Part shown: positions 1 through 64,000 of the stretch, one piece after another
Layout of the letters: every line of letters begins with the position of its first letter
How positions within the stretch are numbered: position 1 is the stretch's first letter
NCBI GenBank assembly: GCA_038734275.1
Contig: JAVYOO010000003.1
Span: 62,001-126,000 of the forward strand
From: Archaeoglobaceae archaeon
Lineage (GTDB): Archaea; Halobacteriota; Archaeoglobi; Archaeoglobales; Archaeoglobaceae
Length of the DNA: 64,000 nt
Direction of reading: 5' to 3'
Program-made: the position numbers and the translations under genes
Notes under the pieces: model-generated
The model's input: the letters and a program-made list of their open reading frames with translations, nothing else
What the model was told of the DNA's origin: nothing
Databases searched by the model: none

Positions 1-1653
1 CGCAGATTTTGCATAATTCGAAAGGACATAAACAAGTCTTTTTTGTCGATCCTTTCTACCAAATCCGAGTATTTCATGGACTATTGTGCTTGCGGATTTA
101 AAGCGAAGGTAAAACCCTTCGAATTCCACTGCCAAGGCAAGATCTTTTAGTTCTTCTTTACTTAGATTTGAAAGCCTTATGTATTCCTCAACGTTTCCCT
201 CTGCCCGATCTCCAACAACAGAGATCGCAGCGAGATGTGTCAGATCTAAGTCGGATATCATTCTTGCAATCTCCACGCAAAGGACTCCGGAGGTAATGTT
301 GCTATCCCCACCAACTTTATAGGGATTTATGTGGTAGAGCAGATATTTATCAACACCCTCATCCGGAAAATGGTGATCTATTGTGATCACATCCGCACCA
401 AAAAGGATGAATTGCTGAATTGCTGGCAGATCTTCATGCCCTGAGCCGTTGTCTACAAGCACAACGAGGGGAATTCTATCTCCATATCTTTCTGCATCTT
501 CTAAACTTTCATCGAGATCTCTTACGAGATCCTCTAATTCATAAAAGGGAGCTCTCGAGACCCTTCTCTTTACAAGATAATACTTTGTCTCCTTGTCTCT
601 ATAAATCTTTTCAACAAGCTCTTGGAGAGCAATTTCAAGGGCAACTCCTCCGCAGGTTCCATCTGCATCCCAATGGTGTCTTATTATTATAGGTCTCGAT
701 TTATAAACAGCTTTTTTCAATTCTCTTGCAACCGCAATCATCTCATCTTTCAGTTTTTCGAGAACCTCGCTTTTTATCAGAAAACCTTTAAAATCTGGTT
801 CGCAAGCTCTCTCAATTTCAGCTTCAATTCTCTTTCTAATCTCGTAAGCATCTTCGCCAAGAATTTTCTCAACCTCAAGCGCATCTATACCGTTTCTTCT
901 AACAGTTCCAATGACCTCAATGGCTTCATCGACTTCAGCATCGAAGTCATCAAAAACTGTGCAGTTCACACTCCCGGTGCCATCGAGTATTGTGAAAACC
1001 TTGGCTATTGCTGTCTCCTTTGTGTGAGTAACGATACCACGAACTTTAACCATCCTTCCAAGGAATTTCGAAGCAGAAGATATCGGAATGACCTCGAGAT
1101 CTTTCGAGACTTCAACAACGGTGTAATTTTGAAGTTCAACTGGAGCTAAATCGATTTCTCCGCTAACAGTTATGTTTGTAATCTTCACGATTACTTCATC
1201 CCCTTCGCGAAGATTTTGCACCAATTTCTTTGGTATCAAACCTCTCAACCTTCTGTTAAGATTAACAAAGGCTCCAATATCTGTGATGGATGAAATCGAT
1301 CCGACATAAAACTTTCCAATTCTTAAATCTTCAATTCCACAGCTATTACCTATCTTAAATGCATGGGGTTTCTTCCTACACTCAAAACACAGCTCTTGAT
1401 CGGTCTCTCTACCGCAGATCTGACACCTCTTTACCTTTCCTGTTCCGTTGCAATTCTTGCAAACTTCCACAATCCTGCGTTTACCACTTCCACCACAAAC
1501 ACCACAAATTCCCTTCATGAACAACTTGAGCTGGTCTTCAGAAACGTTCACAGTCTTCAGATCGAAGCTTTTGGCCTTTCCTGTTCCGCTACAGGTTTCG
1601 CAGATTTTCTCTATCTCGTTGAACCCCTTTCCTCCGCACTTCTGACAATTCAT
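1..1653 (-). CDS. DHH-family phosphoesterase, RecJ-like, with DnaJ-type zinc fingers (partial)
   Basis: The frame is open from the ATG at 1653 to the left edge (551 codons), so the C-terminus is missing. Residues 1-85 hold four CxxCxGxG-type zinc motifs as in the DnaJ central domain, then another Cys pair set (CQIC, CFEC). An S1-like beta domain follows (about 100-180), then an OB-fold-like segment (about 195-260). The DHH catalytic motifs are visible: HHWDADG near residue 326, VDNGSGHED near 398 and IDHH near 427. Known archaeal proteins of this architecture are single-strand nucleases or RecJ-like factors linked to DNA replication and repair or RNA decay; which of these applies here is not visible. 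The ATG overlaps the stop of cbiB's neighbour frame: the cbiB stop at 1650-1652 and this ATG form an ATGA overlap, so it is translated from the same message as aIF1 and cbiB. Confidence 0.88.
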   Translation of the reverse strand, partial: MNCQKCGGKGFNEIEKICETCSGTGKAKSFDLKTVNVSEDQLKLFMKGICGVCGGSGKRRIVEVCKNCNGTGKVKRCQICGRETDQELCFECRKKPHAFKIGNSCGIEDLRIGKFYVGSISSITDIGAFVNLNRRLRGLIPKKLVQNLREGDEVIVKITNITVSGEIDLAPVELQNYTVVEVSKDLEVIPISSASKFLGRMVKVRGIVTHTKETAIAKVFTILDGTGSVNCTVFDDFDAEVDEAIEVIGTVRRNGIDALEVEKILGEDAYEIRKRIEAEIERACEPDFKGFLIKSEVLEKLKDEMIAVARELKKAVYKSRPIIIRHHWDADGTCGGVALEIALQELVEKIYRDKETKYYLVKRRVSRAPFYELEDLVRDLDESLEDAERYGDRIPLVVLVDNGSGHEDLPAIQQFILFGADVITIDHHFPDEGVDKYLLYHINPYKVGGDSNITSGVLCVEIARMISDLDLTHLAAISVVGDRAEGNVEEYIRLSNLSKEELKDLALAVEFEGFYLRFKSASTIVHEILGFGRKDRQKRLVYVLSNYAKSA

Positions 1654-2546
1654 AGGCCAAATGGGATTTGTGTTAATAAAAATATTCTGAGGGAGGAAAT
1701 TACAATTGCAAAGAGAATTGCCATTGCACTAAGTCTTTTGAAGATTTTTATGGCGGTAATAACGTCCTCATCCGTTGCATCTCTGCCAGGTAGAGTATAG
1801 TAGCCCGGCTTTTCAAGCTTGACTCCAAGAACGTAAGACATAGCTGTGATCGTGCAACCATTTAGTTTTACTTTATATTTAATACCGTATGAGAATGCCC
1901 CTCTTCTGAAAACTTCAAAAAAGATTAGAGCAATTCTTGCTGGGATAAAATTCGCCAGATCATCGAGTCGAGCAGCAAATTTCCCAAAGAACTCATATCT
2001 GCCATGATAACCAATCATGGAGTCGCAGAGATTTATGGCTCTGTAAATCATTGCTCCCAAGACTCCAAACAATGAGAAATAAAACAATGGTGAGAGAACC
2101 CCATCCACGTAGTTTTCAGCTGTTGATTCAATCACGGCAGATCTGAGCTGTGGCTTATTAAGTTTTGTGGTGTCTCTGCTTACGATCTTTTGGACTTCCC
2201 GAGGATCAAAATCGCTTTTCAGACATTTCTCTGCATGCTGAATCATACTTTTTATTGATATTGCCGAAAACAATAAGTAGAGATGCCAAGCAAACTGAAG
2301 TGGTTTCGGAAGAGGGAGACTCACGAGAACAAAGGCAAAGGTTAGAACTGTGAGAACTGCAACGAAGCCATACAAAAATTGAATTAAATTTCCTCTTTTT
2401 TCAATTACATAGAATTTACTTTTAAATAGGTCCAGGATTTTGCCAAACCAGACAACGGGGTGCAGAATAATTGGTGGTTCTGCAAAAATAAGATCCAAAA
2501 AGACAGCTAAAATCAACAATGAAAGCTCAAAGCAAGGTTCTTGCAT
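1650..2546 (-). CDS. cbiB: Adenosylcobinamide-phosphate synthase (CbiB/CobD)
   Basis: A 298-residue polytopic membrane protein of usual family length. The N-terminal FAEPP...HPVVWFGK region is the CbiB signature, and the hydrophobic segments near residues 5-25, 55-75, 80-100, 150-170 and 275-295 fit its membrane topology. The family attaches aminopropanol (phosphate) to adenosylcobyric acid in the late, anaerobic branch of cobamide synthesis. It lies between aIF1 (TGATG junction at 2544-2548) and the DHH protein (ATGA at 1650-1653), so the three are co-translated, although no other cobalamin gene is nearby. The function is assigned by family recognition only. Confidence 0.9.
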   Translation of the reverse strand: MQEPCFELSLLILAVFLDLIFAEPPIILHPVVWFGKILDLFKSKFYVIEKRGNLIQFLYGFVAVLTVLTFAFVLVSLPLPKPLQFAWHLYLLFSAISIKSMIQHAEKCLKSDFDPREVQKIVSRDTTKLNKPQLRSAVIESTAENYVDGVLSPLFYFSLFGVLGAMIYRAINLCDSMIGYHGRYEFFGKFAARLDDLANFIPARIALIFFEVFRRGAFSYGIKYKVKLNGCTITAMSYVLGVKLEKPGYYTLPGRDATDEDVITAIKIFKRLSAMAILFAIVISSLRIFLLTQIPFGL

Positions 2547-2851
2547 CAGCTTTTGATTCTATTTGGGTTGAAACCCTTTTTGATCAGCAACTCCTTTACC
2601 TTACTCACATGGTTTCCTTGGAGTTCAATTACTCCATTCTTTATTGTTCCACCGCATGCAAGCTTTGACTTTAAAAACTTGGCAAGTTCTTCCAGATTTA
2701 TCTCGCTACCATCAAGCCCTTCGATTGTTGTTACTTCTTTGCCATATCTCCTTTTGCCGACCTTTATGAATATATACTGCTGTTCTTTTGCAACCTCCTC
2801 ACAGACGCAGAGATCTTTTGGTAACCCACACTTAGAGCATATCTCCGACAT
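2546..2851 (-). CDS. Translation initiation factor aIF1 (SUI1/eIF1 family)
   Basis: A 101-residue SUI1-fold protein. An N-terminal CSKCGLP...CVC zinc-binding motif precedes the SUI1 core with the [15 protein letters not shown] basic loop and the [11 protein letters not shown]...LQGNH segment typical of archaeal and eukaryotic initiation factor 1. It helps the small ribosomal subunit select start codons. I chose the ATG at 2851 rather than an in-frame start nine codons upstream because a GGAGG sits 5-6 bases before it and because the longer form would add residues absent from the family. First gene of the operon with cbiB and the DHH phosphoesterase; divergent from the DUF22 operon. Confidence 0.93.
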
Positions 2852-2947
2852 TCCACCCTCCTTTTTTGAAGGTTGCACGGATAGAATTTTAAAACTTTCG
2901 GTTATGAGCGTTAAATTTTTAAACTAAAATTGAATATTAGCCCCATC

Positions 2948-4237
2948 ATGGAGATTGTCTACTGGAAGGAGATCGGTAAAGATATTGCAAAACTCGAAGT
3001 AAAAAAGGAGAGCGTAAAATACAGAATAGCCCCCTTTGTTCAGTGGAAGGTTTTGGTCGCGGATGAAGGCATCCATGTAAAGAAAAGCGAACCAGTAATT
3101 TTAAAAATTAAGGATGTTAAAATTCCCGAAAACACGATACTCGCCCCCCTGTCCATCATGAGACACGCTCTTGGCACAACAATTGACGTCATCGAAAAGG
3201 GAATCTCGAGAGTAGAAGATGAGAAAACAATAACTCACTCAGTCTTTTTACCCGTTGAGGACGGTTTTATTGAGAAGGGGGATATAGTTGGCGTTCTAAA
3301 AGTCTTCTTTGTTAAGACTGGAATGATAGATCGCAGATTTGGTTTTTCAGCATCAGATATAAAAATCCGAGAAGAGATTGTGGATGCGAATCTTGTTTAC
3401 AAGCAAAATGGTGAGATTAGAAGAGAAAAAATAAGAACCAGGTTTTTTGGATACTTCAAGAGCTATGTTGCAGAGTGGGAACCAATAATCTCTGCAGAAA
3501 ACGTAGAAATAAAAAAGGGTATGCTGACCCGAATAAGAATTAAAGACATAACTCTTCAGCCAAACACCGTGGTAACTCCTTTGCACATAATGAGAAATGC
3601 CTACGGCACTGTTGTTGAAGTCGTGCAAGAAGGAAAGCTTTCAAAGGTTGAGGAAGATAAGAGGATAACCGAAGCTATCTTTCTTCCCATTAGAGATGGA
3701 AAGATACAGAAAGGAGACCTTCTCGGTGTTTTGAATATTTACTACACTGCAATTGGAGATTTCAAACCCAAGATGAGCCTTAGAGAGGAAAAGTTTGCGA
3801 GACTTGTATACGAAAAATCCGGGAGGATTATAAGGGATGGAATGTTAATAAAGCCCTTTGCTTATAGAAGGAAGCCAATTGCGAGATGGGAACCGCTAAT
3901 AGCAAATGAAAATGTTTCCCTAAGAAAGGGAGAAGTTGCAGAAGTTGAAATTGAACCATTAAGACTGGAAGAGAATACGATAGTTTACCCGCTTTATATC
4001 ATGAGACATGCTCTCGGAACGGTTGTTGACCTAATTGAAGCTAAACCTGCAAAGGTTGAAAGTCCCAAAATGATTAGAAAAGTTCTTTTCATGCCTGTTT
4101 TTGATGGAGAAATACGAAAAGGACAGCTGATAGGAGTTGTTAACGTTTACAATGTGGAAGTTGAATCCTATGAAGTTCTTAGCAAGTGGCTGAGCGAGTG
4201 GGTTGATGAAATGAAAAAAGCTGGAGGTGAAACATGA
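2948..4237 (+). CDS. Triple DUF22-domain protein
   Basis: About 429 residues made of three tandem copies of one roughly 140-residue unit. Each unit shows, in order, a W-K/E-V/P-L entry strand, a 'NT(I/V)..PL.IMR.A.GT.(I/V)(D/E)' core (near residues 65-85, 210-230 and 345-365) and an 'F(L/M)P(V/I).DG.I.KG..(I/L)GV(L/V)' end. This matches DUF22, a family of unknown function found mainly in Archaeoglobus-type archaea and usually in one to three copies. The ATG at 2948 lies about 30 bases after a TTTTTAAA box and has no ribosome binding site, so a leaderless transcript is likely; an in-frame TTG at 2930 is less convincing. It overlaps the next gene by an ATGA. Confidence 0.85.
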   Translation: MEIVYWKEIGKDIAKLEVKKESVKYRIAPFVQWKVLVADEGIHVKKSEPVILKIKDVKIPENTILAPLSIMRHALGTTIDVIEKGISRVEDEKTITHSVFLPVEDGFIEKGDIVGVLKVFFVKTGMIDRRFGFSASDIKIREEIVDANLVYKQNGEIRREKIRTRFFGYFKSYVAEWEPIISAENVEIKKGMLTRIRIKDITLQPNTVVTPLHIMRNAYGTVVEVVQEGKLSKVEEDKRITEAIFLPIRDGKIQKGDLLGVLNIYYTAIGDFKPKMSLREEKFARLVYEKSGRIIRDGMLIKPFAYRRKPIARWEPLIANENVSLRKGEVAEVEIEPLRLEENTIVYPLYIMRHALGTVVDLIEAKPAKVESPKMIRKVLFMPVFDGEIRKGQLIGVVNVYNVEVESYEVLSKWLSEWVDEMKKAGGET

Positions 4238-4947
4238 GGGCGGTCATCTTTACGAACAAAGACCTCGATCTTAGCGGGCTTGAGCTCAAAGAAGTTTACC
4301 TGATATTTGCAAAGGGAGTTAAAGGAAGTATTACGGTTTCTGAAATGAGTGAAACAATAGAGCTCGCACAGAGCAAATTACCGCTTATAAAGAAGGCAGA
4401 AAACATAGTTGAGAAACTTGAGAAGATTTATGACGTAATGGGGATGAGTGTAGTATTCAAGGATTATGAAGAAGAGATAGAAAGCGTTATGGATGCTTAT
4501 AAGCCTGATTTATTGATTGCTGGCAGATCTATGCCTTTAACTCAGAATATATTGAGTTATGATTCCGCAATTCTCTTCTACCGCGAAAAAATTGCTTTTG
4601 ACCGAATATTGTATGTCCACATTGAGAGTGGAAACGTTGATGCCGCTAAAAAGTGGATTGCGAAGGGAAGGGAAGTAATCGTAGTAGGAATTGTCGAGCC
4701 AATGCTACCGCCGGAAACCCATGCTAAGAGAATGAAAGAGTGCCAAGAAAGAATCAACAAAGAGATAAGTCAGATAACAGGAAATTCTATTATTAAAAAG
4801 TCGATTTTAATTGGAAATCTCGTTGAAGAAGTAAGAAGACTGGTAGAGGAGCTAAATCCAAGTCTTCTGATACTCAGCAAAAAAGCAGGAATAGAAAAAA
4901 TAAGGGAGATTCTGGAGAAGGTAGAGAAAAACGTGATCTTTGTATGA
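4234..4947 (+). CDS. Universal-stress-protein-like protein, function unknown
   Basis: A 237-residue soluble alpha/beta protein. Two repeated features, '[11 protein letters not shown]' near residue 90 and '[11 protein letters not shown]' near residue 210, are the beta-4 signature of USP/adenine-nucleotide-hydrolase-like Rossmann folds. This suggests two fused halves, but the glycine-rich ATP loop of true USP proteins is not obvious. A GGAGGTGA ribosome binding site precedes the ATG, which overlaps the DUF22 stop. Its location between a DUF22 protein and an adenosine-specific kinase homologue hints at nucleotide sensing, but that is inference only. Confidence 0.7.
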
Positions 4948-4957
4948 GGTGAGGCTC

Positions 4958-5440
4958 GTGAAATTCGAAATCGTTAAAATCGAGGTTCCAAAGGATTGCA
5001 ACGTCATACTTGGTTCAGCTCATTTTATCAAGACTGTTGAAGATCTATACGAGGCTCTTGTAAATTCAGTTCCTAATATAAAATTTGGATTAGCATTCTG
5101 CGAAGCTTCAGGGCACTGTCTTGTAAGGCATGAAGGCAACGATCCGGAGCTTAGGGAACTCGCAGCAAAGAAGGCCCTTGAACTCTCATGTGGACACAGC
5201 TTTATAATCTTCATTAGGAATGCATATCCAATAAACGTTCTCGGAAAGATAAAGGATGTGCCAGAGGTTTGCAGTATACATGCTGCAACTGCAAATCCCT
5301 TAGAAGTCATAGTAGTGGAGACCGAGCAGGGAAGAGGAATAATTGGTGTTGTTGATGGATTCAGGAGTAGGGGAATCGAGAAAGACGAGGACATAAAAGC
5401 AAGAAAGGAGTTCCTGAGGAAAATAGGCTACAAACTCTGA
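4958..5440 (+). CDS. Adenosine-specific kinase family protein
   Basis: A 160-residue protein of the compact archaeal family annotated as 'adenosine specific kinase' (COG1839-type). Recognised segments are '[16 protein letters not shown]' near residue 20, '[16 protein letters not shown]' near residue 50 and '[24 protein letters not shown]' near residue 110. The GTG at 4958 was chosen because GAGGTGAG lies just upstream and because this gives the usual family length; a TTG six codons earlier is possible. It starts 10 bases after the USP-like gene ends, so it is the third gene of the DUF22 operon. The biochemical name comes from structural work on homologues and has not been widely confirmed. 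Confidence 0.85.
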
Positions 5441-5488
5441 TTCGTTTCTTTAACGATAGAATTATAATCCCTATTTTCTAATCAATTT

Positions 5489-6784
5489 GTGAGATCGATA
5501 CTATTGATTCTAAGTCTGCTGGTTGTGAATGCAAGTGCTCTTGAGATTGCACTTGTTAATATACAGGGCGAAATCAATGAGGGGACGTATATTACACTCG
5601 AACACGCTTATCAATTTGCTAAATCAAGAGACATGGATCTAATATTGGTTGAAATCGACACTCCTGGTGGTCTGCTCTCTTCTACCCAAAAAATAGTTTC
5701 TCTTTTCATGAACAGCGAGATACCAATTGTTGTTTTTGTTAACAAGGGAGCGATGTGTGCTTCTGCGGGAACAGTAATACTTTTGTCTGCGCACATCGCA
5801 GCTGCAGCGAATGAGACTGCAATAGGAGCTGCAACTCCTGTTGGCATGGCTTCCCCTGCTGAAAACAAGACTATTAACTACATAGCAAGCTACGTTAAGA
5901 GTATAGCTAATGCAAGGGGGAGAAACGCAGAAGTTGCTGAACGCTTCGTGACAGAAGCCCTTAGTCTGGAAGCAAGAAAAGCCTATGAGCTTAAATTAAT
6001 CGATGTTCTTGCAGAGAACAGAGAAGAACTCCTCAAGAAACTCGACGGGATAAAAGTGTCGCTAAACGGCAAAGAAATTGTTCTCGATACCAAGAGCTAC
6101 AGAGTAGTTGAGGTTGAAAAACCTGCTCAGGCAAAGATCTATGAGTTGATCTCAAGCCCGCAAATCGCTCTGATTCTCCTATTACTCGGAATTTATCTCC
6201 TGATTTTTGGTTTAACCTCACCCGGCATGATGGCTGAAGTTTTGGGGGCGATAATGCTTATTCTGGTGTTTGCAGGACTGGGAGTTATCAACGTGAATTA
6301 TGCAGGGCTATTTTTGATAATTCTCGGAATAATCTTCCTAATAGCGGAATTGATGACTCCAACGTATGGGGTTCTCGGAACCGCATCCGTAATATCCATA
6401 ACTCTTGGTGCTTTAATGATTTTTGAAGAACCGATGATGCCAAAAGAGTTCTACGAGTTCTTTCCAAAATTTGCAATTGGTATTGGAATCGGAATAGGCA
6501 CTTTCATGACTTTTGCACTTGTAAAAATTTTGAAAGTTAGAAGAAAGAGAAGCCAAGTTGGAGAAGTGGTTGGACTTAGAGGTGAAATCGTGGAGTTCAA
6601 GAACGGCAGAGGATTTGCAAAGGTTAGGGGGGAGATTTGGAGTGTTGAATCAAATGAGAAGCTCAAAAAAGGAGATGAAATAGTGGTTTTGGAAAGAGAT
6701 GGATTGAAGTTGAAGGTGAGAAGAGTTGATAGAGCTGAGGATGGAGACCGAGAAGTGGCTGGAGAGGATAAAGAAGAGAGTTAG
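5489..6784 (+). CDS. NfeD-like membrane serine protease (ClpP-class, 1510-N type)
   Basis: A 431-residue protein. An N-terminal signal segment (residues 1-16) is followed by a ClpP/SppA-like protease domain (about 18-210): 'DTPGGLL', then 'MCASAGT' with the probable nucleophilic Ser near residue 95, and 'IGAATPVG'. Four to five hydrophobic segments (about 220-345) follow, then a C-terminal NfeD OB-like domain ('VGLRGEIV...[10 protein letters not shown]'). The family cleaves membrane proteins such as stomatin, whose gene is often adjacent; no stomatin gene is seen here. The GTG start lies about 25 bases after a TTATAATCC box, consistent with leaderless transcription. The gene probably continues into DUF357 and rsmA, with overlapping ends. 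Confidence 0.88.
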
Positions 6785-6971
6785 TTTGATAGAGGGAGAT
6801 AAGAGATTCATAGAAAATATAAAAGCCTATATAAAAGACTCTGAATATTTTATGGAAAAGTTTGATTACATAAGAGCTTTTGAATGTGTTATTTGGGCTT
6901 GGGCGTGGCTGGAGATAGGAGTTGAAATCGGCAAGTTGTATGAGACTCGGACAGCACATGGTGGTGGATAA
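6741..6971 (+). CDS. DUF357 protein
   Basis: A 76-residue, mostly helical protein of the DUF357 family, which is restricted to archaea. The recognisable core is 'YIKDSEYF...[20 protein letters not shown]', a pattern of evenly spaced aromatic and charged residues. Its ATG lies inside the 3' end of the NfeD-like gene (44-base overlap) and its own end overlaps rsmA by 32 bases, so the three genes are tightly packed. No biochemical role is known for the family. Confidence 0.8.
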
Positions 6972-7671
6972 ATCGCTGATACGCAGAATCGTTGATTACT
7001 CAGAGCTCAAAAGTGATGATCATGTCCTCGAAATAGGCTGTGGAACTGGAAATCTAACTTCTGAGCTTCTTAAACATTGCAAAGTTATCGGAATTGAGAA
7101 GGATGTAAAGTTCGTAAGAATGCTTGAAACTAAATTCGAAGATGAAATAAAATCGGGTAGATTCATTCTAATCCACGGGGATGCTTTAGAAGTGGAATTT
7201 CCATCGTTCACAAAAATTGTATCAAATATACCCTACCAGATCTCTTCTCCGCTTCTTTTCAAACTTTTCAAATACAGATTTGATTCTGCAGTTTTGATGC
7301 TTCAAAAAGAGTTTGCAGAGAGACTTTGCAGAGAAGATAGCAGACTCGGTGTAATATCAAAGGCCTACTGCAATCCAGAATTGCTTGAAATTGTTGGAAG
7401 AGATAGTTTTAAACCAAAACCAAAGGTCGAATCTGCGATAGTTAGGATTTTGCCCGTTCCAAAGATCAGAGTTCGTGATATAGAACTATTTGAGCACTTT
7501 GTGACTTTTGCCTTTTCTATGAGAAGAAAAAAACTCGGAAAAATTGCTAAGGAGTTTGAAAAAAGATTCGGCTTAAAAATTGAACTGGAAGCTTCTTTGG
7601 CTAACAGGAGGCCAGAAGAGATTGGAGCTGAAAAATTCGTGGAGATCGTCGATGGTATACGAACCAGCTGA
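6940..7671 (+). CDS. rsmA: 16S rRNA dimethyladenosine transferase RsmA/KsgA
   Basis: A 243-residue SAM-dependent methyltransferase that dimethylates two adjacent adenosines near the 3' end of 16S rRNA during small-subunit assembly. Motifs seen: GQH at the N-terminus, '[12 protein letters not shown]' (SAM motif I) near residue 33, 'IGIEKD' (motif II), 'GDALEVEF' and the catalytic 'NIPYQISSP' near residue 98, then the helical C-terminal rRNA-binding part. The ATG at 6940 keeps the family's N-terminal GQH; a second ATG at 6958 would remove it. It overlaps DUF357 upstream and the HemK-like gene downstream by 20 bases. Confidence 0.94.
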
Positions 7672-8209
7672 GGACAGTGAGCTTTTACTGGAATCCGCTT
7701 TGAAAGAAGTAAAGTCGGAGGATGAAGTAATCGAAATAGGGGCTGGTAGCGGTTTTGTAGCAGAAAAACTGGTTGGAAAATGCAGATGGGTGGTAGTTAC
7801 AGACATTTCGCCTTTTGCAGTTAAATTGCTTAAGAAGAAAGGATTGGACGTCGTAAGGACTGACATCGCTCAGGGAATCAAAAAGAAGTTTTCACTCGTT
7901 CTATTTAATCCTCCTTATCTGGAACTTGAAGATGAGCTGAAGCGTGATTTCTGGGAAGATTGCTCGATTAATGGTGGAAAGGGTGGGATTGAAGTTTTAT
8001 GTCGATTTCTCGATACACTGCGTGATTTCATGGAGAAAGATGGTAGAGCGATAGTTGTGGTGTCTTCACTGAACATTCCAAAATTTTTCGAAGAGATTAA
8101 GCTTAGAGGATTTGATTACGAGATTTTAGCAGTAAAGAGACTTTTCTTTGAACAACTTTTCGCTATAAAGATCTTCGAACAAGAATCAGCTCCCAGACGT
8201 TCTCATTAA
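7652..8209 (+). CDS. HemK2/Mtq2-like class I methyltransferase
   Basis: A 185-residue SAM-dependent methyltransferase. '[13 protein letters not shown]' at the N-terminus, '[15 protein letters not shown]' (SAM loop) near residue 30 and the catalytic 'NPPYLE' tetrad near residue 92 place it with archaeal HemK-related enzymes that methylate Gln in release factor aRF1. It follows rsmA with a 20-base overlap, an arrangement common in archaea. It converges on the DtxR-type gene and the two coding ends overlap by 47 bases (8163-8209), so the C-terminus beyond the conserved domain may be species-specific. Confidence 0.88.
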
Positions 8210-8711
8210 TTTTTGATCCATCTTTTCGAGTTCTGTCGCCTTTTTCGACTATTACTATATCGCCGGGTTTTAAATCACCTTCAGGAGCTGAAACCACTTC
8301 GTAAATTCCATCTGAAACACATGACAGTCTCTTCACTTCTCTCTCGCAACCTCCACATCCGTGAGCTAAAACGGAATTCAATCTTCTCGCAACCTCATCG
8401 CTTAAATGGTGTTCGAGTTCACAGCCAAGCTTTTCTGCAACATCCTCATCCACTCCTATATATCTAAAGAAGCTTGAAGCTATTTGATAATTTTTTTTTA
8501 TCCTTTCTGCTATCTCCTCACCGCTTTTCGTTAGTATTGCACCTCTATATGGGCTGTAATCTATGTATCCTCTTTCTTTGAGTTTTATCAACATTTCCGT
8601 CACACTTGACGGCCTAACCTTCAAAATTTTTGCAATATCCCCAGTCTTTGCAACCTTTCCCCTTCTCTGTATGTCATAGATGGCTTCAAGATACTCCTCC
8701 TCTCTTTCCAC
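8163..8711 (-). CDS. DtxR/MntR-family metal-dependent transcriptional regulator
   Basis: A 182-residue protein with three recognisable parts: an N-terminal winged helix (residues 1-60; '[12 protein letters not shown]', '[21 protein letters not shown]'), a metal-binding dimerisation domain (about 65-125; '[16 protein letters not shown]', then 'CGGC') and an SH3/FeoA-like C-terminal domain ('[15 protein letters not shown]'). Relatives repress metal uptake genes when Fe(II) or Mn(II) is bound. No metal transporter is adjacent, so targets cannot be inferred from position. It is transcribed toward the HemK-like gene with overlapping 3' ends and is divergent from glyA. Confidence 0.9.
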
Positions 8712-8765
8712 ATAGAAAATTGAGTTTAAAATTAAAAGATGTTTCGGTCGTCGCCTAACGAGGAA

Positions 8766-8780
8766 AACTTAAATATTTTT
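8766..8780 (+). promoter_or_regulatory. TATA-like box of glyA
   Basis: An AACTTAAATATTTTT stretch is centred about 25 bases before the glyA ATG at 8798, with no ribosome binding site in between. This is the spacing expected for an archaeal leaderless promoter. Confidence 0.5.
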
Positions 8781-8797
8781 GTCCTTGGGGTTTGGAT

Positions 8798-10054
8798 ATG
8801 TATTCGGAAGTCTTCAGTATAATTCGAAAGCACAATGAAATGATGAGAAATTCAATTCCGCTGATCGCAAGCGAAAATCTGACATCCCAGCTTGTAAGAA
8901 AGTGCTATATGTCAGACTTCGGGCACAGATACGCAGAGGGTAAGGTGGGGGAGAGATATTACGCTGGTTGCAAGTTCATCGATGAAATCGAGTCTCTTGC
9001 CATAGAACTCACAAAAAAGCTATTCGATGCTGAACACGTAAATGTTCAGCCGATCTCAGGTGTGGTGGCAAATCTTGCAGGCCTTTTTGCACTTACTAAT
9101 CCAGATGACGTTGTTTTCAGCATCTCTGTTCCATGTGGGGGGCATATAAGTCATGACAAAATGTCCGCGGTTGGTCTAAGGGGTTTAAGGGTTGTCTACT
9201 ACCCTTTCGACATAGAAAGTATGAACATAGATATTTCAGCAACCGAAAAGATGGCAAAAGAGGCAAAACCGAAGTTATTCATTCTTGGCTCAAGTCTTAT
9301 ACTATTTAGACAGCCAGTTAAGGAAATCGCAGAGATTGCTGAAAAAATTGGAGCAAGAGTGATGTTTGACGCAAGTCACGTTCTTGGTCTGATTGCTGGG
9401 AAAGTTTATCCTAACCCACTCAAAGAGGGGGCGGACTTGCTCACCGCTTCAACCCATAAAACGTTCTTTGGTCCTCAGCGAGGGCTTATAATGAGCAAAA
9501 AGGAAATTTCAAAAAAGGTAGATAGAGCTGTTTTCCCCGGAGTTGTAAGCAACCACCATCTACACTCCCTCGCTGGCTACGTTATTGCGGTCATGGAAAT
9601 GCTTGAATTCGGCGAAGAATATGCAAGACAGATCGTTAGAAATGCCAAAGTTCTTGCGGAAACTTTGCACGAGCTTGGGTACAAAGTTCTTGGAGAGAAG
9701 CATGGCTTTACTGAAACGCATCAGGTTGCGGTAGATGTTCGTGCTTTGGGTGGCGGTGAAGCGGTTGCAAGAAAGCTTGAAACCGTTGGAATAATTTTAA
9801 ACAAGAATCTCCTTCCATGGGATAGCTTGGAGCAGACTGCGAACCCTTCAGGAATTAGAATAGGTGTTCAGGAAGTAACAAGACTCGGGATGAAGGAGAG
9901 TGAAATGAAGGTGATCGCAGAATTCATAGATTCGACGCTAAAGGGTAAGAAAAGCGTTGAGAGTATAAGAAAAGAAATTTCAGAATTCAGAAGAGATTTT
10001 CAGACTGTTAAGTATACCTTTGAAGAGTGCGATGCATATTCCGATTTATGCTGA
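8798..10054 (+). CDS. glyA: Serine hydroxymethyltransferase
   Basis: A 418-residue PLP enzyme that interconverts serine and glycine while loading a one-carbon unit on (methano)pterin. Visible signatures: 'NLTSQLVRKCYMSDFGHRYAEG' region near residue 30, 'NVQPISGVVANLAG' near residue 85 and the PLP-lysine motif 'STHKTFFGPQRG' near residue 225. Length is normal for archaeal GlyA. The ATG at 8798 is preferred over the in-frame TTG at 8792 because of the TATA spacing. The 3' end overlaps the following NSUN methylase by 7 bases. Confidence 0.94.
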   Translation: MYSEVFSIIRKHNEMMRNSIPLIASENLTSQLVRKCYMSDFGHRYAEGKVGERYYAGCKFIDEIESLAIELTKKLFDAEHVNVQPISGVVANLAGLFALTNPDDVVFSISVPCGGHISHDKMSAVGLRGLRVVYYPFDIESMNIDISATEKMAKEAKPKLFILGSSLILFRQPVKEIAEIAEKIGARVMFDASHVLGLIAGKVYPNPLKEGADLLTASTHKTFFGPQRGLIMSKKEISKKVDRAVFPGVVSNHHLHSLAGYVIAVMEMLEFGEEYARQIVRNAKVLAETLHELGYKVLGEKHGFTETHQVAVDVRALGGGEAVARKLETVGIILNKNLLPWDSLEQTANPSGIRIGVQEVTRLGMKESEMKVIAEFIDSTLKGKKSVESIRKEISEFRRDFQTVKYTFEECDAYSDLC

Positions 10055-10950
10055 GAGAAATAAATCCGGTTTTGTTTGAGAGGCTTTCGAGGATTGATGG
10101 CTCAAAAGAATTTTTTGAATATCTCGAAAAGCCTTTAAGAAAGAGCCTAAGGATAAACACCCTTAAGGCTGATTTGGATTTTGTTTTAAATAGACTTTCA
10201 GATTTAATAGAAGAGAAGATTCCGTGGTGCAAAGAGGGGGTTTATGTTAAAACCGAAGATCTTGCTTCAATTCCTGAGCACCAGCTTGGAGTTGTTTTTT
10301 CGCAATCCGCAGTCTCGATGATTCCTCCACTTTTGATGGATCTCAAGCCCGGGATGATTGTTCTTGATCTCTGTGCATCTCCTGGAGCGAAGACAACACA
10401 AATAGCACAATATATGGCGAACGAAGGCTGCATTATTGCGAACGACGTTAAACTTGACAGGATAAACATGCTTGTATCAAATCTACAGAAATGCGGGGTT
10501 TTAATAGCAAGGGTAACGATGATGGATGGCAGAAAGTTCGCAAAATTTGAGAAAAAATTCGATGCTGTGCTCGTTGATGCACCTTGCAGTAATCTCGGAA
10601 TGATAAGGAAGAACTTCACGCACGCAAAGGGATGGAGTCTGAAGAAAAGCCTTGATTTGTCAAAACTGCAGAAGGAGCTGATTATGGCGGGCTACAGAGC
10701 TCTAAAACCGGGTGGCATTCTCGTTTACTCAACCTGCACGTTCGAGCCCTTGGAGAATGAGGAAGTCGTTGATTATCTATTGAGGAACACGGAAGCAAAA
10801 ATAGAGGAGATAAAACTTCCAATAAACGCAATAGGCGGTTTTACTGAGTTTGATGGCAAAGAATACCTTCACGAGGTGAGAAAATGTCTTCGAATTCATC
10901 CGCAGATGAACGACACAGAAGGATTTTTTGTAGCGAAACTGACGAAGTGA
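10048..10950 (+). CDS. NSUN/RsmB-family RNA (cytosine-5-)methyltransferase
   Basis: A 300-residue NOL1/NOP2/Sun-family enzyme. An N-terminal RNA-binding segment (residues 1-90; 'SLRINTLK') precedes the Rossmann methyltransferase: 'DLCASPGAKTTQIAQ' (SAM motif I) near residue 108, 'VDAPCSNLG' containing the motif IV Cys near residue 178, and 'VYSTCTFEPLENEEVV' with the catalytic motif VI Cys near residue 225. It ends at 'TEGFFVAKL', so it lacks the C-terminal PUA domain of RsmF-type enzymes; that domain is encoded by the next gene. The ATG at 10048 was preferred to a GTG at 10027 that lies deeper inside glyA. Confidence 0.92.
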   Translation: MLREINPVLFERLSRIDGSKEFFEYLEKPLRKSLRINTLKADLDFVLNRLSDLIEEKIPWCKEGVYVKTEDLASIPEHQLGVVFSQSAVSMIPPLLMDLKPGMIVLDLCASPGAKTTQIAQYMANEGCIIANDVKLDRINMLVSNLQKCGVLIARVTMMDGRKFAKFEKKFDAVLVDAPCSNLGMIRKNFTHAKGWSLKKSLDLSKLQKELIMAGYRALKPGGILVYSTCTFEPLENEEVVDYLLRNTEAKIEEIKLPINAIGGFTEFDGKEYLHEVRKCLRIHPQMNDTEGFFVAKLTK

Positions 10951-11342
10951 AGAAGCTTTTGAAAGAGCAGTTCGATGCAGAAGTAGATCTGAAGTTCATC
11001 ATTAGTGGGAAGAGAAGAGTTTACGCTTACAAGGACTTTGATTGTCCTCTGAGAGGTAAAAGCAGGGGAATTTACTTTGGGAAAATTGAGAAGCAGGGGC
11101 TAAGGCTTTCAATTGAAGGTAGCTTTATAGTTGGTAGAGTTGCCAAAAAAGGTATAGTTGAGTTGAATGAAGAGCAAGCTTTGAAATGGTTAAGTGGTGA
11201 GGACATCGAAGCAAAGTTTGAGGGTTTCTGCATTCTTAAGTGGGGTCAATACTTTCTTGGCAGTGGAAAGGGAAATGGCAAGATTATCAAGAATTATGTG
11301 CCAAAGGATAGAAGATTGAAAATTTACCAATCCGAATGTTAA
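10947..11342 (+). CDS. Stand-alone RsmF-type PUA-like RNA-binding domain protein
   Basis: A 131-residue protein whose pattern 'F.VGRV.KKG', 'ALKWLSGEDI' and 'GQYFLGSGKGNGKIIKNYVPKDRRL' matches the PUA-like C-terminal domain of RsmF-type m5C methyltransferases. The preceding NSUN gene lacks this domain, so enzyme and RNA-binding module are encoded separately but adjacently. The GTG at 10947 makes a GTGA overlap with the NSUN stop. An ATG at 10884, preceded by GAGGTGA, is in the same frame, but that stretch also encodes the conserved end of the methylase and adds a low-complexity Ser-rich tail, so I regard it as less likely. Confidence 0.78.
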   Translation: MKKLLKEQFDAEVDLKFIISGKRRVYAYKDFDCPLRGKSRGIYFGKIEKQGLRLSIEGSFIVGRVAKKGIVELNEEQALKWLSGEDIEAKFEGFCILKWGQYFLGSGKGNGKIIKNYVPKDRRLKIYQSEC

Positions 11343-11347
11343 AATTA

Positions 11348-11422
11348 TGCTCCGGCCGGGATTTGAACCCGGGGCTCAGGCTCGAAAGGCCTGGATGTTT
11401 GACCGGGCTACACCACCGGAGC
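11348..11422 (-). tRNA. tRNA-Glu (anticodon TTC)
   Basis: The minus strand folds into a full cloverleaf: a 7-bp GCTCCGG/CCGGAGC acceptor stem, a D-arm with GTAGCCCGGTC, an anticodon stem CAGGC/GCCTG around CTTTCGA (anticodon TTC) and a T-arm CCGGG-TTCAAAT-CCCGG. The discriminator is A; CCA is not encoded and no intron is seen. It points toward the PUA-domain gene. Confidence 0.97.
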
Positions 11423-11487
11423 TTATATCTTCGCTATGTATAGATTTAAATCTCTTTCGCTGAAGACTTCCTAAGGCTTAAGGCGAA

Positions 11488-11500
11488 AAAGTTTTAAATG
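11488..11500 (+). promoter_or_regulatory. TATA-like box upstream of the Lys-rich small gene
   Basis: AAAGTTTTAAATG is centred about 25 bases before the ATG at 11519, the archaeal leaderless spacing. It supports expression of the very short gene downstream. Confidence 0.45.
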
Positions 11501-11518
11501 GATAATCGGATTTATTAC

Positions 11519-11602
11519 ATGGCAAAGTGTGGAGCGGGAAAGAAGAAGGCAGAGAAGAAGGAAGAAAAGACCACTGAAAAAGAGAAAAAGACAAAAAAGT
11601 AA
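11519..11602 (+). CDS. Lys-rich 27-residue peptide, function unknown
   Basis: A short open frame of 28 codons begins MAKCGAGKKK and continues with an almost pure Lys/Glu/Thr composition. A TATA-like box about 25 bases upstream and a T-rich stretch at 11606-11620 right after the stop frame it as an independent transcription unit. The single Cys-Gly-Ala-Gly-Lys N-terminus followed by a charged tail resembles short nucleic-acid- or ribosome-associated archaeal peptides, but I do not recognise a named family. An in-frame ATG at 11498 falls inside the promoter and is unlikely. Confidence 0.5.
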   Translation: MAKCGAGKKKAEKKEEKTTEKEKKTKK

Positions 11603-11605
11603 GTT

Positions 11606-11620
11606 AACATTTTTATTTTT
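11606..11620 (+). terminator. T-rich putative archaeal terminator
   Basis: The stretch ACATTTTTATTTTTT follows the stop of the 27-residue peptide gene within five bases. Archaeal termination commonly uses oligo-T on the coding strand without a hairpin, as here. Confidence 0.4.
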
Positions 11621-11678
11621 TAGTATCCGAATTTCGATCTCATAGAAACACTTATTAATGCCATGCCAGGGGTTTTAT

Positions 11679-12299
11679 ATGGCTCTCAAGATCATAATAA
11701 AGGGCAAAGTTCACGGAGTTGGCTACAGGGTAAAGCTCATAAATATGGCTTTAGAATACGGAATTGACAGATTTGCAGTTTTTAACACATTTACGAATGG
11801 TAAAGAAGCAGTTATGATTTTGGTTGACGCTCCTGAAGAGATTTTAGAGCTTTTAAAGGAAAGAATAAAGGCTGAAAAACCCGAAAAGGCAATTGTTGAG
11901 TCCGTAGAATTTCTGGAATGTCGCTTTAGCGTTCCGCCGATTGAGAGAAGTATGCAGGCATTTCAGATCGAGCACTGGGGTAAGGCAATTCCTATAATGC
12001 TCAACATGCTTGAAAAACAGGATTTGATGCTTGAAAAGCAGGACAAAATGCTTGAAAAACAGGATCTGATGCTCGAAAAAATGGATCTGATGCTCGAAAA
12101 GCAAGATTTGATGCTTGAGAAGCAAGACAAGATGCTCGAAAAACAGGATCTGGTGATCAACAAGCTTGATGAGACAAAACAAGAGCTTGGGAGTAAGATC
12201 GATCAAACAAGGGAAGATCTAGCTGAACGACTTGACGAAACAAATGCCAAGCTTGAGCTTCTCCGCTCAGATCTCAGAGATTACCTTGAAAAAACATGA
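11679..12299 (+). CDS. Acylphosphatase-like domain fused to a heptad-repeat coiled coil
   Basis: A 206-residue protein. Residues 2-90 are an acylphosphatase-like fold: 'IIIKGKVHGVGYR' is the acylphosphatase signature with the catalytic-type Arg, although the usual downstream catalytic Asn motif 'GWVRN..DG' is degenerate ('FAVFNTFTNGK'). Residues 110-158 are seven consecutive copies of the heptad MLEKQD(L/K), followed by a less regular coiled coil to the C-terminus. The ATG at 11679 fits a CTTATTAA box about 25 bases upstream; an ATG at 11658 is too close to it. A tethered oligomer with an acylphosphatase-like head is the likely structure; the substrate and role are unknown. Confidence 0.75.
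   Translation: MALKIIIKGKVHGVGYRVKLINMALEYGIDRFAVFNTFTNGKEAVMILVDAPEEILELLKERIKAEKPEKAIVESVEFLECRFSVPPIERSMQAFQIEHWGKAIPIMLNMLEKQDLMLEKQDKMLEKQDLMLEKMDLMLEKQDLMLEKQDKMLEKQDLVINKLDETKQELGSKIDQTREDLAERLDETNAKLELLRSDLRDYLEKT
12006..12152 (+). repeat. Seven 21-bp coding heptad repeats
   Basis: Seven in-frame 21-base units each encode MLEKQDL, MLEKQDK or MLEKMDL. Codon choices differ between units (CTT/CTC, AAA/AAG), so they are not a fresh slippage product, but the array could still expand or contract by unequal recombination. Confidence 0.85.
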
Positions 12300-12361
12300 A
12301 AGAGCTGAATGCAAGGATCTTAAGGATCGAAGAGGCTTTGAGGAAAGCGGGGCTGATGTAA
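12296..12361 (+). CDS. Possible 21-residue overlapping peptide
   Basis: An ATG overlapping the stop of the acylphosphatase/coiled-coil gene (ATGA) opens a 22-codon frame (MKELNARILRIEEALRKAGLM) that reads as one amphipathic helix similar in tone to the preceding coiled coil. It may be a real co-translated peptide or the remnant of a longer C-terminus cut by a stop. There is no other support. Confidence 0.25.
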   Translation: MKELNARILRIEEALRKAGLM

Positions 12362-12473
12362 AGCTTCTAAACCTTACCTGAATCTAATAGTTCATGTTTA
12401 AAACCACAAGATTTATTAACCGAGTTAGCAAAAGTCAAGGTAAAAAATTTTCACCTATGGGGCTCATAGCGAA

Positions 12474-12485
12474 AAATTTATATAC
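12474..12485 (+). promoter_or_regulatory. TATA-like box of the pilin gene
   Basis: AAATTTATATAC lies about 45 bases upstream of the pilin ATG. This gives a short leader that carries the strong GGAGGTGAT ribosome binding site at 12514-12522. It is one of the few genes here with both elements, consistent with high expression. Confidence 0.55.
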
Positions 12486-12525
12486 AGCTCATAACTACAA
12501 TAATAATGACGAAGGAGGTGATAAG

Positions 12526-12906
12526 ATGAGAAAGGATGAGAAAGGCGTCTCGCCAGTTATTGGCGTGATCCTGATGGTGGCAATAACAGTGATACTCGCG
12601 GCAGTGATAGCGAGTTTCGTGTTTGGCTTGAGCGGAACCGTGAAGCCAACAAAGACTCCAAGCGTTCAGGCAAAGAGAATCGATCAGAGCACGATTGAGT
12701 TTACACTCTACGATCTTGGAGGAGCCATGAGTGTAGGTAATTGTAGTATTAAATATGGAGGAACGGACGCAACACTCGATTCAAGTGATTTCACTGGAGT
12801 TGGATCGCAGATTCAATGCACTGACTGCGGTCCCGGATTGAAATCGCTGATACTCACATGCGATGTCGATGCAGCACCGCAGATCATACTGAACACGAAC
12901 ATGTAA
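12526..12906 (+). CDS. Type IV pilin-like protein (archaeal Pilin_N family)
   Basis: A 126-residue secreted subunit. The N-terminus MRKDEKG-VSPVIGVILMVAITVILA is the archaeal pilin signature: a charged leader, a prepilin-peptidase site after Gly, then a hydrophobic assembly helix. The surface part carries five Cys (around residues 67-110) including 'CTDCGPG', which could form disulfides. A perfect GGAGGTGAT ribosome binding site at 12514-12522 fixes the start. It heads a cluster with a paralogous pilin-like gene and two membrane proteins. Confidence 0.88.
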   Translation: MRKDEKGVSPVIGVILMVAITVILAAVIASFVFGLSGTVKPTKTPSVQAKRIDQSTIEFTLYDLGGAMSVGNCSIKYGGTDATLDSSDFTGVGSQIQCTDCGPGLKSLILTCDVDAAPQIILNTNM

Positions 12907-12907
12907 A

Positions 12908-12940
12908 GGTTTTTTATTTTTTATCGTTATTATTATTTTT
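12908..12940 (+). terminator. T-rich putative terminator after the pilin gene
   Basis: GGTTTTTTATTTTTTATCG followed by further T-rich sequence immediately after the pilin stop has the oligo-T character of archaeal terminators. It could make the abundant first pilin message monocistronic, with partial read-through into the cluster. Confidence 0.4.
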
Positions 12941-12966
12941 GGAAACGCCATAAATTATTTATATGG

Positions 12967-13344
12967 GTGATACATAAAAACTGCATGGAAGAGATCGGAA
13001 CAATACTGATGGTGGCAATTGTTGTTGTGATTGCTGGGGTAGTTGTGTCCTATTTTTACGGCTTTCCGTCTGCAATTCCGCAGACAAAGGTTCCCAACAT
13101 CCAGATAAAAAGAACTGGATACACTGTTGTCGAGTTCACACTTTACGACCTTGGCGGGGCACAGAGAGTGCACGACTGCACTGTGAAGTATGGAGGAGAA
13201 GATAAACAAGTCGTGCCCACAGACAGCTTTGAGGGTGTTGGCAGTCAGCTATACTGCAATGATTGTGGTCCCGGTTCTAAATCGCTTGTTTTCGTTTGCA
13301 AAGTTGATGATAAGGGACAAGTGGTTTTGAACGCCTTTATCTGA
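12967..13344 (+). CDS. Pilin-like paralogue lacking the usual peptidase site
   Basis: A 125-residue paralogue of the preceding pilin: the patterns 'VEFTLYDLGGA', 'C.VKYGG.D', 'F.GVGSQ..C.DCGPG.KSL' and 'LNAFI' align along the whole surface domain. The N-terminal helix 'IGTILMVAIVVVIAGVVV' is kept, but the leader reads IHKNCMEE, without the K-G/A-VSP cleavage site. Either a GTG (12967) or the ATG at 12985 can start it; the ATG lies about 26 bases after an AATTATTTATAT box and may be the true leaderless start, which would leave no leader at all. It may be anchored rather than processed. Confidence 0.75.
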   Translation: MIHKNCMEEIGTILMVAIVVVIAGVVVSYFYGFPSAIPQTKVPNIQIKRTGYTVVEFTLYDLGGAQRVHDCTVKYGGEDKQVVPTDSFEGVGSQLYCNDCGPGSKSLVFVCKVDDKGQVVLNAFI

Positions 13345-13347
13345 AGC

Positions 13348-13713
13348 ATGAACCTAAAAGTCTCAATGCTTATAATTGCATTTTTATTTGTGCTTTTTAC
13401 CTTTTCGAGATCAATCTACCCGCTAAAACACACAGAAGTTGAATTAGAGTTTTTCAATCAAACCAATAACTGTTCTCCAGAAGTCCATGTAAAGATCAGG
13501 CAATTGGGCATCGAAAACGTGATTTCAAGCTGTGTTATATCAAAAGAACCATTAAATGCTAACTGCACAGCAAAAAGGCTTCTTTCAGATGTCAAACTTG
13601 ATTCTGTTTGCATCGATACTGAAAATGCAATATGGTTATTATCGCTATACGGAAAGCAGACGTGGTTCAGCGTAGTTCAGATCGAACTTAGAAACGAGAC
13701 TCTGAGGGTTTAA
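13348..13713 (+). CDS. Small membrane-anchored extracellular protein, unknown
   Basis: A 121-residue protein with an N-terminal signal or anchor (residues 5-22) and an extracellular domain rich in beta-type residues with five Cys, several followed by Asn-Cys-Ser/Thr type sequons ('NNCS', 'NCT'). It starts 3 bases after the pilin-like gene stop and ends one base before the membrane protein gene, so it belongs to the surface cluster. A minor pilin or assembly partner is plausible but not shown. Confidence 0.65.
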   Translation: MNLKVSMLIIAFLFVLFTFSRSIYPLKHTEVELEFFNQTNNCSPEVHVKIRQLGIENVISSCVISKEPLNANCTAKRLLSDVKLDSVCIDTENAIWLLSLYGKQTWFSVVQIELRNETLRV

Positions 13714-13714
13714 A

Positions 13715-15244
13715 ATGAAGCATTTGTTAATCATTTCTTTTACTCTGATAGCCTTTTTGAGCAACCACTACTTTCTTAACGATGAAGTTGTGGTAGCCCT
13801 TCAGGTTCAGAGCATAGAATCCAACTTCTCTCTGGCTACAGATAAGCTCATAATTTATCAAGCTATTCCCGGCTTTGAATTTAACGGAAACGTATATGCC
13901 CCGTTTACGTATCTACTTCCGATTTTTGCATATCCAATAAACAAGTTTCTGCTTTTCTTGAACTATTTCGGATATCCAGATCTGATTTTAGCCTTAATAG
14001 CCCCAGCGGGATTCCTTTTTTTATCATTAGAATACAGAAAGCTTAGAATTCCTGCAATCGCCTTCTTTTTACTGAATTTAATTCTTTTTAAACCCATCTA
14101 TAGATTTGAAGACTGGAGTGCAGTATACTCTGTAAAATTTTTAAACATCGTATTCATAACAATTGCCACAATAATTTTATACAAGATTCTGAGAGAAAAA
14201 GTTGATGAAAAAGTTGCCACATCTGGAGCTTTTCTCTTCGTATTCGCAACTCCGATAGCATACTGGACTATTTCAGCCAAGGCTCATGCCCTATCATTGC
14301 TAATGGTAGTTTTATCTGCTTACTGCATCGATCTTTATTGTAAGTCAAATAAAGCACGCTATGTGTTTTTATCGTCGGTGATCGCTGGTCTCAGCGTTTC
14401 AATACGTTCTATCGATGGTATTGCGATATTTATGTCAATTTTGATCTTTATACTAATCTACCAGAAATCAAGGGTTCCATACTCAATTGCCGGTTTTTCG
14501 GTTGGTTATATTCCATGTGCAATTTTCGGCTACGCTGTTTTTGGTATCCCTTTGCCTGTTGAAATCATCGGAAATCTCTTTTCAGAACAGAAATTTGTGA
14601 GAAGCTCGAATATTCTGGATTTAATCCCGATGATACCGCTAATCCTCTTTGGAATAAACTTCAAAACTCTTGGAATGATGAATTTTTCGCCAATTCTTGC
14701 TATTTTGATATTGCCAACCTATCGAGCGATCAAGAGCAAGCGGATCTCACTTTCAAGCTTCGAAAAGTTTCTGCTTGTATTTGGGTTTGTATTCTTTGTG
14801 TTATACCTGCCTTTTATAAGTTCCGGCGTGATAGACACAAAAGTCAGGGATTATCGCTTTTACCTACCACTATATTTTCCGCTAATCTATATAATCTCAA
14901 CAAAAATCAGACCAGAAATCGATTTCTCAGTGCTTATAACCACTATCTTCTGTTATTCAGCTGTCACTTCCGTTCTGGTTTCAATATTTCGGGACTACAT
15001 TTCCTACATAATATACGTTTATTTTGGAGTCTCTTGTTTTTTAATCCTCGTTTTCATTCTTTATGAGAAGTTTGGGAAATCGAAACCTGAAGTTATACCT
15101 CTGGCAATTCTTCCAGTGGTTTTCATGATATCAGACCAGTTGAATGGATACTTCGGTCCTTACGACGTTCACTTCATTTTACCGGTTTTGGATCGCTTTT
15201 CAGAATTATTATTCTGGATCAGGGTTATTTTACTCTTAGGCTAA
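13715..15244 (+). CDS. Polytopic membrane protein, GT-C glycosyltransferase-like
   Basis: A 509-residue protein with about 11-12 hydrophobic segments over its whole length. The first long loop (residues 20-60, containing 'NDEVVVALQVQS') sits where GT-C enzymes carry their acidic catalytic loop. The 'SVRSIDG'-type and 'KVRDYRFYLPLYFPL' segments recall dolichol-sugar-dependent mannosyl/arabinosyl transferases. The assignment is by topology and context (it ends a pilin cluster, whose products are typically N-glycosylated); no catalytic residue was proven. A degraded duplicate of its C-terminal part follows at once. Confidence 0.6.
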   Translation: MKHLLIISFTLIAFLSNHYFLNDEVVVALQVQSIESNFSLATDKLIIYQAIPGFEFNGNVYAPFTYLLPIFAYPINKFLLFLNYFGYPDLILALIAPAGFLFLSLEYRKLRIPAIAFFLLNLILFKPIYRFEDWSAVYSVKFLNIVFITIATIILYKILREKVDEKVATSGAFLFVFATPIAYWTISAKAHALSLLMVVLSAYCIDLYCKSNKARYVFLSSVIAGLSVSIRSIDGIAIFMSILIFILIYQKSRVPYSIAGFSVGYIPCAIFGYAVFGIPLPVEIIGNLFSEQKFVRSSNILDLIPMIPLILFGINFKTLGMMNFSPILAILILPTYRAIKSKRISLSSFEKFLLVFGFVFFVLYLPFISSGVIDTKVRDYRFYLPLYFPLIYIISTKIRPEIDFSVLITTIFCYSAVTSVLVSIFRDYISYIIYVYFGVSCFLILVFILYEKFGKSKPEVIPLAILPVVFMISDQLNGYFGPYDVHFILPVLDRFSELLFWIRVILLLG

Positions 15245-15253
15245 GGATAAGGT

Positions 15254-15727
15254 TAAAATTTAAGCTGGAAAATTTTCAACTTATTTTTTCTGCTCTCTAC
15301 CTTCCTGATCTACCTCCCCTTCCTAAGCGATGGCGTTGTCAAAACAGGAGTTCGTGACTACTGATTTTTGCTCCCGATCTACATTCCAGTTGCCTATTTT
15401 CTTGCAAAGGCTAAATTCGAAATAGAGCTTCGCTCACTGCCAATTATCGCTCTCTGCTTTGCAATTCCCGCAATTCTGCTCGTTTCTCTTTTAAATATCC
15501 ACGAATTGCTAAGCTTTGCTTATCTTGCAGTCTCTACCGCATTGGCTTTGACTTTCCTTCTCGCGGAGAAATTCAAAAACAAAGCAGAGATCTGCTCTTT
15601 GTCGATTCTTCCAATCATTTTCATTGTTTCAGACGTCACCAAAGCCTACTTCAGCCCATACGACATCCACTTTCTCAATCCACTGCTTGACAGATTCGTT
15701 GAGCTTCTTCTCTGGCTTAAAGGATAA
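15254..15727 (+). pseudogene. Decayed duplicate of the GT-C-like protein C-terminus
   Basis: The reading frame just downstream encodes a copy of the last ~150 residues of the preceding membrane protein: compare 'LPIYIPVAYF', 'ILPIIFIVSD', 'YFSPYDIHFLNPLLDRFVELLLWL' with 'LPLYFPLIYI', 'ILPVVFMISD', 'YFGPYDVHFILPVLDRFSELLFWI'. The homology extends upstream of a TGA at 15362-15364, which falls where the parent has Arg in VRDYRF (a CGA-to-TGA-type change), and probably crosses a frameshift near 15280. No start codon or promoter is seen, so this is a remnant of a tandem duplication rather than a gene. Confidence 0.8.
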
Positions 15728-15908
15728 TATTTATCAATAGCTGAGAAATCTAATCCCAATCCTGAATAGCCTTAGTCTAAAGAGATAAATCGGATTTTGG
15801 CGAATTGGAAATCTGAGCTAAAATATTGTTTAAAGTTAAAAATTCTCCAAATTGAACAAATTACTTTTCCATTTTTGCTAAATTGAATTGGTGGAGCTAA
15901 AAAGAAAA

Positions 15909-15972
15909 CGCGTGCTGTGCTACATGCGTATGCAAGCGTAAGCTTGCTACGCTGTATGCACATGCGAACGCC
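15909..15972. repeat. Inter-module repeat, copy 1
   Basis: Begins CGCGTGCT and ends GCGAACGCCAA like the copies at 16027, 17499 and 19034, but its centre is replaced by the hairpin sequence. Function unknown. Confidence 0.6.
15911..15966. repeat. Imperfect palindrome / hairpin
   Basis: The core GCAAGC-GTAA-GCTTGC (15932-15947) is a perfect stem with a four-base loop. It is extended by GCGTA/TACGC with one bulged base, then more loosely by TGTGC...GCACA out to about 15966. The outer bases (CGTGCT... and ...GCGAACGCC) are shared with the repeats between the toxin-antitoxin modules, so this is the hairpin-forming version of that element. Confidence 0.75.
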
Positions 15973-16026
15973 AATTTTTGATGGCTAAAGTTTTTCAGTC
16001 AAAGAGAATAGAAATCGAGTTATAAA

Positions 16027-16080
16027 CCGCGTGCTACGAAGTGAGGAACTCGCAGAGAGCCACGAAGGAGCGAACGCCAA
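16027..16080. repeat. Inter-module repeat, copy 2
   Basis: CCGCGTGCTACGAAGTGAG at the left and GAGCGAACGCCAA at the right. It lies directly before module 1, and its downstream 90 bases are also conserved before module 3. Confidence 0.65.
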
Positions 16081-16123
16081 ATTCGTAATTTCCTACCCTT
16101 TAGACTTAACCCAAGAAAGAATA

Positions 16124-16169
16124 AAAAGTTAAGCGAAACCTATTTCTATTTTCAAAGCAAACTAAATCT
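16124..16169 (+). promoter_or_regulatory. Conserved upstream box of toxin-antitoxin module 1
   Basis: A 46-base block runs from AAAAAGTTAAGCGAAACC to the base before the antitoxin ATG and is nearly identical in modules 1-3, slightly changed in 4 and 5. It contains a pyrimidine-rich CCTATTTCTATTTT segment about 20-30 bases before the ATG, where an archaeal TATA box would sit, and no ribosome binding site. It is probably the promoter, and possibly also the operator for autoregulation. Confidence 0.6.
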
Positions 16170-16364
16170 ATGCCTAAAATAATTGAAGCAATCTACGAAG
16201 ACGGAGTATTCAAACCATTGGAGAAGGTTGAGCTAAAGGATGGTGAGAAAGCAAAAATCATCTTAGGTTCCATAGCGGAAAGAACATTTGGCATTCTCAA
16301 GGCAAGCGAAGAAGATATAGAGAGAGCATTAGAGGAATTAGAAAATGAATGGGGTTTTTGTTGA
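16170..16364 (+). CDS. Module 1 antitoxin (AF2212-like, DUF104/UPF0165)
   Basis: A 64-residue antitoxin. The N-terminal [20 protein letters not shown]...DGEK half is the beta-strand DNA-binding or dimerisation part typical of the AF2212-like family; the C-terminal half ([20 protein letters not shown]) is a charged helix expected to wrap the toxin. It overlaps its toxin gene by 20 bases, giving translational coupling. The N-terminal half is shared with the other four antitoxins, while the C-terminal half is unique to this module. Confidence 0.88.
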
Positions 16365-16773
16365 TACGAATGTGCTGATTAGACATCTCTCAGGAGACAA
16401 AAGAGCTAAAAAAGTTGTTGAGAAGGTTGAAATGGGTGAAATAGACGGCTATATAAATCAAGTGGTTGTTTCCGAGCTCATACATGTGTATTTGAGGTTA
16501 TTTACCGGAAGAAATTCGGCTTATCTTAAAAAGAATCCAGAAGTGATAAAGGCTGTAAACTTGGAACCAGTTTATGATCTTTTGAATATTTTCAATGAGT
16601 TGAGTTCTTCGGAAATTATTTCAAGGGTTTCAAAGGAGCTCATTATGAAGTATGGGCTTCTTCCAAACGACGCTTTAATAGCTGCAACCTGCAGGCATTA
16701 TGGAATCAGGAAAATAGCCACCTTCGACGAGGATTTTAAAAGAGTAGATTTCCTCGAGGTTTTGGAGCTTTAA
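16345..16773 (+). CDS. Module 1 PIN-domain toxin (VapC type)
   Basis: A 142-residue PIN nuclease. The four acidic active-site positions are present: D in 'FVDTNVLI' (residue 7), E in 'VVSELIH' (residue 44), D in '[11 protein letters not shown]' near residue 109 and D in '[10 protein letters not shown]' near residue 128. VapC relatives cleave tRNA or rRNA. The final 38 residues, from LLPNDAL to FLEVLEL, are shared with toxins 2, 3 and 5, whereas the first 100 residues are not alignable closely. It begins 20 bases before the antitoxin stop. Confidence 0.9.
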
Positions 16774-16846
16774 TTTCTTTAGCTCGACCCATCAATGAAC
16801 TCTTGCAATTCCTAAGTTTCTCTTTTTAATCGCTCAGCGAAGGCTG

Positions 16847-16892
16847 AAAAGTTAAGCGAAACCTATTTCTATTTTCAAAGCAAACTAAATCT
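16847..16892 (+). promoter_or_regulatory. Conserved upstream box of module 2
   Basis: Almost base-for-base identical to the module 1 box, ending directly at the antitoxin ATG. Unlike modules 1, 3 and 5 it is not preceded by a recognisable inter-module repeat; the sequence before it contains CGCTCAGCGAAGGCTGA, a small imperfect inverted repeat. Confidence 0.6.
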
Positions 16893-17078
16893 ATGCCAAA
16901 AATCATCGAAGCGATCTACGAAGACGGAGTGTTCAAGCCACTGGAGAAGGTTGATTTGAAGGAAGGGGAAAGAGTTAAAATAAGGATTGGAAATGTCGTA
17001 GAAAGAACAAAAGGGATAATCAAAGGGTGTGATGTGGATAAAATAATAAAGGAGGTTGAAAATGGAAGTTTTCTTTGA
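16893..17078 (+). CDS. Module 2 antitoxin (AF2212-like)
   Basis: A 61-residue antitoxin. The shared N-terminus ([26 protein letters not shown]) is followed by a module-specific tail ([23 protein letters not shown]). It overlaps the toxin gene by 17 bases, and an internal GGAGG at 17051-17055 serves as the toxin's ribosome binding site. Confidence 0.88.
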
Positions 17079-17481
17079 TTCAAATGTTTTTCTGCACCAT
17101 TTAGCCAACACTCGTGAAGTTGCGAGCAAATTGCTTGAAGACGTTGAAAACGGCAAGATTACTGGATTTATCAACGACGTAGTAGTTTCTGAGGTCATTT
17201 ATGGATATCTGCGTGCCTTAACGAATTTAAAGCCTCATCAGCTTCAATCAAAACTATGCAAAATTGATTTCGATCTCAGCCCCATTAAGGACTTGCTCAG
17301 TTTGTTTCGAGTTCTTTCCTGCAGTTTCGGTGTGGAAGTTGCTGAAATCGTCGAGAAATACAAGCTGCTCCCGAATGACGCCTTAATCGCTGCGACTTGC
17401 AAGCATTATGGGATAAAAAAGATCGCTACTTTCGACGAAGACTTCAAGAGGGTAGATTTCCTCGAGGTTTTGGAGCTTTAG
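17062..17481 (+). CDS. Module 2 PIN-domain toxin (VapC type)
   Basis: A 139-residue PIN nuclease with acidic positions in 'VFFDSNVFL' (D6), 'VVSEVIYGY' (E near 44), '[11 protein letters not shown]' and '[10 protein letters not shown]'. The ATG at 17062 is 6 bases after GGAGG; a TTG two codons earlier is less likely. The last 38 residues are the common C-terminus. At the DNA level many third codon positions in that block differ from modules 1 and 3, yet the protein is conserved. Confidence 0.9.
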
Positions 17482-17498
17482 AATTTATTTTCATTAAT

Positions 17499-17550
17499 CC
17501 ACGTGCTACGAAGTGAGCAATCTGAAGGATAGCGAAGCGGCGAACGCAAC
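17499..17550. repeat. Inter-module repeat, copy 3
   Basis: CCACGTGCTACGAAGTGAG at the left and GGCGAACGCAAC at the right. The next 85 bases up to the module 3 antitoxin also match the region before module 1, showing that element and promoter were duplicated as one piece. Confidence 0.65.
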
Positions 17551-17589
17551 TTCTTGTAATTCTATCCTTTAGACCACCCAGAAAGAATG

Positions 17590-17635
17590 AAAAGTTAAGC
17601 GAAACCTATTTCTATTCTTAAAACAAACTAAATCT
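17590..17635 (+). promoter_or_regulatory. Conserved upstream box of module 3
   Basis: The same AAAAGTTAAGCGAAACCTATTT-type block as modules 1 and 2, with TTCTTAAAACAAACTAAATCT before the ATG. It is the presumed promoter or operator. Confidence 0.6.
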
Positions 17636-17830
17636 ATGCCTAAAATAATCGAAGCAATTTACGAAAACGGAGTATTCAAGCCATTGGAGAAGGTTGACTT
17701 GAAGAATGGAGAGAAGGTGAAGCTAAAGATAAGTAAAGGTGTAGCCAGAAAAGTAGCGGGGATTTTAAAAGCTACAGATGAAGAAGTAAAAAAAGCGTTC
17801 GAAATGGTTGAGCATAAGAGTATTTATTGA
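17636..17830 (+). CDS. Module 3 antitoxin (AF2212-like)
   Basis: A 64-residue antitoxin with the shared N-terminus ([26 protein letters not shown]) and its own C-terminal helix (RKVAGILKATDEEVKKAFEMVEHKSIY). It overlaps the toxin gene by 23 bases. 'GILKATDEE' resembles the 'GILKASEED' of module 1, so tails 1 and 3 are more closely related to each other than to 2, 4 or 5. Confidence 0.88.
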   Translation: MPKIIEAIYENGVFKPLEKVDLKNGEKVKLKISKGVARKVAGILKATDEEVKKAFEMVEHKSIY

Positions 17831-18239
17831 CTCGAACGTAATAATAGATCTTCTGAGGGGAAAGGATAAAGTTGTGAACTTTTTTGAGCTAATAGATTCT
17901 GAAGAGATCGTTGGTTTTACAAACAAGATCGTATTTTTGGAAACAATTCATGTGTATTTGATACTCAAAACCGGAAAAGGTCCAAAAGAGCTAAGAAAAA
18001 ACCGCGGATTTATCAAAGAGGTTTCACTCTCCCCGATACTGGAAGTCTTTGAAATCATGGAGATCCTTCCAATCGATTCAATTTCGAACGAGGAAATTTC
18101 CAGAATTGTAAATATTTACGGTTTACTTCCCAACGACGCTTTAATAGCTGCAACTTGCGAGCATTATGGAATAAGGAAAATAGCTACCTTCGACGAGGAT
18201 TTTAAAAGAGTAGATTTCCTCGAGGTTTTAGAACTTTGA
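17808..18239 (+). CDS. Module 3 PIN-domain toxin (VapC type)
   Basis: A 143-residue PIN nuclease starting at a TTG inside the antitoxin gene. Active-site acids: D in 'VFIDSNVII', E in 'VFLETIHVYL', then D in '[11 protein letters not shown]' and D in '[10 protein letters not shown]'. The common C-terminus is present. The residue pattern of the central part ('LILKTGKGPKELRKNRGFIKEVSLSP') echoes module 1 ('[26 protein letters not shown]'), showing that toxins 1 and 3 are sister copies. Confidence 0.9.
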   Translation: MSIRVFIDSNVIIDLLRGKDKVVNFFELIDSEEIVGFTNKIVFLETIHVYLILKTGKGPKELRKNRGFIKEVSLSPILEVFEIMEILPIDSISNEEISRIVNIYGLLPNDALIAATCEHYGIRKIATFDEDFKRVDFLEVLEL

Positions 18240-18245
18240 GTTATT

Positions 18246-18270
18246 GCATGCTACAAGGTAGTGAAGACCA
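18246..18270. repeat. Inter-module repeat, copy 4 (eroded)
   Basis: GCATGCTACAAGGTAGTGAAGACCAA retains only the left part of the repeat (GTGCTACGAAGTGAG in other copies). The right part is not recognisable. Confidence 0.35.
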
Positions 18271-18327
18271 AATTCTACTATTCGTTTAAGTAAGCTCAAC
18301 GAAGTTTAGAATTTCAAAGTTTAGAAG

Positions 18328-18373
18328 ACAAACCAATCGAAATCTATTTCTATTCTTAAAGCAAACTAAATTC
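18328..18373 (+). promoter_or_regulatory. Conserved upstream box of module 4
   Basis: A diverged copy (CAATCGAAATCTATTTCTATTCTTAAAGCAAACTAAATTC) ending at the antitoxin ATG. The AAAGCAAACTAAAT core is unchanged. Confidence 0.55.
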
Positions 18374-18553
18374 ATGCCAAAAATAATTGAAGCGATCTAC
18401 GAAGATGGAGTGTTCAAGCCATTGGAAAAGGTGGAATTGAAGGAAGGCGAGAAGGTGAAGGTTATAGCTGGAGATTTGGTTGGAAGGCTAAAAAGATATA
18501 GAACAAAGGTAGATAAGGACTTGGTTTTAGAATTTATTTCAGAGAGAAGATGA
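18374..18553 (+). CDS. Module 4 antitoxin (AF2212-like, 59 residues)
   Basis: A 59-residue antitoxin that is easily missed because of its length. The N-terminus [30 protein letters not shown] is the common block. The tail ([27 protein letters not shown]) is unlike those of the other modules, which fits its pairing with a different toxin class. It overlaps its toxin by ATGA. Confidence 0.85.
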
Positions 18554-18984
18554 AACTAACGATCGATACTTCGGTTTTTGCGGATTTCATCCTTGAATTC
18601 GACGAGAAAAGAACCAAAAAAGCTGAAAAGATACTTGAAATAGCCAAGGAAATTTTAAATCCAAAGTTGTTCAAAGTCGAGCTGGCATGTATTCTTGCAA
18701 GAAGATTTCATTCAGAGAAGGTCGAAAAGATAATTTCTGAAATTCTATATGAGATAGCATTATTCGACAATCCCGATGAAATCGCTTATCAAATAGCGCT
18801 GAATACTGGCTGTAGAGCAATCGACGCTTACTTCATCGCAACTGCAAAGCTAACAAATTCAATTCTCATCACGAACGACAGAATCATGGCGCAGAATGCT
18901 AAAAAGTATGGAATTGAAGCTTATTATTTGCTAGAAGAATTCGATAAGGCGATTGAAAGGATTTCCGGGTTTAAAAGCTTATAA
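18550..18984 (+). CDS. Module 4 PIN-domain toxin, divergent class
   Basis: A 144-residue PIN nuclease: D in 'TIDTSVFAD', E in '[11 protein letters not shown]', D in '[13 protein letters not shown]' and D/N in 'ILITNDRIM' form the usual acidic set. It lacks the LLPNDAL...FLEVLEL C-terminus of toxins 1, 2, 3 and 5 and ends instead in a longer '[21 protein letters not shown]' helix, so it belongs to another PIN subgroup placed behind the common antitoxin start. ATGA coupling with the antitoxin. Confidence 0.9.
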
Positions 18985-19033
18985 AATCGAGAATTGAAGC
19001 AATTTTTCCCTATAACGAACTATTTTGAGCTAA

Positions 19034-19084
19034 TCCGCGCTAAGAAATGAGCAATCCAAGAAGTTGCAGAGTAGCGAACGCCAA
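19034..19084. repeat. Inter-module repeat, copy 5
   Basis: TCCGCGCTAAGAAATGAGCAAT at the left and GTAGCGAACGCCAA at the right match the ends of copies 1-3 with several changes. It lies in the 186-base gap between modules 4 and 5. Confidence 0.55.
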
Positions 19085-19124
19085 TTTATTTTTTCTGTTT
19101 GCTATAATGCTCTAACAGAAGCAA

Positions 19125-19170
19125 AAATTTCAATCGAAACTTATTTCTATTTCCAAAGCTAACCAAATCT
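19125..19170 (+). promoter_or_regulatory. Conserved upstream box of module 5
   Basis: CAATCGAAACTTATTTCTATTTCCAAAGCTAACCAAATCT directly precedes the ATG: a diverged member of the box family with the pyrimidine-rich segment retained. Confidence 0.55.
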
Positions 19171-19365
19171 ATGCCTAAAATAATTGAAGCTATCTACGAA
19201 GATGGAGTATTCAAGCCATTGGAGAAAGTTGATTTGAGAAGGGGGCAGAGGATAAAGATTGTAATTCATGGAGATAAGAAGGAGATTATAAGAAAATACA
19301 GAGGTCTGCTTGGAAGGGCTGATGCTGGAGAGTTGAAAAATTACGAGGAGGAAGCGATCCTTTGA
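19171..19365 (+). CDS. Module 5 antitoxin (AF2212-like)
   Basis: A 64-residue antitoxin with an intact common N-terminus and a module-specific tail ([32 protein letters not shown]). Its toxin is interrupted by a stop codon while the antitoxin is complete. If still expressed it may neutralise homologous toxins elsewhere. Confidence 0.85.
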
Positions 19366-19808
19366 TAATCGACACAAATATTTTCTACAATTTTCTATTT
19401 GAAACGGATTTAACAGACAGAGCTGAAAAAGTCTTTGAAACTGAAGAACCGTTGTTCATAACTTTCACCATTTGGAACGAGACCACTTATATTATTTCAA
19501 GGAAAATCGCAGAAAAGAAATTTGGTATAAGATCCTACACGAACTTCAGAGAGTTGATAGCAAAACAAGGCTACGGTTAATGCAAAAAAGAGCTCGGAGA
19601 TTTCGAAAAGCTCATACAGGAGTTTGAAATTGCTATCCTAAAGGACTATCAAAACATTTCAGAATTGCAGGAGCTAATGGATCGCTATCGATTACTGCCT
19701 AATGACGCTTTAATCGCTGCGACATGCAAGCATTACGGAATAAGGAAAATAGCAACCTTCGACGAAGACTTCAAGAAGGTTGATTTCCTCGAGGTTTTAG
19801 AGCTTTAA
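19362..19808 (+). pseudogene. Module 5 PIN-domain toxin, broken by one in-frame stop
   Basis: The frame starts at a TTG overlapping the antitoxin stop. It reads '[11 protein letters not shown]' (first active-site Asp), 'TIWNETTYII' (Glu), then meets TAA at 19578-19580. Beyond it the same frame stays open for 75 codons and ends with the common [11 protein letters not shown]...FLEVLEL block and TAA at 19806-19808. A single substitution (or sequencing error) therefore separates it from a 148-residue toxin. The 72-residue product would lack the last two catalytic acids. Confidence 0.85.
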
Positions 19809-19857
19809 ATTCTTTAGCTCCAGTTTAATATTAAAATTTTTAAAAAATATAAATAAT

Positions 19858-21183
19858 TCAGAACTTAATCAATCCACCAAGATAGAGGAAGTAAATCGCA
19901 AATACGATGGCGAGAGCGAGCATCAGCGGATGGATTTCTCTGAATCTGCCTGAGAGAATCTTTAAAGCCACGTAGCTTATGAAACCCACGCCAATACCGT
20001 CTGCAATTGAGTATGTGAACGGAATTGTCACGAGAACTGCAAATGCTGGCAGAGCTTCAGTCAAATCGCTGAAGTCTATGTCCCGAATGACGGTTAGCAT
20101 AAGAAAACCAACGAGAATCAATGCGGGAGCGGTTGCTGCAGAAGGAATTATTGCTGCGATTGGCGAAACGAATAAGCCCACTAATATAAACAGAAGCCCT
20201 ACAACCAGAGCGGTCATTCCTGTTCTTCCGCCCTCCTCAATACCCGCTGCGCTCTCAATGTAGGTGGTGACAGTTGAAGTTCCGAGCAATGCTCCAAAGC
20301 TTGTGCCAAATGCGTCGGTCATCAGGATCTTTTCGCTGTCTGGAATGCTCCCGTCTTTTCTCATGAATCCCGCCTTTGCACTCAATCCCGAGACTGTGCC
20401 AAGGGTGTCGAAGAAGTCCACCATGAAGAATGCAAATACAACACCAATCGCACCAATGCTCAGCAAACCAGCAAAGTCGAGCTGAAGGAATGTTTTGTCA
20501 AGCGTTGGTGGTGCTACAAGGCTTTCTGGCGCGGGAGCAACGCCTATTACTACAGCAACAGCGGTTGCAACGAGAATTGCTACGAGCAATGCTCCTGGAA
20601 TTCTACGAACCATCATCCCCGCTGCGATCAACAAGCCAAGGATTGCAATCCAGAACTCTGCTTTGGTAAAATTCTCAGTTCCAAGAGCAACGAGTGTTGC
20701 GGGATTGTATACAACGATTCCCGCAGCTTTCAAGCCAATAAGCGTGAGGAACAGCCCTATTCCAGCGCCTATTGCGTATTTCTGCGAGACTGGAATAGCG
20801 TTTATCACCGCGGTTCTGAACTTCGTCAAAGTCAGGATCATGAATATAATTCCTTCGACGAACACAGCAGCCAAAGCGACTTGCCACGGATAGCCCATGC
20901 CTATAACCACGCCATAGGCAAAGTAGGCGTTAAGCCCCATGCCCGGTGCCAAGGCAAAGGGTTTGTTTGCGTATAAAGCCATTATTATTGTTGCAATTCC
21001 CGCGGCGAGAGCTGTTGCGGTTACAAGGCTCGGAATTGCTTCTTTGCCGATTGCATCGCTTAGAATTGCTGGATTTACGAAGATAATATAAGCCATCGTC
21101 ATAAAAGTCGTCAGGCCTGCAAACACTTCTGTTCTCATGTTCGTCTTGTATTCCTCAAATTTGAAATAGCCCGCAAGAGACAT
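19858..21183 (-). CDS. NCS2/AzgA-family purine (xanthine/guanine/hypoxanthine) permease
   Basis: A 441-residue protein with about 12-14 membrane segments. 'RTEVFAGLTTFMTMAYIIFVNP' near the N-terminus, 'GMGLNAYFAYGVVIGMG' near residue 85 and 'FFMVDFFDTLGTVSGLS' near residue 265 are hallmarks of the AzgA branch of nucleobase permeases, proton symporters that import purine bases. I chose the ATG at 21183: it matches the family N-terminus, and a TTTTTAATATTC box sits about 25-30 bases before it. A start 21 codons upstream would add an unusual tail. Confidence 0.92.
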   Translation of the reverse strand: MSLAGYFKFEEYKTNMRTEVFAGLTTFMTMAYIIFVNPAILSDAIGKEAIPSLVTATALAAGIATIIMALYANKPFALAPGMGLNAYFAYGVVIGMGYPWQVALAAVFVEGIIFMILTLTKFRTAVINAIPVSQKYAIGAGIGLFLTLIGLKAAGIVVYNPATLVALGTENFTKAEFWIAILGLLIAAGMMVRRIPGALLVAILVATAVAVVIGVAPAPESLVAPPTLDKTFLQLDFAGLLSIGAIGVVFAFFMVDFFDTLGTVSGLSAKAGFMRKDGSIPDSEKILMTDAFGTSFGALLGTSTVTTYIESAAGIEEGGRTGMTALVVGLLFILVGLFVSPIAAIIPSAATAPALILVGFLMLTVIRDIDFSDLTEALPAFAVLVTIPFTYSIADGIGVGFISYVALKILSGRFREIHPLMLALAIVFAIYFLYLGGLIKF

Positions 21184-21321
21184 GAATTGTGAAAAGAATT
21201 CGAATATTAAAAATTTTGCCAAAAAATGCTTGCCCATTGCTCTCAAAGGGCTATATTTGCGGTTAATAGGTAAAATTTACGCATTACGATAATTTTATAT
21301 CTTTCGAGGATTATGTGATTC

Positions 21322-21705
21322 GTGCGATATGTTTACTTCCTTCTATTGGTTGCGGGACTTGGAATCCTTGTGCTTGCCCTTCAGAATTCAGCTGAAGACA
21401 TGAATTCGGCTTGGTTAAGTTATGAAGATGCTGTAAAAAAATCAAATGAAACTGGAAAAATGCTCTTCATTTTTATTAGCTCCCCCACATGTCCCACTTG
21501 CGCAAAATTCAGGGAGTTTTTCTCACAAGAAGGCGTAATGGATAAAATTTCGAGCAAGTTTTTGCCAGTATACATTAAAGACCCTGCTCACTCCCCTGTG
21601 CCCGTGACAGCATTTCCGACATTTTGCGTTGGCTATCCAAACGATTTGGACTGCTTCTATTCTTCTTCTGGTGAGAATTTGCTGAAGAGACTTGGGGTGA
21701 GCTGA
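21322..21705 (+). CDS. Membrane-anchored thioredoxin-like protein
   Basis: A 127-residue protein: signal anchor (residues 3-20), then a thioredoxin-fold domain with the redox motif 'SSPTCPTCAKF' (CPTC) near residue 58 and the cis-Pro region 'VPVTAFPTFCVG' near residue 93. A compact extracytoplasmic disulfide reductase or isomerase is likely. The GTG start lies about 25 bases after TAATTTTATATC. The stop overlaps the egsA ATG, so the two may be co-transcribed without an obvious functional link. Confidence 0.8.
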   Translation: MRYVYFLLLVAGLGILVLALQNSAEDMNSAWLSYEDAVKKSNETGKMLFIFISSPTCPTCAKFREFFSQEGVMDKISSKFLPVYIKDPAHSPVPVTAFPTFCVGYPNDLDCFYSSSGENLLKRLGVS

Positions 21706-22745
21706 TGGAAGTCAAAATACCTTCTTACGTTTACATTCAGAAAAATGCGATCAACAAGCTGAGCAAGGTTCTCGATAGGTTGGATTCTGAGAACCCAATA
21801 ATGCTAACGGATTCGATCGTTAAAGAACTGGTGGCTGAAAAGGTCGGGAATATTTCCTTTATTGGAATCCACCTTGTTGAAAAAGCCACAATGCTTGAAG
21901 CGAGGGACATAGTTCTTAAAGTTGGCTATGGCGATGTGGATGCGGTTGTTGGGATAGGTGGTGGAAAAGTGCTCGATGTGGCAAAGGTAGTTGCTACAGA
22001 GCTGAATGCGGAATTTGTAAGCGTTCCCACCACTGCTTCGCATGACGGCATAGCTTCGCCAGTTGCAAGCTTTAAAGAGAACGGAAAGCCAATTTCGATA
22101 TCTACAAAGCCCCCTATAGCGGTCATTGCAGACACTGAGCTCATAAAAAGCTGTCCGAAGAGACTAATTCACTCTGGCTTTGGAGATCTAATCTCGAACA
22201 TCACTGCGGTGAAGGACTGGAGATTGGCAAGAGACCTGACTGGTGAGAGCTACAACGAAGTTGCGGTGGCAATTGCAAGCATGCCCGCACACTTAATGGT
22301 TAAAAAGGCAAAGGAGCAAGGTTTCAGACTTGAAGACGACATAGAGACTTTGCTTAGAGGATTGATTATGAGCGGAGTTGCCATAGCGATTGCGGGAAGC
22401 AGTAGACCCGCAAGCGGGGCGGAGCACAAGTTCAGCCACGCTTTAGACTACTTGGGCTTTGGTTCTGGGACTCATGGTGAGCAGGTTGGGCTTGGAACGA
22501 TCGTTTTTGAGTATTTTTACGAAAAAGCATACAATGATGGGGACTGGGGGCTAATTAGAGAATCTCTCAAAGCGGTAGGCGCACCAACAAAAGCTGAGGA
22601 GATCGGATTGAGCAAGGGGCAAGTGCTTGAAGCCCTAAGCTATGCAAAGAAGATTAGAAGAAAAAGATTTACGATTATTGAAGCTCTTAATCCGTCTAAA
22701 GAGGACTTTGAAAAAGCTTTAAGGGAAACGGAAGTAGTTGATTGA
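21705..22745 (+). CDS. egsA: sn-Glycerol-1-phosphate dehydrogenase
   Basis: A 346-residue enzyme of the iron-alcohol-dehydrogenase/AraM-like fold that makes sn-glycerol-1-phosphate from dihydroxyacetone phosphate, the archaeal lipid backbone. 'VDAVVGIGGGKVLDVAKVVA' (NAD(P) binding) near residue 80, 'VPTTASHDGIASPVAS' near residue 108, and metal-ligand His residues in 'EHKFSHALDYL' and 'GTHGEQVGLGT' near residues 245-265 are seen. Full length with a strong family match. Overlaps the thioredoxin-like gene by one base. Confidence 0.96.
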   Translation: MEVKIPSYVYIQKNAINKLSKVLDRLDSENPIMLTDSIVKELVAEKVGNISFIGIHLVEKATMLEARDIVLKVGYGDVDAVVGIGGGKVLDVAKVVATELNAEFVSVPTTASHDGIASPVASFKENGKPISISTKPPIAVIADTELIKSCPKRLIHSGFGDLISNITAVKDWRLARDLTGESYNEVAVAIASMPAHLMVKKAKEQGFRLEDDIETLLRGLIMSGVAIAIAGSSRPASGAEHKFSHALDYLGFGSGTHGEQVGLGTIVFEYFYEKAYNDGDWGLIRESLKAVGAPTKAEEIGLSKGQVLEALSYAKKIRRKRFTIIEALNPSKEDFEKALRETEVVD

Positions 22746-22841
22746 TCTGCTGAGAGCAAGTGATCAAAATCTTTTGGGAGTGTTTTAGTTTTGCAGGAAA
22801 AAGTTAAAATACAAATAGCAATTGGATTGATGGGGGTTTAA

Positions 22842-23129
22842 ATGAGCTGGAAGTCTCATGGTTTTAGATTCAAGTCTGGTAGAAAACTGAAAAAGAAGGT
22901 CAGAGAGAGGGGAATTAGCTTAAGAAAGTTTTTGCAGGATTTTGAAATAGGTCAAAAAGTAGTAATTGACATAGAGCCAGCATCACAAAAAGGAATGCCA
23001 CATCCACGATATCAGGGGAGAAGCGGAGTGGTGGTGGGTAAGAGAGGCAGGGCATTTCTTGTGCAGATAAAAGATGGAAGTAAGCTTAAAACGCTGATCT
23101 CTCGACCTGAACATCTAAAGAGTGCGTAG
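22842..23129 (+). CDS. rpl21e: 50S ribosomal protein L21e
   Basis: A 95-residue basic protein; 'KSGRKLKKKVRERG', 'MPHPRYQGRSGVVVGKRGRAFLVQIKDG' and 'ISRPEHLK' are characteristic of archaeal L21e. A TATA-like AAGTTAAAATAC is about 30 bases upstream. It leads the conserved archaeal order L21e-RpoF-DUF655. Confidence 0.96.
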   Translation: MSWKSHGFRFKSGRKLKKKVRERGISLRKFLQDFEIGQKVVIDIEPASQKGMPHPRYQGRSGVVVGKRGRAFLVQIKDGSKLKTLISRPEHLKSA

Positions 23130-23141
23130 AGGTCTGAAATA

Positions 23142-23486
23142 ATGTTTAAAGAAGTTAAAAGTTTTGAATACATAACGATTGCCGAAGCTAAGGAAATCTT
23201 GGAAGAAATAGCAAAGAAAAGGCAAGAAAAGGCAGACCTTTTATTTGAGACGAGAAGAGCCTTAAAACATGTTAGGACCTTTTCCAAGTTGAGTGCCGAG
23301 AACGCTAAAAAGCTTGTAGATGAGCTTTTAAAGCTTCCACAAGTTGGCAAGCGTGAACTTGCGGTAAAGATAGCCGACATAATGCCAAAAGTCGCGGATG
23401 AGGTCAGGGCGATTTACATAAAAGAGAGAACGTTAACCAACGAGGAAATCGAGCAGATTCTCGAAGTTGTTGAGAAATTCAGATAG
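23142..23486 (+). CDS. rpoF: DNA-directed RNA polymerase subunit Rpo4 (RpoF)
   Basis: A 114-residue Rpb4-like subunit that forms the RNA polymerase stalk with Rpo7. 'YITIAEAKEILEEIAK' at the N-terminus and the HRDC-like 'LPQVGKRELAVKIADIMP' and 'LTNEEIEQILEVVEKF' helices are diagnostic. It starts 12 bases after L21e and precedes DUF655 in the usual archaeal arrangement. Confidence 0.94.
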   Translation: MFKEVKSFEYITIAEAKEILEEIAKKRQEKADLLFETRRALKHVRTFSKLSAENAKKLVDELLKLPQVGKRELAVKIADIMPKVADEVRAIYIKERTLTNEEIEQILEVVEKFR

Positions 23487-23539
23487 TAGGAAAAATTATT
23501 AATATTAGTTGATACATTTTTAGTGAACGGGCGGGTAGT

Positions 23540-24124
23540 ATGGAGAAATTAAGGGAAAAATCGGAGAGGACGGAAAAATTCGAGGATTATGCCTACGTTC
23601 TCGACTTTCTCCCCTATGGACATGTAGATGACAAACGACCGATTCACAAGCGTGAACCTTTGGCTCAAGTGGTTGGAGAGAAATATTTTACCTTGCTTGA
23701 AGTTAGCATTAAGAAAGACAAGAATCCGCTCGTCATGGATCGCCTCTATATAGGCAAGGGCGAAAGAGATGTGGTGAATAGAATAAAGAGGAAGCTTCAG
23801 TTCCAAGAGCTCACACCTTCTGCAAAGAAAGAACTTCCGTTTGTGATCGAAAATATTGTGAAGCAGAGAGAATCGGAATTTGTTGAATTCTTTAATAAGG
23901 CAGAACCGATAACCACGAAGATGCATCAGTTAGAGCTCTTGCCGGGGGTTGGCAAAAAAACTATGTGGGCGATCCTCGAAGAAAGAAAAAAAGAACCCTT
24001 TAAGAGTTTTGAGGACATTGCAAAAAGAGTTAAGGGAGTTCAGCCCCTAAAACTTATAGTTAGCCGAATAATTTATGAAATAGAAAATCCTACGGCTAAG
24101 TATCACATATTTGTCCAGCCTTGA
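23540..24124 (+). CDS. DUF655 RNA-binding protein with helix-hairpin-helix
   Basis: A 194-residue protein of the archaeal DUF655 family. The N-terminal part contains an OB-type 'YAYVLDFLPYGH..DKRP' region; the C-terminal part carries a helix-hairpin-helix 'LELLPGVGKKTMWAILEERKKEPFKSFEDI' near residue 130. It always lies near RpoF/L21e in archaea and is thought to act in RNA metabolism. Its stop is only 4 bases from the convergent ion channel gene. In many archaea rsmA and hemK follow it; here they are 17 kb away. Confidence 0.9.
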   Translation: MEKLREKSERTEKFEDYAYVLDFLPYGHVDDKRPIHKREPLAQVVGEKYFTLLEVSIKKDKNPLVMDRLYIGKGERDVVNRIKRKLQFQELTPSAKKELPFVIENIVKQRESEFVEFFNKAEPITTKMHQLELLPGVGKKTMWAILEERKKEPFKSFEDIAKRVKGVQPLKLIVSRIIYEIENPTAKYHIFVQP

Positions 24125-24128
24125 AATT

Positions 24129-24851
24129 TTATTTATGCTTTTCAAGCAAATCTTTAAGCCCTGTTATGATCACGATTTCGTTCTCTTTTAACGCTCTTTT
24201 TTCGTATTTTTTGATAAGATTTTCGAGATCTTTTCGTAAGTCTGTCTCTTTTTCAGTCAAAGCAATGCTTACTATACTTGCTGTGAAAAGTGAGACGACT
24301 GCAACACCCATTAAAACGATTATCATGGCAATCAATTTCCCAATAACAGTCTTGGGCACAATATCGCCATAGCCAGCAGTTGTAATCGTTATAACCGCCC
24401 AGTATAGGCACTCGAAGAAGTTCAAATTCTGTTCTTCTGCTTCTGCAAAGTAAAAGCTTGTAGCCCCAAGGAAAATGGCTAAGAATAACAAGAGCAACGC
24501 AGAGCCGAGAAGCTTTGCGGATCTTGACTGGATTTCACGCATTAGTCTTACTCCGAGAGCTATAAATCTCAAAATTCTAAGAGCTCTGAGAATTGCACCG
24601 TAGTATGGTGGAACAAAGAGAGCGAGAACGATTGCGGGAATGTAGGCAACGATTTCGTAGCTGTTGAGTAAAGCGTAGCTCAACCCGTTATTCCTGATCC
24701 TTATTGCATAGTCATAGAAAAGTGCTAAGGCGATCGCAAAGTCTAAAGTGTAAAGAAGATAAAGAATCGCCCCCTCGCTTATTTCTATCAGGAGTATTAT
24801 AGCAATCGAAAAAACGACAAGAACCAATGCTACGATCTCGCTGAGTTTCAT
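24129..24851 (-). CDS. Voltage-gated-type potassium channel
   Basis: A 240-residue channel subunit. Four to five hydrophobic helices include an S4-like 'RALRILRFIALGVRLMREI' with Arg spaced every third or fourth residue, then the pore helix and selectivity filter 'TITTAGYGDIVP' near residue 163, followed by S6 and a C-terminal coiled coil. The GYGD filter indicates K+ selectivity. I take the ATG at 24851, since the upstream in-frame extension (34 residues) is not channel-like and crosses the promoter region. Confidence 0.88.
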   Translation of the reverse strand: MKLSEIVALVLVVFSIAIILLIEISEGAILYLLYTLDFAIALALFYDYAIRIRNNGLSYALLNSYEIVAYIPAIVLALFVPPYYGAILRALRILRFIALGVRLMREIQSRSAKLLGSALLLLFLAIFLGATSFYFAEAEEQNLNFFECLYWAVITITTAGYGDIVPKTVIGKLIAMIIVLMGVAVVSLFTASIVSIALTEKETDLRKDLENLIKKYEKRALKENEIVIITGLKDLLEKHK

Positions 24852-24974
24852 GAAGCAAATTCGTTTGAAAATAAAAATGTTTGCTATGCCGTCCCAATTT
24901 GCTGAGACATTGCAAAGCATAAATTTTTGAAAAAATTTATATATTAGCAATAATCCTAAACACTGGGTGAAACA

Positions 24975-25073
24975 TTGAGCGACTGCTTCGGAAGTCCAAA
25001 CTGCGATTGCGACAACTGTGAGTTACGCAGTTCTTGCAGGTTTGAAGTTCTGCTTTCCAAGATTGAAATTTAA
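24975..25073 (+). CDS. Cys-rich 32-residue peptide
   Basis: A short frame starting TTG with a GGGTGA ribosome binding site a few bases upstream and an AATTTATATATT box at about 24932-24943. The product SDCFGSPNCDCDNCELRSSC... has five Cys in 25 residues, a spacing suited to a zinc or iron-sulfur site. No stop or low-complexity break occurs until after the Cys cluster. I do not recognise a named family, and the TTG start lowers certainty. Confidence 0.5.
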   Translation: MSDCFGSPNCDCDNCELRSSCRFEVLLSKIEI

Positions 25074-25132
25074 ATTATTTACAATTTCTTTTTAAGTTTT
25101 TAAATTCTTGGATAAAAATAAAAAACTTAAAA

Positions 25133-25555
25133 TTAGCTCCTGACAAATATATAAACCGAGTATTTTCCTGTCTCCGCATTCTTGCCCACGTCTAAATGAA
25201 CATTTACCGTAGTATTTGACGGATTATCTTTTGAGCCTTCTGGCAGGCAGAGCTTCTTGGTGGAGTAAATGCTGTTTCCATAAGCATCCTTATAGCTTAC
25301 ATCGATTTTGTCAGGCGAAGGCCCTTCGACCACGTCTTCGAAGTAAACGCAGATTTCGGGGCCGAAATTCTTAACCGTAATCTTCTTTACGTATTCGACT
25401 CCTTTAGCCAGATCAACGCTAAAGCTTTGCGGAGATACCGTTATGTTGCTCTCGAGGACTTCAACGCTCCCTTTGATGTTGAAATATATGGTTGCGCCAA
25501 TCCCTACGGCGATCAAGATCAGATAGAACAAAACAACCCCCAATTTTGCACGCAT
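25133..25555 (-). CDS. Membrane-anchored extracellular protein, unknown
   Basis: A 140-residue protein with an N-terminal transmembrane anchor (residues 6-26) and an extracellular beta-rich domain. 'VKNFGPEICVYFED' and 'LDVGKNAETGKYSVYIFVRS' resemble the immunoglobulin-like strands of archaeal surface proteins (NEW3/DUF-type). No enzymatic motif. It stands alone between the Cys-rich peptide and the MBL gene, which is divergent. Confidence 0.65.
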   Translation of the reverse strand: MRAKLGVVLFYLILIAVGIGATIYFNIKGSVEVLESNITVSPQSFSVDLAKGVEYVKKITVKNFGPEICVYFEDVVEGPSPDKIDVSYKDAYGNSIYSTKKLCLPEGSKDNPSNTTVNVHLDVGKNAETGKYSVYIFVRS

Positions 25556-25647
25556 AATGTTAGCAAGTCAAGGAGTTTAAAAATTTTATGCTTTTAGCTA
25601 CCATATAACTAACTTAAAAGATTTAATGTGAAAGAAGCACGAAGATT

Positions 25648-26541
25648 ATGAAAATTAAGGCAGAACTAAAGGAAGTCTCTGATGGGGTTTATGCGTTTCT
25701 ACAGCACGGGGGATGGTTTGTAAGCAATGCTGGGCTGATAGTCGGAGAAAAGTTTGCGGTGGTTGTTGATAGTCTAACAAACGAAAATATGGCGAAAGAT
25801 TTTATTGAGAAAATAAGGGAAGTGACAAATAAGCCTATAAGATATCTTATAAACACCCACTGGCATGGAGATCATATTTGGACAAACCATCTCTTTGGAG
25901 CAACAACGATATGCCACGAGAATTGCAGAGAAGACGCATTAAACGCTTTTCCAGAAATTTACTCAGCTCTTTTTCCAGATTTTGACTTTAGTGGAGCAAA
26001 AGTAACTCTGCAGGATATCACTTTGAGCAGTAGAATGAAAATACACCTTGAACACGAAGAATTGGAGCTTTTGCATTTTGGCACCGCACACACAACTGGA
26101 GATGTATGTGTTTATTTACCAAAAAAGAAAATTGTATTTTGCGGAGATTTACTTTTTTCAAGACCATGCACACCATTCGTAATGTTCGGTAGCATTTCAG
26201 GAATTATCGAAGCTTTGAAAAAGCTTTACAATCTTAATGCTGAGATTTTTGTGCCCGGACATGGAGATGTCGCTGAGAGAGATGAAATTCTTGTAAATAT
26301 CGATTACTACCGCTTTGTTCAGGAAGAGGCAAAGAAGTGTCTGGAAAAGGGATTAGATCTAAACGAAGCCATAAAAAATGTAGAACTTGGAAAGTTCGCT
26401 GAATGGTCTAATGCAGAAAGAATTGCTGGAAATCTGGCAAGAGCTTACAGTGAATTAAGTGGCACGCCATTTGATTTGCTCGAAGCTACGAGAATAATGT
26501 TTGATCTGGCTAAAAAATTAAATAGTGGACAACACCTATAA
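25648..26541 (+). CDS. MBL-fold metallo-hydrolase
   Basis: A 297-residue metallo-beta-lactamase-fold enzyme. The metal-binding 'NTHWHGDHIWTNHLFG' motif lies near residue 71, with further ligands in 'HTTGDVCV' (residue 150) and 'FVPGHGDV' near residue 208. The long C-terminal helical tail (about 220-297) is typical of the quorum-quenching/glyoxylase-II-like subgroup. Substrate unknown. It forms a pair with the FAH-family gene 2 bases downstream, which hints at a shared catabolic route. Confidence 0.88.
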   Translation: MKIKAELKEVSDGVYAFLQHGGWFVSNAGLIVGEKFAVVVDSLTNENMAKDFIEKIREVTNKPIRYLINTHWHGDHIWTNHLFGATTICHENCREDALNAFPEIYSALFPDFDFSGAKVTLQDITLSSRMKIHLEHEELELLHFGTAHTTGDVCVYLPKKKIVFCGDLLFSRPCTPFVMFGSISGIIEALKKLYNLNAEIFVPGHGDVAERDEILVNIDYYRFVQEEAKKCLEKGLDLNEAIKNVELGKFAEWSNAERIAGNLARAYSELSGTPFDLLEATRIMFDLAKKLNSGQHL

Positions 26542-26543
26542 TC

Positions 26544-27533
26544 ATGAAATTCGTAACTTTTTGGGCTAATGGAGACAGAATTGGCTTCGTCGTTGGTGGC
26601 AAGGTTGTTGACTTGAGATTAGCTTATGCAAGCTATTTGAAGGAAATTGAAAAAGAAAGCACACCACTAAAGCAAGCATACGCTACAATACCATCAAATA
26701 TGGTCGATTTTCTCGATCGCGAGGATCAGTCAATGAAAATTGCAAAGAACGTTTATGACTTCGTTTGCGAAAAAATCGATAGTGGTAAGACATTGGAATC
26801 ACTAAATGGCGATAAAGTTATTTATGATCTTAATGATGTAAAATTGAGAGCTCCAATTCCGATTCCAAGACTCATGATTGACTTTTCAACCTTCGAAGAG
26901 CACGTAAAGATGTCTTTTGAGAAAATGGGTCAGAATGTGCCAGCGGAATGGTATGTGATGCCTGTTGGCTACAAGATGAATCCCTACTCAGTCATAGGTC
27001 CCGAAGAGCCAATCGTTTATCCAAGCTATACCCAACTCCTTGACTACGAGCTTGAGTTTGCTGTGGTGATTGGAAAGAAGGGCAAAAATATACCCAAGGA
27101 GAAAGCATACGATTTTGTTTTCGGCTATACAATTGTAAACGATGTCAGTGCAAGAGACGTTGAATACATCGAACTCAGAGCTATGCCTTTAGGACCTTTG
27201 AAGAGCAAGGATTTCGACTCCGCAACACCTATGGGTCCTTGGATTGTCACAAAAGACGAAATCAATGATCCGCACAATCTGAAAATGCAGGCTCGGGTTA
27301 ATGGAGAAATCTGGTCGGAAGCGAGCACAAAGGACATGTATTGGAAGATCCCAGATCTGATTGAGCATTTTTCTCGGGAGCAAACGATTTATCCTGGAAT
27401 GATATTGCTTTCAGGAACCCCCGGACACGGATGTGGACTGCACATCGGCAGATTTCTGAATCCTGGCGACGTGGTTGAACTTGAGATTGAAAAGATCGGA
27501 GTTCTGAGAAACAGGGTTGTAAAGATAGCCTGA
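26544..27533 (+). CDS. Fumarylacetoacetate hydrolase (FAH)-family protein
   Basis: A 329-residue protein. The FAH domain (about 105-329) contains 'DYELEFAVVIGKKGKNIPKEKA', 'VFGYTIVNDVSARDVE' and 'GMILLSGTPGHGCGLHIGRFLNPGDVVELEIE', the motifs of 2-hydroxyhepta-2,4-diene-1,7-dioate isomerase/acylpyruvate hydrolase enzymes. The N-terminal 100 residues are an FAH_N-like domain. Members hydrolyse C-C bonds of beta-keto or dienoic acids. It follows the MBL gene with a 2-base gap. Specific substrate cannot be told from sequence. Confidence 0.88.
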   Translation: MKFVTFWANGDRIGFVVGGKVVDLRLAYASYLKEIEKESTPLKQAYATIPSNMVDFLDREDQSMKIAKNVYDFVCEKIDSGKTLESLNGDKVIYDLNDVKLRAPIPIPRLMIDFSTFEEHVKMSFEKMGQNVPAEWYVMPVGYKMNPYSVIGPEEPIVYPSYTQLLDYELEFAVVIGKKGKNIPKEKAYDFVFGYTIVNDVSARDVEYIELRAMPLGPLKSKDFDSATPMGPWIVTKDEINDPHNLKMQARVNGEIWSEASTKDMYWKIPDLIEHFSREQTIYPGMILLSGTPGHGCGLHIGRFLNPGDVVELEIEKIGVLRNRVVKIA

Positions 27534-27570
27534 ACATGGAAGCTTATAAAAACTGCCACAAATTTTAATC

Positions 27571-28428
27571 ATGGAAGTAATTCCAATCGCCTACGACTCG
27601 ATGGGAGTCAGAAGCATGGCTACATTTGTTAAAACAAAAGATTTAGCAATAGTGATCGATCCGAGTGTCAGTTTAGCACCTTCAAGATATGGCTTGCCAC
27701 CGCACAGGCTTGAGATCGAGCGGATGAACCAGAAATGGCAGGAAATCAAGAGCTTTGTAGAGAAAAGCGATGTGGTTGCGATAACGCACTACCATTACGA
27801 CCACCACAACCCCGAAGAAGTTGAGATCCTGAATGAAAAAAAGATTTTTTTAAAGCATCCAAAGGAAAAGATCAACAGAAGCCAGATTGGGAGAGCGGGT
27901 TATTTTCTTGAAGGGCTGAAACAAATTAAAGCTGAAATCGACTTCTGCGATGGAAAAAGCTATGAATTCGGAAATACGGTTGTTGAGTTCTCAAAGCCAG
28001 TTTTTCATGGTGCAAATCAAAAACTTGGCTTTGTGGTCGAAGTTTTTATTTCAGATGGCAAAGAAAGCTTTTTGTTTTCTTCAGACGTTGAGGGACCAAT
28101 CCATGAGGATCAAACCGCCTTTATTCTTGAAAAGAAGCCCGAAGTCGTGTTCATTGACGGTCCCATGACTTATATGCTTGGCTACCGCTTTTCCCGAGAA
28201 TCCCTTGAGAAGGCGGTTGGAAACATAAAGAAGATCATTGAAGTCTCAAAAACCGTCGTTCTTGACCACCATTTGCTAAGAGACTTAAAATGGAGAGAGA
28301 ACCTTTCGGAGCTTTTTAGCTACGCTGAGCAATTTGGAACCAAAATTCAGTCCGCTTCACAGTTTCTTGGAAAACCAGAAGAACTTTTGGAAGCAAGAAG
28401 AAAGGAGCTTTATCAGAAATACAAGTGA
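27571..28428 (+). CDS. UPF0282-family MBL-fold protein
   Basis: A 285-residue MBL-like protein. '[13 protein letters not shown]' near residue 72 replaces the usual HxHxDH metal motif; '[15 protein letters not shown]' and '[13 protein letters not shown]' supply further His. The UPF0282 family is archaeal/thermophilic with no firm function. Its stop codon abuts the convergent aconitase-X stop with no intervening base. Confidence 0.88.
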
Positions 28429-29538
28429 TCAGCGAACCGCATTCTCAACGCAAGCTTTTAGATCTCCAAAGGAGACTTCAAGTTTTCTCTTTTTTGGCAA
28501 ATACTCCAGAGCTTTTCCTGAGTTTACCATTACGCAATTAAATTTCTCCGTGGCGGGCGAGACAACCATGCATGTGTCTCTGAAAACCTTTGCTCCGAGT
28601 TTTTCAAGCTTTTCAACGACTTCTTTGCTCTCCTCAGCCACCTTTCGTGAGGTGAATATCCAGAGCTCTTTTTTCACTTTTCTTCCGGCAATCAGTTTCA
28701 GAATCTCTTTGAGTTCTTCTTTTGAGCAGTGAGGACATCCAATTGCCACAAGCTCCGCTTCACAGCCTTTTTCAATTTTACCGTCAATCTCAACTACTTC
28801 CTTTGGCTTCTCAAAATCCTTGCATTCGGGGGTAATGCCTTCAGCATGAAACATAGCAACATTTCCACTCGCAGCTATCGAAGCTGATAATAACTTCAAT
28901 TCGTCCATCGATGGTTTTCGCTCAAAAATGAAGTATGGAATCTCTCCAGAAAGCTCTAAACCAGCTTTGTAGCCAACCAAGGACAGATCACCTTTAGCCT
29001 TTACAACAACCGTCGGAGCCCTGTTTTCCTTGATGTGCAGTCCGTAATAGGGTGTTCTGCCAGTGATCGCTGAGGCGAGAGCACTTATGCCACTTTCTCT
29101 GTTTGTTCTTGCTCCAAAAACAGAGTTTGCATAAACCACTGCGGAGCTTTCAGCCCATGCCAAATGTTCACCAAATTTTGGCTTTTGAATGTAGTAAGGG
29201 GAGCAAGTGAGCGTTATTTGAACACCAAGGTTCTTAAAAACCTCTATGATTTCCATTTGCTTCCTGTAAAAGTCCTCGCCGATTCCCATTTCTTTCCAAC
29301 GCTCCAGATCCATTCCCGCTGGATTTAGTGTGGTTGGAACAACAACTTTTCCTTTAATCGATTTCAACCATTCAAGCCCTTCGTCGCCGATGTTGTCGTA
29401 GCTAACTCCAGATATGTGTGCAGAAGAGATTTTTACAAGTTTTTCTGCATTGAAAACTTTTGCTAATGCCGCTATGATTTTCATGCAGTCCTTTGTTTCT
29501 TCATTTTCAAGTAGAAGCTCTTCTTCCCTACTGAGCAT
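28429..29538 (-). CDS. Aconitase X catalytic domain protein (phosphomevalonate dehydratase large subunit)
   Basis: A 369-residue AcnX protein. 'SAHISGVSYDNIGDEGL', 'VPTTLNPAGMD', 'LTCSPYYIQKP' with the iron-sulfur-type Cys, and 'YANSVFGARTNRESG' are diagnostic; additional Cys occur in 'IGCPHCSKEEL'. In archaea the large AcnX subunit with a small swivelling subunit dehydrates mevalonate-5-phosphate for isoprenoid (lipid) synthesis. No small subunit lies next to it in this window. It overlaps the spermidine synthase gene by 11 bases on the same strand. Confidence 0.92.
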   Translation of the reverse strand: MLSREEELLLENEETKDCMKIIAALAKVFNAEKLVKISSAHISGVSYDNIGDEGLEWLKSIKGKVVVPTTLNPAGMDLERWKEMGIGEDFYRKQMEIIEVFKNLGVQITLTCSPYYIQKPKFGEHLAWAESSAVVYANSVFGARTNRESGISALASAITGRTPYYGLHIKENRAPTVVVKAKGDLSLVGYKAGLELSGEIPYFIFERKPSMDELKLLSASIAASGNVAMFHAEGITPECKDFEKPKEVVEIDGKIEKGCEAELVAIGCPHCSKEELKEILKLIAGRKVKKELWIFTSRKVAEESKEVVEKLEKLGAKVFRDTCMVVSPATEKFNCVMVNSGKALEYLPKKRKLEVSFGDLKACVENAVR

Positions 29539-30337
29539 TTTCCACCTCTTTCTTCAGCCACTCTGGGAGCATAAATGCGGAGAAGTGAACTTCAGGATTG
29601 TAATGCTTCGTTTTTCCCGCAATCTTCCTGTAATTTCTTCTGACAAACCTGAAATCGTGATCACCAGCTATTATGAAACTCCAGAGAGCCATGGGGTATG
29701 TCGGAATTGTTGAAATGAAAACTCTTCGATTATCAAGCACGGAGGAATTCAAAAGCATCTTTCTAAAATACTCCTTTTGAATTAAAGGAGACTGAGATTG
29801 AGAGCAAAAAACTCTGCATTTTTCTTTGCAGAGCTCGAAAAAGTCCTTGCCAAATAGGGGATCGCTAACTCCCACTGGATCCGTGCCGTCAACGATTATC
29901 ACGTCAAAGCTTTCGCAGTTCTCAAGAAACTTCCTTCCGTCTTCGATGACAACTTCAACCCTTGGATCTTCGAACGCTCCATTGTCTATCTTTAGATGCT
30001 CTTTGCAAAGCTCTATTACGTTCCGATCTATCTCTACAAGCACAGCTTTTTCAACTGGATGCTTTAAAACCTCTCTAAGTGCTCCTCCATCTCCGCCACC
30101 GATGATGAGCACCTTTTTTGCCTTTTTACAGCTGTTCATTGGCACATGGACGAGCATTTCATGATAAAGGAATTCATCAAACTCCGTGAGCTGTATTTTG
30201 CCGTCGATCACGAGCATTTTTCCAAAACTTTCAGTTTCGAAGAGCTCCACTTTCTGGATTCCTTCTGCACTGGCAATCTTTTTCCTCACCGCAATCATGA
30301 GCCCTGAGCCGTTGTATCTCTCGACAAACCAGTCCAT
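29528..30337 (-). CDS. speE: Spermidine/aminopropyltransferase
   Basis: A 269-residue spermidine-synthase fold. Substrate and dcSAM-binding motifs: 'QLTEFDEFLYHEML', 'VLIIGGGDGGALREVLKHP' near residue 75, 'VEIDRNVIELCKEHL', 'VDGTDPVG' near residue 148. The ATG at 30337 matches the usual N-terminus; a longer form would enter the shared promoter. In archaea the acceptor may be putrescine, agmatine or cadaverine and cannot be decided here. Confidence 0.92.
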   Translation of the reverse strand: MDWFVERYNGSGLMIAVRKKIASAEGIQKVELFETESFGKMLVIDGKIQLTEFDEFLYHEMLVHVPMNSCKKAKKVLIIGGGDGGALREVLKHPVEKAVLVEIDRNVIELCKEHLKIDNGAFEDPRVEVVIEDGRKFLENCESFDVIIVDGTDPVGVSDPLFGKDFFELCKEKCRVFCSQSQSPLIQKEYFRKMLLNSSVLDNRRVFISTIPTYPMALWSFIIAGDHDFRFVRRNYRKIAGKTKHYNPEVHFSAFMLPEWLKKEVENAQ

Positions 30338-30352
30338 ATGGAGAGTTCGAGA

Positions 30353-30364
30353 GGTATATATAAC
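30353..30364. promoter_or_regulatory. Shared TATATA promoter element between speE and bud32
   Basis: The symmetrical GTATATATAAC lies 21 bases from the speE ATG on one side and about 22-26 bases from the bud32 GTG on the other. Its near-palindromic sequence could bind TBP in either orientation, and no second TATA box is seen in the 46-base spacer. Confidence 0.5.
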
Positions 30365-30383
30365 ACGTTTGCCCACTCTTCTT

Positions 30384-30959
30384 GTGATCTATCTGGGTGG
30401 TGAAGCGGAAGTCAGAATAGAAGATGTTGTTGTAAAAAAGAGAAAGCCAAAGCGTTATAGGCTCAAAGAAATCGATGAGTCGCTCAGAATTAAGCGAACC
30501 AGAACTGAAGCCAAGCTAATTTCGATGGCAAGACGCATTGGAGTTCCAACACCAATAATTCTTGATCTTGAGGAAGACACCATAGTCATGGAAAGAATTT
30601 ACGGAACCCCTGTGAAAGACTGCATGAACGAAGAGATCAGCAGAGAGATTGGAAGGCTTGTGGCAAAGCTACACTCCGCTAACATTATCCACGGAGACAT
30701 TACACCGATGAACATGATCCTCAGCAACGACAAGATTTACTTTGTCGACTTTGGACTTGCTTTTATAGACAGCAGAATCGAAGCCAAGGGTGTAGACGTT
30801 CATGTTTACTTCGAATCGCTAAAAGCAGGATTTGAGAACTGGGAAAAACTAAGAGATGCTTTTATTGAAGGCTATCTCGAATCTGGAAGCGAGGATGTAA
30901 TAAGAAGGGCTAAAGAAATCGAAGAGAGGGGAAGATACGTGGAAAGAAGACTACAGTAG
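30384..30959 (+). CDS. bud32: KEOPS complex kinase Bud32
   Basis: A 191-residue minimal kinase/ATPase. 'GGEAEVRIEDVVVKKRKPKRYR' at the N-terminus, 'RTRTEAKLI', 'MERIYGTPVKDC', catalytic 'IIHGDITPMNMIL' near residue 115 and the DFG-like 'IYFVDFGLA' near residue 130. It regulates Kae1 in t6A tRNA synthesis. In many archaea it is fused to Kae1; here it is separate. I chose the GTG at 30384 from the TATA spacing. Its 3' end overlaps the convergent phosphopantothenate synthetase by 9 bases. Confidence 0.9.
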   Translation: MIYLGGEAEVRIEDVVVKKRKPKRYRLKEIDESLRIKRTRTEAKLISMARRIGVPTPIILDLEEDTIVMERIYGTPVKDCMNEEISREIGRLVAKLHSANIIHGDITPMNMILSNDKIYFVDFGLAFIDSRIEAKGVDVHVYFESLKAGFENWEKLRDAFIEGYLESGSEDVIRRAKEIEERGRYVERRLQ

Positions 30960-31697
30960 CTTTTTAGCATTTTCAAGATATTCTATTATTCCTTCAATCG
31001 CTTCGCCAAGGATTTTCTTGTTATCGTAGCCCGCAACGATCTTCTCGAGCTCTTCTTTGCTCAGATTTCTCATCTCTTTTGCGAATTCGCACATCTTGGC
31101 GATAGCTCTTGTGATGTTGTCCACTATGGTAATGTCTGCCATTCTCGAAGTCCTTGAGAGTGGGTTTAAATCGATGGCAATTACTTTCTTACCATGCCTT
31201 TTCAGGATTTCGCATCTGTCTCCATCTTCCAATGGCACAAGGACAACGTCAGCAGAGTAAATGCCTCTTTTATCGACAATTCTCCTTGAGGAGCTCAAAC
31301 CTTCAAGCACAGCGTCGCCAGCGAATAGAGCTGAAATTCCAAATTTTGAAAGGTAATCCGCTATTTTCCTGACTCTCTCTTCGCTGTAATGGAAAACATT
31401 TACCTCTACTTTTGCATTGACGAGTTTTGCAAGCTCTCCAATTTCTTTTGGAACAAGAACAGCGGTGTTTCCGTTTACACTGATCACTGGGTTTTTTGCA
31501 AGCAAAAGCATTGCGGTCGCAGCTTTCTCTGCTTTTAAGGCAAAATCTCTTGTCTTCTCGCCCAAGATATAGTCAAATGCTTCTCCTCTGCCATGGGCGA
31601 TGAGCCCCTCGATTGCGGTTATCCCCGCTTTCATGCCCTCGACGAGCTTTTCCCTTGTTATGAGAGACTCATATCTCGGATGATCTCTCGGAATCAT
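30951..31697 (-). CDS. 4-phosphopantoate--beta-alanine ligase (archaeal phosphopantothenate synthetase)
   Basis: A 248-residue enzyme of the archaeal DUF137/PPS family, condensing 4-phosphopantoate with beta-alanine in CoA synthesis. Diagnostic segments: '[20 protein letters not shown]' at the N-terminus, 'SVNGNTAVLVPKEI' near residue 75 and 'VIAIDLNPLSRTSRMADITIVDNITRA' near residue 190. It overlaps the upstream HAD phosphatase by 29 bases and ends in Bud32. Confidence 0.93.
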   Translation of the reverse strand: MIPRDHPRYESLITREKLVEGMKAGITAIEGLIAHGRGEAFDYILGEKTRDFALKAEKAATAMLLLAKNPVISVNGNTAVLVPKEIGELAKLVNAKVEVNVFHYSEERVRKIADYLSKFGISALFAGDAVLEGLSSSRRIVDKRGIYSADVVLVPLEDGDRCEILKRHGKKVIAIDLNPLSRTSRMADITIVDNITRAIAKMCEFAKEMRNLSKEELEKIVAGYDNKKILGEAIEGIIEYLENAKKLL

Positions 31698-32283
31698 ACT
31701 CTCTCCTCAGGAAGTCTGCAAGCTCTTTTAACGAGCTAAAAATGTAGTCCGCATATATTTTAAAGCTTTCGACCATATTTTTGTTTCTTTCATGCACAAT
31801 CAGAGCTGTCTTAACTCCAGCGTTTTTGCCCGAAAGCAGATCGAATAGAAAATCTCCAACGAATAGAGCATAAGAGGGTTGAACAGCAAATCTTCTGAGG
31901 ACAAGATTTATAGGCTCTGGCGACGGTTTTGGATTTGCGTCTTCTCTTGTAACCACAAAATCAAATTCCAGTCCAAATTTCTTTGAAATCATTTCAACAC
32001 TCTTTTTGCTGTTCCTTGTGATTATGCCATGCGGGATTCTCTTTTCTCTGAGGAATTGAAGGAGTTCTTTTGCATAAAAAGCAAGTCTGGCATTTTTGGC
32101 ACTCTCAAGTTCGTATTTTTCAAGAACTCTTAGCATCTCTCTCTTTCTGCTCTCATCTTTCTCTGAAAGTATGCTTTCAAGGACAAACCTGTCTCCGATG
32201 CCCAGCACCGCTCTTATCTCCTCAAATGGAATGTTGAACTCAACAAGAGTCCCATCGAGATCAAACGCTATAAGCCTGAACAT
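31669..32283 (-). CDS. HAD-superfamily hydrolase, phosphoglycolate-phosphatase-like
   Basis: A 204-residue HAD phosphatase. The nucleophile motif '[10 protein letters not shown]' at residue 6, motif II 'ITRNSKK' near residue 100, and motif IV '[18 protein letters not shown]' near residue 155. The ATG at 32283 puts the nucleophile at the family position; a longer form would overlap pyrF further. Substrate unknown. Middle gene of pyrF-HAD-PPS. Confidence 0.87.
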
Positions 32284-32899
32284 ACTCTCTAAGCTTCTTT
32301 GCTTCTTTTCTCGGATTTTCAGCCTCGTAAATGCTCCTGCCAACTATGATTCCGTCCGCAAATCTAAGAGCTTCGAGACTTCCGCCCTGTGCTCCAATAC
32401 CTGGACAGAGGATCTTCATTTCGCCCGCAACCTCTTTAATTTCTTTGAGCCTCTCAATCCTTGTTGCGGGAGCTATTAAGCCTTGACAACCAATTTCTTT
32501 TGCTTTTTTTACAATTTCGAGCGAAAATTTGCTCATGAATTCTTCGCCTCCAGGACTGCTCAGCTCGGTTACAATGTAGAGTTCTCCGCCAAAGCGCTTT
32601 GCAACGCTTAGCATAGCCTTCAAAGAATCACTTCCAGCAAATCCATGAGCTATTACAGCTTTGGCATCGTTTCGAAATGCTATTTCAGCAATCTTAGCAC
32701 TTATATGTGGAACATCTGCAATCTTTAAGTCCGCGATTACGGGCTTGATTTCCGAAAGCTCAGAAATTATCCTAATTCCTGATGAGAGAACTAACGGGTA
32801 ATTGACTTTGAACCGATCAACAAGATCGCAGAGTTCTTCTGCGATTTTCAAAGCAATTCTTCTCTCTTCCACGTCTAAAGCGAGAATAAGTTCTTTCAC
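32261..32899 (-). CDS. pyrF: Orotidine-5'-phosphate decarboxylase
   Basis: A 212-residue (beta/alpha)8 enzyme for the last step of UMP synthesis. 'LALDVE' at the N-terminus, '[10 protein letters not shown]' near residue 35 and the catalytic '[11 protein letters not shown]' (D-x-K-x-x-D) near residue 60; 'PGIGAQGG' and '[10 protein letters not shown]' are the phosphate-binding segments. The GTG start lies about 25 bases after TTTAATTTTCG. First gene of a three-gene unit. Confidence 0.94.
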
Positions 32900-32966
32900 A
32901 GAATTAGCTTTGCGAGGCGAAAATTAAATGTTTCCAAAATAATTTTTAACTTCATGGAGAGCATAG

Positions 32967-35639
<2,673 letters not shown>

Positions 35640-35643
<4 letters not shown>

Positions 35644-36422
35644 ATCTTTTGTTCTCATCAATGTTCCTTTATGAGTATTCCACGGACATGATCGCTAAGG
35701 CATGCGAGGTTGCTGGCTATGAGGGAATTGAGTTTTGGGTTGAAACGCCTTATTTCTGGGTCGATCGATCTTTAGAGAAGCTTGATTGCTTTTCAGGCAT
35801 GAAATTGGAATTTCATGCTCCAGTTCTCGATCTAAATCCAGTTTCGGTTAACAACGATCTTTGCGAGCTTACACTTAAAGAGACTTTATACACGATCTCC
35901 TTGGCTTCGAAAACAAAAGCTGAGCTCGTTACAATTCATGCAGGCAAAAGAAGTGCCTACAGAGAGCCAGTCTGGGCAGACTACAACTCCCTGCATAAAT
36001 ATTTACGAGTTTCTTCGAAATTTGCAAGGCTTAAGGGCGTAAATCTGTGTTTGGAAAATTCTGAGCAAAGTATAAACAACCTATGCAAGAAACCGGAAGA
36101 AATTAAGAAGTTTGCAGATTTTTACGATCTCTCGATCACCTTTGACATAAAACACTCATTGGAGAATGCAGAAGACTTTTACAGCCTTATAAATAGAGTT
36201 CGCAATGTTCATGTTAGCAACTCAGATGAGAAGCGAAGACACGTGCAGGCAAGCAAGAGCGAAAGAGTTGCAAAAATACTCAAGGATCTATCCGAGCTTG
36301 GCTATGATGGCTTTATAACGGTTGAGCTTGACGATCTTGGTATTGGGAGCTTGGATTTTGGAAAAAAGGTTGAGATCCTAAGAGAAGAAGCGAATTTCGT
36401 AAGAAAATTTTTCAAGAAATAG
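35640..36422 (+). CDS. Xylose-isomerase-like TIM-barrel protein
   Basis: A 260-residue sugar-phosphate isomerase/AP-endonuclease-2-type barrel. 'GYEGIEFWVE' near residue 30, 'KLEFHAPVLDLNPVS', 'LVTIHAGKRSAY' near residue 95, 'LCLENSEQ', 'ITFDIKHSLE' and 'GFITVELDDLG' carry the His/Glu/Asp metal ligands. It overlaps DUF460 by an ATGA and converges with the P-type ATPase (11-base overlap at the 3' ends). Substrate unknown; both isomerase and nuclease activities occur in the fold. Confidence 0.85.
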
Positions 36423-38898
36423 CTTCTTTTCTGAAGAGCCTAAATATTAATTTCTCAAGTTCCACTATGAAGAAGACTGAAGAAGTCAAACCCAAAGTCT
36501 TGATCCATTCTTCAAGGCTCATCGGCTCAAGTAGAAGTGCAGTGCTGAAGTTTGTAACGTAAAGCTGAATTGCAAGCGTTAAAAAGATCCCGAGGATTGC
36601 AAATTTGTTTCTCAGTCCAACTTCAAAGAAGCTTTTCTCGACATGAGGAGTAAGCAGATACCAGATCCCGACTGCAATTATTGCATTCACCGCAGAAGAC
36701 ATCTTCCCCGTGTCGAAGTAAAGGACGTAAGCAAGCAGAACGCTTAGTATGGAGATGTAAAAGATCCTGAATATGATGCGATTGTTTATCAGCTCTCCCC
36801 TCGTGGGCTTTAGCTTAAGCAATCCTCTCTCCATTGGCTCAAAGACGAGCATCATTCCAAGCAGTCCAGAAGTGACGGTGTTGATCCAGAGTATGTGGAG
36901 CGGTAGCATTGGCATTGAAATTCCGAGGGCAAAGGCAACGAGCACGATCAGTCCTTGGCCTCCATTTGTCGGAAGCATCCAAGAAATGATCCTCTGAATC
37001 TTTCGGAAAACGTTTCTACCTTCTTCTATTGCCTTAACGATCGTGGAAAAGCTGTCATCAAGTAAAACCATGTCACCTGCTTCCTTAGCTATATCGCTAC
37101 CACTTCCCATTGCTACACCAATTTCAGCTCTTTTCAGTGCGGGAGCATCATTGACGCCATCGCCAGTTACCGCAACAACTTCCTTGTTTTCTTGTAAAGC
37201 CTTAACAATTTCAAGCTTTTGATCAGGTGTTGTTCTTGCAAAAATGCTGTATTTCGCAACCGCTTCACGCAAGTCAATTTTTTCAAGCTCTTTGCCAGTA
37301 ATAACCTCTCCTTCGATGCCAGCGTCTCTTGCGATCTTCAATGCGGTTGTTGGATGATCGCCAGTGATCATTAGAACCCTTATTCCAGCGGATTTGCATT
37401 TTTCAACAGCCTCCTTGCTTTCTTCTCTTAGCGGGTCGATCAAACACTGATAGCCGAGAAATTCAAGATTTTTGAGCTCGAAACCATTGAATTCTTCAAC
37501 CTTCTTGAATGCAAAAGCTAACGTTCTCATCCCGTTCTGAGTGCACGTCTCTGGAATTTTGCTTTGAACCATGCCCTCTACGACTTCGGGAGCTCCCTTA
37601 ACAATAACATATATCCCGTCCTTTGTCTTTGCTGAAACCGCCATGAACTTTCTCTTCGAGTCGAATGGAATCTCGTCGAGTATTTCGTAGTCTTCTGTGA
37701 TTCCAGACTTTAAAGCAAGCTCGAGCAGTGCTATTTCAAGCGGATCCCCTCTGCAGTTCCCGCCTTCGCAGACTGCTCTGTTGCATATGTATCCCGCAAG
37801 AACTAATTTTCTTATGTCCTCTCCAAGAACCTTTTCACCATTTTTGTAGAATCCGTCATCTTGAATTTCGTATTCGCCTTCTGGAGTGACCAGCTTGACG
37901 ACTTTAAGCTTGTTTTGAGTCAAAGTTCCAGTTTTATCCGAGCAAATTACTGTGACACTGCCCAATGTTTCTACTGCGGGCAGAGATTTAACCAGAGCTT
38001 TTCTTTTAGCCATCTCTCTCACGCCAAAGGCAAGAGCCAACGTTATAGTTGCGGGAAGTATCTCAGGAATCACAGCGACCGCAAAGCTTATTGCGGAAAG
38101 AAATGCATACGTGCTCTCGTAGCCTCTGTAAAGCCCGAGCAAGAATATTGCAACCGAGACCAAAATGATTCCGATTGTGAGCTGTTTCGCAAATACACGC
38201 ATTTTTGCAAGCAGCGGTGTCTCGACGCTTTCTTCAAGTCCTTTGCCAATTTTACCCATCTCTGTTCTCTCGCCCGTTGCAACAACAACCGCCTTTCCCC
38301 AGCCAGAAGTCACAACGGTGCCAGCGTAGAGCATGCAGGTTCTTTCAGGCACAATCGCGTCTTCAGAAACCTTTTTGTTGTTCTTCTCAACTGGAAAAGA
38401 CTCCCCTGTTAGCATTGACTCGTCAACGCTGAGTTCTCTGCTTTCAACAATTCTTGCATCTGCGGGAACCTTCATTCCCGCTTCAACTATTATTACATCG
38501 CCCGGAACGATTAAATTTGACTCAATTTCGGTTATTTTTCCTTCAGAAACAACGAGAGCCTTTGGAATCAGGAACTTCTTAAGCTCTTTCATTATACTCT
38601 CCGCTTTCCATTCCTGAAGGAACCCGACGATTGCTCCAAGGATGACAATTGCAAAGACTATGAAAGCTTCAAGATGGTGCTCCAAATAGCTGAGAAGAAA
38701 CATCGAAACTATTAGAACGAGCACAAGCGGATTTCGGAACTGCTTGATGAAAACTTCAAATGGCTTCTTTTCCTTAACCTTTATTTCGTTTAAACCGTAA
38801 ATTCTGAGCCTTTTTTCCCTCTCAGCTTGACTTAAACCGTTTAAACTGGTTTCCAGCCTTTTAATGACGTCTTCAACCTCTAAAGCCCAGAAGTTCAT
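36412..38898 (-). CDS. P-type cation-transporting ATPase (P2-like)
   Basis: An 828-residue ion pump. Phosphorylation motif 'ICSDKTGTLTQNKLKVV' near residue 330, actuator 'DESMLTGESFPVEK' near residue 170, hinge 'VAVTGDGVNDAPALK' near residue 590, and ten predicted membrane helices including 'PEILPATITLALAFG' (M4) and 'LPLHILWINTVTSGLLGMML' (M6). The N-terminal 'SLNGLSQAEREKRLRIYGLNEI' cation-ATPase leader is present. The M4 Glu and M6 Asn/Thr fit Ca2+- or related divalent transport, but the ligand set is not complete enough to be sure. The ATG at 38898 is used. Confidence 0.9.
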   Translation of the reverse strand: MNFWALEVEDVIKRLETSLNGLSQAEREKRLRIYGLNEIKVKEKKPFEVFIKQFRNPLVLVLIVSMFLLSYLEHHLEAFIVFAIVILGAIVGFLQEWKAESIMKELKKFLIPKALVVSEGKITEIESNLIVPGDVIIVEAGMKVPADARIVESRELSVDESMLTGESFPVEKNNKKVSEDAIVPERTCMLYAGTVVTSGWGKAVVVATGERTEMGKIGKGLEESVETPLLAKMRVFAKQLTIGIILVSVAIFLLGLYRGYESTYAFLSAISFAVAVIPEILPATITLALAFGVREMAKRKALVKSLPAVETLGSVTVICSDKTGTLTQNKLKVVKLVTPEGEYEIQDDGFYKNGEKVLGEDIRKLVLAGYICNRAVCEGGNCRGDPLEIALLELALKSGITEDYEILDEIPFDSKRKFMAVSAKTKDGIYVIVKGAPEVVEGMVQSKIPETCTQNGMRTLAFAFKKVEEFNGFELKNLEFLGYQCLIDPLREESKEAVEKCKSAGIRVLMITGDHPTTALKIARDAGIEGEVITGKELEKIDLREAVAKYSIFARTTPDQKLEIVKALQENKEVVAVTGDGVNDAPALKRAEIGVAMGSGSDIAKEAGDMVLLDDSFSTIVKAIEEGRNVFRKIQRIISWMLPTNGGQGLIVLVAFALGISMPMLPLHILWINTVTSGLLGMMLVFEPMERGLLKLKPTRGELINNRIIFRIFYISILSVLLAYVLYFDTGKMSSAVNAIIAVGIWYLLTPHVEKSFFEVGLRNKFAILGIFLTLAIQLYVTNFSTALLLEPMSLEEWIKTLGLTSSVFFIVELEKLIFRLFRKEAIS

Positions 38899-38929
38899 CT
38901 TAAATCCCAATACTGGGTTTTATGATTGC

Positions 38930-39694
38930 TTATTTAAGTCTTACGATTTCACAATCTCCAATGTAGTTCTCTTCGAAAATTCCTTTAAGCTCTTCGTTGC
39001 ACACAGGGCATTCTTTTCTTTTCTGCAAGTTGAATTCAAAAAAGCTCATAGTAGAAGCATCGAGTCTCAGAATTCTACCTTTCAAAATGTCTCCATAACC
39101 AGTTATGAGCTTTATGGTCTCCAAAGCCTGAAGGCATCCAAAAACTCCTGCTACCGCTCCTATTATTGCTCTACCAGTTGCAGGTGGCATTTTTGGCAAA
39201 TAACAGCGATAACATGGGCTTCCATGGAATGTGGACAGCTCTCCCTCAAAAGCATAAACTGCAGAATGAACAAATGGCTTTTTCAGCAAAAAGCAAGCAT
39301 CATTTAAAATGTATCTTACTTTAAAGCTGTCAGGGCAGCCGACTACAACATCATAGTTTTTTAAAAGCTCGATTGCATTTTTAGGAGTTAAATCAAAGGG
39401 ATATATATCAACTGCGACATCAGGATTTAGCTTTTTTACAAAAGCTCCAGCAGATTTTGCTTTGTTCATTCCAACGTTTCCCGCGTGTATCGTTTGCCTC
39501 TGCAAGTTTGAGTCCTCAACTATGTCGCCATCAACTATTCCGAGCCTTCCAATGCCCGCGGAAGCTAAATACTGAATAACCGCACTCCCCAAACCACCCG
39601 CACCCACAACAAGAACAGAAGCCTTCGCCAACCTCTCCTGACCCTCAATACCGAAGATCTCGATCTGCCTTGAATATCTCTCAAAGCTAAACAT
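38930..39694 (-). CDS. HesA/MoeB/ThiF-family E1-like adenylyltransferase
   Basis: A 254-residue E1-like enzyme that adenylates the C-terminus of a ubiquitin-like sulfur carrier. 'RYSRQIEIFGIEGQERLAKASVLVVGAGGLGSAVIQYLA' spans the ATP loop, with 'DGDIVEDSNLQRQTIH' and 'DVVVGCPDSFKVRYILND' following. Zinc pairs are 'CYRCYLP' and 'CPVC'. The loop that normally carries the adduct-forming Cys ('SCAEAGVLG') is reduced to PPATGRAIIG. It overlaps the upstream gyrB by 8 bases. Confidence 0.88.
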   Translation of the reverse strand: MFSFERYSRQIEIFGIEGQERLAKASVLVVGAGGLGSAVIQYLASAGIGRLGIVDGDIVEDSNLQRQTIHAGNVGMNKAKSAGAFVKKLNPDVAVDIYPFDLTPKNAIELLKNYDVVVGCPDSFKVRYILNDACFLLKKPFVHSAVYAFEGELSTFHGSPCYRCYLPKMPPATGRAIIGAVAGVFGCLQALETIKLITGYGDILKGRILRLDASTMSFFEFNLQKRKECPVCNEELKGIFEENYIGDCEIVRLK

Positions 39695-41576
39695 CGAGGT
39701 TCTTCACCTCTTTCGAGTGGGCAATTATGAAATTCTTTCTGCTTTCAACGTCTTCTCCCATCAATATTCTGAAAAGCTCATCCGCTCTTTTAGCATCTTC
39801 AATTTTTACCTGAATCATTATTCTCCTTTGCGGATCCATTGTAGTTTCCCATAGCTGTTCTGGATTCATCTCTCCAAGACCCTTGTATCTTTGAACTTCC
39901 GCATTTCCAAGCTTTTCGAGTAGTCTGTTAAGCTCCAACTCATTGTAAGCGTAATAGGTCTTGTTTCCCTTCTTTACACCGTAAAGCGGAGGCTGTGCAA
40001 TGTATAATCTGCCAGCTTCAATAAGAGGCCTCATGTGGCGGTAGAAGAAAGCAAGAAGCAAGGTTCTTATGTGCAGTCCATCGACATCCGCATCGCTCAT
40101 TATAATAACCCTGCTGTATCTCATCTTGCTCAGATCAAAGTTCTTATCGATTCCCGCACCTATTGCAGAAATTATAGCTTTAATCTCCTCATTCTTAAGT
40201 ATTTTGACCATTCCAGCTTTTTCAACATTTATGATCTTACCCCTTATTGGTAGTATTGCCTGGAACCTCCTATCTCTCGCCTGTTTGGCTGAACCACCAG
40301 CACTCTCACCCTCTACAATGAAAATCTCTCTCTCTTCTATGTTCTTTGATGAGCAATCTGCAAGTTTACCTGGCAAGGTGATGGAAACGTCCTCTCTTTT
40401 CTTTACAAGTTCTTTTGCTCTTTTTGCTGCTTCTCTGGCTCTTTTTATAATTAAAAATCTATTAATTAAACTTTCAGCTTCTTTTGTGTTCTCTTCAAGC
40501 CACTTGAGCATCCCGGCATAAACAGTGGATTCAACTGCTGTTTTGACTTCTGCATTTGTGAGTTTATTCTTCGTCTGACCTTCAAACTGTGGATTTGGGA
40601 CTTTAACACTTATAACTGCAGTTAAGCCCTCTCTGATCTCAGCCCCAGCTATGGTTTCGAATTTTTTAATGTTCTTTCTACCATACTCGTTGATCGCTCG
40701 TGTTAAGCCTGCACGGAACCCAATTACGTGCGTTCCCCCCTCCTCATTTTTTATATTGTTGGCAAAAGCCATTATGGTCTCAATCTCAGAATCAACAAAT
40801 TGGATTGCCACTTCAATCAGTATCCCGTTTTTTGAGTTCTCGATATAAATTGGCTCATGAAAAGTCTTTTTCTTTCTGTTCATGTGTCTTATAAGCCCCA
40901 AAATACCGTCATCAAAGTGATATTCTTCCTGTTTCCCAGTGCGTTCATCTATAAGTGTTATTCTAAGACCTTTGCAGAGATACGCAATCTCCTTCAACCT
41001 CTGAGAAACGATCTCGTAGTTAAATTCTGTCACTTCGAATATTTCCTCATCTGGCTTGAATCTGACAATTGTTCCTGTATCACTGCTCTCTCCCACAACT
41101 TTAATCTCAGTTTTGGGATTTCCCCTTTCGTATCTCTGGTAATATATCTTGCCGTCTCGTTTAACCCAAACGTCGAGCCATTCTGAAAGGGCATTTACAA
41201 CTGAAACACCCACACCATGAAGTCCACCGGAAACTCTGTAAACTTTGTTTCCGAATTTGCCACCTGCATGGAGTTTTGTCATTACAACTTCAAGAGCGGG
41301 CTTTCCTGTTTCATGGAGATCTACTGGAATTCCTCTTCCATCGTCTTCAACACTCGCAGAGCCGTCTTTGTGAAGTGTGACCTTTATATTTTTACAAAAT
41401 CCAGCCATTGCCTCATCAACACTGTTATCCACAACTTCCCATAGCAAGTGATGCAGACCCCTGACTCCTGTGTTCCCAATATACATTCCGGGCCTCTTTC
41501 GAACAGCTTCGAGATCTGCAAGAACCGTAATGTCTTTTGCAGAGTAATTGCTTCTGTTTAAAGTTTCAGCATCCAT
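39687..41576 (-). CDS. gyrB: DNA gyrase subunit B
   Basis: A 629-residue bacterial-type GyrB. GHKL ATPase motifs 'VVDNSVDEAMAG', 'EDDGRGIPVD' and 'GLHGVGVSVVNALS'; toprim 'EIFIVEGESAGGSAKQARDR' near residue 410 and 'IIMSDADVDGLHIRTLLL' near residue 485; C-terminal 'QRYKGLGEMNPEQLWETTMDP'. Gyrase introduces negative supercoils and is found in Archaeoglobales, acquired from bacteria long ago. GyrA is not in the window. The ATG at 41576 is chosen; a GTG three codons upstream is possible. Confidence 0.95.
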   Translation of the reverse strand: MDAETLNRSNYSAKDITVLADLEAVRKRPGMYIGNTGVRGLHHLLWEVVDNSVDEAMAGFCKNIKVTLHKDGSASVEDDGRGIPVDLHETGKPALEVVMTKLHAGGKFGNKVYRVSGGLHGVGVSVVNALSEWLDVWVKRDGKIYYQRYERGNPKTEIKVVGESSDTGTIVRFKPDEEIFEVTEFNYEIVSQRLKEIAYLCKGLRITLIDERTGKQEEYHFDDGILGLIRHMNRKKKTFHEPIYIENSKNGILIEVAIQFVDSEIETIMAFANNIKNEEGGTHVIGFRAGLTRAINEYGRKNIKKFETIAGAEIREGLTAVISVKVPNPQFEGQTKNKLTNAEVKTAVESTVYAGMLKWLEENTKEAESLINRFLIIKRAREAAKRAKELVKKREDVSITLPGKLADCSSKNIEEREIFIVEGESAGGSAKQARDRRFQAILPIRGKIINVEKAGMVKILKNEEIKAIISAIGAGIDKNFDLSKMRYSRVIIMSDADVDGLHIRTLLLAFFYRHMRPLIEAGRLYIAQPPLYGVKKGNKTYYAYNELELNRLLEKLGNAEVQRYKGLGEMNPEQLWETTMDPQRRIMIQVKIEDAKRADELFRILMGEDVESRKNFIIAHSKEVKNLDV

Positions 41577-41671
41577 TTTATCCACAAAAAATGTAGTTTT
41601 TCGATTAATAAGGTTTTTGAGGATTTCAGTTTTTTTAAATTAGGACTTGCGAAGATCAAGCAAAGAGAAAT

Positions 41672-41683
41672 TTTTTAATACTT
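41672..41683 (+). promoter_or_regulatory. TATA-like box of the acyl-CoA ligase gene
   Basis: TTTTTTAATACT lies about 24 bases before the ATG at 41701 without a ribosome binding site, matching a leaderless promoter. Confidence 0.45.
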
Positions 41684-41700
41684 ATAATTTAAGTTAAAAC

Positions 41701-43359
41701 ATGGTGCTGAAAGGTCTTCCTTCCACGATGAATGATGAATACCAGCTTAATTTACATAAGATTCTTCAGCATGCTGCAAAAGTTCACGATGAAGTTGAGG
41801 TGGTCTCTTATAGAACTCTCCAGAACGGAAAGGTTCACACTTTCAACTATATGCAAATATATGAGCGGGTCTGTGCAATGGCAAACGCACTTCAGGAGCT
41901 TGGAATTAAGCCTGGGGACAGGGTTGCAATTTTGGGATGGAACGACCATAGATACTTTGAGAGTTATTTCAGTGTTTCTGGAATTGGAGCGGTTTTGGTG
42001 CAGTTAAATATCAGACTTCATTTAAACGAGCTAGCATACATCGTGGATCATGCTGGTGCGAAAGCGCTGTTTTTCGACGATACTCTTGTGGAGCTGGCAG
42101 AAAGACTTGCAGAGAAGCATAAATTCGATCTCTACGTGCTCATGAGCGATAAGAGTTTGGAGGAGATCAAAACCAAACTGAAACCTCTTTACCATTATGA
42201 GGAACTCATTGCCAAGCATCCAAAGAGGAGAGAGTGGGAAGACATCGAAGAGAAATCCGCAGCCACCGCATGCTACACCGCTGGAACAGCGGGAAATCCA
42301 AAAGGTGTTTTTTATTCACATAGAGCTCTTATTTTGCAGGCACTCACATCTGCCGCCATCTTTAATTTAAACTCACTGGACGTCTACCTTCAAATTGTGC
42401 CATTCTACCACGTTAACGGCTGGACTTCTCACCTTGCATGTCCAATGGTTGGTGCAAAGTTAATCCTCCCGGGTTTATATAATCCCGTGCATTTAACAAA
42501 CATATTACTCAATGAAAAAGTCACAATAGCCTCCGGAGCTCCAGCAATTCTCTCTCCAATTCTGGAAGTTCTAAAAAGAATTGCTCCAAGCACAAGACTC
42601 GAAAAGCTTAGGCTGATTAGCGGATCAACAGAACCTCCGCTGGAAATGATCAGAAGCTATGCGGAGCTTGGGGCGAAAGTTATCCACGCTTACGGTGCAA
42701 CCGAGACATCACCACTTGCAACTGCAAACATTCCAAAGCCCCATATAATGATGAGGAGTGAAGAGGAACGATTTAATCACATGAAAAAGCAGGGATTGTT
42801 CGTTTTTGGAGTTGAGGCGAAGCTTGTTGAACCTGGCACGGGAAAAGAACTCCCATGGGATGGTAGGAGTGTTGGAGAACTTTGGCTTCGCGGGCCATGG
42901 ATTATAAAGGAGTATTATAATGATCCAAGGACAAAGGAAAGTGTGACTGAAGACGGATGGTGGAAGAGTGGAGATGCCGGAACTATAGACGAATTGGGTT
43001 ATTTCCACATAGTGGATAGGCTAAAGGACATAATAAAGAGCGGTGGGGAGTGGATTCCAAGTGTGGATCTCGAGAAAACTCTTATGAGTCATCCATATGT
43101 CTATGAGGCAGTGGTTATAGGCATACCGCATCCTCGGTGGGGAGAAAGACCTCTTGCGCTGGTAGTTCTAAAGAGCCCATACAGAAACAAGGCGAAAGAT
43201 CAGATTGAAACTGAACTCCGGGAGCACATGCTTAAGAGGTTTGCAAGATGGCAACTGCCAGATAAGATTCTTTTTGTAGAAGAAATTCCCAAAACAAGTG
43301 TCGGAAAAATAAACAAGCGAGTTCTTCGAGAAAAATATAGAGACATCTACATAAAATAA
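41701..43359 (+). CDS. AMP-forming acyl-CoA synthetase
   Basis: A 552-residue adenylate-forming ligase. Motifs: P-loop 'YTAGTAGNPKGVFYSH' near residue 198 (Ala in place of the usual Ser and Thr), 'HAYGATETSPLA' near residue 330, 'GDAGTIDELGYFHIVDRLKDIIKSGGEWI' near residue 425 and the catalytic Lys in 'PKTSVGKINKR' near residue 540. Length and 'HVNGWTSHL' segment fit the medium/long-chain acyl-CoA ligase group. It is followed after a 287-base gap by a Liv-type transporter and CoA-transferases, all in the same direction. Confidence 0.92.
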   Translation: MVLKGLPSTMNDEYQLNLHKILQHAAKVHDEVEVVSYRTLQNGKVHTFNYMQIYERVCAMANALQELGIKPGDRVAILGWNDHRYFESYFSVSGIGAVLVQLNIRLHLNELAYIVDHAGAKALFFDDTLVELAERLAEKHKFDLYVLMSDKSLEEIKTKLKPLYHYEELIAKHPKRREWEDIEEKSAATACYTAGTAGNPKGVFYSHRALILQALTSAAIFNLNSLDVYLQIVPFYHVNGWTSHLACPMVGAKLILPGLYNPVHLTNILLNEKVTIASGAPAILSPILEVLKRIAPSTRLEKLRLISGSTEPPLEMIRSYAELGAKVIHAYGATETSPLATANIPKPHIMMRSEEERFNHMKKQGLFVFGVEAKLVEPGTGKELPWDGRSVGELWLRGPWIIKEYYNDPRTKESVTEDGWWKSGDAGTIDELGYFHIVDRLKDIIKSGGEWIPSVDLEKTLMSHPYVYEAVVIGIPHPRWGERPLALVVLKSPYRNKAKDQIETELREHMLKRFARWQLPDKILFVEEIPKTSVGKINKRVLREKYRDIYIK

Positions 43360-43548
43360 TTTTAATTTGGATGGCATAAGATGATGATAATGTTTATAAT
43401 AATAAACAGGGACATGGTAGGCTATTTGATAAATATTAGACATACTTAGAATTGTAATCTCCAGTAAGGTGCCCGCAGAGAGCCTGAAATGGCAAAATCT
43501 CACTCCAAATCCAGTATAAAAAAATAAATAAACATGAAAAAAGCATAA

Positions 43549-43559
43549 TTTTTAAATAC
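43549..43559 (+). promoter_or_regulatory. TATA-like box of the Liv-type operon
   Basis: TTTTTAAATAC is the strongest TATA-like sequence in the spacer. A start site about 25 bases downstream falls at 43580, the first base of the short leader frame. Confidence 0.5.
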
Positions 43560-43579
43560 TACTCCAAAACCAAATATTC

Positions 43580-43645
43580 GTGTTGCTGAAATCAGATTCA
43601 GATAAGAGATTCGGTGTGATTAAAGGAATAGAGGAGGGTGGTTAG
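43580..43645 (+). CDS. Possible 21-residue leader peptide of the Liv-type operon
   Basis: GTG opens a 22-codon frame (MLLKSDSDKRFGVIKGIEEGG) whose start coincides with the predicted transcription start and whose TAG ends one base before the livH GTG. The livH ribosome binding site GGAGG (43633-43637) lies inside it, so translation of the leader could couple to or block livH. There is no comparative support. Confidence 0.3.
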   Translation: MLLKSDSDKRFGVIKGIEEGG

Positions 43646-43646
43646 G

Positions 43647-44519
43647 GTGTTGGATGTCCTGTCTCTCATATTGGCATATACTTTCGTAAACGGATCCATG
43701 TATTTGGGGATGGCGCTGGGATTTACAATAACTACAGGAGTTCTCAGAGTATTCAACTTGGCATACGGAGCGATTTTTCTAATCGCAGTCTACGGGACAT
43801 GGATGTTTTGGAACGACATCGGTCTTGGGCTATTGGAATCTATCTTGTTGTCCATAGTTCTTGTGGCGGCCTTCACTTACGTTGTTTATAGAGCAGTAAT
43901 ACTGAAGTTTGCCGCACTTGAGGATTACATGCTTGCAGCACTCGTAGCGGTTTTTGTGATAGTTGAAGAACTCATTGGTTATGCTTATCCAGAAATCGTA
44001 GGGGTATATATACCAACGACGATTTACAATGAGCTTGTCCCATTCGGTGAGGCAAATGTTCCGGGGCAGTATGTAGTCACCGCTCTGGTATCGCTTGGTC
44101 TGCTGGCAATATACCTGATATTTTTCACAAAGACGAAGAATGGTTTCATCATGAGAGCCATAAGTCAGGACATGTTTGCTTCGAAGCTCGTTGGAGTAAA
44201 CTTTAACAGGACTTTTGCACTAGCAATGGTAATCGCTTCCATACCTCCAGCGATCGTAATGCTGCTAATCTCCCCAATATGGGCACTGAATCCATACATT
44301 GGGTGGACAGTTTTCACAATAGCAATACTCGTTGCGGTTCTTGGTGGGCTTGGAAACCTTAAGGGAAGCATTATGGCAGCTTACATCATAGGTTTCATCC
44401 AGGCTATAGTGGGCTTCTTGCTGGATCCAAGGTTAATGCTTCTGGTTGCGTTGGTTGTGGTTATGATTGTGCTGGTCATTCGTCCGAAGGGATTGGCAAG
44501 AGCAGAAACTATATGGTGA
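43647..44519 (+). CDS. Liv-type ABC transporter permease (LivH)
   Basis: A 290-residue inner-membrane permease with about eight hydrophobic segments. 'FVNGSMYLGMALGFTITTGVLRVFNLAYGAIFLIAVYG' and 'AVLGGLGNLKGSIMAAYIIGFIQAI' match LivH of branched-chain amino acid/amide-type transporters (HAAT). I chose the GTG at 43647, which is 9 bases after GGAGG; the GTG at 43638 would directly abut it. The substrate is probably not a branched-chain amino acid here because the operon includes CoA-transferases. Confidence 0.88.
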   Translation: MLDVLSLILAYTFVNGSMYLGMALGFTITTGVLRVFNLAYGAIFLIAVYGTWMFWNDIGLGLLESILLSIVLVAAFTYVVYRAVILKFAALEDYMLAALVAVFVIVEELIGYAYPEIVGVYIPTTIYNELVPFGEANVPGQYVVTALVSLGLLAIYLIFFTKTKNGFIMRAISQDMFASKLVGVNFNRTFALAMVIASIPPAIVMLLISPIWALNPYIGWTVFTIAILVAVLGGLGNLKGSIMAAYIIGFIQAIVGFLLDPRLMLLVALVVVMIVLVIRPKGLARAETIW

Positions 44520-44525
44520 TGCGTA

Positions 44526-45599
44526 ATGGTAAAGTTTGAGGCGAGAAGGGGTAGAATAATTATTCATACATTTGGAAGAAAATACGAATGGACAGTAGAA
44601 CCCAGATACTGGAGAAACCCGATAATAGGGCTAATTATATGGCTTTCTATACCCTTTATCATTTACGTGCTGGCAACAGAGGTTTTTAACTACCAGCCAA
44701 TTGCTCTGCTATCGACTTTAATCTTTGCAAACCTGTTGATCATGATGGCCGTGCCGTTTAATCTTCAAACCATTGGCACTGGCCGTCTAAGCTTTGGCCC
44801 GCACTTCTTCTTGGCGGTGGGTGGTTATACTGCGGCACTTTTGAGCAGAGATTATGGACTCAGCCCAGCATTGACATTTCCAGCTGCATTCTTTTTGGGT
44901 GCATTGATCGCCTTGGCGATAAGCCCAATAACGATAATTTCGAGGGGAGTTTACTACGTCCTGATAACATTGCTCTTACCATTCATCTTGGCGGAGATTA
45001 CTTACTGGCGTTCCGACATTTTCGGTGCTGAAACGGGAATTCCAAACGTTGGACTCATGTTTCCGACAACGGGCAACGTTACTCTCGATGTTATGATCTT
45101 TGTTTACATTTCGCTTGCAATCGCCTTGGCCTTGGTGTTCTTTGTGGATAGAACCCTCAGATCGAGATACGGCTTCATGATGGGTGTTATAAACGAGGAC
45201 GAGGACGTTGCCAGATCATACGGAATAAACGTCAATCAAATAAAAATCATAATATTTACACTTACAAGTGGAGCGATGGCGATTTCAGGATGGTTTTTGG
45301 CCCATTATCAGGGTTCGTTCACAGGAGCAGCATGGCTAACTCCGTCTTTTCTTATCATGGTGCTTCTGACCGCAACGCTGGCGGGCAAGGGTGCAATTTA
45401 TGGAGTTGTTATTAGCGCATACATAGTTGCAACTCTAAGAGAAGTGACGAGAGTGACTTTTGGCGAGCTATCAGTCGTGGCCCTGTTCTTAATTCTGCTA
45501 CTGCTACTTTACTTCCTTAGAGAGGGATTCTGGGGTCTTTACAGAAAGAGAAGGTATAGAGAATACGAGCCAAGCATTAGGGTTAGGAGGCAGGTCTGA
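44526..45599 (+). CDS. Liv-type ABC transporter permease (LivM)
   Basis: A 357-residue permease of the LivM type: about ten hydrophobic segments, 'MMAVPFNLQTIGTGRLSFGPHFFLAVGGYTAALL' near residue 80, 'RSRYGFMMGVINEDEDVARSYGINV' near residue 222 and 'LLTATLAGKGAIYGVVISAYIVATLRE' near residue 280. The N-terminus carries an extra hydrophilic 30 residues. It starts 6 bases after livH; GGTGA precedes the ATG. Confidence 0.9.
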   Translation: MVKFEARRGRIIIHTFGRKYEWTVEPRYWRNPIIGLIIWLSIPFIIYVLATEVFNYQPIALLSTLIFANLLIMMAVPFNLQTIGTGRLSFGPHFFLAVGGYTAALLSRDYGLSPALTFPAAFFLGALIALAISPITIISRGVYYVLITLLLPFILAEITYWRSDIFGAETGIPNVGLMFPTTGNVTLDVMIFVYISLAIALALVFFVDRTLRSRYGFMMGVINEDEDVARSYGINVNQIKIIIFTLTSGAMAISGWFLAHYQGSFTGAAWLTPSFLIMVLLTATLAGKGAIYGVVISAYIVATLREVTRVTFGELSVVALFLILLLLLYFLREGFWGLYRKRRYREYEPSIRVRRQV

Positions 45600-45608
45600 G
45601 GTGGTCAA

Positions 45609-46337
45609 ATGCTTAGGGTGTCAAATTTAACAAAGAGGTTTGGAGGAATTATCGCAGTAAACGATGTGAGTTTTAAAATCGAAAAAGGAGAAATAGTTGG
45701 ACTCATAGGGCCAAACGGGGCAGGAAAGAGCACATTGGTTAATCTTATTTCTGGATTTTATTCCCCGGATAGCGGAAAAATCGAATTCAACGGGTTAGAC
45801 ATAACAAAGAAGAAGATGCACGAGAGAGCAAAACTGGGAATAGCAAGAACGTTCCAGAATCCGAGATTGATTCCAAACATGACCGCTCACATGAACGTTC
45901 TTTACGCAATCCTCGGGAGCAAAGAGGGTAAAAAGCTCACGATGACTGAAGCGGGAGCTGAAGCAATCTATTATCTTGATCTTTTTGGATTGCTGAAGAA
46001 AAGAGACGTTTTAGCTGCGGACTTAGCAATTTACGAGCTGAGACTACTCGAGCTTGCGAGAGCTCTTGCTTTAAAACCAAAACTTTTGCTTATAGATGAG
46101 GCAATGGCAGGATTAAACCCTGCGGAGGCTGAGAGCGTTTCGAAGCTCATAAACAGAATAAGAAACGAATTTGATCTTACGATTATATGGATCGAGCACG
46201 TGCTCAAAGTCTTAATGAGATCCGCGGAAAGAGTTCTTGTGATGCACTATGGAAAGCTCATAGCTGATGGAAAGCCGGAAGAAGTTGTTAGAAAGCCTGA
46301 GGTTATTGAGGCTTATATAGGAGAGGAAGAAGTATGA
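45609..46337 (+). CDS. Liv-type ABC transporter ATP-binding protein (LivG)
   Basis: A 242-residue ATPase. Walker A 'GPNGAGKSTLVNLISG' near residue 37, the LivG-specific 'GIARTFQNPRLIP' (Q-loop) near residue 90, and Walker B 'LLLIDEAMAGLNPAE' near residue 163. The signature loop reads 'LAADLAIYELRLLELARALA' instead of LSGGQ, so it is degenerate. That is odd, though LivG often has 'LPYGxQ'. It overlaps livF by an ATGA. Confidence 0.9.
   Translation: MLRVSNLTKRFGGIIAVNDVSFKIEKGEIVGLIGPNGAGKSTLVNLISGFYSPDSGKIEFNGLDITKKKMHERAKLGIARTFQNPRLIPNMTAHMNVLYAILGSKEGKKLTMTEAGAEAIYYLDLFGLLKKRDVLAADLAIYELRLLELARALALKPKLLLIDEAMAGLNPAEAESVSKLINRIRNEFDLTIIWIEHVLKVLMRSAERVLVMHYGKLIADGKPEEVVRKPEVIEAYIGEEEV
45688..45733 (+). 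repeat. 46-base identity shared with livF, copy 1
   Basis: The Walker A coding region from GAGAAATAGTTGG to AAGAGCAC is identical at 46413-46458 in livF, including third codon positions, although the flanking sequences are not. Confidence 0.85.
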
Positions 46338-47041
46338 TGAGCGTTGAAGACCTACAGGTTTGGTATGGAAAAATACTGGCTGTGGATGGAATATCGATCA
46401 AAGTTGAAAAAAGAGAAATAGTTGGACTCATAGGGCCAAACGGGGCAGGAAAGAGCACGATAATGAATTCTATAATTGGCGCTGTAAGGCCAAAAAAGGG
46501 AAAGATAACACTGAATGGGGAGAATATAATGAATTTACCTACCTACGAAATTATAAAAAAGGGTGTTACTATAGCACCTGAAGGTAGAAAGCTCTTTCCG
46601 TATCTTACGGTTGAAGAGAATCTGTTGATGGGAGCAATAAATGGTGAAGCTTGGAAGAAAAGAAAGAGTTCTTTGGAATTTATATATTCAAAATTCCCAA
46701 GATTAAAGGAAAGAAGAATGCAAATGGCTGGAACACTAAGTGGTGGGGAGCAGCAGATGCTCACGATAGCCAGAGCTTTGATGTCATCTCCAAAACTCCT
46801 ATTAATCGATGAACCAAGTTTAGGTTTGGCTCCAAAGATTTCTATGGAAGTATATAGGCTTATAAAGTCTCTTAGAGACGAAAACAAGATAACAATACTT
46901 CTTTCAGATCAAAATGCGAGGAGAGTTCTCCAGATAAGCGATCGTGCTTATATCATAGAGAACGGAAAAATAAGGATGGAAGGGGCAAGTGAGGAGTTGG
47001 CAAAGAATGAGGAAGTTAGGAGGGTGTATTTGGGCCTATGA
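46334..47041 (+). CDS. Liv-type ABC transporter ATP-binding protein (LivF)
   Basis: A 235-residue ATPase: Walker A 'GPNGAGKSTIMNSIIG' near residue 36, 'APEGRKLFPYLTVEENLLMG' near residue 85, signature 'TLSGGEQQMLTIARALM' near residue 137 and Walker B 'LLLIDEPSLGLAP' near residue 158. It has the canonical signature loop that LivG lacks. It overlaps the CoA-transferase gene by an ATGA, so transporter and transferases are one operon. Confidence 0.93.
   Translation: MMSVEDLQVWYGKILAVDGISIKVEKREIVGLIGPNGAGKSTIMNSIIGAVRPKKGKITLNGENIMNLPTYEIIKKGVTIAPEGRKLFPYLTVEENLLMGAINGEAWKKRKSSLEFIYSKFPRLKERRMQMAGTLSGGEQQMLTIARALMSSPKLLLIDEPSLGLAPKISMEVYRLIKSLRDENKITILLSDQNARRVLQISDRAYIIENGKIRMEGASEELAKNEEVRRVYLGL
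46413..46458 (+). repeat. 46-base identity shared with livG, copy 2
   Basis: Partner of the block at 45688-45733. It covers the Walker A codons. Confidence 0.85.
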
Positions 47042-48354
47042 GGGACTATTTCAGTTATGTGGAATCTTTATTTAGGGAAGGAGAGAAAAGAGAACCACCT
47101 CTTAAGGGACTTAAAGTTGTTGAGCTTACGCACTTCGTCTTTGGACCTAACGTAGGCAGAATTTTAGCCCAGTTCGGCGCAGAAGTAGTTAAAATAGAGA
47201 CACCAGGGGAAGGAGAACGTTACAGGCTTGCAGCAGTATTTGGAAGATACTACAACAGAACAAATCTGGTTTATGGAATCCAGAATGCGAACAAGTATTT
47301 CATAGCTGCAGATGCGAGAAATCCAAAGGCGAGGCAAATAATCTTTGAGCTTGCAAAAAGGGCAGATGTTTTTGTAGAGAACTTTAGAGCAGGTCTGGCA
47401 GACTTAATGGGTGTTGGGTATGGACAGATAAGTAAAGTGAACCCAAGAATTATCTATGTAAGCTGTTCCGGTTTTGGACAATTTGGACCATTGAGCAGGT
47501 CACCGAGTTTTGATGTTGCAGCGCAGGGAGTCGCTTCCTTAGCTGTGAAAACCGGCTGGGAAGACGTAGACGAGTTTTACAAACTGCCGGACTACTTTGG
47601 GGATTATCTTCCATCGATGATGGTCGTTTTTGCAGTGCTCAATGCCCTTTACTACAGAGAGAAGACTGGCAAAGGACAGTATATCGATGTATCGCAAACA
47701 GAGAGTCTACTCAGATTTATGTATGACATATCCTACTATAGCCTCACTGGTGAAGAAATCGGCAAAACTGGGAATATAGACCCATGTGCTAGTCCATCCG
47801 GGATCTTTAAAACTCTGGATGAGAAATTCGTTGCCATAGCAATAATGACCGATGAACAGTTTAAGGCGCTTTCCTCAGTAGTTGAGGGATTAAAGGGTGA
47901 GAATCGATTGAGAAAAGAAAAGATCAGGGAGCTTAATCAAATCCTTGAAGAATGGGTTTCAAAGCACAAATTGGATGAAATAATTGAACTCTCCAAGAAA
48001 CTTGGCTTTCCGGCTTCACCAGTGTTGGGGGATGTAGAAGTTTACAGAGATCCTTGGAGATGGGAAAGAAAGAGTATAGTAAAGCTTTTGGACCGTCTAT
48101 ATGGCGAAATCCCAGTTCCAGGACCTTTTGTAGCGATGAGTGCGACTCCAGGAGAGATCAAGTGGCTTGCAAGACCGGTTGGCTACCATAACAGGCTTGT
48201 GCTAAAGAAATGGCTTGGTATGAGCGATGAAGAAATAAAGAAGCTCGAAGAGGAGGGAGTGATAGGCTACTGGGATGAAATGCCTGGCTGTGCTCCCCCG
48301 CCGATATGGGATGCGGAAAAAGACCCGGTGTTCAGAGGTGAGAGAGATGAGTAG
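47038..48354 (+). CDS. CaiB/BaiF-family (class III) CoA-transferase, first subunit
   Basis: A 438-residue class III CoA-transferase. 'LKVVELTHFVFGPNVGRILAQFGAEVVKIETPGEGE' near residue 25, 'NPRIIYVSCSGFGQFGPLSRSPSFDVAAQGVASL' near residue 140 with the catalytic-type Asp in PSFD, and 'GKGQYIDVSQTESLLRF' near residue 215. Such enzymes move CoA between acids such as carnitine, oxalate, succinate and aromatic acids. It immediately follows livF and is followed by a paralogous partner, probably a heteromeric enzyme. Confidence 0.92.
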   Translation: MRDYFSYVESLFREGEKREPPLKGLKVVELTHFVFGPNVGRILAQFGAEVVKIETPGEGERYRLAAVFGRYYNRTNLVYGIQNANKYFIAADARNPKARQIIFELAKRADVFVENFRAGLADLMGVGYGQISKVNPRIIYVSCSGFGQFGPLSRSPSFDVAAQGVASLAVKTGWEDVDEFYKLPDYFGDYLPSMMVVFAVLNALYYREKTGKGQYIDVSQTESLLRFMYDISYYSLTGEEIGKTGNIDPCASPSGIFKTLDEKFVAIAIMTDEQFKALSSVVEGLKGENRLRKEKIRELNQILEEWVSKHKLDEIIELSKKLGFPASPVLGDVEVYRDPWRWERKSIVKLLDRLYGEIPVPGPFVAMSATPGEIKWLARPVGYHNRLVLKKWLGMSDEEIKKLEEEGVIGYWDEMPGCAPPPIWDAEKDPVFRGERDE

Positions 48355-49552
48355 AGATGAAACTTTAATGAAGTTATTTGCTGAAGACAATAAACCGTTT
48401 GCTTTAGAGGACATAAAAGTTGCAGAAATCGCCGGAGAAAATTTTGCAGGAGCAATAGCTGGCTCATTGCTTGCTGAATTTGGAGCAAAGGTTATCAGAG
48501 TGGATTTTAATGATGATCCAAAGAAGATAAGCCCATATGGAGTAGAAGTAAATGGGTGTGGGATTCCACTGCTTGTGGAAAGCAGAAATAAGGAGTTTGT
48601 CAAATTCAATGAAAAAGTGAAAGAACAGATCATGTCCTGCGACATTGTGATCGATGGAATGAAGCCAGGATATCTGGATTCTATTGGCATTGGTTACAGA
48701 CAGATTTCTGAAAAAAATCCGGGCGTTATATACGTTGCGGTTTCTCCCTATGGGCATTTTACTCAAAAAGCAAGGGAATTTGCTAATGTTCCCGATTCAG
48801 ATTTAACTGCTCAGGCTTATAACGGATACCCAAGTCTAATAGGAAATCCCTACCTTACTGGGAAATATTCCTACCCATTGAGAGCCGGGATATGGGCAGC
48901 TTGGGCGATGGCAGGAGTTAATGCAGCAATTGGGGCCATGCTTGCTTTAATTGAAAGGAAAAAGAGTGGAAAAGGGCAATTCGTTGACGTTGCCACTCAT
49001 GATGCACTCGCAGTAGTCCACGCGTTTCCGACGATAGTAGGCTTCTTGTTTGATAAATCGAGAACGAGATACGGGACTCTGGATTACATCCTGTATCCCT
49101 TTGGGTATTATAAAGCAAAGGATGGCTACATAGCACTGGCAACCCCCACGGATCCTGACTTTAGAGCATTGCTAAAGATTATCAAGAGGTGGGATTTGGA
49201 GCCGGACTGGAGATATTCCCTTGATAGAATTTCGGATGATCCTGTTAAGATCAAAACACTGGATGAGGAGCTTAACAAGGAATTACAGAAGTATACTGTT
49301 AAAGAACTGGTGGCAAAAGCGAGAAAGAAATCAAGGAGTAAGCTCATAGGGAGATTTCTTGGAGCCCCTGTCATAGTAAAGCTAAACAGATTGCAGGAAG
49401 TCCTCAAGGATCAGCACTGGAAGATCAGAAATACATTTATCTCTTTCAGCCCTAATGGAAAAGAGATTCTGGTTCCAAATACTGCAATAAAGATGTCCGA
49501 AACACCACCGCGAATCGTGAAGATTTTGGGCAAAGAAGTGAAGAAGTCCTAA
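48347..49552 (+). CDS. CaiB/BaiF-family (class III) CoA-transferase, second subunit
   Basis: A 401-residue paralogue: 'IKVAEIAGENFAGAIAGSLLAEFGAKVIRVD' near residue 22, 'NPGVIYVAVSPYGHF' near residue 125, the 'DSDLTAQAYNGYPSL' segment with the candidate catalytic Asp near residue 148, and 'KGQFVDVATHDALAVVHA' near 210. The ATG at 48347 follows GAGGTGAG by 5 bases. It overlaps the first subunit by 8 bases. Pairs of such genes encode heterodimers in aromatic (for example benzylsuccinate or phenyllactate) pathways, which is a hint only. Confidence 0.9.
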   Translation: MSRDETLMKLFAEDNKPFALEDIKVAEIAGENFAGAIAGSLLAEFGAKVIRVDFNDDPKKISPYGVEVNGCGIPLLVESRNKEFVKFNEKVKEQIMSCDIVIDGMKPGYLDSIGIGYRQISEKNPGVIYVAVSPYGHFTQKAREFANVPDSDLTAQAYNGYPSLIGNPYLTGKYSYPLRAGIWAAWAMAGVNAAIGAMLALIERKKSGKGQFVDVATHDALAVVHAFPTIVGFLFDKSRTRYGTLDYILYPFGYYKAKDGYIALATPTDPDFRALLKIIKRWDLEPDWRYSLDRISDDPVKIKTLDEELNKELQKYTVKELVAKARKKSRSKLIGRFLGAPVIVKLNRLQEVLKDQHWKIRNTFISFSPNGKEILVPNTAIKMSETPPRIVKILGKEVKKS

Positions 49553-49612
49553 TTTTTCAATTTTATTTGATTTTATAGCAAAAAGTTTTTAATTCTTAAA
49601 GAGATTTGAGTT

Positions 49613-50257
49613 ATGAAAGCCTTTGCTTCCTGGAGTGGTGGTAAGGATAGCTGTCTGGCTCTCTATAAAGCTCTGCAGAGCGGAGCTGAGGTTAAGCTAC
49701 TGTTGAACACGATAACAGAAGATGGCTTGTATTCCCGCTCACACGGAATTCGTGCGGAAGTCCTGAAAAAGCAGGCTGAGGCTATTGGAATTGATATAAT
49801 GCAAATAAAAACATCTTGGGGGGACTACGAGAAGAATTACAAGGAAGCTTTGCTGAGACTAAAATCAGAGGGTTTTACTCATGGTGTCTTTGGAGACATA
49901 GATCTCGAGGTGCACAGGGAATGGATCGAAAAGGTTTGTAGATCGGTTGGAATAGCAGTTCTTCTACCTCTTTGGAAGATGGAAAGAGAAGAGATCGTTA
50001 GAGAATTTATAAATGCGGGATTTCGTGCGGTTGTTTGCTCAGTAAAGGAGAGCATTTTGGGGAAGGAATGGCTTGGGAAAGAGATCGATGAGAGTTTTAT
50101 TGAGGAAATGAAGAAAAGATCAGTAGATGTTTGTGGGGAGAATGGTGAGTTCCATACATTCGTTTACGATGGTCCACTGTTTAAAAAACCACTTAAATTA
50201 AAGTTCGGGGAGATAAGGCAAAGAAAAGGATACAATTTTATCGAGATTGAGGTTTAG
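49613..50257 (+). CDS. dph6: Diphthine--ammonia ligase (Dph6)
   Basis: A 214-residue PP-loop ATPase. 'SWSGGKDSCLALYKAL' at residue 6 is the ATP pyrophosphatase loop; 'EDGLYSRSHGIRAEVLKKQAEAIGI', 'GVFGDIDLEVHREWIEKVC' and 'DVCGENGEFHTFVYDGPLF' are diagnostic for the MJ0570-type diphthamide amidase that completes diphthamide on aEF2. A TTTTTAATTC box is 25-30 bases before the ATG. Confidence 0.92.
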   Translation: MKAFASWSGGKDSCLALYKALQSGAEVKLLLNTITEDGLYSRSHGIRAEVLKKQAEAIGIDIMQIKTSWGDYEKNYKEALLRLKSEGFTHGVFGDIDLEVHREWIEKVCRSVGIAVLLPLWKMEREEIVREFINAGFRAVVCSVKESILGKEWLGKEIDESFIEEMKKRSVDVCGENGEFHTFVYDGPLFKKPLKLKFGEIRQRKGYNFIEIEV

Positions 50258-50415
50258 AATCTTTTTGGCTTTCAATTTTTGCTTTTTCTCATACCTTGCC
50301 TATAAAGAAGTGTTGAAAAAGCTCTTCAGAAGTTCCAAAGATTAAATTAGGGCTTAAAGGATGGAATGCGAAATAAGCCACCAAAAATTTTTAATCAGCC
50401 TTGCGAAGGGGAAGC

Positions 50416-51360
50416 ATGAATTTCGATCCAAACTTATACATCGAAGCGAATATAAAGTCAATAAGGAAAATTCTGAGCCCTGAAGAAAGCGGTAAAGTTT
50501 TGGCAGCTTGCTCGGGCGGGGTTGACAGCACTGTGTCAGCTGTGCTCGTTGCAAGAGCTCTTGGAAAACCAATAAAGGCGGTTTTCATCGATGACGGGCT
50601 AAGAAGGAAAGGTGAGCCAGAAAGCGTGGTTAAAATACTCAAAGAACTTGGGCTTGATGCTTTCATCTATGACGCAAAAAAAGAAGTTCTTGGAGCTTTA
50701 AAAGGCAAAGTTGATCCTGAAGAGAAGAGAAAAGCATTCAGAGAGGCTTTTTACACAGTTCTCGGCAAGCTTGTGAGAGAAATGAACGCAAAATATCTTG
50801 TGCAAGGCACGATTGCTGCGGACATCGTTGAAACAGTCGGAGGTGTTAAGACACAGCACAACGTGCTTGAGCAACTCGGAATTGACACTTCGAAGTATGG
50901 CTTCAAAGTGATTGAGCCGATCAAGGATCTTTATAAGCCACAGGTAAGAGAAGTGGCAAGAAAGCTCGGAATTCCAAAGGAGATCTCGGAAAGGAGAGCA
51001 TTTCCCGGGCCAGGATTGGCTATAAGGATCGTTGGAGAAGTAACTTGGGAAAAGCTCGAGATCTTAAGAAATGCAACGCAGATCGTTGAGGAAGAAACAA
51101 ATGATCTCGAGTCTTTCCAGAACTTTGCGGTTCTGCTGGATCTGAAGGCAACTGGAGTAAAGGATGGAAAGAGAATTTACGGCTACATTCTCGTTGTTAG
51201 AGTTGTAGCTTCCGAAGATGCGATGACCGCAAAATTCGTGGAAATTCCCTATGAAAGGCTAAGAAAGATCTCACAAAGGATTACCGCAGAAGTTCCCGAG
51301 ATCACGAGAGTTCTTTACGATGTGACCGACAAACCTCCCGCTACGATCGAATTCGAGTAA
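50416..51360 (+). CDS. guaAB: GMP synthase (glutamine-hydrolysing) subunit B
   Basis: A 314-residue ATP-pyrophosphatase/synthetase subunit of the split archaeal GMP synthase. 'ACSGGVDSTVSAVLVARALG' PP-loop near residue 33, 'VFIDDGLRRKGE', 'LVQGTIAADIVETVGG' near residue 135 and the C-terminal 'RVVASEDAMTAKFVEIPYE' and 'DVTDKPPATIEFE' dimerisation segments. The glutaminase subunit A is not in the window. The ATG at 50416 fits an AATTTTTAATC box; an in-frame TTG five codons earlier is less likely. Confidence 0.94.
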   Translation: MNFDPNLYIEANIKSIRKILSPEESGKVLAACSGGVDSTVSAVLVARALGKPIKAVFIDDGLRRKGEPESVVKILKELGLDAFIYDAKKEVLGALKGKVDPEEKRKAFREAFYTVLGKLVREMNAKYLVQGTIAADIVETVGGVKTQHNVLEQLGIDTSKYGFKVIEPIKDLYKPQVREVARKLGIPKEISERRAFPGPGLAIRIVGEVTWEKLEILRNATQIVEEETNDLESFQNFAVLLDLKATGVKDGKRIYGYILVVRVVASEDAMTAKFVEIPYERLRKISQRITAEVPEITRVLYDVTDKPPATIEFE

Positions 51361-51362
51361 AA

Positions 51363-51542
51363 ATGTATCTTGAGCTTTGGATCGACACCTCGAGAAAGGA
51401 GGAGATCATAGAAAAGCTTAAAGCAATTTGCGAGGAGGTTTGGGAGGTTTACTACAACTACGATCTGATCGTTAAAGTCGAAGACGAGTCAAAGGTAAAG
51501 ATCGACGGAGTTCTTAGCTACAGAAGACACTATAAATGCTAA
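51363..51542 (+). CDS. 59-residue protein, Lrp/AsnC ligand-domain-like
   Basis: A 59-residue protein starting 3 bases after guaAB. 'LELWIDTSRKEEIIEKLKAICEEVWEVYYNYDLIVKVEDESK' has the strand-helix-strand pattern of the Lrp/AsnC ligand-binding (RAM) fold, including the 'YDLIVKV' strand, but no DNA-binding part and only about half of a RAM. It ends 5 bases before the convergent DUF89 stop. A regulatory partner of nucleotide or amino acid metabolism is possible. Confidence 0.6.
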   Translation: MYLELWIDTSRKEEIIEKLKAICEEVWEVYYNYDLIVKVEDESKVKIDGVLSYRRHYKC

Positions 51543-51547
51543 ATATT

Positions 51548-52408
51548 TTATTCAACCACTTTTGCAACCATCTCGCCCCTTTTAACGCCCAGATCCTCGG
51601 CAATTGGCTCGCATTTGGCCATCAGCAAAAAGGCAATCGGCTTAAACTCCGCTTCGGAAAGGCATTCGTAGTTTGCCATACCCTTGGCTATTATAAGATC
51701 CGCTTCGCTGAGTCTTGAAAGAGTTTCTTCAGGAAGCTCTTCTACTATGATCCCTATGGCTCCTTTTCCGTTTGTCAGTATTTCGTCCGCAATTCTGTCA
51801 ATTCCCGCAATTTTGGCGTCTTCAAGCGTAGCATCATTCAAGATCGGCTTTCCTCTGACGACAACCGTAAGTTTTTTGCAGAATTTCTTTAGCTGTTTCA
51901 TTAGAATTCTGTCGAAGAAGATCTCGCCAGCGTTGTCTGTTAAATAAACCACATTGCCAGCAAGCCTTGGGATTTTATCAACGTCGTCTATGGCTAAAGG
52001 CTCATTCAATCTTTTTCTAAAATACTCTTCGAAATTTTCAGCAATTCTATGCCCAAGAACACCAAAGTCGAACTCGTTTCCAACTATAGCGGATTTCACA
52101 GCAACCCTGAAAGGGTCTTCTGACTCCATTACGATCCTTTCTGCTATTTCTGCAATCCTCGCTGAATTTTCGTTTGCTCTTTTTTTAAGCTCCAGATAGG
52201 GATCTTCGCTTCCGAGGATCTCGTAAATCCTTCTATGAATTTTTGTGGCTAAATGAGCATTTACCGGGCTATTGGGATATTCTTCATTCAGAATTTTCAA
52301 AGCCTCGCTGACGCACTTCGAGATCAACTTCTTGTCATCTGTTACAAGCTTCGCCTCATAGTAAACTCTGTTAAGAAGACACGAAGGGCAGATCGGATGG
52401 ATCTTCAT
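51548..52408 (-). CDS. DUF89-family (ARMT1-like) metal-dependent phosphatase
   Basis: A 286-residue DUF89 protein like A. fulgidus AF1104. An N-terminal 'CPSCLLNR' Cys pair, 'YLTDNAGEIFFDRILMKQL' near residue 148 with the Asp-Asn metal site, 'VVRGKPILNDATLEDA' and 'IAKGMANYECLSE' near residue 250. Relatives are metal-dependent phosphatases that remove damaged phosphometabolites. Starts directly downstream of the 64-residue helical gene, with one base between stop and start. Confidence 0.9.
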   Translation of the reverse strand: MKIHPICPSCLLNRVYYEAKLVTDDKKLISKCVSEALKILNEEYPNSPVNAHLATKIHRRIYEILGSEDPYLELKKRANENSARIAEIAERIVMESEDPFRVAVKSAIVGNEFDFGVLGHRIAENFEEYFRKRLNEPLAIDDVDKIPRLAGNVVYLTDNAGEIFFDRILMKQLKKFCKKLTVVVRGKPILNDATLEDAKIAGIDRIADEILTNGKGAIGIIVEELPEETLSRLSEADLIIAKGMANYECLSEAEFKPIAFLLMAKCEPIAEDLGVKRGEMVAKVVE

Positions 52409-52409
52409 T

Positions 52410-52604
52410 TTAGATCCTTCTGCTGATCTCCTTCAGAATCCTTGTCCCTTCTTCAAATTTCCCAATAGCATCTTTCAGCATTGAAACGATCTCTGGGTGA
52501 TCCTTTAATTTCTCAACCCACTCCCTATATTTCTCAAGATGCTCCTCATTGTGCTCGATCCAGTGCTCAAGAAGCCTGGAAAATCTCTCGGTGTTCATAC
52601 TCAT
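52410..52604 (-). CDS. Small helical protein, function unknown
   Basis: A 64-residue, all-helical, highly charged protein (MSMNTERFSRLLEHWIEHNEEHLEKYREW...). The 'LLEHWIEHNEEHLEKYREW' His/Glu pattern recurs in archaeal proteins and in C-termini of metal-related proteins, so metal binding is conceivable. A TTTAATTTATG box is about 25 bases before the ATG at 52604. It precedes DUF89, with which it is probably co-transcribed. Confidence 0.65.
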   Translation of the reverse strand: MSMNTERFSRLLEHWIEHNEEHLEKYREWVEKLKDHPEIVSMLKDAIGKFEEGTRILKEISRRI

Positions 52605-52642
52605 ACCCACATTTAGCACCACTTCATAAATTAAAAGCCTTC

Positions 52643-52999
52643 CTAAACAACTTCAAGCTCAATTTCTTCGCCTTTATAGTTGTAGCACTTCCAGTTGTTC
52701 ATAGTGAATGGGTAGCAAACGATTATATGGTATTTTCCGTAGCGTGTGAAGAGAAAGAAGTCCTCATCGCTTGGCTCACAGCACGGCGATGGATGGCTGT
52801 GCACTGTTCCATGGACTTTAACGCCCAATGGGAGCATGTCCAAGTGAATCAACGCGGATCTTTCTCCAGCCATAAAAGGCAAAAAAACGAGTTCCTCGAT
52901 CAGATCCTTTTTGCCAGACAGCAATGCTATGAACTCATTCGGGTAAGACTCTTTGGCTATCGCAAGAATTTCTTTTAGCAACTCTCTGCTTATTTTCAT
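52643..52999 (-). CDS. JAMM/MPN+ metalloprotease (AfJAMM-like)
   Basis: A 118-residue JAB1/MPN+ domain nearly collinear with the structurally known A. fulgidus AfJAMM (from memory). The catalytic set is visible: Glu in 'YPNEFIALLSG' (residue 21), the 'HGTVHSHPSP' motif near residue 63 and Asp in 'PSDEDFFLF' (EHxHx7SxxD-type). Archaeal JAMMs remove ubiquitin-like SAMP tags. It overlaps the dehydratase gene upstream by 4 bases. A ThiF-like E1 is encoded 13 kb away in the same window. Confidence 0.93.
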   Translation of the reverse strand: MKISRELLKEILAIAKESYPNEFIALLSGKKDLIEELVFLPFMAGERSALIHLDMLPLGVKVHGTVHSHPSPCCEPSDEDFFLFTRYGKYHIIVCYPFTMNNWKCYNYKGEEIELEVV

Positions 53000-54240
53000 A
53001 GAAATTCTCTTGGATCTGCAATTTCGCCCTTTAAAGCACTCGCAACCGCTGTTGCAGGTGAAGCGAGGTATATGTAGGAATTTGGATTCCCCATTCTGCC
53101 CTTAAAGTTCCTGTTCTGCGTTGAAACGCAGACTTCCTCGTCAGCGGGAATGCCTTGGTGAATTCCAACGCAGGCCCCACAGCCCGGGGGCAATATTAAT
53201 GCTCCCGCTTCCACAAGGGCTGATATTATTCCCTTCTCGATTGCTTTCAGGTAGATCCTTCTGCTTGCGGGAGCAACTATGAATCGAACCCCTTCCTTGA
53301 CTTTTCTACCCTTAAGCAATCTGTAGGCTATTTCAAGATCCGAGATTCTCCCGTTTGTGCAAGTTCCCAAGAAAACCTGATGAACTGGAGTGCCAGCAAC
53401 CTCTTCGACTGGCACAACCGCGTCAACTGAATGAGGCTTTGCAACCACTGGCGGGACTTCGTTGGCATTTATGTGGATCTCCTTCTCATAATCCGCTTCC
53501 TGATCTGCTTTTATAAGCCTGAAGTCCTGTTCTCTGCCCATATCTGCAAGAAAAGCCTTTGTTTTTTCGTCGCTCTCAAAAAGCCCGACCTTTGCACCAC
53601 ATTCAATTGCCATGTTCGCTATTGTTAGCCTTTCCTCAACGCTCATGTTCTGCACACAGTCTCCATGAAACTCGAGAGCCTTGTAATCCGCTCCATCCGC
53701 ACCGATCTTGCCTATGAGGTAAAGGATCAGATCCTTTGCAAAAACTCCTTTTGACATTTTTCCGCTGTAAACAACCCTTATGCTTTCTGGCACCCTGAAC
53801 CAGTTCTTGCCGAGAGCCATTGCAACCGCTATGTCTGTCGAGCCCATTCCAGTTGCAAAAGTCCCAAGGGCTCCGTAGGTGCATGTATGGCTGTCCGCTC
53901 CGACTATAAGCTCTCCAGGCTTTGCATATCGCTCTACCATAAGCTGATGAATCACTCCTTCGCCCGGTGGATTAAAATCCGCGGAGAACTTCTTTGCAAA
54001 CTCATATATGAACTTCTGGTCATTGCTGAGCTCTCTTCTTGGCGAAGGAGCGGCATGATCGATGAAGAAGTGAGCTTTGTCAACCGCTTTGTATATTCCG
54101 ATCTCCATGAGCTGTCTGATCGCCAAGGGGGCGGTGCCATCCTGCAAAGCGATCTGGTCGATCTTTGCTACCACAATATCGCCAGCAAAGGCATCTTGAT
54201 TGGATTTTTCGCTAAGGATCTTCTCCGCAAGAGTTTTCAT
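52996..54240 (-). CDS. leuC: 3-isopropylmalate/homoaconitate dehydratase large subunit
   Basis: A 414-residue aconitase-family protein. 'KIDQIALQDGTAPLAIRQL', 'HFFIDHAAPSPRRELSNDQ', 'VGADSHTCTYGALGTFATGMGSTD' near residue 110 and the [4Fe-4S] Cys ligands in 'HTCTYG', 'LGTCTNGRISDL' and 'PPGCGACVGIHQG'. The size is that of the archaeal LeuC/HacA subfamily; two homologues often coexist, so leucine or 2-oxoacid elongation is undecided. The small subunit gene is not adjacent. Confidence 0.88.
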   Translation of the reverse strand: MKTLAEKILSEKSNQDAFAGDIVVAKIDQIALQDGTAPLAIRQLMEIGIYKAVDKAHFFIDHAAPSPRRELSNDQKFIYEFAKKFSADFNPPGEGVIHQLMVERYAKPGELIVGADSHTCTYGALGTFATGMGSTDIAVAMALGKNWFRVPESIRVVYSGKMSKGVFAKDLILYLIGKIGADGADYKALEFHGDCVQNMSVEERLTIANMAIECGAKVGLFESDEKTKAFLADMGREQDFRLIKADQEADYEKEIHINANEVPPVVAKPHSVDAVVPVEEVAGTPVHQVFLGTCTNGRISDLEIAYRLLKGRKVKEGVRFIVAPASRRIYLKAIEKGIISALVEAGALILPPGCGACVGIHQGIPADEEVCVSTQNRNFKGRMGNPNSYIYLASPATAVASALKGEIADPREFL

Positions 54241-54273
54241 GTCTTACACCTCTTTGCCCAAAGTGTGAGGCAG

Positions 54274-54636
54274 TTAAAATAAATTGCTGTCTTTTTCAGA
54301 GCATTCCCTTTTGATCAGCAAAACAAATTCTGAAATTCTCCTCAGCCTCTCAAGCTCCGTTTCATTCAGATTATCAAAAGAAACTGAGAGATTAAAACGA
54401 AATTCAAAATCTGGGATTTTTTCAGATACTATTATTCCAACGTTTTGAACACCAAGCTCTTTAAGGCTTTTGAAAAGCTCTTCAGCTCTTCTGAAATCGC
54501 TAACGACAGAATAAACTTTTTTGAACGATCTTGAGAGAGTCAGCAATGTCTTCAGCTCGCCAGACAGGTCTAAAGCCAGATTCTTTTTCAGCTCTTTGAA
54601 TTCCTCAAGTCTCTTTGGGATCTCTTCTATAGCCAT
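54274..54636 (-). CDS. Conserved-type hypothetical protein, 120 residues
   Basis: A 120-residue alpha/beta protein without recognisable family. N-terminal 'PKRLEEFKELKKNLALDLSGELKTLLTL' helices precede a 'VYSVVSDFRRAEELFKSLKELGVQNVGIIVSE' beta-alpha-beta segment. It sits between the dehydratase and a 190-base spacer and is probably the first gene of that transcription unit. No motif suggests a reaction. Confidence 0.55.
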   Translation of the reverse strand: MAIEEIPKRLEEFKELKKNLALDLSGELKTLLTLSRSFKKVYSVVSDFRRAEELFKSLKELGVQNVGIIVSEKIPDFEFRFNLSVSFDNLNETELERLRRISEFVLLIKRECSEKDSNLF

Positions 54637-54727
54637 AGCCTCGATCTCTATAGGTTCCTATTCCCTTTGTGGGATTAAAAATGCAACTAAAAACTCAACT
54701 ACAGACTACGAAAAATAAAAGGTAGAA

Positions 54728-54736
54728 GGGGGGGGG
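54728..54736. repeat. Nine-base G homopolymer
   Basis: AAGGGGGGGGGCATT in the spacer between two minus-strand hypothetical genes. Long G tracts are rare in this AT-rich DNA. It lies 80-90 bases upstream of 54636 on the minus strand (as a C tract), outside any gene. Confidence 0.7.
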
Positions 54737-54830
54737 CATTTTGATCTTCAAACACCCTATTCCCTGCTATTTAAAAAATTTCGGAGGATAAGCAAAGAAT
54801 AAGCTGCTTAAGGAACGGAAACATCTTCAA

Positions 54831-55286
54831 CTACCTGCTAACGATAATTCCTATTAACGACTTGTATACTGTATTATGCTTAGTTACTAGTCTCTGATCT
54901 ATAATTGTTGGAGCAGAAACCGAATATTCGCCCCTTACATCCTGAAGCCACCGTGTATCGAACTCAGCCCTAAAAGTCTTAGTCTGCCCAGGAGATAAAT
55001 ATTCGCTGGTAATCTTAGTCCCATACAACCCTTTGATATCATATAGTTTATGTGTTACTGTAAAGGTTCCTCCGGAGGAATCTATATTCTTAATCGTAAT
55101 CTCCGATATATGATAGACTCCTCTAGACAAATCCCAGCTCTGCCTCAGAGTTGCAGAAACAACTTCATACTGACACTCTCTATAATAGGGTTCTACTGCA
55201 GTATATGTCACATCAACGGGTATTATCGGAACTAAACAAAAAATAAGCACGGCAAATCCTATAACTAATTTTACCGCATTACTCAT
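54831..55286 (-). CDS. Secreted/membrane-anchored hypothetical protein
   Basis: A 151-residue protein. An N-terminal signal or anchor (residues 5-27) is followed by a beta-rich extracellular domain: 'YYRECQYEVVSATLRQSWDLSRGVYHISEITIKNIDSSGGTFTVTHKLYD'. Its layout resembles the single-anchor surface proteins of the window (25133-25555), but no sequence similarity is clear. A lone gene between a spacer with a G tract and tRNA-Arg; codon use is slightly more AT- and ATA-rich than in neighbours, which may indicate a recent arrival. Confidence 0.65.
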   Translation of the reverse strand: MSNAVKLVIGFAVLIFCLVPIIPVDVTYTAVEPYYRECQYEVVSATLRQSWDLSRGVYHISEITIKNIDSSGGTFTVTHKLYDIKGLYGTKITSEYLSPGQTKTFRAEFDTRWLQDVRGEYSVSAPTIIDQRLVTKHNTVYKSLIGIIVSR

Positions 55287-55440
55287 GTTTTTAACTTTTT
55301 AAAAAATAGGATATATATTTTTCGATTTCTTCTCTGTTCAGCCGTAGGAATAAAAATGAGCTCATTGCTATTGAATTCTTCTGAGATATCTAAATCCCTA
55401 AAGTTAAAAAATCTATATGGGTATTTAGAATAAGTTAAAG

Positions 55441-55512
55441 CGCCCCCGCCGGGAATCGAACCCGGGTCTGAGGCTCCGAAGGCCTCCAGGATGTCCGCTA
55501 CCCCACGGGGGC
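55441..55512 (-). tRNA. tRNA-Arg (anticodon TCG)
   Basis: The minus strand forms a cloverleaf: acceptor stem GCCCCCG/CGGGGGC, a D-arm with GGTAGCGGACA, anticodon stem GAGGC/GCCTC around CTTCGGA (anticodon TCG) and T-arm CCGGG-TTCGATT-CCCGG. CCA is not encoded. No intron. Confidence 0.97.
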
Positions 55513-55604
55513 TTAAGACACAAAAAGTCAAAGATGCAACACTTTAATGTTTTCCTCTTGAGATGAAAATCTAAAAATTTAAAGCTTCGGAGAGAACTCG
55601 AAGT

Positions 55605-56480
55605 ATGAAAATAGGTTTTGTTGGTGCGGGCAGAGTTGGAAGTTTATCTGCTTATGCTTGCCTTACAAACATGGATCTCAACGAAATTGCCTTGGTTGAC
55701 ATTGCAGAAGATTTGGCTGTTGGTGAGGCTATCGATCTATCTCATGCGGGTGCGTTGCTTGGCAAATTCCCAAAAATCGTTGGCGGAACTGATTACTCTT
55801 TGCTTAAAGGTTCCGAGGTGATTGTTGTAACTGCTGGCTTTGCAAGAAAACCGGGAATGACGAGGCTGGATCTTGCAACGAAGAACGTTGAAGTTATGCG
55901 GGAAGTTGTTAAGAACATTGTAAAGCACTCTAAGGAGAGCAAGATCCTTGTCGTGACGAATCCGATGGATCTCATGACCTATGTCGCATGGAGGGAAAGC
56001 GGGAAGAAGCGTGAAGAGGTTTTTGGAATGGGGAGCTTGCTTGACTCTGCAAGGCTTATGCAAAGACTGAACTCGATTGGAATAAGATCAGGAAAGGCTT
56101 GGATCATTGGAGAGCATGGAGACAGCATGTTCATCGCAGAAAGCCTTGCGGAAGTTAAGGCAAACTGGGAGCAGGTTGAAAAGGAAGTAAGGCAGATCGC
56201 TGCAGAAGTTATCAAGAGAAAAGGAGCAACTGTTTATGGGCCCGGCACAGCAGTTTACAGAATGGTTAAGGCGGTTGTTGAGGACACAGGCGAGATCATC
56301 CCGACGAGTGTTGTGCTAAACGGGGAGTATGGGATAAAAGATGTAGCCCTTGGAGTTCCCGCAAGGCTAAGCAAAAATGGTGCTGAAGTGGTTGAGCTTG
56401 AGCTGAGTGAAAAGGACTTGGAGAAGCTGAGGAATTCTGCTGAAATCCTGAAGAAATGGATAAAAGATATAGGATATTGA
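55605..56480 (+). CDS. mdh: Malate dehydrogenase (LDH/MDH family)
   Basis: A 291-residue NAD(P)-dependent dehydrogenase. 'GFVGAGRVGSLSAYACL' Rossmann loop, 'AGFARKPGMTRLDL' with Arg in the specificity loop (malate rather than lactate, from family knowledge), 'NPMDLMTYVA' and 'IGEHGDSMF' with the catalytic His. Length and sequence resemble the short A. fulgidus MDH. Part of the (incomplete) TCA cycle. No operon partner. Confidence 0.94.
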   Translation: MKIGFVGAGRVGSLSAYACLTNMDLNEIALVDIAEDLAVGEAIDLSHAGALLGKFPKIVGGTDYSLLKGSEVIVVTAGFARKPGMTRLDLATKNVEVMREVVKNIVKHSKESKILVVTNPMDLMTYVAWRESGKKREEVFGMGSLLDSARLMQRLNSIGIRSGKAWIIGEHGDSMFIAESLAEVKANWEQVEKEVRQIAAEVIKRKGATVYGPGTAVYRMVKAVVEDTGEIIPTSVVLNGEYGIKDVALGVPARLSKNGAEVVELELSEKDLEKLRNSAEILKKWIKDIGY

Positions 56481-56481
56481 A

Positions 56482-57732
56482 TTATTTCGTCCTCAGGCCT
56501 GTAAGAGCAACAAATATTCCAAGAATAGCCAATAGTGCCACAAATGGGAATACCATGAGGTAGGCTCCAAAAAGATCCTTTGACTGACCCGCAAGAAGGT
56601 TACCAATGACTGCTCCCGCTCCATAGGCTGTGTAAACAATACCGTAATTCCTTGCGTAGTCTTTTGTTCCAAAAAGAAATGCGGTGGCTGTTGGAGCTAT
56701 CGCGAGCCAGCCTCCAAGATTTAGCCATAAAATTGCAAAGGAAAGAGTGTATGCAATAATAGATGTGGGATTGAGGAAAATGCTCAGGGAAGCAAGAAAG
56801 ATCAAAGAGAAGGAGAGAATAGCGGTTCTCATAACTCCGATTTTATCTGTAATGAATCCAAAAAGAGGTCTCCCAATCCCATTGCATAGGGCAAATGGAA
56901 CGATCAAAGCGGTGAGCAGAATTGAGATTTGCGCTTCGCCAATTCCCGCGTTTTGAGCGACTTCAAGCCCTGCGGGTTTTGATATGCCTATTGCCATAAG
57001 TCCCGCTAAAGTTCCAATCATAAAAGATGCCCACAATCCATAAAATTGCCTTGTTCGGATCATTTCTTCTCTTCTAAGCTCCATAAACACTTTTCTTTTC
57101 TCCTCGTGCATTGTCCACCCCGCAGGTCTCCATCCTTCTTGTGGAAAGCTTAAAAAAGTGGCAAAAAGCAAAATTAGAATGAAGAAGAGAACTCCAAGAA
57201 TCCTAAATGTCAAAATTACTCCAAAATTAACTGCCAAGAAGTCAAAAACAGGAGCGATTATGGCTGCAGAAACCCCAAAGCCGAACAACGTTATACCAAG
57301 AGCTAAACCTCTTCGATCGGGGAACCATCTTCCAACTGACACAATAGGGCAATTGTATGCAACTCCAACGCCAATACCGCCTATAACTCCATATAAAACC
57401 GCTAAATCGAGCGGAGAAGATGCAAATGAGGCTGAAAACCACCCCAATCCGACTAAAATTGCTCCGAAGTATGCAACCTTTCTCGGACCAAATTTTTCTA
57501 TATACTTACCCGCTATCGGCATTGTAATTGCGAAGAACAAGAGAAAGACGATGAATGGGATCTGCATCTCAGTTGCAGAAACCCTGAGCCCAAGATCTTC
57601 GAACAGCTTCCTTAAATGCACCTGAATAACGCTGTATGAATAAATTGAACCGAGACAAAGGTTTATGATAAGCCCAGAAATAACTATGAACCACCTGCTC
57701 CCCTCAGCTTCCGGCTTGGAGAATTGATCCAT
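56482..57732 (-). CDS. MFS transporter of the OFA (oxalate:formate antiporter) type
   Basis: A 416-residue 12-helix major facilitator. N-terminal 'GSRWFIVISGLIINLCLGSIYSYSVIQVHL' and 'GGIGVGVAYNCPIVSVGRWFPDRRGLALGITLFGFGVSA' near residue 100 are the OFA-subfamily signatures; 'GIGRPLFGFITDKIG' near residue 265 is the half-symmetry motif. Members exchange organic anions. It converges on mdh with a 1-base gap, and is divergent from the PHA genes. Substrate unknown. Confidence 0.88.
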   Translation of the reverse strand: MDQFSKPEAEGSRWFIVISGLIINLCLGSIYSYSVIQVHLRKLFEDLGLRVSATEMQIPFIVFLLFFAITMPIAGKYIEKFGPRKVAYFGAILVGLGWFSASFASSPLDLAVLYGVIGGIGVGVAYNCPIVSVGRWFPDRRGLALGITLFGFGVSAAIIAPVFDFLAVNFGVILTFRILGVLFFILILLFATFLSFPQEGWRPAGWTMHEEKRKVFMELRREEMIRTRQFYGLWASFMIGTLAGLMAIGISKPAGLEVAQNAGIGEAQISILLTALIVPFALCNGIGRPLFGFITDKIGVMRTAILSFSLIFLASLSIFLNPTSIIAYTLSFAILWLNLGGWLAIAPTATAFLFGTKDYARNYGIVYTAYGAGAVIGNLLAGQSKDLFGAYLMVFPFVALLAILGIFVALTGLRTK

Positions 57733-57850
57733 TGATCGCACCAATTGTTAAAATTGCAGTAAGATAAAAATTTAACTAAGGTTTCCGACTTTAAATTTCA
57801 CAATTATTTGATTAAGAAAAGTTTAAATTTTAACTGGAGTATTCTTAAAT

Positions 57851-58399
57851 ATGATGGATTCAAAATACTTTGAAGAGGTTTTCAAAACCGCAAAAGCTTT
57901 TAATGAGTTCTTTTTAACGGTGACGAATCCGAGGACTTATTTTAAGGAGCTTACAGAAGAGGAATTGAATGAATTTTATAAAAATAGTGTAAAGCTTATT
58001 TTTGAGCTAAACAAAGCCTACTGGGGCTTTTTAAATGACTTAACAAAAGCATTTGCGAAGAGAGACGCCGAGGAGATTGCAAGATCCATAGGAAATGCAA
58101 TGGCGAGAATTGAGGAGATCTATGCAGAGTATATGGACAACGCAGTTGTTTCTGCATGGGTTAATGCGATCAACAGTGCCTACATGCGAACCTTGCTGAA
58201 TTTGCAGAACTTTACAAGTGCTATTCTGCATTCTCTCGGAATGGTCTCGAGAAAAGACGTGATTGCCCTTTCTGAAGCTTATGTGGATCTTAAAGGAGAC
58301 ATAAAGAAGGAGTCAAGGAAAATACTGGAGGAGATTAGGGTTTTAAAGGAAAAGATTGAAAAACTTGAAAAAGAAGGAGGTGCTTCCAATGTTCAGTGA
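57851..58399 (+). CDS. phaE: Class III PHA synthase subunit PhaE-like
   Basis: A 182-residue helical protein placed immediately before phaC and overlapping it by 11 bases. 'EFFLTVTNPRTYFKEL', 'NKAYWGFLNDLTKAF' and 'YLNLQNF'-type helices plus a C-terminal Lys/Glu coiled coil fit the weakly conserved PhaE subunit (short archaeal form) that activates PhaC. The identification rests mostly on the neighbour, as PhaE sequences diverge widely. Confidence 0.75.
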   Translation: MMDSKYFEEVFKTAKAFNEFFLTVTNPRTYFKELTEEELNEFYKNSVKLIFELNKAYWGFLNDLTKAFAKRDAEEIARSIGNAMARIEEIYAEYMDNAVVSAWVNAINSAYMRTLLNLQNFTSAILHSLGMVSRKDVIALSEAYVDLKGDIKKESRKILEEIRVLKEKIEKLEKEGGASNVQ

Positions 58400-59492
58400 G
58401 GTGCTTAGGAATTACAGAAGGGCTTTAAAGCTTACCGAGTGGTTTATAAAGAATTCTAATTTTCTGCCAATTACCGAGGACAAGCCTTATCTAATCCCAG
58501 ATGTTGAAGTTGGAGCAACACCAAGAGTTGAGATCTCCTCAGACGACGGAGTAAAGCTTTATCGATATGAGCCAAGAACAGAAAAGCAATACGAAGTGCC
58601 ATTGCTGATCGTTTACGCTTTGATCAACAAGCCATACATTCTTGATCTGACGCCGCAGAGAAGTGTGGTGCGAAAACTGCTCGAAGCGGGCTTTAACGTT
58701 TATATGATCAAGTGGGGCGATGCTACGATTGCGGATCAGTTCTCTTTGGACAGCTACATCGACATTTTCCTTGCTGACTTTGTAGAAGACGTCAAGAGAG
58801 ATGCAAATTCAAACAAAGTTTCGATCCTCGGCTACTGCATGGGTGGCGGAATGAGTGCAATGTATACCGCACTTTATCCCGAGAACGTGAAGAACATAAT
58901 CTTCCTTGCCTCAACCCTTTACTTCGACAAGAAAATTGGCGGACTCATGACTCTCTCAGATAAAAGATTCTTCAATCCCGAAGAAATTGTTGCGCCCTTT
59001 GGTTATGTGCCCTCATGGTTTTTGACTGAGAGATTCAAGATCCTCGAACCTTGGGGCAACTATTTTGGCAAATACATCAACCTGTTCATGAATGCTGAGG
59101 ATGAGGAATTCATAGATGACTTCTTCAGAATGGAACGCTGGATCCACGATGGTGTTAATGTTGCTCCCGGGGCTTATGTGAGATACAACCAGGAGCTTTA
59201 CCAGAACAACGCGCTTGCGGAAGGAAAGCTCTACATTAAGGGAAAGAGAGTTGATCCAAAGAAGATCACAATGCCGGCCGCAGCTGTTGTTGGCTTAAGA
59301 GATCACTTGGCACCACCAGAAAACACGCTGAAATTCTTGGATGTAATCGGAAGCAAAGACAAGGCAGTTTTCAAGGCTGACGTTGGCCATGTTGGACTTG
59401 TGGTTTCACGTCGAGGAATGGCTTTGTGGGATGAAGTCGCGAAGTGGCTTGCAGAAAGAAGCGGAAGCTTAAAGAAGACAAAAGAGATCTGA
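58389..59492 (+). CDS. phaC: Class III poly(3-hydroxyalkanoate) synthase subunit PhaC
   Basis: A 367-residue alpha/beta hydrolase-fold synthase that polymerises hydroxyacyl-CoA. The lipase-box-like 'GYCMGGGMSAMYTALYP' carries the nucleophilic Cys near residue 155, Asp is in 'VVGLRDHLAPP' near residue 305 and His in 'DVGHVGLVV' near residue 335. 'SVVRKLLEAGFNVYMIKWGDA' is typical of PhaC. The ATG at 58389 is preceded by AAGGAGGTG. An archaeal PhaEC pair is best known from haloarchaea. Confidence 0.9.
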   Translation: MFSEVLRNYRRALKLTEWFIKNSNFLPITEDKPYLIPDVEVGATPRVEISSDDGVKLYRYEPRTEKQYEVPLLIVYALINKPYILDLTPQRSVVRKLLEAGFNVYMIKWGDATIADQFSLDSYIDIFLADFVEDVKRDANSNKVSILGYCMGGGMSAMYTALYPENVKNIIFLASTLYFDKKIGGLMTLSDKRFFNPEEIVAPFGYVPSWFLTERFKILEPWGNYFGKYINLFMNAEDEEFIDDFFRMERWIHDGVNVAPGAYVRYNQELYQNNALAEGKLYIKGKRVDPKKITMPAAAVVGLRDHLAPPENTLKFLDVIGSKDKAVFKADVGHVGLVVSRRGMALWDEVAKWLAERSGSLKKTKEI

Positions 59493-60161
59493 ATGTTCAA
59501 ACCAAAGGCTATAGCGGTAGACATAGATGGCACGATCACGGATCGAAGACGGGCACTAAATTTAAGAGCAGTTGAAGCCCTGAGGAGGCTGAAGATCCCG
59601 GTGATCCTTGCGACTGGCAACGTTCCATGCTTCGCCAAGGCGGTTGCAAAGGTGATTGGCGTCTCTGATATCGTTATCTGCGAAAACGGCGGAGTTGTGC
59701 GATTCAGCTACGATGGCGAGGACATAATCCTTGGAAACAAAGAAAAATGCCTGAAGGCTCTTGAGGAACTCAAAAAGCACTTCAGTGTTGAACTATTAGA
59801 CTTCGAATATCGCAAATCAGAGGTTTGCATGAGAAGAAATTTCGACATTCAAAAGGCGAGAGAGATCCTAAGAGATTTCGATGTCAGACTTCTCGACTCT
59901 GGCTTTGCCTATCACATTGCGGATGCTAAAGTTAGCAAGGGCAGAGCACTGGAGTTCATAGCCAAACATTTGAAGATTGACACGAAGGATTTTGCGGTCA
60001 TTGGCGATTCTGAAAATGACATAGAGATGTTTGAAGTAGCTGGCTTCAGGATTGCGGTAGGGAATGCTGATCTAAGGCTAAAGGAACTTGCAGATCTTAT
60101 CACACCGTCAAACGATGGCGACGGGGTTGTTGAAGCACTTGAGTTTCTGAGGCTAATTTAG
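59493..60161 (+). CDS. Phosphoglycolate phosphatase (archaeal, HAD-IIB)
   Basis: A 222-residue HAD phosphatase: 'VDIDGTITDRRRALN' (nucleophile), 'ATGNVPCFAKAV' motif II, 'KVSKGRAL' with motif III Lys near residue 148 and 'AVIGDSENDIEMFEVAGFRIAVGNAD' motif IV. This matches archaeal TA0175-type phosphoglycolate phosphatases. It begins right after phaC, sharing no bases, so it may be co-transcribed. Its end overlaps the convergent CxxCxxCC gene by 62 bases. Confidence 0.9.
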   Translation: MFKPKAIAVDIDGTITDRRRALNLRAVEALRRLKIPVILATGNVPCFAKAVAKVIGVSDIVICENGGVVRFSYDGEDIILGNKEKCLKALEELKKHFSVELLDFEYRKSEVCMRRNFDIQKAREILRDFDVRLLDSGFAYHIADAKVSKGRALEFIAKHLKIDTKDFAVIGDSENDIEMFEVAGFRIAVGNADLRLKELADLITPSNDGDGVVEALEFLRLI

Positions 60162-60594
60162 CTGTCAAAAGGTTTAATTCTAATCTTTTACCGAGAATTA
60201 TCTCGATAGCTTCTTCTATTTTTGGCAGAAGCTCCATGGATGGTCTCAAATCCCTCTTCAGACGGACATTTTTGCAGAAGTCATCAACGTAAACGAAGAA
60301 TTCCTCATTTTCGAATTCGAATAAAGCGGTTTCTTCACCTTTTTTTAGAACCGAGAAAGGATATAGCTTGCAAGCTACTGGCTTAAGATTACCTAAGGAG
60401 CAAAGATTTCCTCGCTGGAACGGGCAAAGATTTCCAATCTTTTTTATGTAAAACCTCCCCGCTCTTTCCTCGATGAAGCCAGTATTTCTGAGCTTCAAAT
60501 ATTCGTATGCTCTCAGCCTCACCCGATACTCCTTGCAACAATCCCCACAAGCTTCGCAGTGCCAGGAAGCTACAAGCCTCCATGGCACGTGCAT
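60100..60594 (-). CDS. CxxCxxCC zinc/iron-chelating domain protein (YkgJ/UPF0153)
   Basis: A 164-residue protein with the YkgJ-type Cys pattern: 'CEACGDCCKEYRV' at residues 13-20, 'NLCPFQRGNLCSLGNLKPVACKLYPF' near residue 56 and 'DDFCKN' later. Family members bind Zn or Fe-S; function unknown. Its last 62 bases overlap the phosphatase gene on the other strand. Confidence 0.85.
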   Translation of the reverse strand: MHVPWRLVASWHCEACGDCCKEYRVRLRAYEYLKLRNTGFIEERAGRFYIKKIGNLCPFQRGNLCSLGNLKPVACKLYPFSVLKKGEETALFEFENEEFFVYVDDFCKNVRLKRDLRPSMELLPKIEEAIEIILGKRLELNLLTAKLASETQVLQQPRRHRLTV

Positions 60595-60679
60595 AAAGCT
60601 AATTGACGTCTGAGATTAAATTTCTTATTCAAAAACTTTTGAGGGGATAGAGTTTTATCTTATCACGCGAAGTAAGATT

Positions 60680-61249
60680 ATGGACAAAAAGCTTGAAGAT
60701 AATCTGCTCGCAGAAGAGGTCGTTAAGATCGCTGAAAAAGATTTAGAATTGGCTGAAAAGCTCGCTGAAAGCATTCAGGATCATGAAGCAAAGGTTATGG
60801 CTTTTTTAAACCTCTACATGATTTCCAAAAGGCAGGATTTCTTAGATAAAGCGATTAAGAATGCCAGAAGCGATACCGATTACCTGAGAATTGTCGAGAT
60901 CAGCGGTTTGGACTTAGCAGATAGCATAAAAGACCCCTATAAGCGAGATCTCGCTTATGTGTCACTTTTTGAAAGAACTTGCAATTTCAATTATTCTGAA
61001 AAGATCAAAGACAAGAAAATAGCTTCTGCGAGCATGAAAAGGGTCTCAGAGAAGCTTGGATCTCCAGAAAACTTAAAAGTTGCGAGGAGAATTCCAGATG
61101 CTTACTATCGATGCTTGGCTTTGGTTGAGATCTCAGACAAAGAAAAATTAGACCTTAGAGCAGAAATATTGGATTCTCTGAATGCAATAGAGAACATCTG
61201 GCTAAGAAAATGGCTTGAAGCTCGCCTGAGAGCGAATTCAAAGCTCTAA
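60680..61249 (+). CDS. Helical hypothetical protein
   Basis: A 189-residue protein with repeated helix pairs ('EDNLLAEEVVKIAEKDLELAEKLAESIQD', 'YLRIVEISGLDLADSIKDPYKRDLAYVSLFERT', 'YRCLALVEISDKEKLDLRAEIL'). This has the periodicity of an alpha-alpha superhelix (TPR- or HEAT-like), so a protein-protein interaction role is possible. No enzymatic motif. Confidence 0.6.
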   Translation: MDKKLEDNLLAEEVVKIAEKDLELAEKLAESIQDHEAKVMAFLNLYMISKRQDFLDKAIKNARSDTDYLRIVEISGLDLADSIKDPYKRDLAYVSLFERTCNFNYSEKIKDKKIASASMKRVSEKLGSPENLKVARRIPDAYYRCLALVEISDKEKLDLRAEILDSLNAIENIWLRKWLEARLRANSKL

Positions 61250-61264
61250 TAAAAATTTAAGAGG

Positions 61265-62269
61265 CTAATTACATTCAAACGACTCTGCGATTTTGATCAG
61301 ATCTTCTTCGCTTAGCTCAGATGAAATTCGAATGTAAATATCTTTGCATTTGAATTGGAGTGTTTTAAATCCGTATAAATCCGAAATGTTGCCTTCAACT
61401 TTGCCAATCTTTACGATCTTGGAATCTGGCAGCAAAGTCTCGTTGCGAGATTCTACGATCGTTAGATAGCTATTTCCTTTTTTATAAAGCAATGAAACTT
61501 CTTCATCGAGCTCGGAAACCATCGCATAATCAAATTCATATTCAGCTGTGTATTTAGGAACCAAGATTTCGAAGTCGACGTTACGCTTTGCTTCCTCAAT
61601 TGTCAGTTTGGCTGGCATTTGGAGTTTAAGTTCCGAGATCTTCGCTTCTGGCGGGGGAGTGAACTCAAATAGCTCATCGCTAATTCCTGAGTTGAAACTT
61701 AAATTTCTATACTCCACTACTGACTTCGATTTATTGCCAAGCACGTCGAATTCCATTTCGATCTTTATCGGATACCAGAACTCTTTTTCTACCCACATTT
61801 TCAGTTTCATGCCAAGAATATTCTCCGCCTTTGGTTTCGCATCTATGACATAGCAGTCTCTCCCGTTAATTTTTTCACTGCCCAGTGCCTTTAAATCATA
61901 ATTCTCCAGCAACTCCTCGATGATTCGGCTGTAGCTAAAAGCCTCCTTGAAAAACTCCTCGAACTCAGAAGTGCTTGTAATCTTGATCACTTCATTCTTT
62001 TTCTTGTCATATATCCATGAAATCTCCCCATTAGATACCATAAGCATCTCGTCGTTCTCTTGCCTCATTTTGTTCTCTTTGGTCCATATTTTCCAACTTT
62101 GACTGAAAATCTCATTTCCGTAATAACTTGTCACAGTGTATTCCCCCTGTATGTCCTTAATGGAACGATATTTTTCCTCCATGTTTTTTGCAATCTGCTC
62201 AGCGGTCATTTCAGCACAGCCAAGGAGCAAAACCACGAGAACTATAGTCAAAGGCACTTCCAACCTCAC
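61265..62269 (-). CDS. LolA-like lipoprotein
   Basis: A 334-residue secreted lipoprotein. Lipobox-like 'VVLLLGCAEM' with Cys near residue 18. A LolA/LppX-like half-barrel follows (about 20-215; 'YRSIKDIQGEYTVTSYYGNEIFSQSWKIWTKENKMR', 'DCYVIDAKPKAENILGMKLKMWVEKEFWYPIKIE'), and a C-terminal DUF4367-like domain (about 225-334). The GTG start is supported by GAGGTGAT just upstream. It may bind lipids on the outer membrane face. Confidence 0.8.
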   Translation of the reverse strand: MRLEVPLTIVLVVLLLGCAEMTAEQIAKNMEEKYRSIKDIQGEYTVTSYYGNEIFSQSWKIWTKENKMRQENDEMLMVSNGEISWIYDKKKNEVIKITSTSEFEEFFKEAFSYSRIIEELLENYDLKALGSEKINGRDCYVIDAKPKAENILGMKLKMWVEKEFWYPIKIEMEFDVLGNKSKSVVEYRNLSFNSGISDELFEFTPPPEAKISELKLQMPAKLTIEEAKRNVDFEILVPKYTAEYEFDYAMVSELDEEVSLLYKKGNSYLTIVESRNETLLPDSKIVKIGKVEGNISDLYGFKTLQFKCKDIYIRISSELSEEDLIKIAESFECN

Positions 62270-62338
62270 ACAATCACCTCAATTTGTAAATAGCTAACAA
62301 ACATTTATAATTTTTGCTTTCTGTCCACATATAACAAA

Positions 62339-63211
62339 TTAGGAATTATGGTAAGCATACACAAGCACAAGATTGCCCGCTGAGTCTCTCAAATAAAGCG
62401 TGTCACCCTCGTTGTTCCATATAGCATTGCATTCGTAGCCAGTAGAGCACCAGTATAGGCTCTGCTTAGTATTTATTCCACAACCTGTGTAAAGCGTTAC
62501 TTTTCCACCACTTTCCAGCACGAATTCGGGAAATACAAAAGGCTTTCGCGAAGATTCATCGCTAACTGTCCAATTTGTAAGCTCACAAGAATAAGGGCAG
62601 TTGTTTACGAACACCACGTATTCGTTATTTAGATTGACGCAATCATCTCCTTCTGCGTTCCATTTAAAGTAGGCAATGCCTATACAATCCCCACAACCTT
62701 CTGCTTTCTTCCAAATGCCGAGCTGTAGCGACTTTGCGAGTTTCTCCGCTTCAAGTAGTTCTTTTTCGTATTTTCTGTTCTCTCCGACGAAGTAAGTTCT
62801 TGCAAGTCCCTCCTGGACAAGGATTAAGTTCACAAAGGTGTTGTTTACAAAAACGTATCTTAGAAGCCTGCCATATTGGTCTCTGTCTTCCACATCTCTC
62901 TCAAGGACAACTTCTTTTCCTTCGATTAGTTCTTTAAGTCTGTTTTTTGCCTCTTCATAGAACTTTTGACCTTTTTCAGGGGCATTTATGCCAATAAGTC
63001 TAACTCTATCACCATTGGAAAGCTCAAATGTATCTCCGTCTATGACTCTTGAAACATAGAGCTTTTCTTCAGTGGCTTTTTGAATTACTGGAAGCTGTGT
63101 GTTGGGAGATTGTATTTGGGGATCTTCTGGAATTTGCGGAACTACTTCTGATGCTTTTTGCTGTAAACAGCAACAGAGCATGATTGCAAGGATCAGCAGA
63201 GTGATTCGCAC
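62339..63211 (-). CDS. Lipoprotein nuclease: SNase-like domain with lamin-tail-like C-terminus
   Basis: A 290-residue protein. Lipobox region 'LLILAIMLCCCLQQ' at the N-terminus, a linker to about residue 48, a thermonuclease domain (50-165) with 'VIDGDTFEL', 'VRLIGINAPE', 'ERDVEDRDQYGRLLRYVFV' and 'LVQEGLARTYFV' (catalytic Arg/Glu region), and a Cys-rich C-terminal domain (170-290) with the beta pattern of lamin-tail domains ('YFKWNAEGDDCVNLNNEYVVFVN'). Secreted nucleases of this kind degrade environmental DNA/RNA. TATATTCC about 25-30 bases upstream supports the GTG start. Confidence 0.85.
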   Translation of the reverse strand: MRITLLILAIMLCCCLQQKASEVVPQIPEDPQIQSPNTQLPVIQKATEEKLYVSRVIDGDTFELSNGDRVRLIGINAPEKGQKFYEEAKNRLKELIEGKEVVLERDVEDRDQYGRLLRYVFVNNTFVNLILVQEGLARTYFVGENRKYEKELLEAEKLAKSLQLGIWKKAEGCGDCIGIAYFKWNAEGDDCVNLNNEYVVFVNNCPYSCELTNWTVSDESSRKPFVFPEFVLESGGKVTLYTGCGINTKQSLYWCSTGYECNAIWNNEGDTLYLRDSAGNLVLVYAYHNS

Positions 63212-63285
63212 AGAATAATTCCGGTATAGGGGAATATATCCTTTATGATGAAAAAATTAATTTGCAAGCTTTGCAAAGAAGCGAT

Positions 63286-63447
63286 ATGCGTTCTCAGACT
63301 AAGTGGGGTCTGGCTTTCATAATTCTTGGCTTTTTGCTTCTGCCCCTCTTTTTGCCCCTCACGTTGTTATATTCTGTTCCCCTGATCGCCATTGGTTTGG
63401 CGTTGATTTTATTTAGGCATAGAGAAGAGATCATTGAAAAACCATGA
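63286..63447 (+). CDS. Small two-helix membrane protein
   Basis: A 53-residue protein with two closely spaced hydrophobic segments ('GLAFIILGFLLLPLFLPLTLLY', 'VPLIAIGLALILF') and a charged tail. The ATG at 63286 follows an AAATTAATTT box by about 25 bases. It precedes the UPF0145 gene by 9 bases and may be co-expressed with it. No function is known. Confidence 0.6.
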   Translation: MRSQTKWGLAFIILGFLLLPLFLPLTLLYSVPLIAIGLALILFRHREEIIEKP

Positions 63448-63456
63448 GGTGATCTT

Positions 63457-63789
63457 ATGGAAGAGATCATCATAACCACGACCGATTTCGTGCCGGGCTT
63501 TGAGATTGAAAGTGTTATAGGAGTTGTTTTCGGAAATACAGTCAGAGCGAAGCACATCGGCAAAGACATCTCAGCGCTTTTCAAGAACATTGTTGGCGGT
63601 GAAATTCAGGAATACACCGAAATGCTGTCTGAGGCAAGAAAAGAAGCTCTGAACAGGATGATCAAGAATGCAAAGGAGCTTGGAGCGGATGCTGTTTTAA
63701 ACGTCAGATTTGCAACTTCTCAAACCATGGCGGGAGCAGCGGAGCTTTTGGCTTATGGAACTGCGGTTAAACTGAAAAAGAAATATTGA
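63457..63789 (+). CDS. UPF0145 (YbjQ-like) protein
   Basis: A 110-residue YbjQ-family protein: 'TTTDFVPGFEIESVIGVVFGNTVRAKHIGKDI' and 'AKELGADAVLNVRFATSQTMAGAAELLAYGTAV' are the family signatures (formerly annotated as heavy-metal-binding, unproven). A GAGGTGATCTT ribosome binding site precedes the ATG. Confidence 0.9.
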   Translation: MEEIIITTTDFVPGFEIESVIGVVFGNTVRAKHIGKDISALFKNIVGGEIQEYTEMLSEARKEALNRMIKNAKELGADAVLNVRFATSQTMAGAAELLAYGTAVKLKKKY

Positions 63790-63837
63790 ATGTGCCCAAA
63801 ATTATTTTTTAGACTAAAGAATGGAAGCGGATAGAAA

Positions 63838-63848
63838 TCGTTATATTC
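63838..63848 (+). promoter_or_regulatory. TATA-like box of the Trm112-like gene
   Basis: CGTTATATTCC lies about 25 bases before the ATG at 63869 in the leaderless arrangement. Confidence 0.45.
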
Positions 63849-63868
63849 CCCCGCTTTCTAACAGGAAT

Positions 63869-64000
63869 ATGAGAAGATCACTGCTCGACATATTAGCATG
63901 TCCTAAATGCAAATCCGATCTCGATTTGGAGGTTTTTGAGGAAGATCAAAACGAGATAATTTCTGGAAAGCTCATCTGCAGGAAGTGTAATGTTTCCTAT
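63869..64000 (+). CDS. Trm112-like zinc-binding methyltransferase activator (partial)
   Basis: The first 44 codons run off the right edge. 'LLDILACPKCKSDLDL...SGKLICRKCNVSY' contains both Cys pairs of the Trm112 zinc-ribbon. Archaeal Trm112 proteins activate several tRNA, rRNA and release-factor methyltransferases (including the Mtq2/HemK2 type encoded at 7652-8209). Confidence 0.85.
   Translation, partial: MRRSLLDILACPKCKSDLDLEVFEEDQNEIISGKLICRKCNVSY

Follow-up and report, generated by a model that had tools for sequence, protein, structure and literature searches.

The operon studied here is best read as encoding the import of an organic acid and its activation by CoA transfer, with a product that probably feeds beta-oxidation. 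It lies in a window of 64,000 nucleotides, the whole stretch of DNA analyzed, from an Archaeoglobaceae archaeon with a genome of 1.73 Mb that is 99.5% complete. In this operon the core of a Liv/HAAT-type importer, made up of two permeases and two ATPases, is joined to two class III CoA-transferases (LivHMGF-CoAT1-CoAT2). According to our sequence comparisons the coupling of importer and CoA-transferase is real and conserved, survives rearrangement and spans another phylum. An earlier note on this DNA had already proposed import followed by CoA transfer. The conserved coupling, the two-subunit signature of the transferases and precedents for organic acid import by Liv-type systems support that proposal, whereas the arguments taken from a neighboring ligase and from the missing binding protein do not stand. 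A literature search found no report of a LivHMGF-CoAT1-CoAT2 cassette.

Gene coordinates and Pfam matches (Table 1) confirmed the description of LivHMGF and two class III CoA-transferases within positions 43647-49552, including the overlaps between the genes. Both permeases match BPD_transp_2, both ATPases match ABC_tran and both transferases match CoA_transf_3. LivH and LivM are separated by 6 bp, LivM and LivG by 9 bp; ATGA overlaps are present at LivG/LivF and LivF/CoAT1, and CoAT1 and CoAT2 overlap by 8 bases. The mechanically called reading frame of LivH begins at GTG 43638, three codons before GTG 43647, and the latter is the preferred start since it fits the conserved start of the relatives better.

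Table 1. Features of the LivHMGF-CoAT1-CoAT2 operon and its upstream region (positions in the window).
Feature	Position	Strand	Evidence
AMP-forming acyl-CoA ligase, fatty-acyl type (neighbor, non-core)	41701..43359	+	PF00501 + PF13193
Gap, slot of the LivK-like gene in relatives; TATA-like element at ~43540-43569	43360..43646	+	
LivH-type permease	43647..44519	+	GTG start; PF02653
LivM-type permease	44526..45599	+	PF02653
LivG-type ATPase	45609..46337	+	PF00005 + PF12399
LivF-type ATPase	46334..47041	+	PF00005
CoAT1, class III CoA-transferase subunit, catalytic Asp D189	47038..48354	+	PF02515, 293 bits
CoAT2, class III CoA-transferase partner without catalytic Asp (W186)	48347..49552	+	PF02515, 191 bits

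The gene upstream of the operon encodes AMP-binding and its C-terminal domain and scores 530 bits with the NCBIfam model PRK06187 (long-chain-fatty-acid--CoA ligase), above the cut-off of 476. The ligase is located upstream on the same strand, as previously described, but is not part of the unit: a gap of ~290 bp containing a TATA-like element lies in between, and, outside the window genome, the two adjoin in L005, L006 and L010 alone, the closest relatives. Because the more distant cassettes lack the ligase, comparison of the neighborhoods places it outside the core unit. The TATA-like element precedes LivH and thus suggests that the genes from LivH to CoAT2 have their own promoter, apart from the ligase; it resembles the sequence before the binding-protein gene (SBP) and LivH in L006 and L010, although these matches are weak.

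Alignment of the two transferases to E. coli Frc showed that Asp169 of Frc corresponds to D189 in CoAT1 and W186 in CoAT2. The equivalent of D189 is present in every CoAT1 homologue examined; CoAT2 homologues that cover this position carry W, S, T or Y, and none carries Asp. The same distribution is seen in the solved benzylsuccinate CoA-transferase (9fn0), where the Asp is found in chain B (directly aligned in one comparison and one step off in the Frc alignment) and is missing from chain A. CoAT1 matches 9fn0_B better and CoAT2 matches 9fn0_A better. Because one subunit with and one without Asp are found as in the chains of 9fn0, CoAT1 and CoAT2 most likely form one heteromeric enzyme. The models for oxalate, formyl-CoA, mesaconate and glutarate CoA-transferases all stay under their cut-offs, the best being formyl-CoA transferase (182 vs 504 bits). 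The window genome encodes a further class III CoA-transferase at C9:58722-59821, which is split in two overlapping frames (profile positions 1-129 and 127-366), reflecting either a frameshift or an assembly error.

CoAT1 orthologues with 70-100% identity were found in 10 of 59 Archaeoglobi genomes (next match 45%). LivM orthologues (63-100% identity, next match 31%) are present in the same ten genomes and in no others. Such a co-occurrence would arise by chance in about 1 in 6e10 cases if the genomes were independent; they are related, hence the value is not a clean probability. Genes flanking the cassette are gyrB, the ligase and DPH6-like genes in the window clade, and other genes in L052 and L053. 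The same seven genes are found reordered as LivG-LivF-CoAT1-CoAT2-SBP-LivH-LivM in the Bathyarchaeon L011, surrounded by genes for a 3-hydroxyacyl-CoA dehydrogenase, thiolases, acyl-CoA dehydrogenases and an enoyl-CoA hydratase, together with one HpaB-like gene. Within the class of this Bathyarchaeon a close CoAT1 is present in 1 of 257 genomes, which is the source genome. Since the neighborhoods differ and the link survives the change in gene order, the coupling appears to be more than chance.

The absence of a binding-protein gene from the window operon, reported in the earlier note, is correct for the operon. LivK-like proteins are encoded elsewhere in the genome, though, so that the substrate cannot be deduced from this absence. 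Exactly between the ligase and LivH, L006 and L010 carry a gene for a LivK-like lipoprotein, and in L007, L009, L011, L052, L053 and L055 a LivK-like gene is located directly upstream of LivH. In the window genome and in L005 a gap of about 290-300 bp takes the place of this gene; its borders match the sequence of the relatives on both sides, and a search of the gap in both genomes detected no recognizable remnant of a binding protein. Judged by this comparison, the missing gene is peculiar to the window genome and one close relative and is a local loss.

Peripla_BP_6 genes are present at three further places in the window genome. The genome search for a lone LivK-like protein yielded SBP1 (C1:310-1809), an intact protein of 499 amino acids with PF13458 and a lipobox-like start. 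A LivK gene elsewhere together with amino-acid-linked regulation had been named in the earlier note as speaking against its reading, and of these two only the LivK half applies. In the binding-protein tree three related groups are found: A (orphan, with SBP1), B (in-operon, L006 and L010) and C (orphan). Group B is gone from the window genome and from G053, and group A is kept in both. LivH and LivM are the sole Liv permease pair of the genome. SBP1 belongs to a subfamily that is sister to the in-operon one, which counts against the reading and leaves its match to the LivHM permease putative. The simplest reading is that one transporter is served by dispersed binding proteins, and the more distant SBP2 (C1:266k) might serve LivHMGF as well. 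The group C gene is in pieces, with the last 295 residues found alone at C1:339354-340238. A signal-peptide-like start is located behind SBP1 at the edge of contig C1 (C1:116-214); a rearrangement, an insertion or an assembly break may have split the gene. AlphaFold models were poor, with a mean pLDDT of 55 for CoAT2 and 56 for the binding protein.

In the proposed pathway, the SBP1 lipoprotein encoded elsewhere would hand the acid over to the ABC transporter LivHMGF, which would then import it; both the direction of transport and the class of acid are predictions. CoAT1, the subunit with the catalytic Asp, and its non-catalytic partner CoAT2 would assemble into a heteromer and move CoA from an acyl-CoA donor, with succinyl-CoA and acetyl-CoA as candidates, onto the acid. 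CoA transfer would spare the ATP of a ligase, and the acyl-CoA product would enter beta-oxidation. Aromatic, fatty and dicarboxylic acids are all possible substrates.

This reading is favored because of precedents in the Liv family, the beta-oxidation context in the Bathyarchaeon, the beta-oxidation genes of the window genome and co-induction of comparable genes in A. fulgidus. Liv-family binding proteins are not confined to branched-chain amino acids: in Rhodopseudomonas palustris such proteins took aromatic, fatty or dicarboxylic acids as ligands, or amino acids of other kinds (PMC3223731). In this species the LivK-family system CouPSTU, whose genes cluster with that of its CoA ligase, handles cinnamic acids (PMC3610893). 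On a Caballeronia and a Haladaptatus plasmid, Liv operons that begin with a distant relative of the binding protein are found near acyl-CoA synthetase and enoyl-CoA hydratase genes, the Haladaptatus operon also having acyl-CoA dehydrogenase, MaoC and 3-hydroxyacyl-CoA dehydrogenase genes nearby. Searching the window genome for beta-oxidation genes revealed a large set, comprising 11 loci for acyl-CoA dehydrogenases and 8 strong ones for 3-hydroxyacyl-CoA dehydrogenases; none of the beta-oxidation genes is within the window operon, which counts against the reading. In A. fulgidus, genes for a branched-chain ABC transporter, an acyl-CoA synthetase and an acyl-CoA transferase are co-induced on 2-methoxyphenol and, as that study reports, similarly on H2/CO2 (PMC8359953). 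Like CouPSTU/CouB (PMC3610893), the window operon combines a Liv-type ABC importer for organic acids, as predicted here, with an enzyme making CoA thioesters. In contrast to that system, which uses an ATP-dependent ligase, it has a cotranscribed, probably heteromeric CoA-transferase and a binding protein encoded elsewhere. The logic of import and activation is plausible more than astonishing, and the fixed archaeal cassette with its Asp/no-Asp pair would be a testable variant of it.

Members of the same permease and ATPase families also form E. coli LivKHMGF and the archaeal and bacterial Urt urea transporters, and the subunit set is the same when the orphan binding protein is counted. This resemblance to Liv and Urt models would fit an importer of amino acids or amides, the usual annotation of such systems, with the CoA-transferase acting on the 2-oxo or 2-hydroxy acids formed from them, in a pathway that resembles HadA/FldA and leads to a 2-hydroxyacyl-CoA dehydratase. 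We consider this unlikely. Unlike these transporters, the operon is cotranscribed with CoA-transferases, and its proteins score far under the cut-off of every LivH/M/G/F and UrtB-E equivalog model (LivG 215.8 vs 362 bits, LivF 246.3 vs 441 bits, UrtB 80 vs 250 bits). A HadBC-like dehydratase cluster is present in nine of the ten genomes of the genus, and the activase is seen in the window genome; however, the dehydratase is unlinked to the cassette and is also found in G046, which has no cassette. Moreover, HadA and FldA are single-type enzymes, whereas the window pair has one subunit with and one without the Asp. The nearest solved binding proteins, which are only weakly similar, are mostly labeled as amino-acid binding, which counts against organic acid import. 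The label 'branched-chain amino acid transporter' is over-used, and the window operon provides a clean archaeal case in which conservation favors an organic acid.

It had also been noted that paired transferases of this class are known for aromatic and alkylsuccinate substrates. The two-subunit signature was borne out, but the tree joins the window pair to no characterized pair: it groups neither with BbsEF nor with CaiB, in a tree built with partial reference sequences only, whose references stand on long branches apart from the two archaeal families. Within 200 of the 207 kb of Aromatoleum plasmid 1, no phthalate CoA-transferase pair was seen that could serve as reference. BbsEF (PDB 9fn0; PMC10818641) is likewise the product of two neighboring class III genes, only one of which encodes the catalytic Asp. 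The shared split and the best matches of each subunit to its BbsEF counterpart would be consistent with a BbsEF-like CoA-transferase specific for alkyl- or arylsuccinates and a transporter importing these compounds, as would the Bathyarchaeon cluster, in which a BbsB-like thiolase-fold protein adjoins a DUF35-like gene. This appears improbable, since the tree with its partial references placed neither BbsE with CoAT2 nor BbsF with CoAT1, and no bbs beta-oxidation genes were found in or near the window operon or in the Archaeoglobi cassettes read. The window pair also differs from BbsEF in its coupling to a transporter. The Bathyarchaeon protein reaches 239 bits with the BbsB model against a cut-off of 750, and thiolase-DUF35 gene pairs are common in archaea.

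CoAT1/CoAT2-type pairs without Liv genes occur in other Archaeoglobi, in genomes that we take to be A. fulgidus, Ferroglobus placidus, Geoglobus ahangari and A. sulfaticallidus; the A. fulgidus pair is, by its position, probably AF0973-0974. The pairs of A. fulgidus, Ferroglobus and Geoglobus are uncharacterized; they are homologous to the window pair (36-45% identity for CoAT1) and have the same Asp/no-Asp split, but have no Liv genes next to them and are adjoined by others, such as those for a sodium-solute symporter, an acyl-CoA dehydrogenase and ligases. Their presence counts against organic acid import and would agree with one transcript serving two separate functions, in which the Liv importer has no relation to the CoA-transferase and the latter acts in internal metabolism. 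We give this explanation little credence, since among the 59 genomes every one with the transporter orthologue also has that of the transferase, and the link persists after rearrangement. A single-subunit carnitine-type transferase, also raised previously, is disfavored by the CaiB equivalog scores (110 and 75 bits vs a cut-off of 413) and by the Asp/no-Asp pair.

Methyl-coenzyme M reductase (Mcr), the key enzyme of methane metabolism, is encoded in five genomes of the genus, including the window genome, which is that of a heat-loving archaeon. Because the genus carries this enzyme, the window genome would belong with or near Ca. Methanomixophus and Ca. Methanoglobus, which were described as hot-spring Archaeoglobi (PMC7380581, PMC10945360). 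It is possible, if doubtful, that a presumably methanogenic archaeon bearing Mcr has a dedicated, ATP-sparing module for import and CoA transfer of an external organic acid. Kept as a single transferable cassette in both Archaeoglobi and a Bathyarchaeon, such a module would supply organic carbon to metabolism alongside C1 metabolism, perhaps from a substrate that lacks a known archaeal importer. A module with a two-subunit CoA-transferase would then operate in genomes that can carry Mcr, where the use of organic acids has been little tested. Since the binding protein and both transferase subunits are amenable to expression, ligand screening could reveal the substrate with no need to grow the organism, and the answer would hint at the role of the uncharacterized pairs in Archaeoglobus, Ferroglobus and Geoglobus.

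In L007 (JZ_75_SW_bin_109, 306-18288) the cassette is located between F430-biosynthesis-like genes and mcrBDCGA, with McrB and McrA confirmed by Pfam; the genes next after the cassette in L009 are a Usp gene and Mch. A tie to methanogenesis, considered for the mcr neighborhood in L007, was rejected since the distribution of the cassette does not follow that of Mcr. The window genome contains a benzoyl-CoA-reductase-like cluster (C1:94152-101865), in which two CoA-dehydratase activases, two HGD-D subunits and two acyl-CoA dehydrogenases are encoded in a row, with scores under curated cut-offs. A tie to this cluster was discarded as well: within the genus, its HGD-D pair is seen only in the window genome and in G046, which is without the cassette.

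Further along the window (55605-57744), an MFS transporter scoring above the cut-off for L-lactate MFS transporters (348 vs 320 bits) adjoins a malate/lactate dehydrogenase-like gene, a pair whose sequences suggest lactate use. At 57851-59492 a small PhaE-like gene with no family match precedes a PhaC-like gene for a class III polyhydroxyalkanoate synthase, which remains below the cut-off (304 vs 365 bits) and contains a G-Y-C-M-G motif. In G053 an orphan binding protein of the Liv system is encoded a few genes downstream of the PhaC-like/PhaE-like pair.
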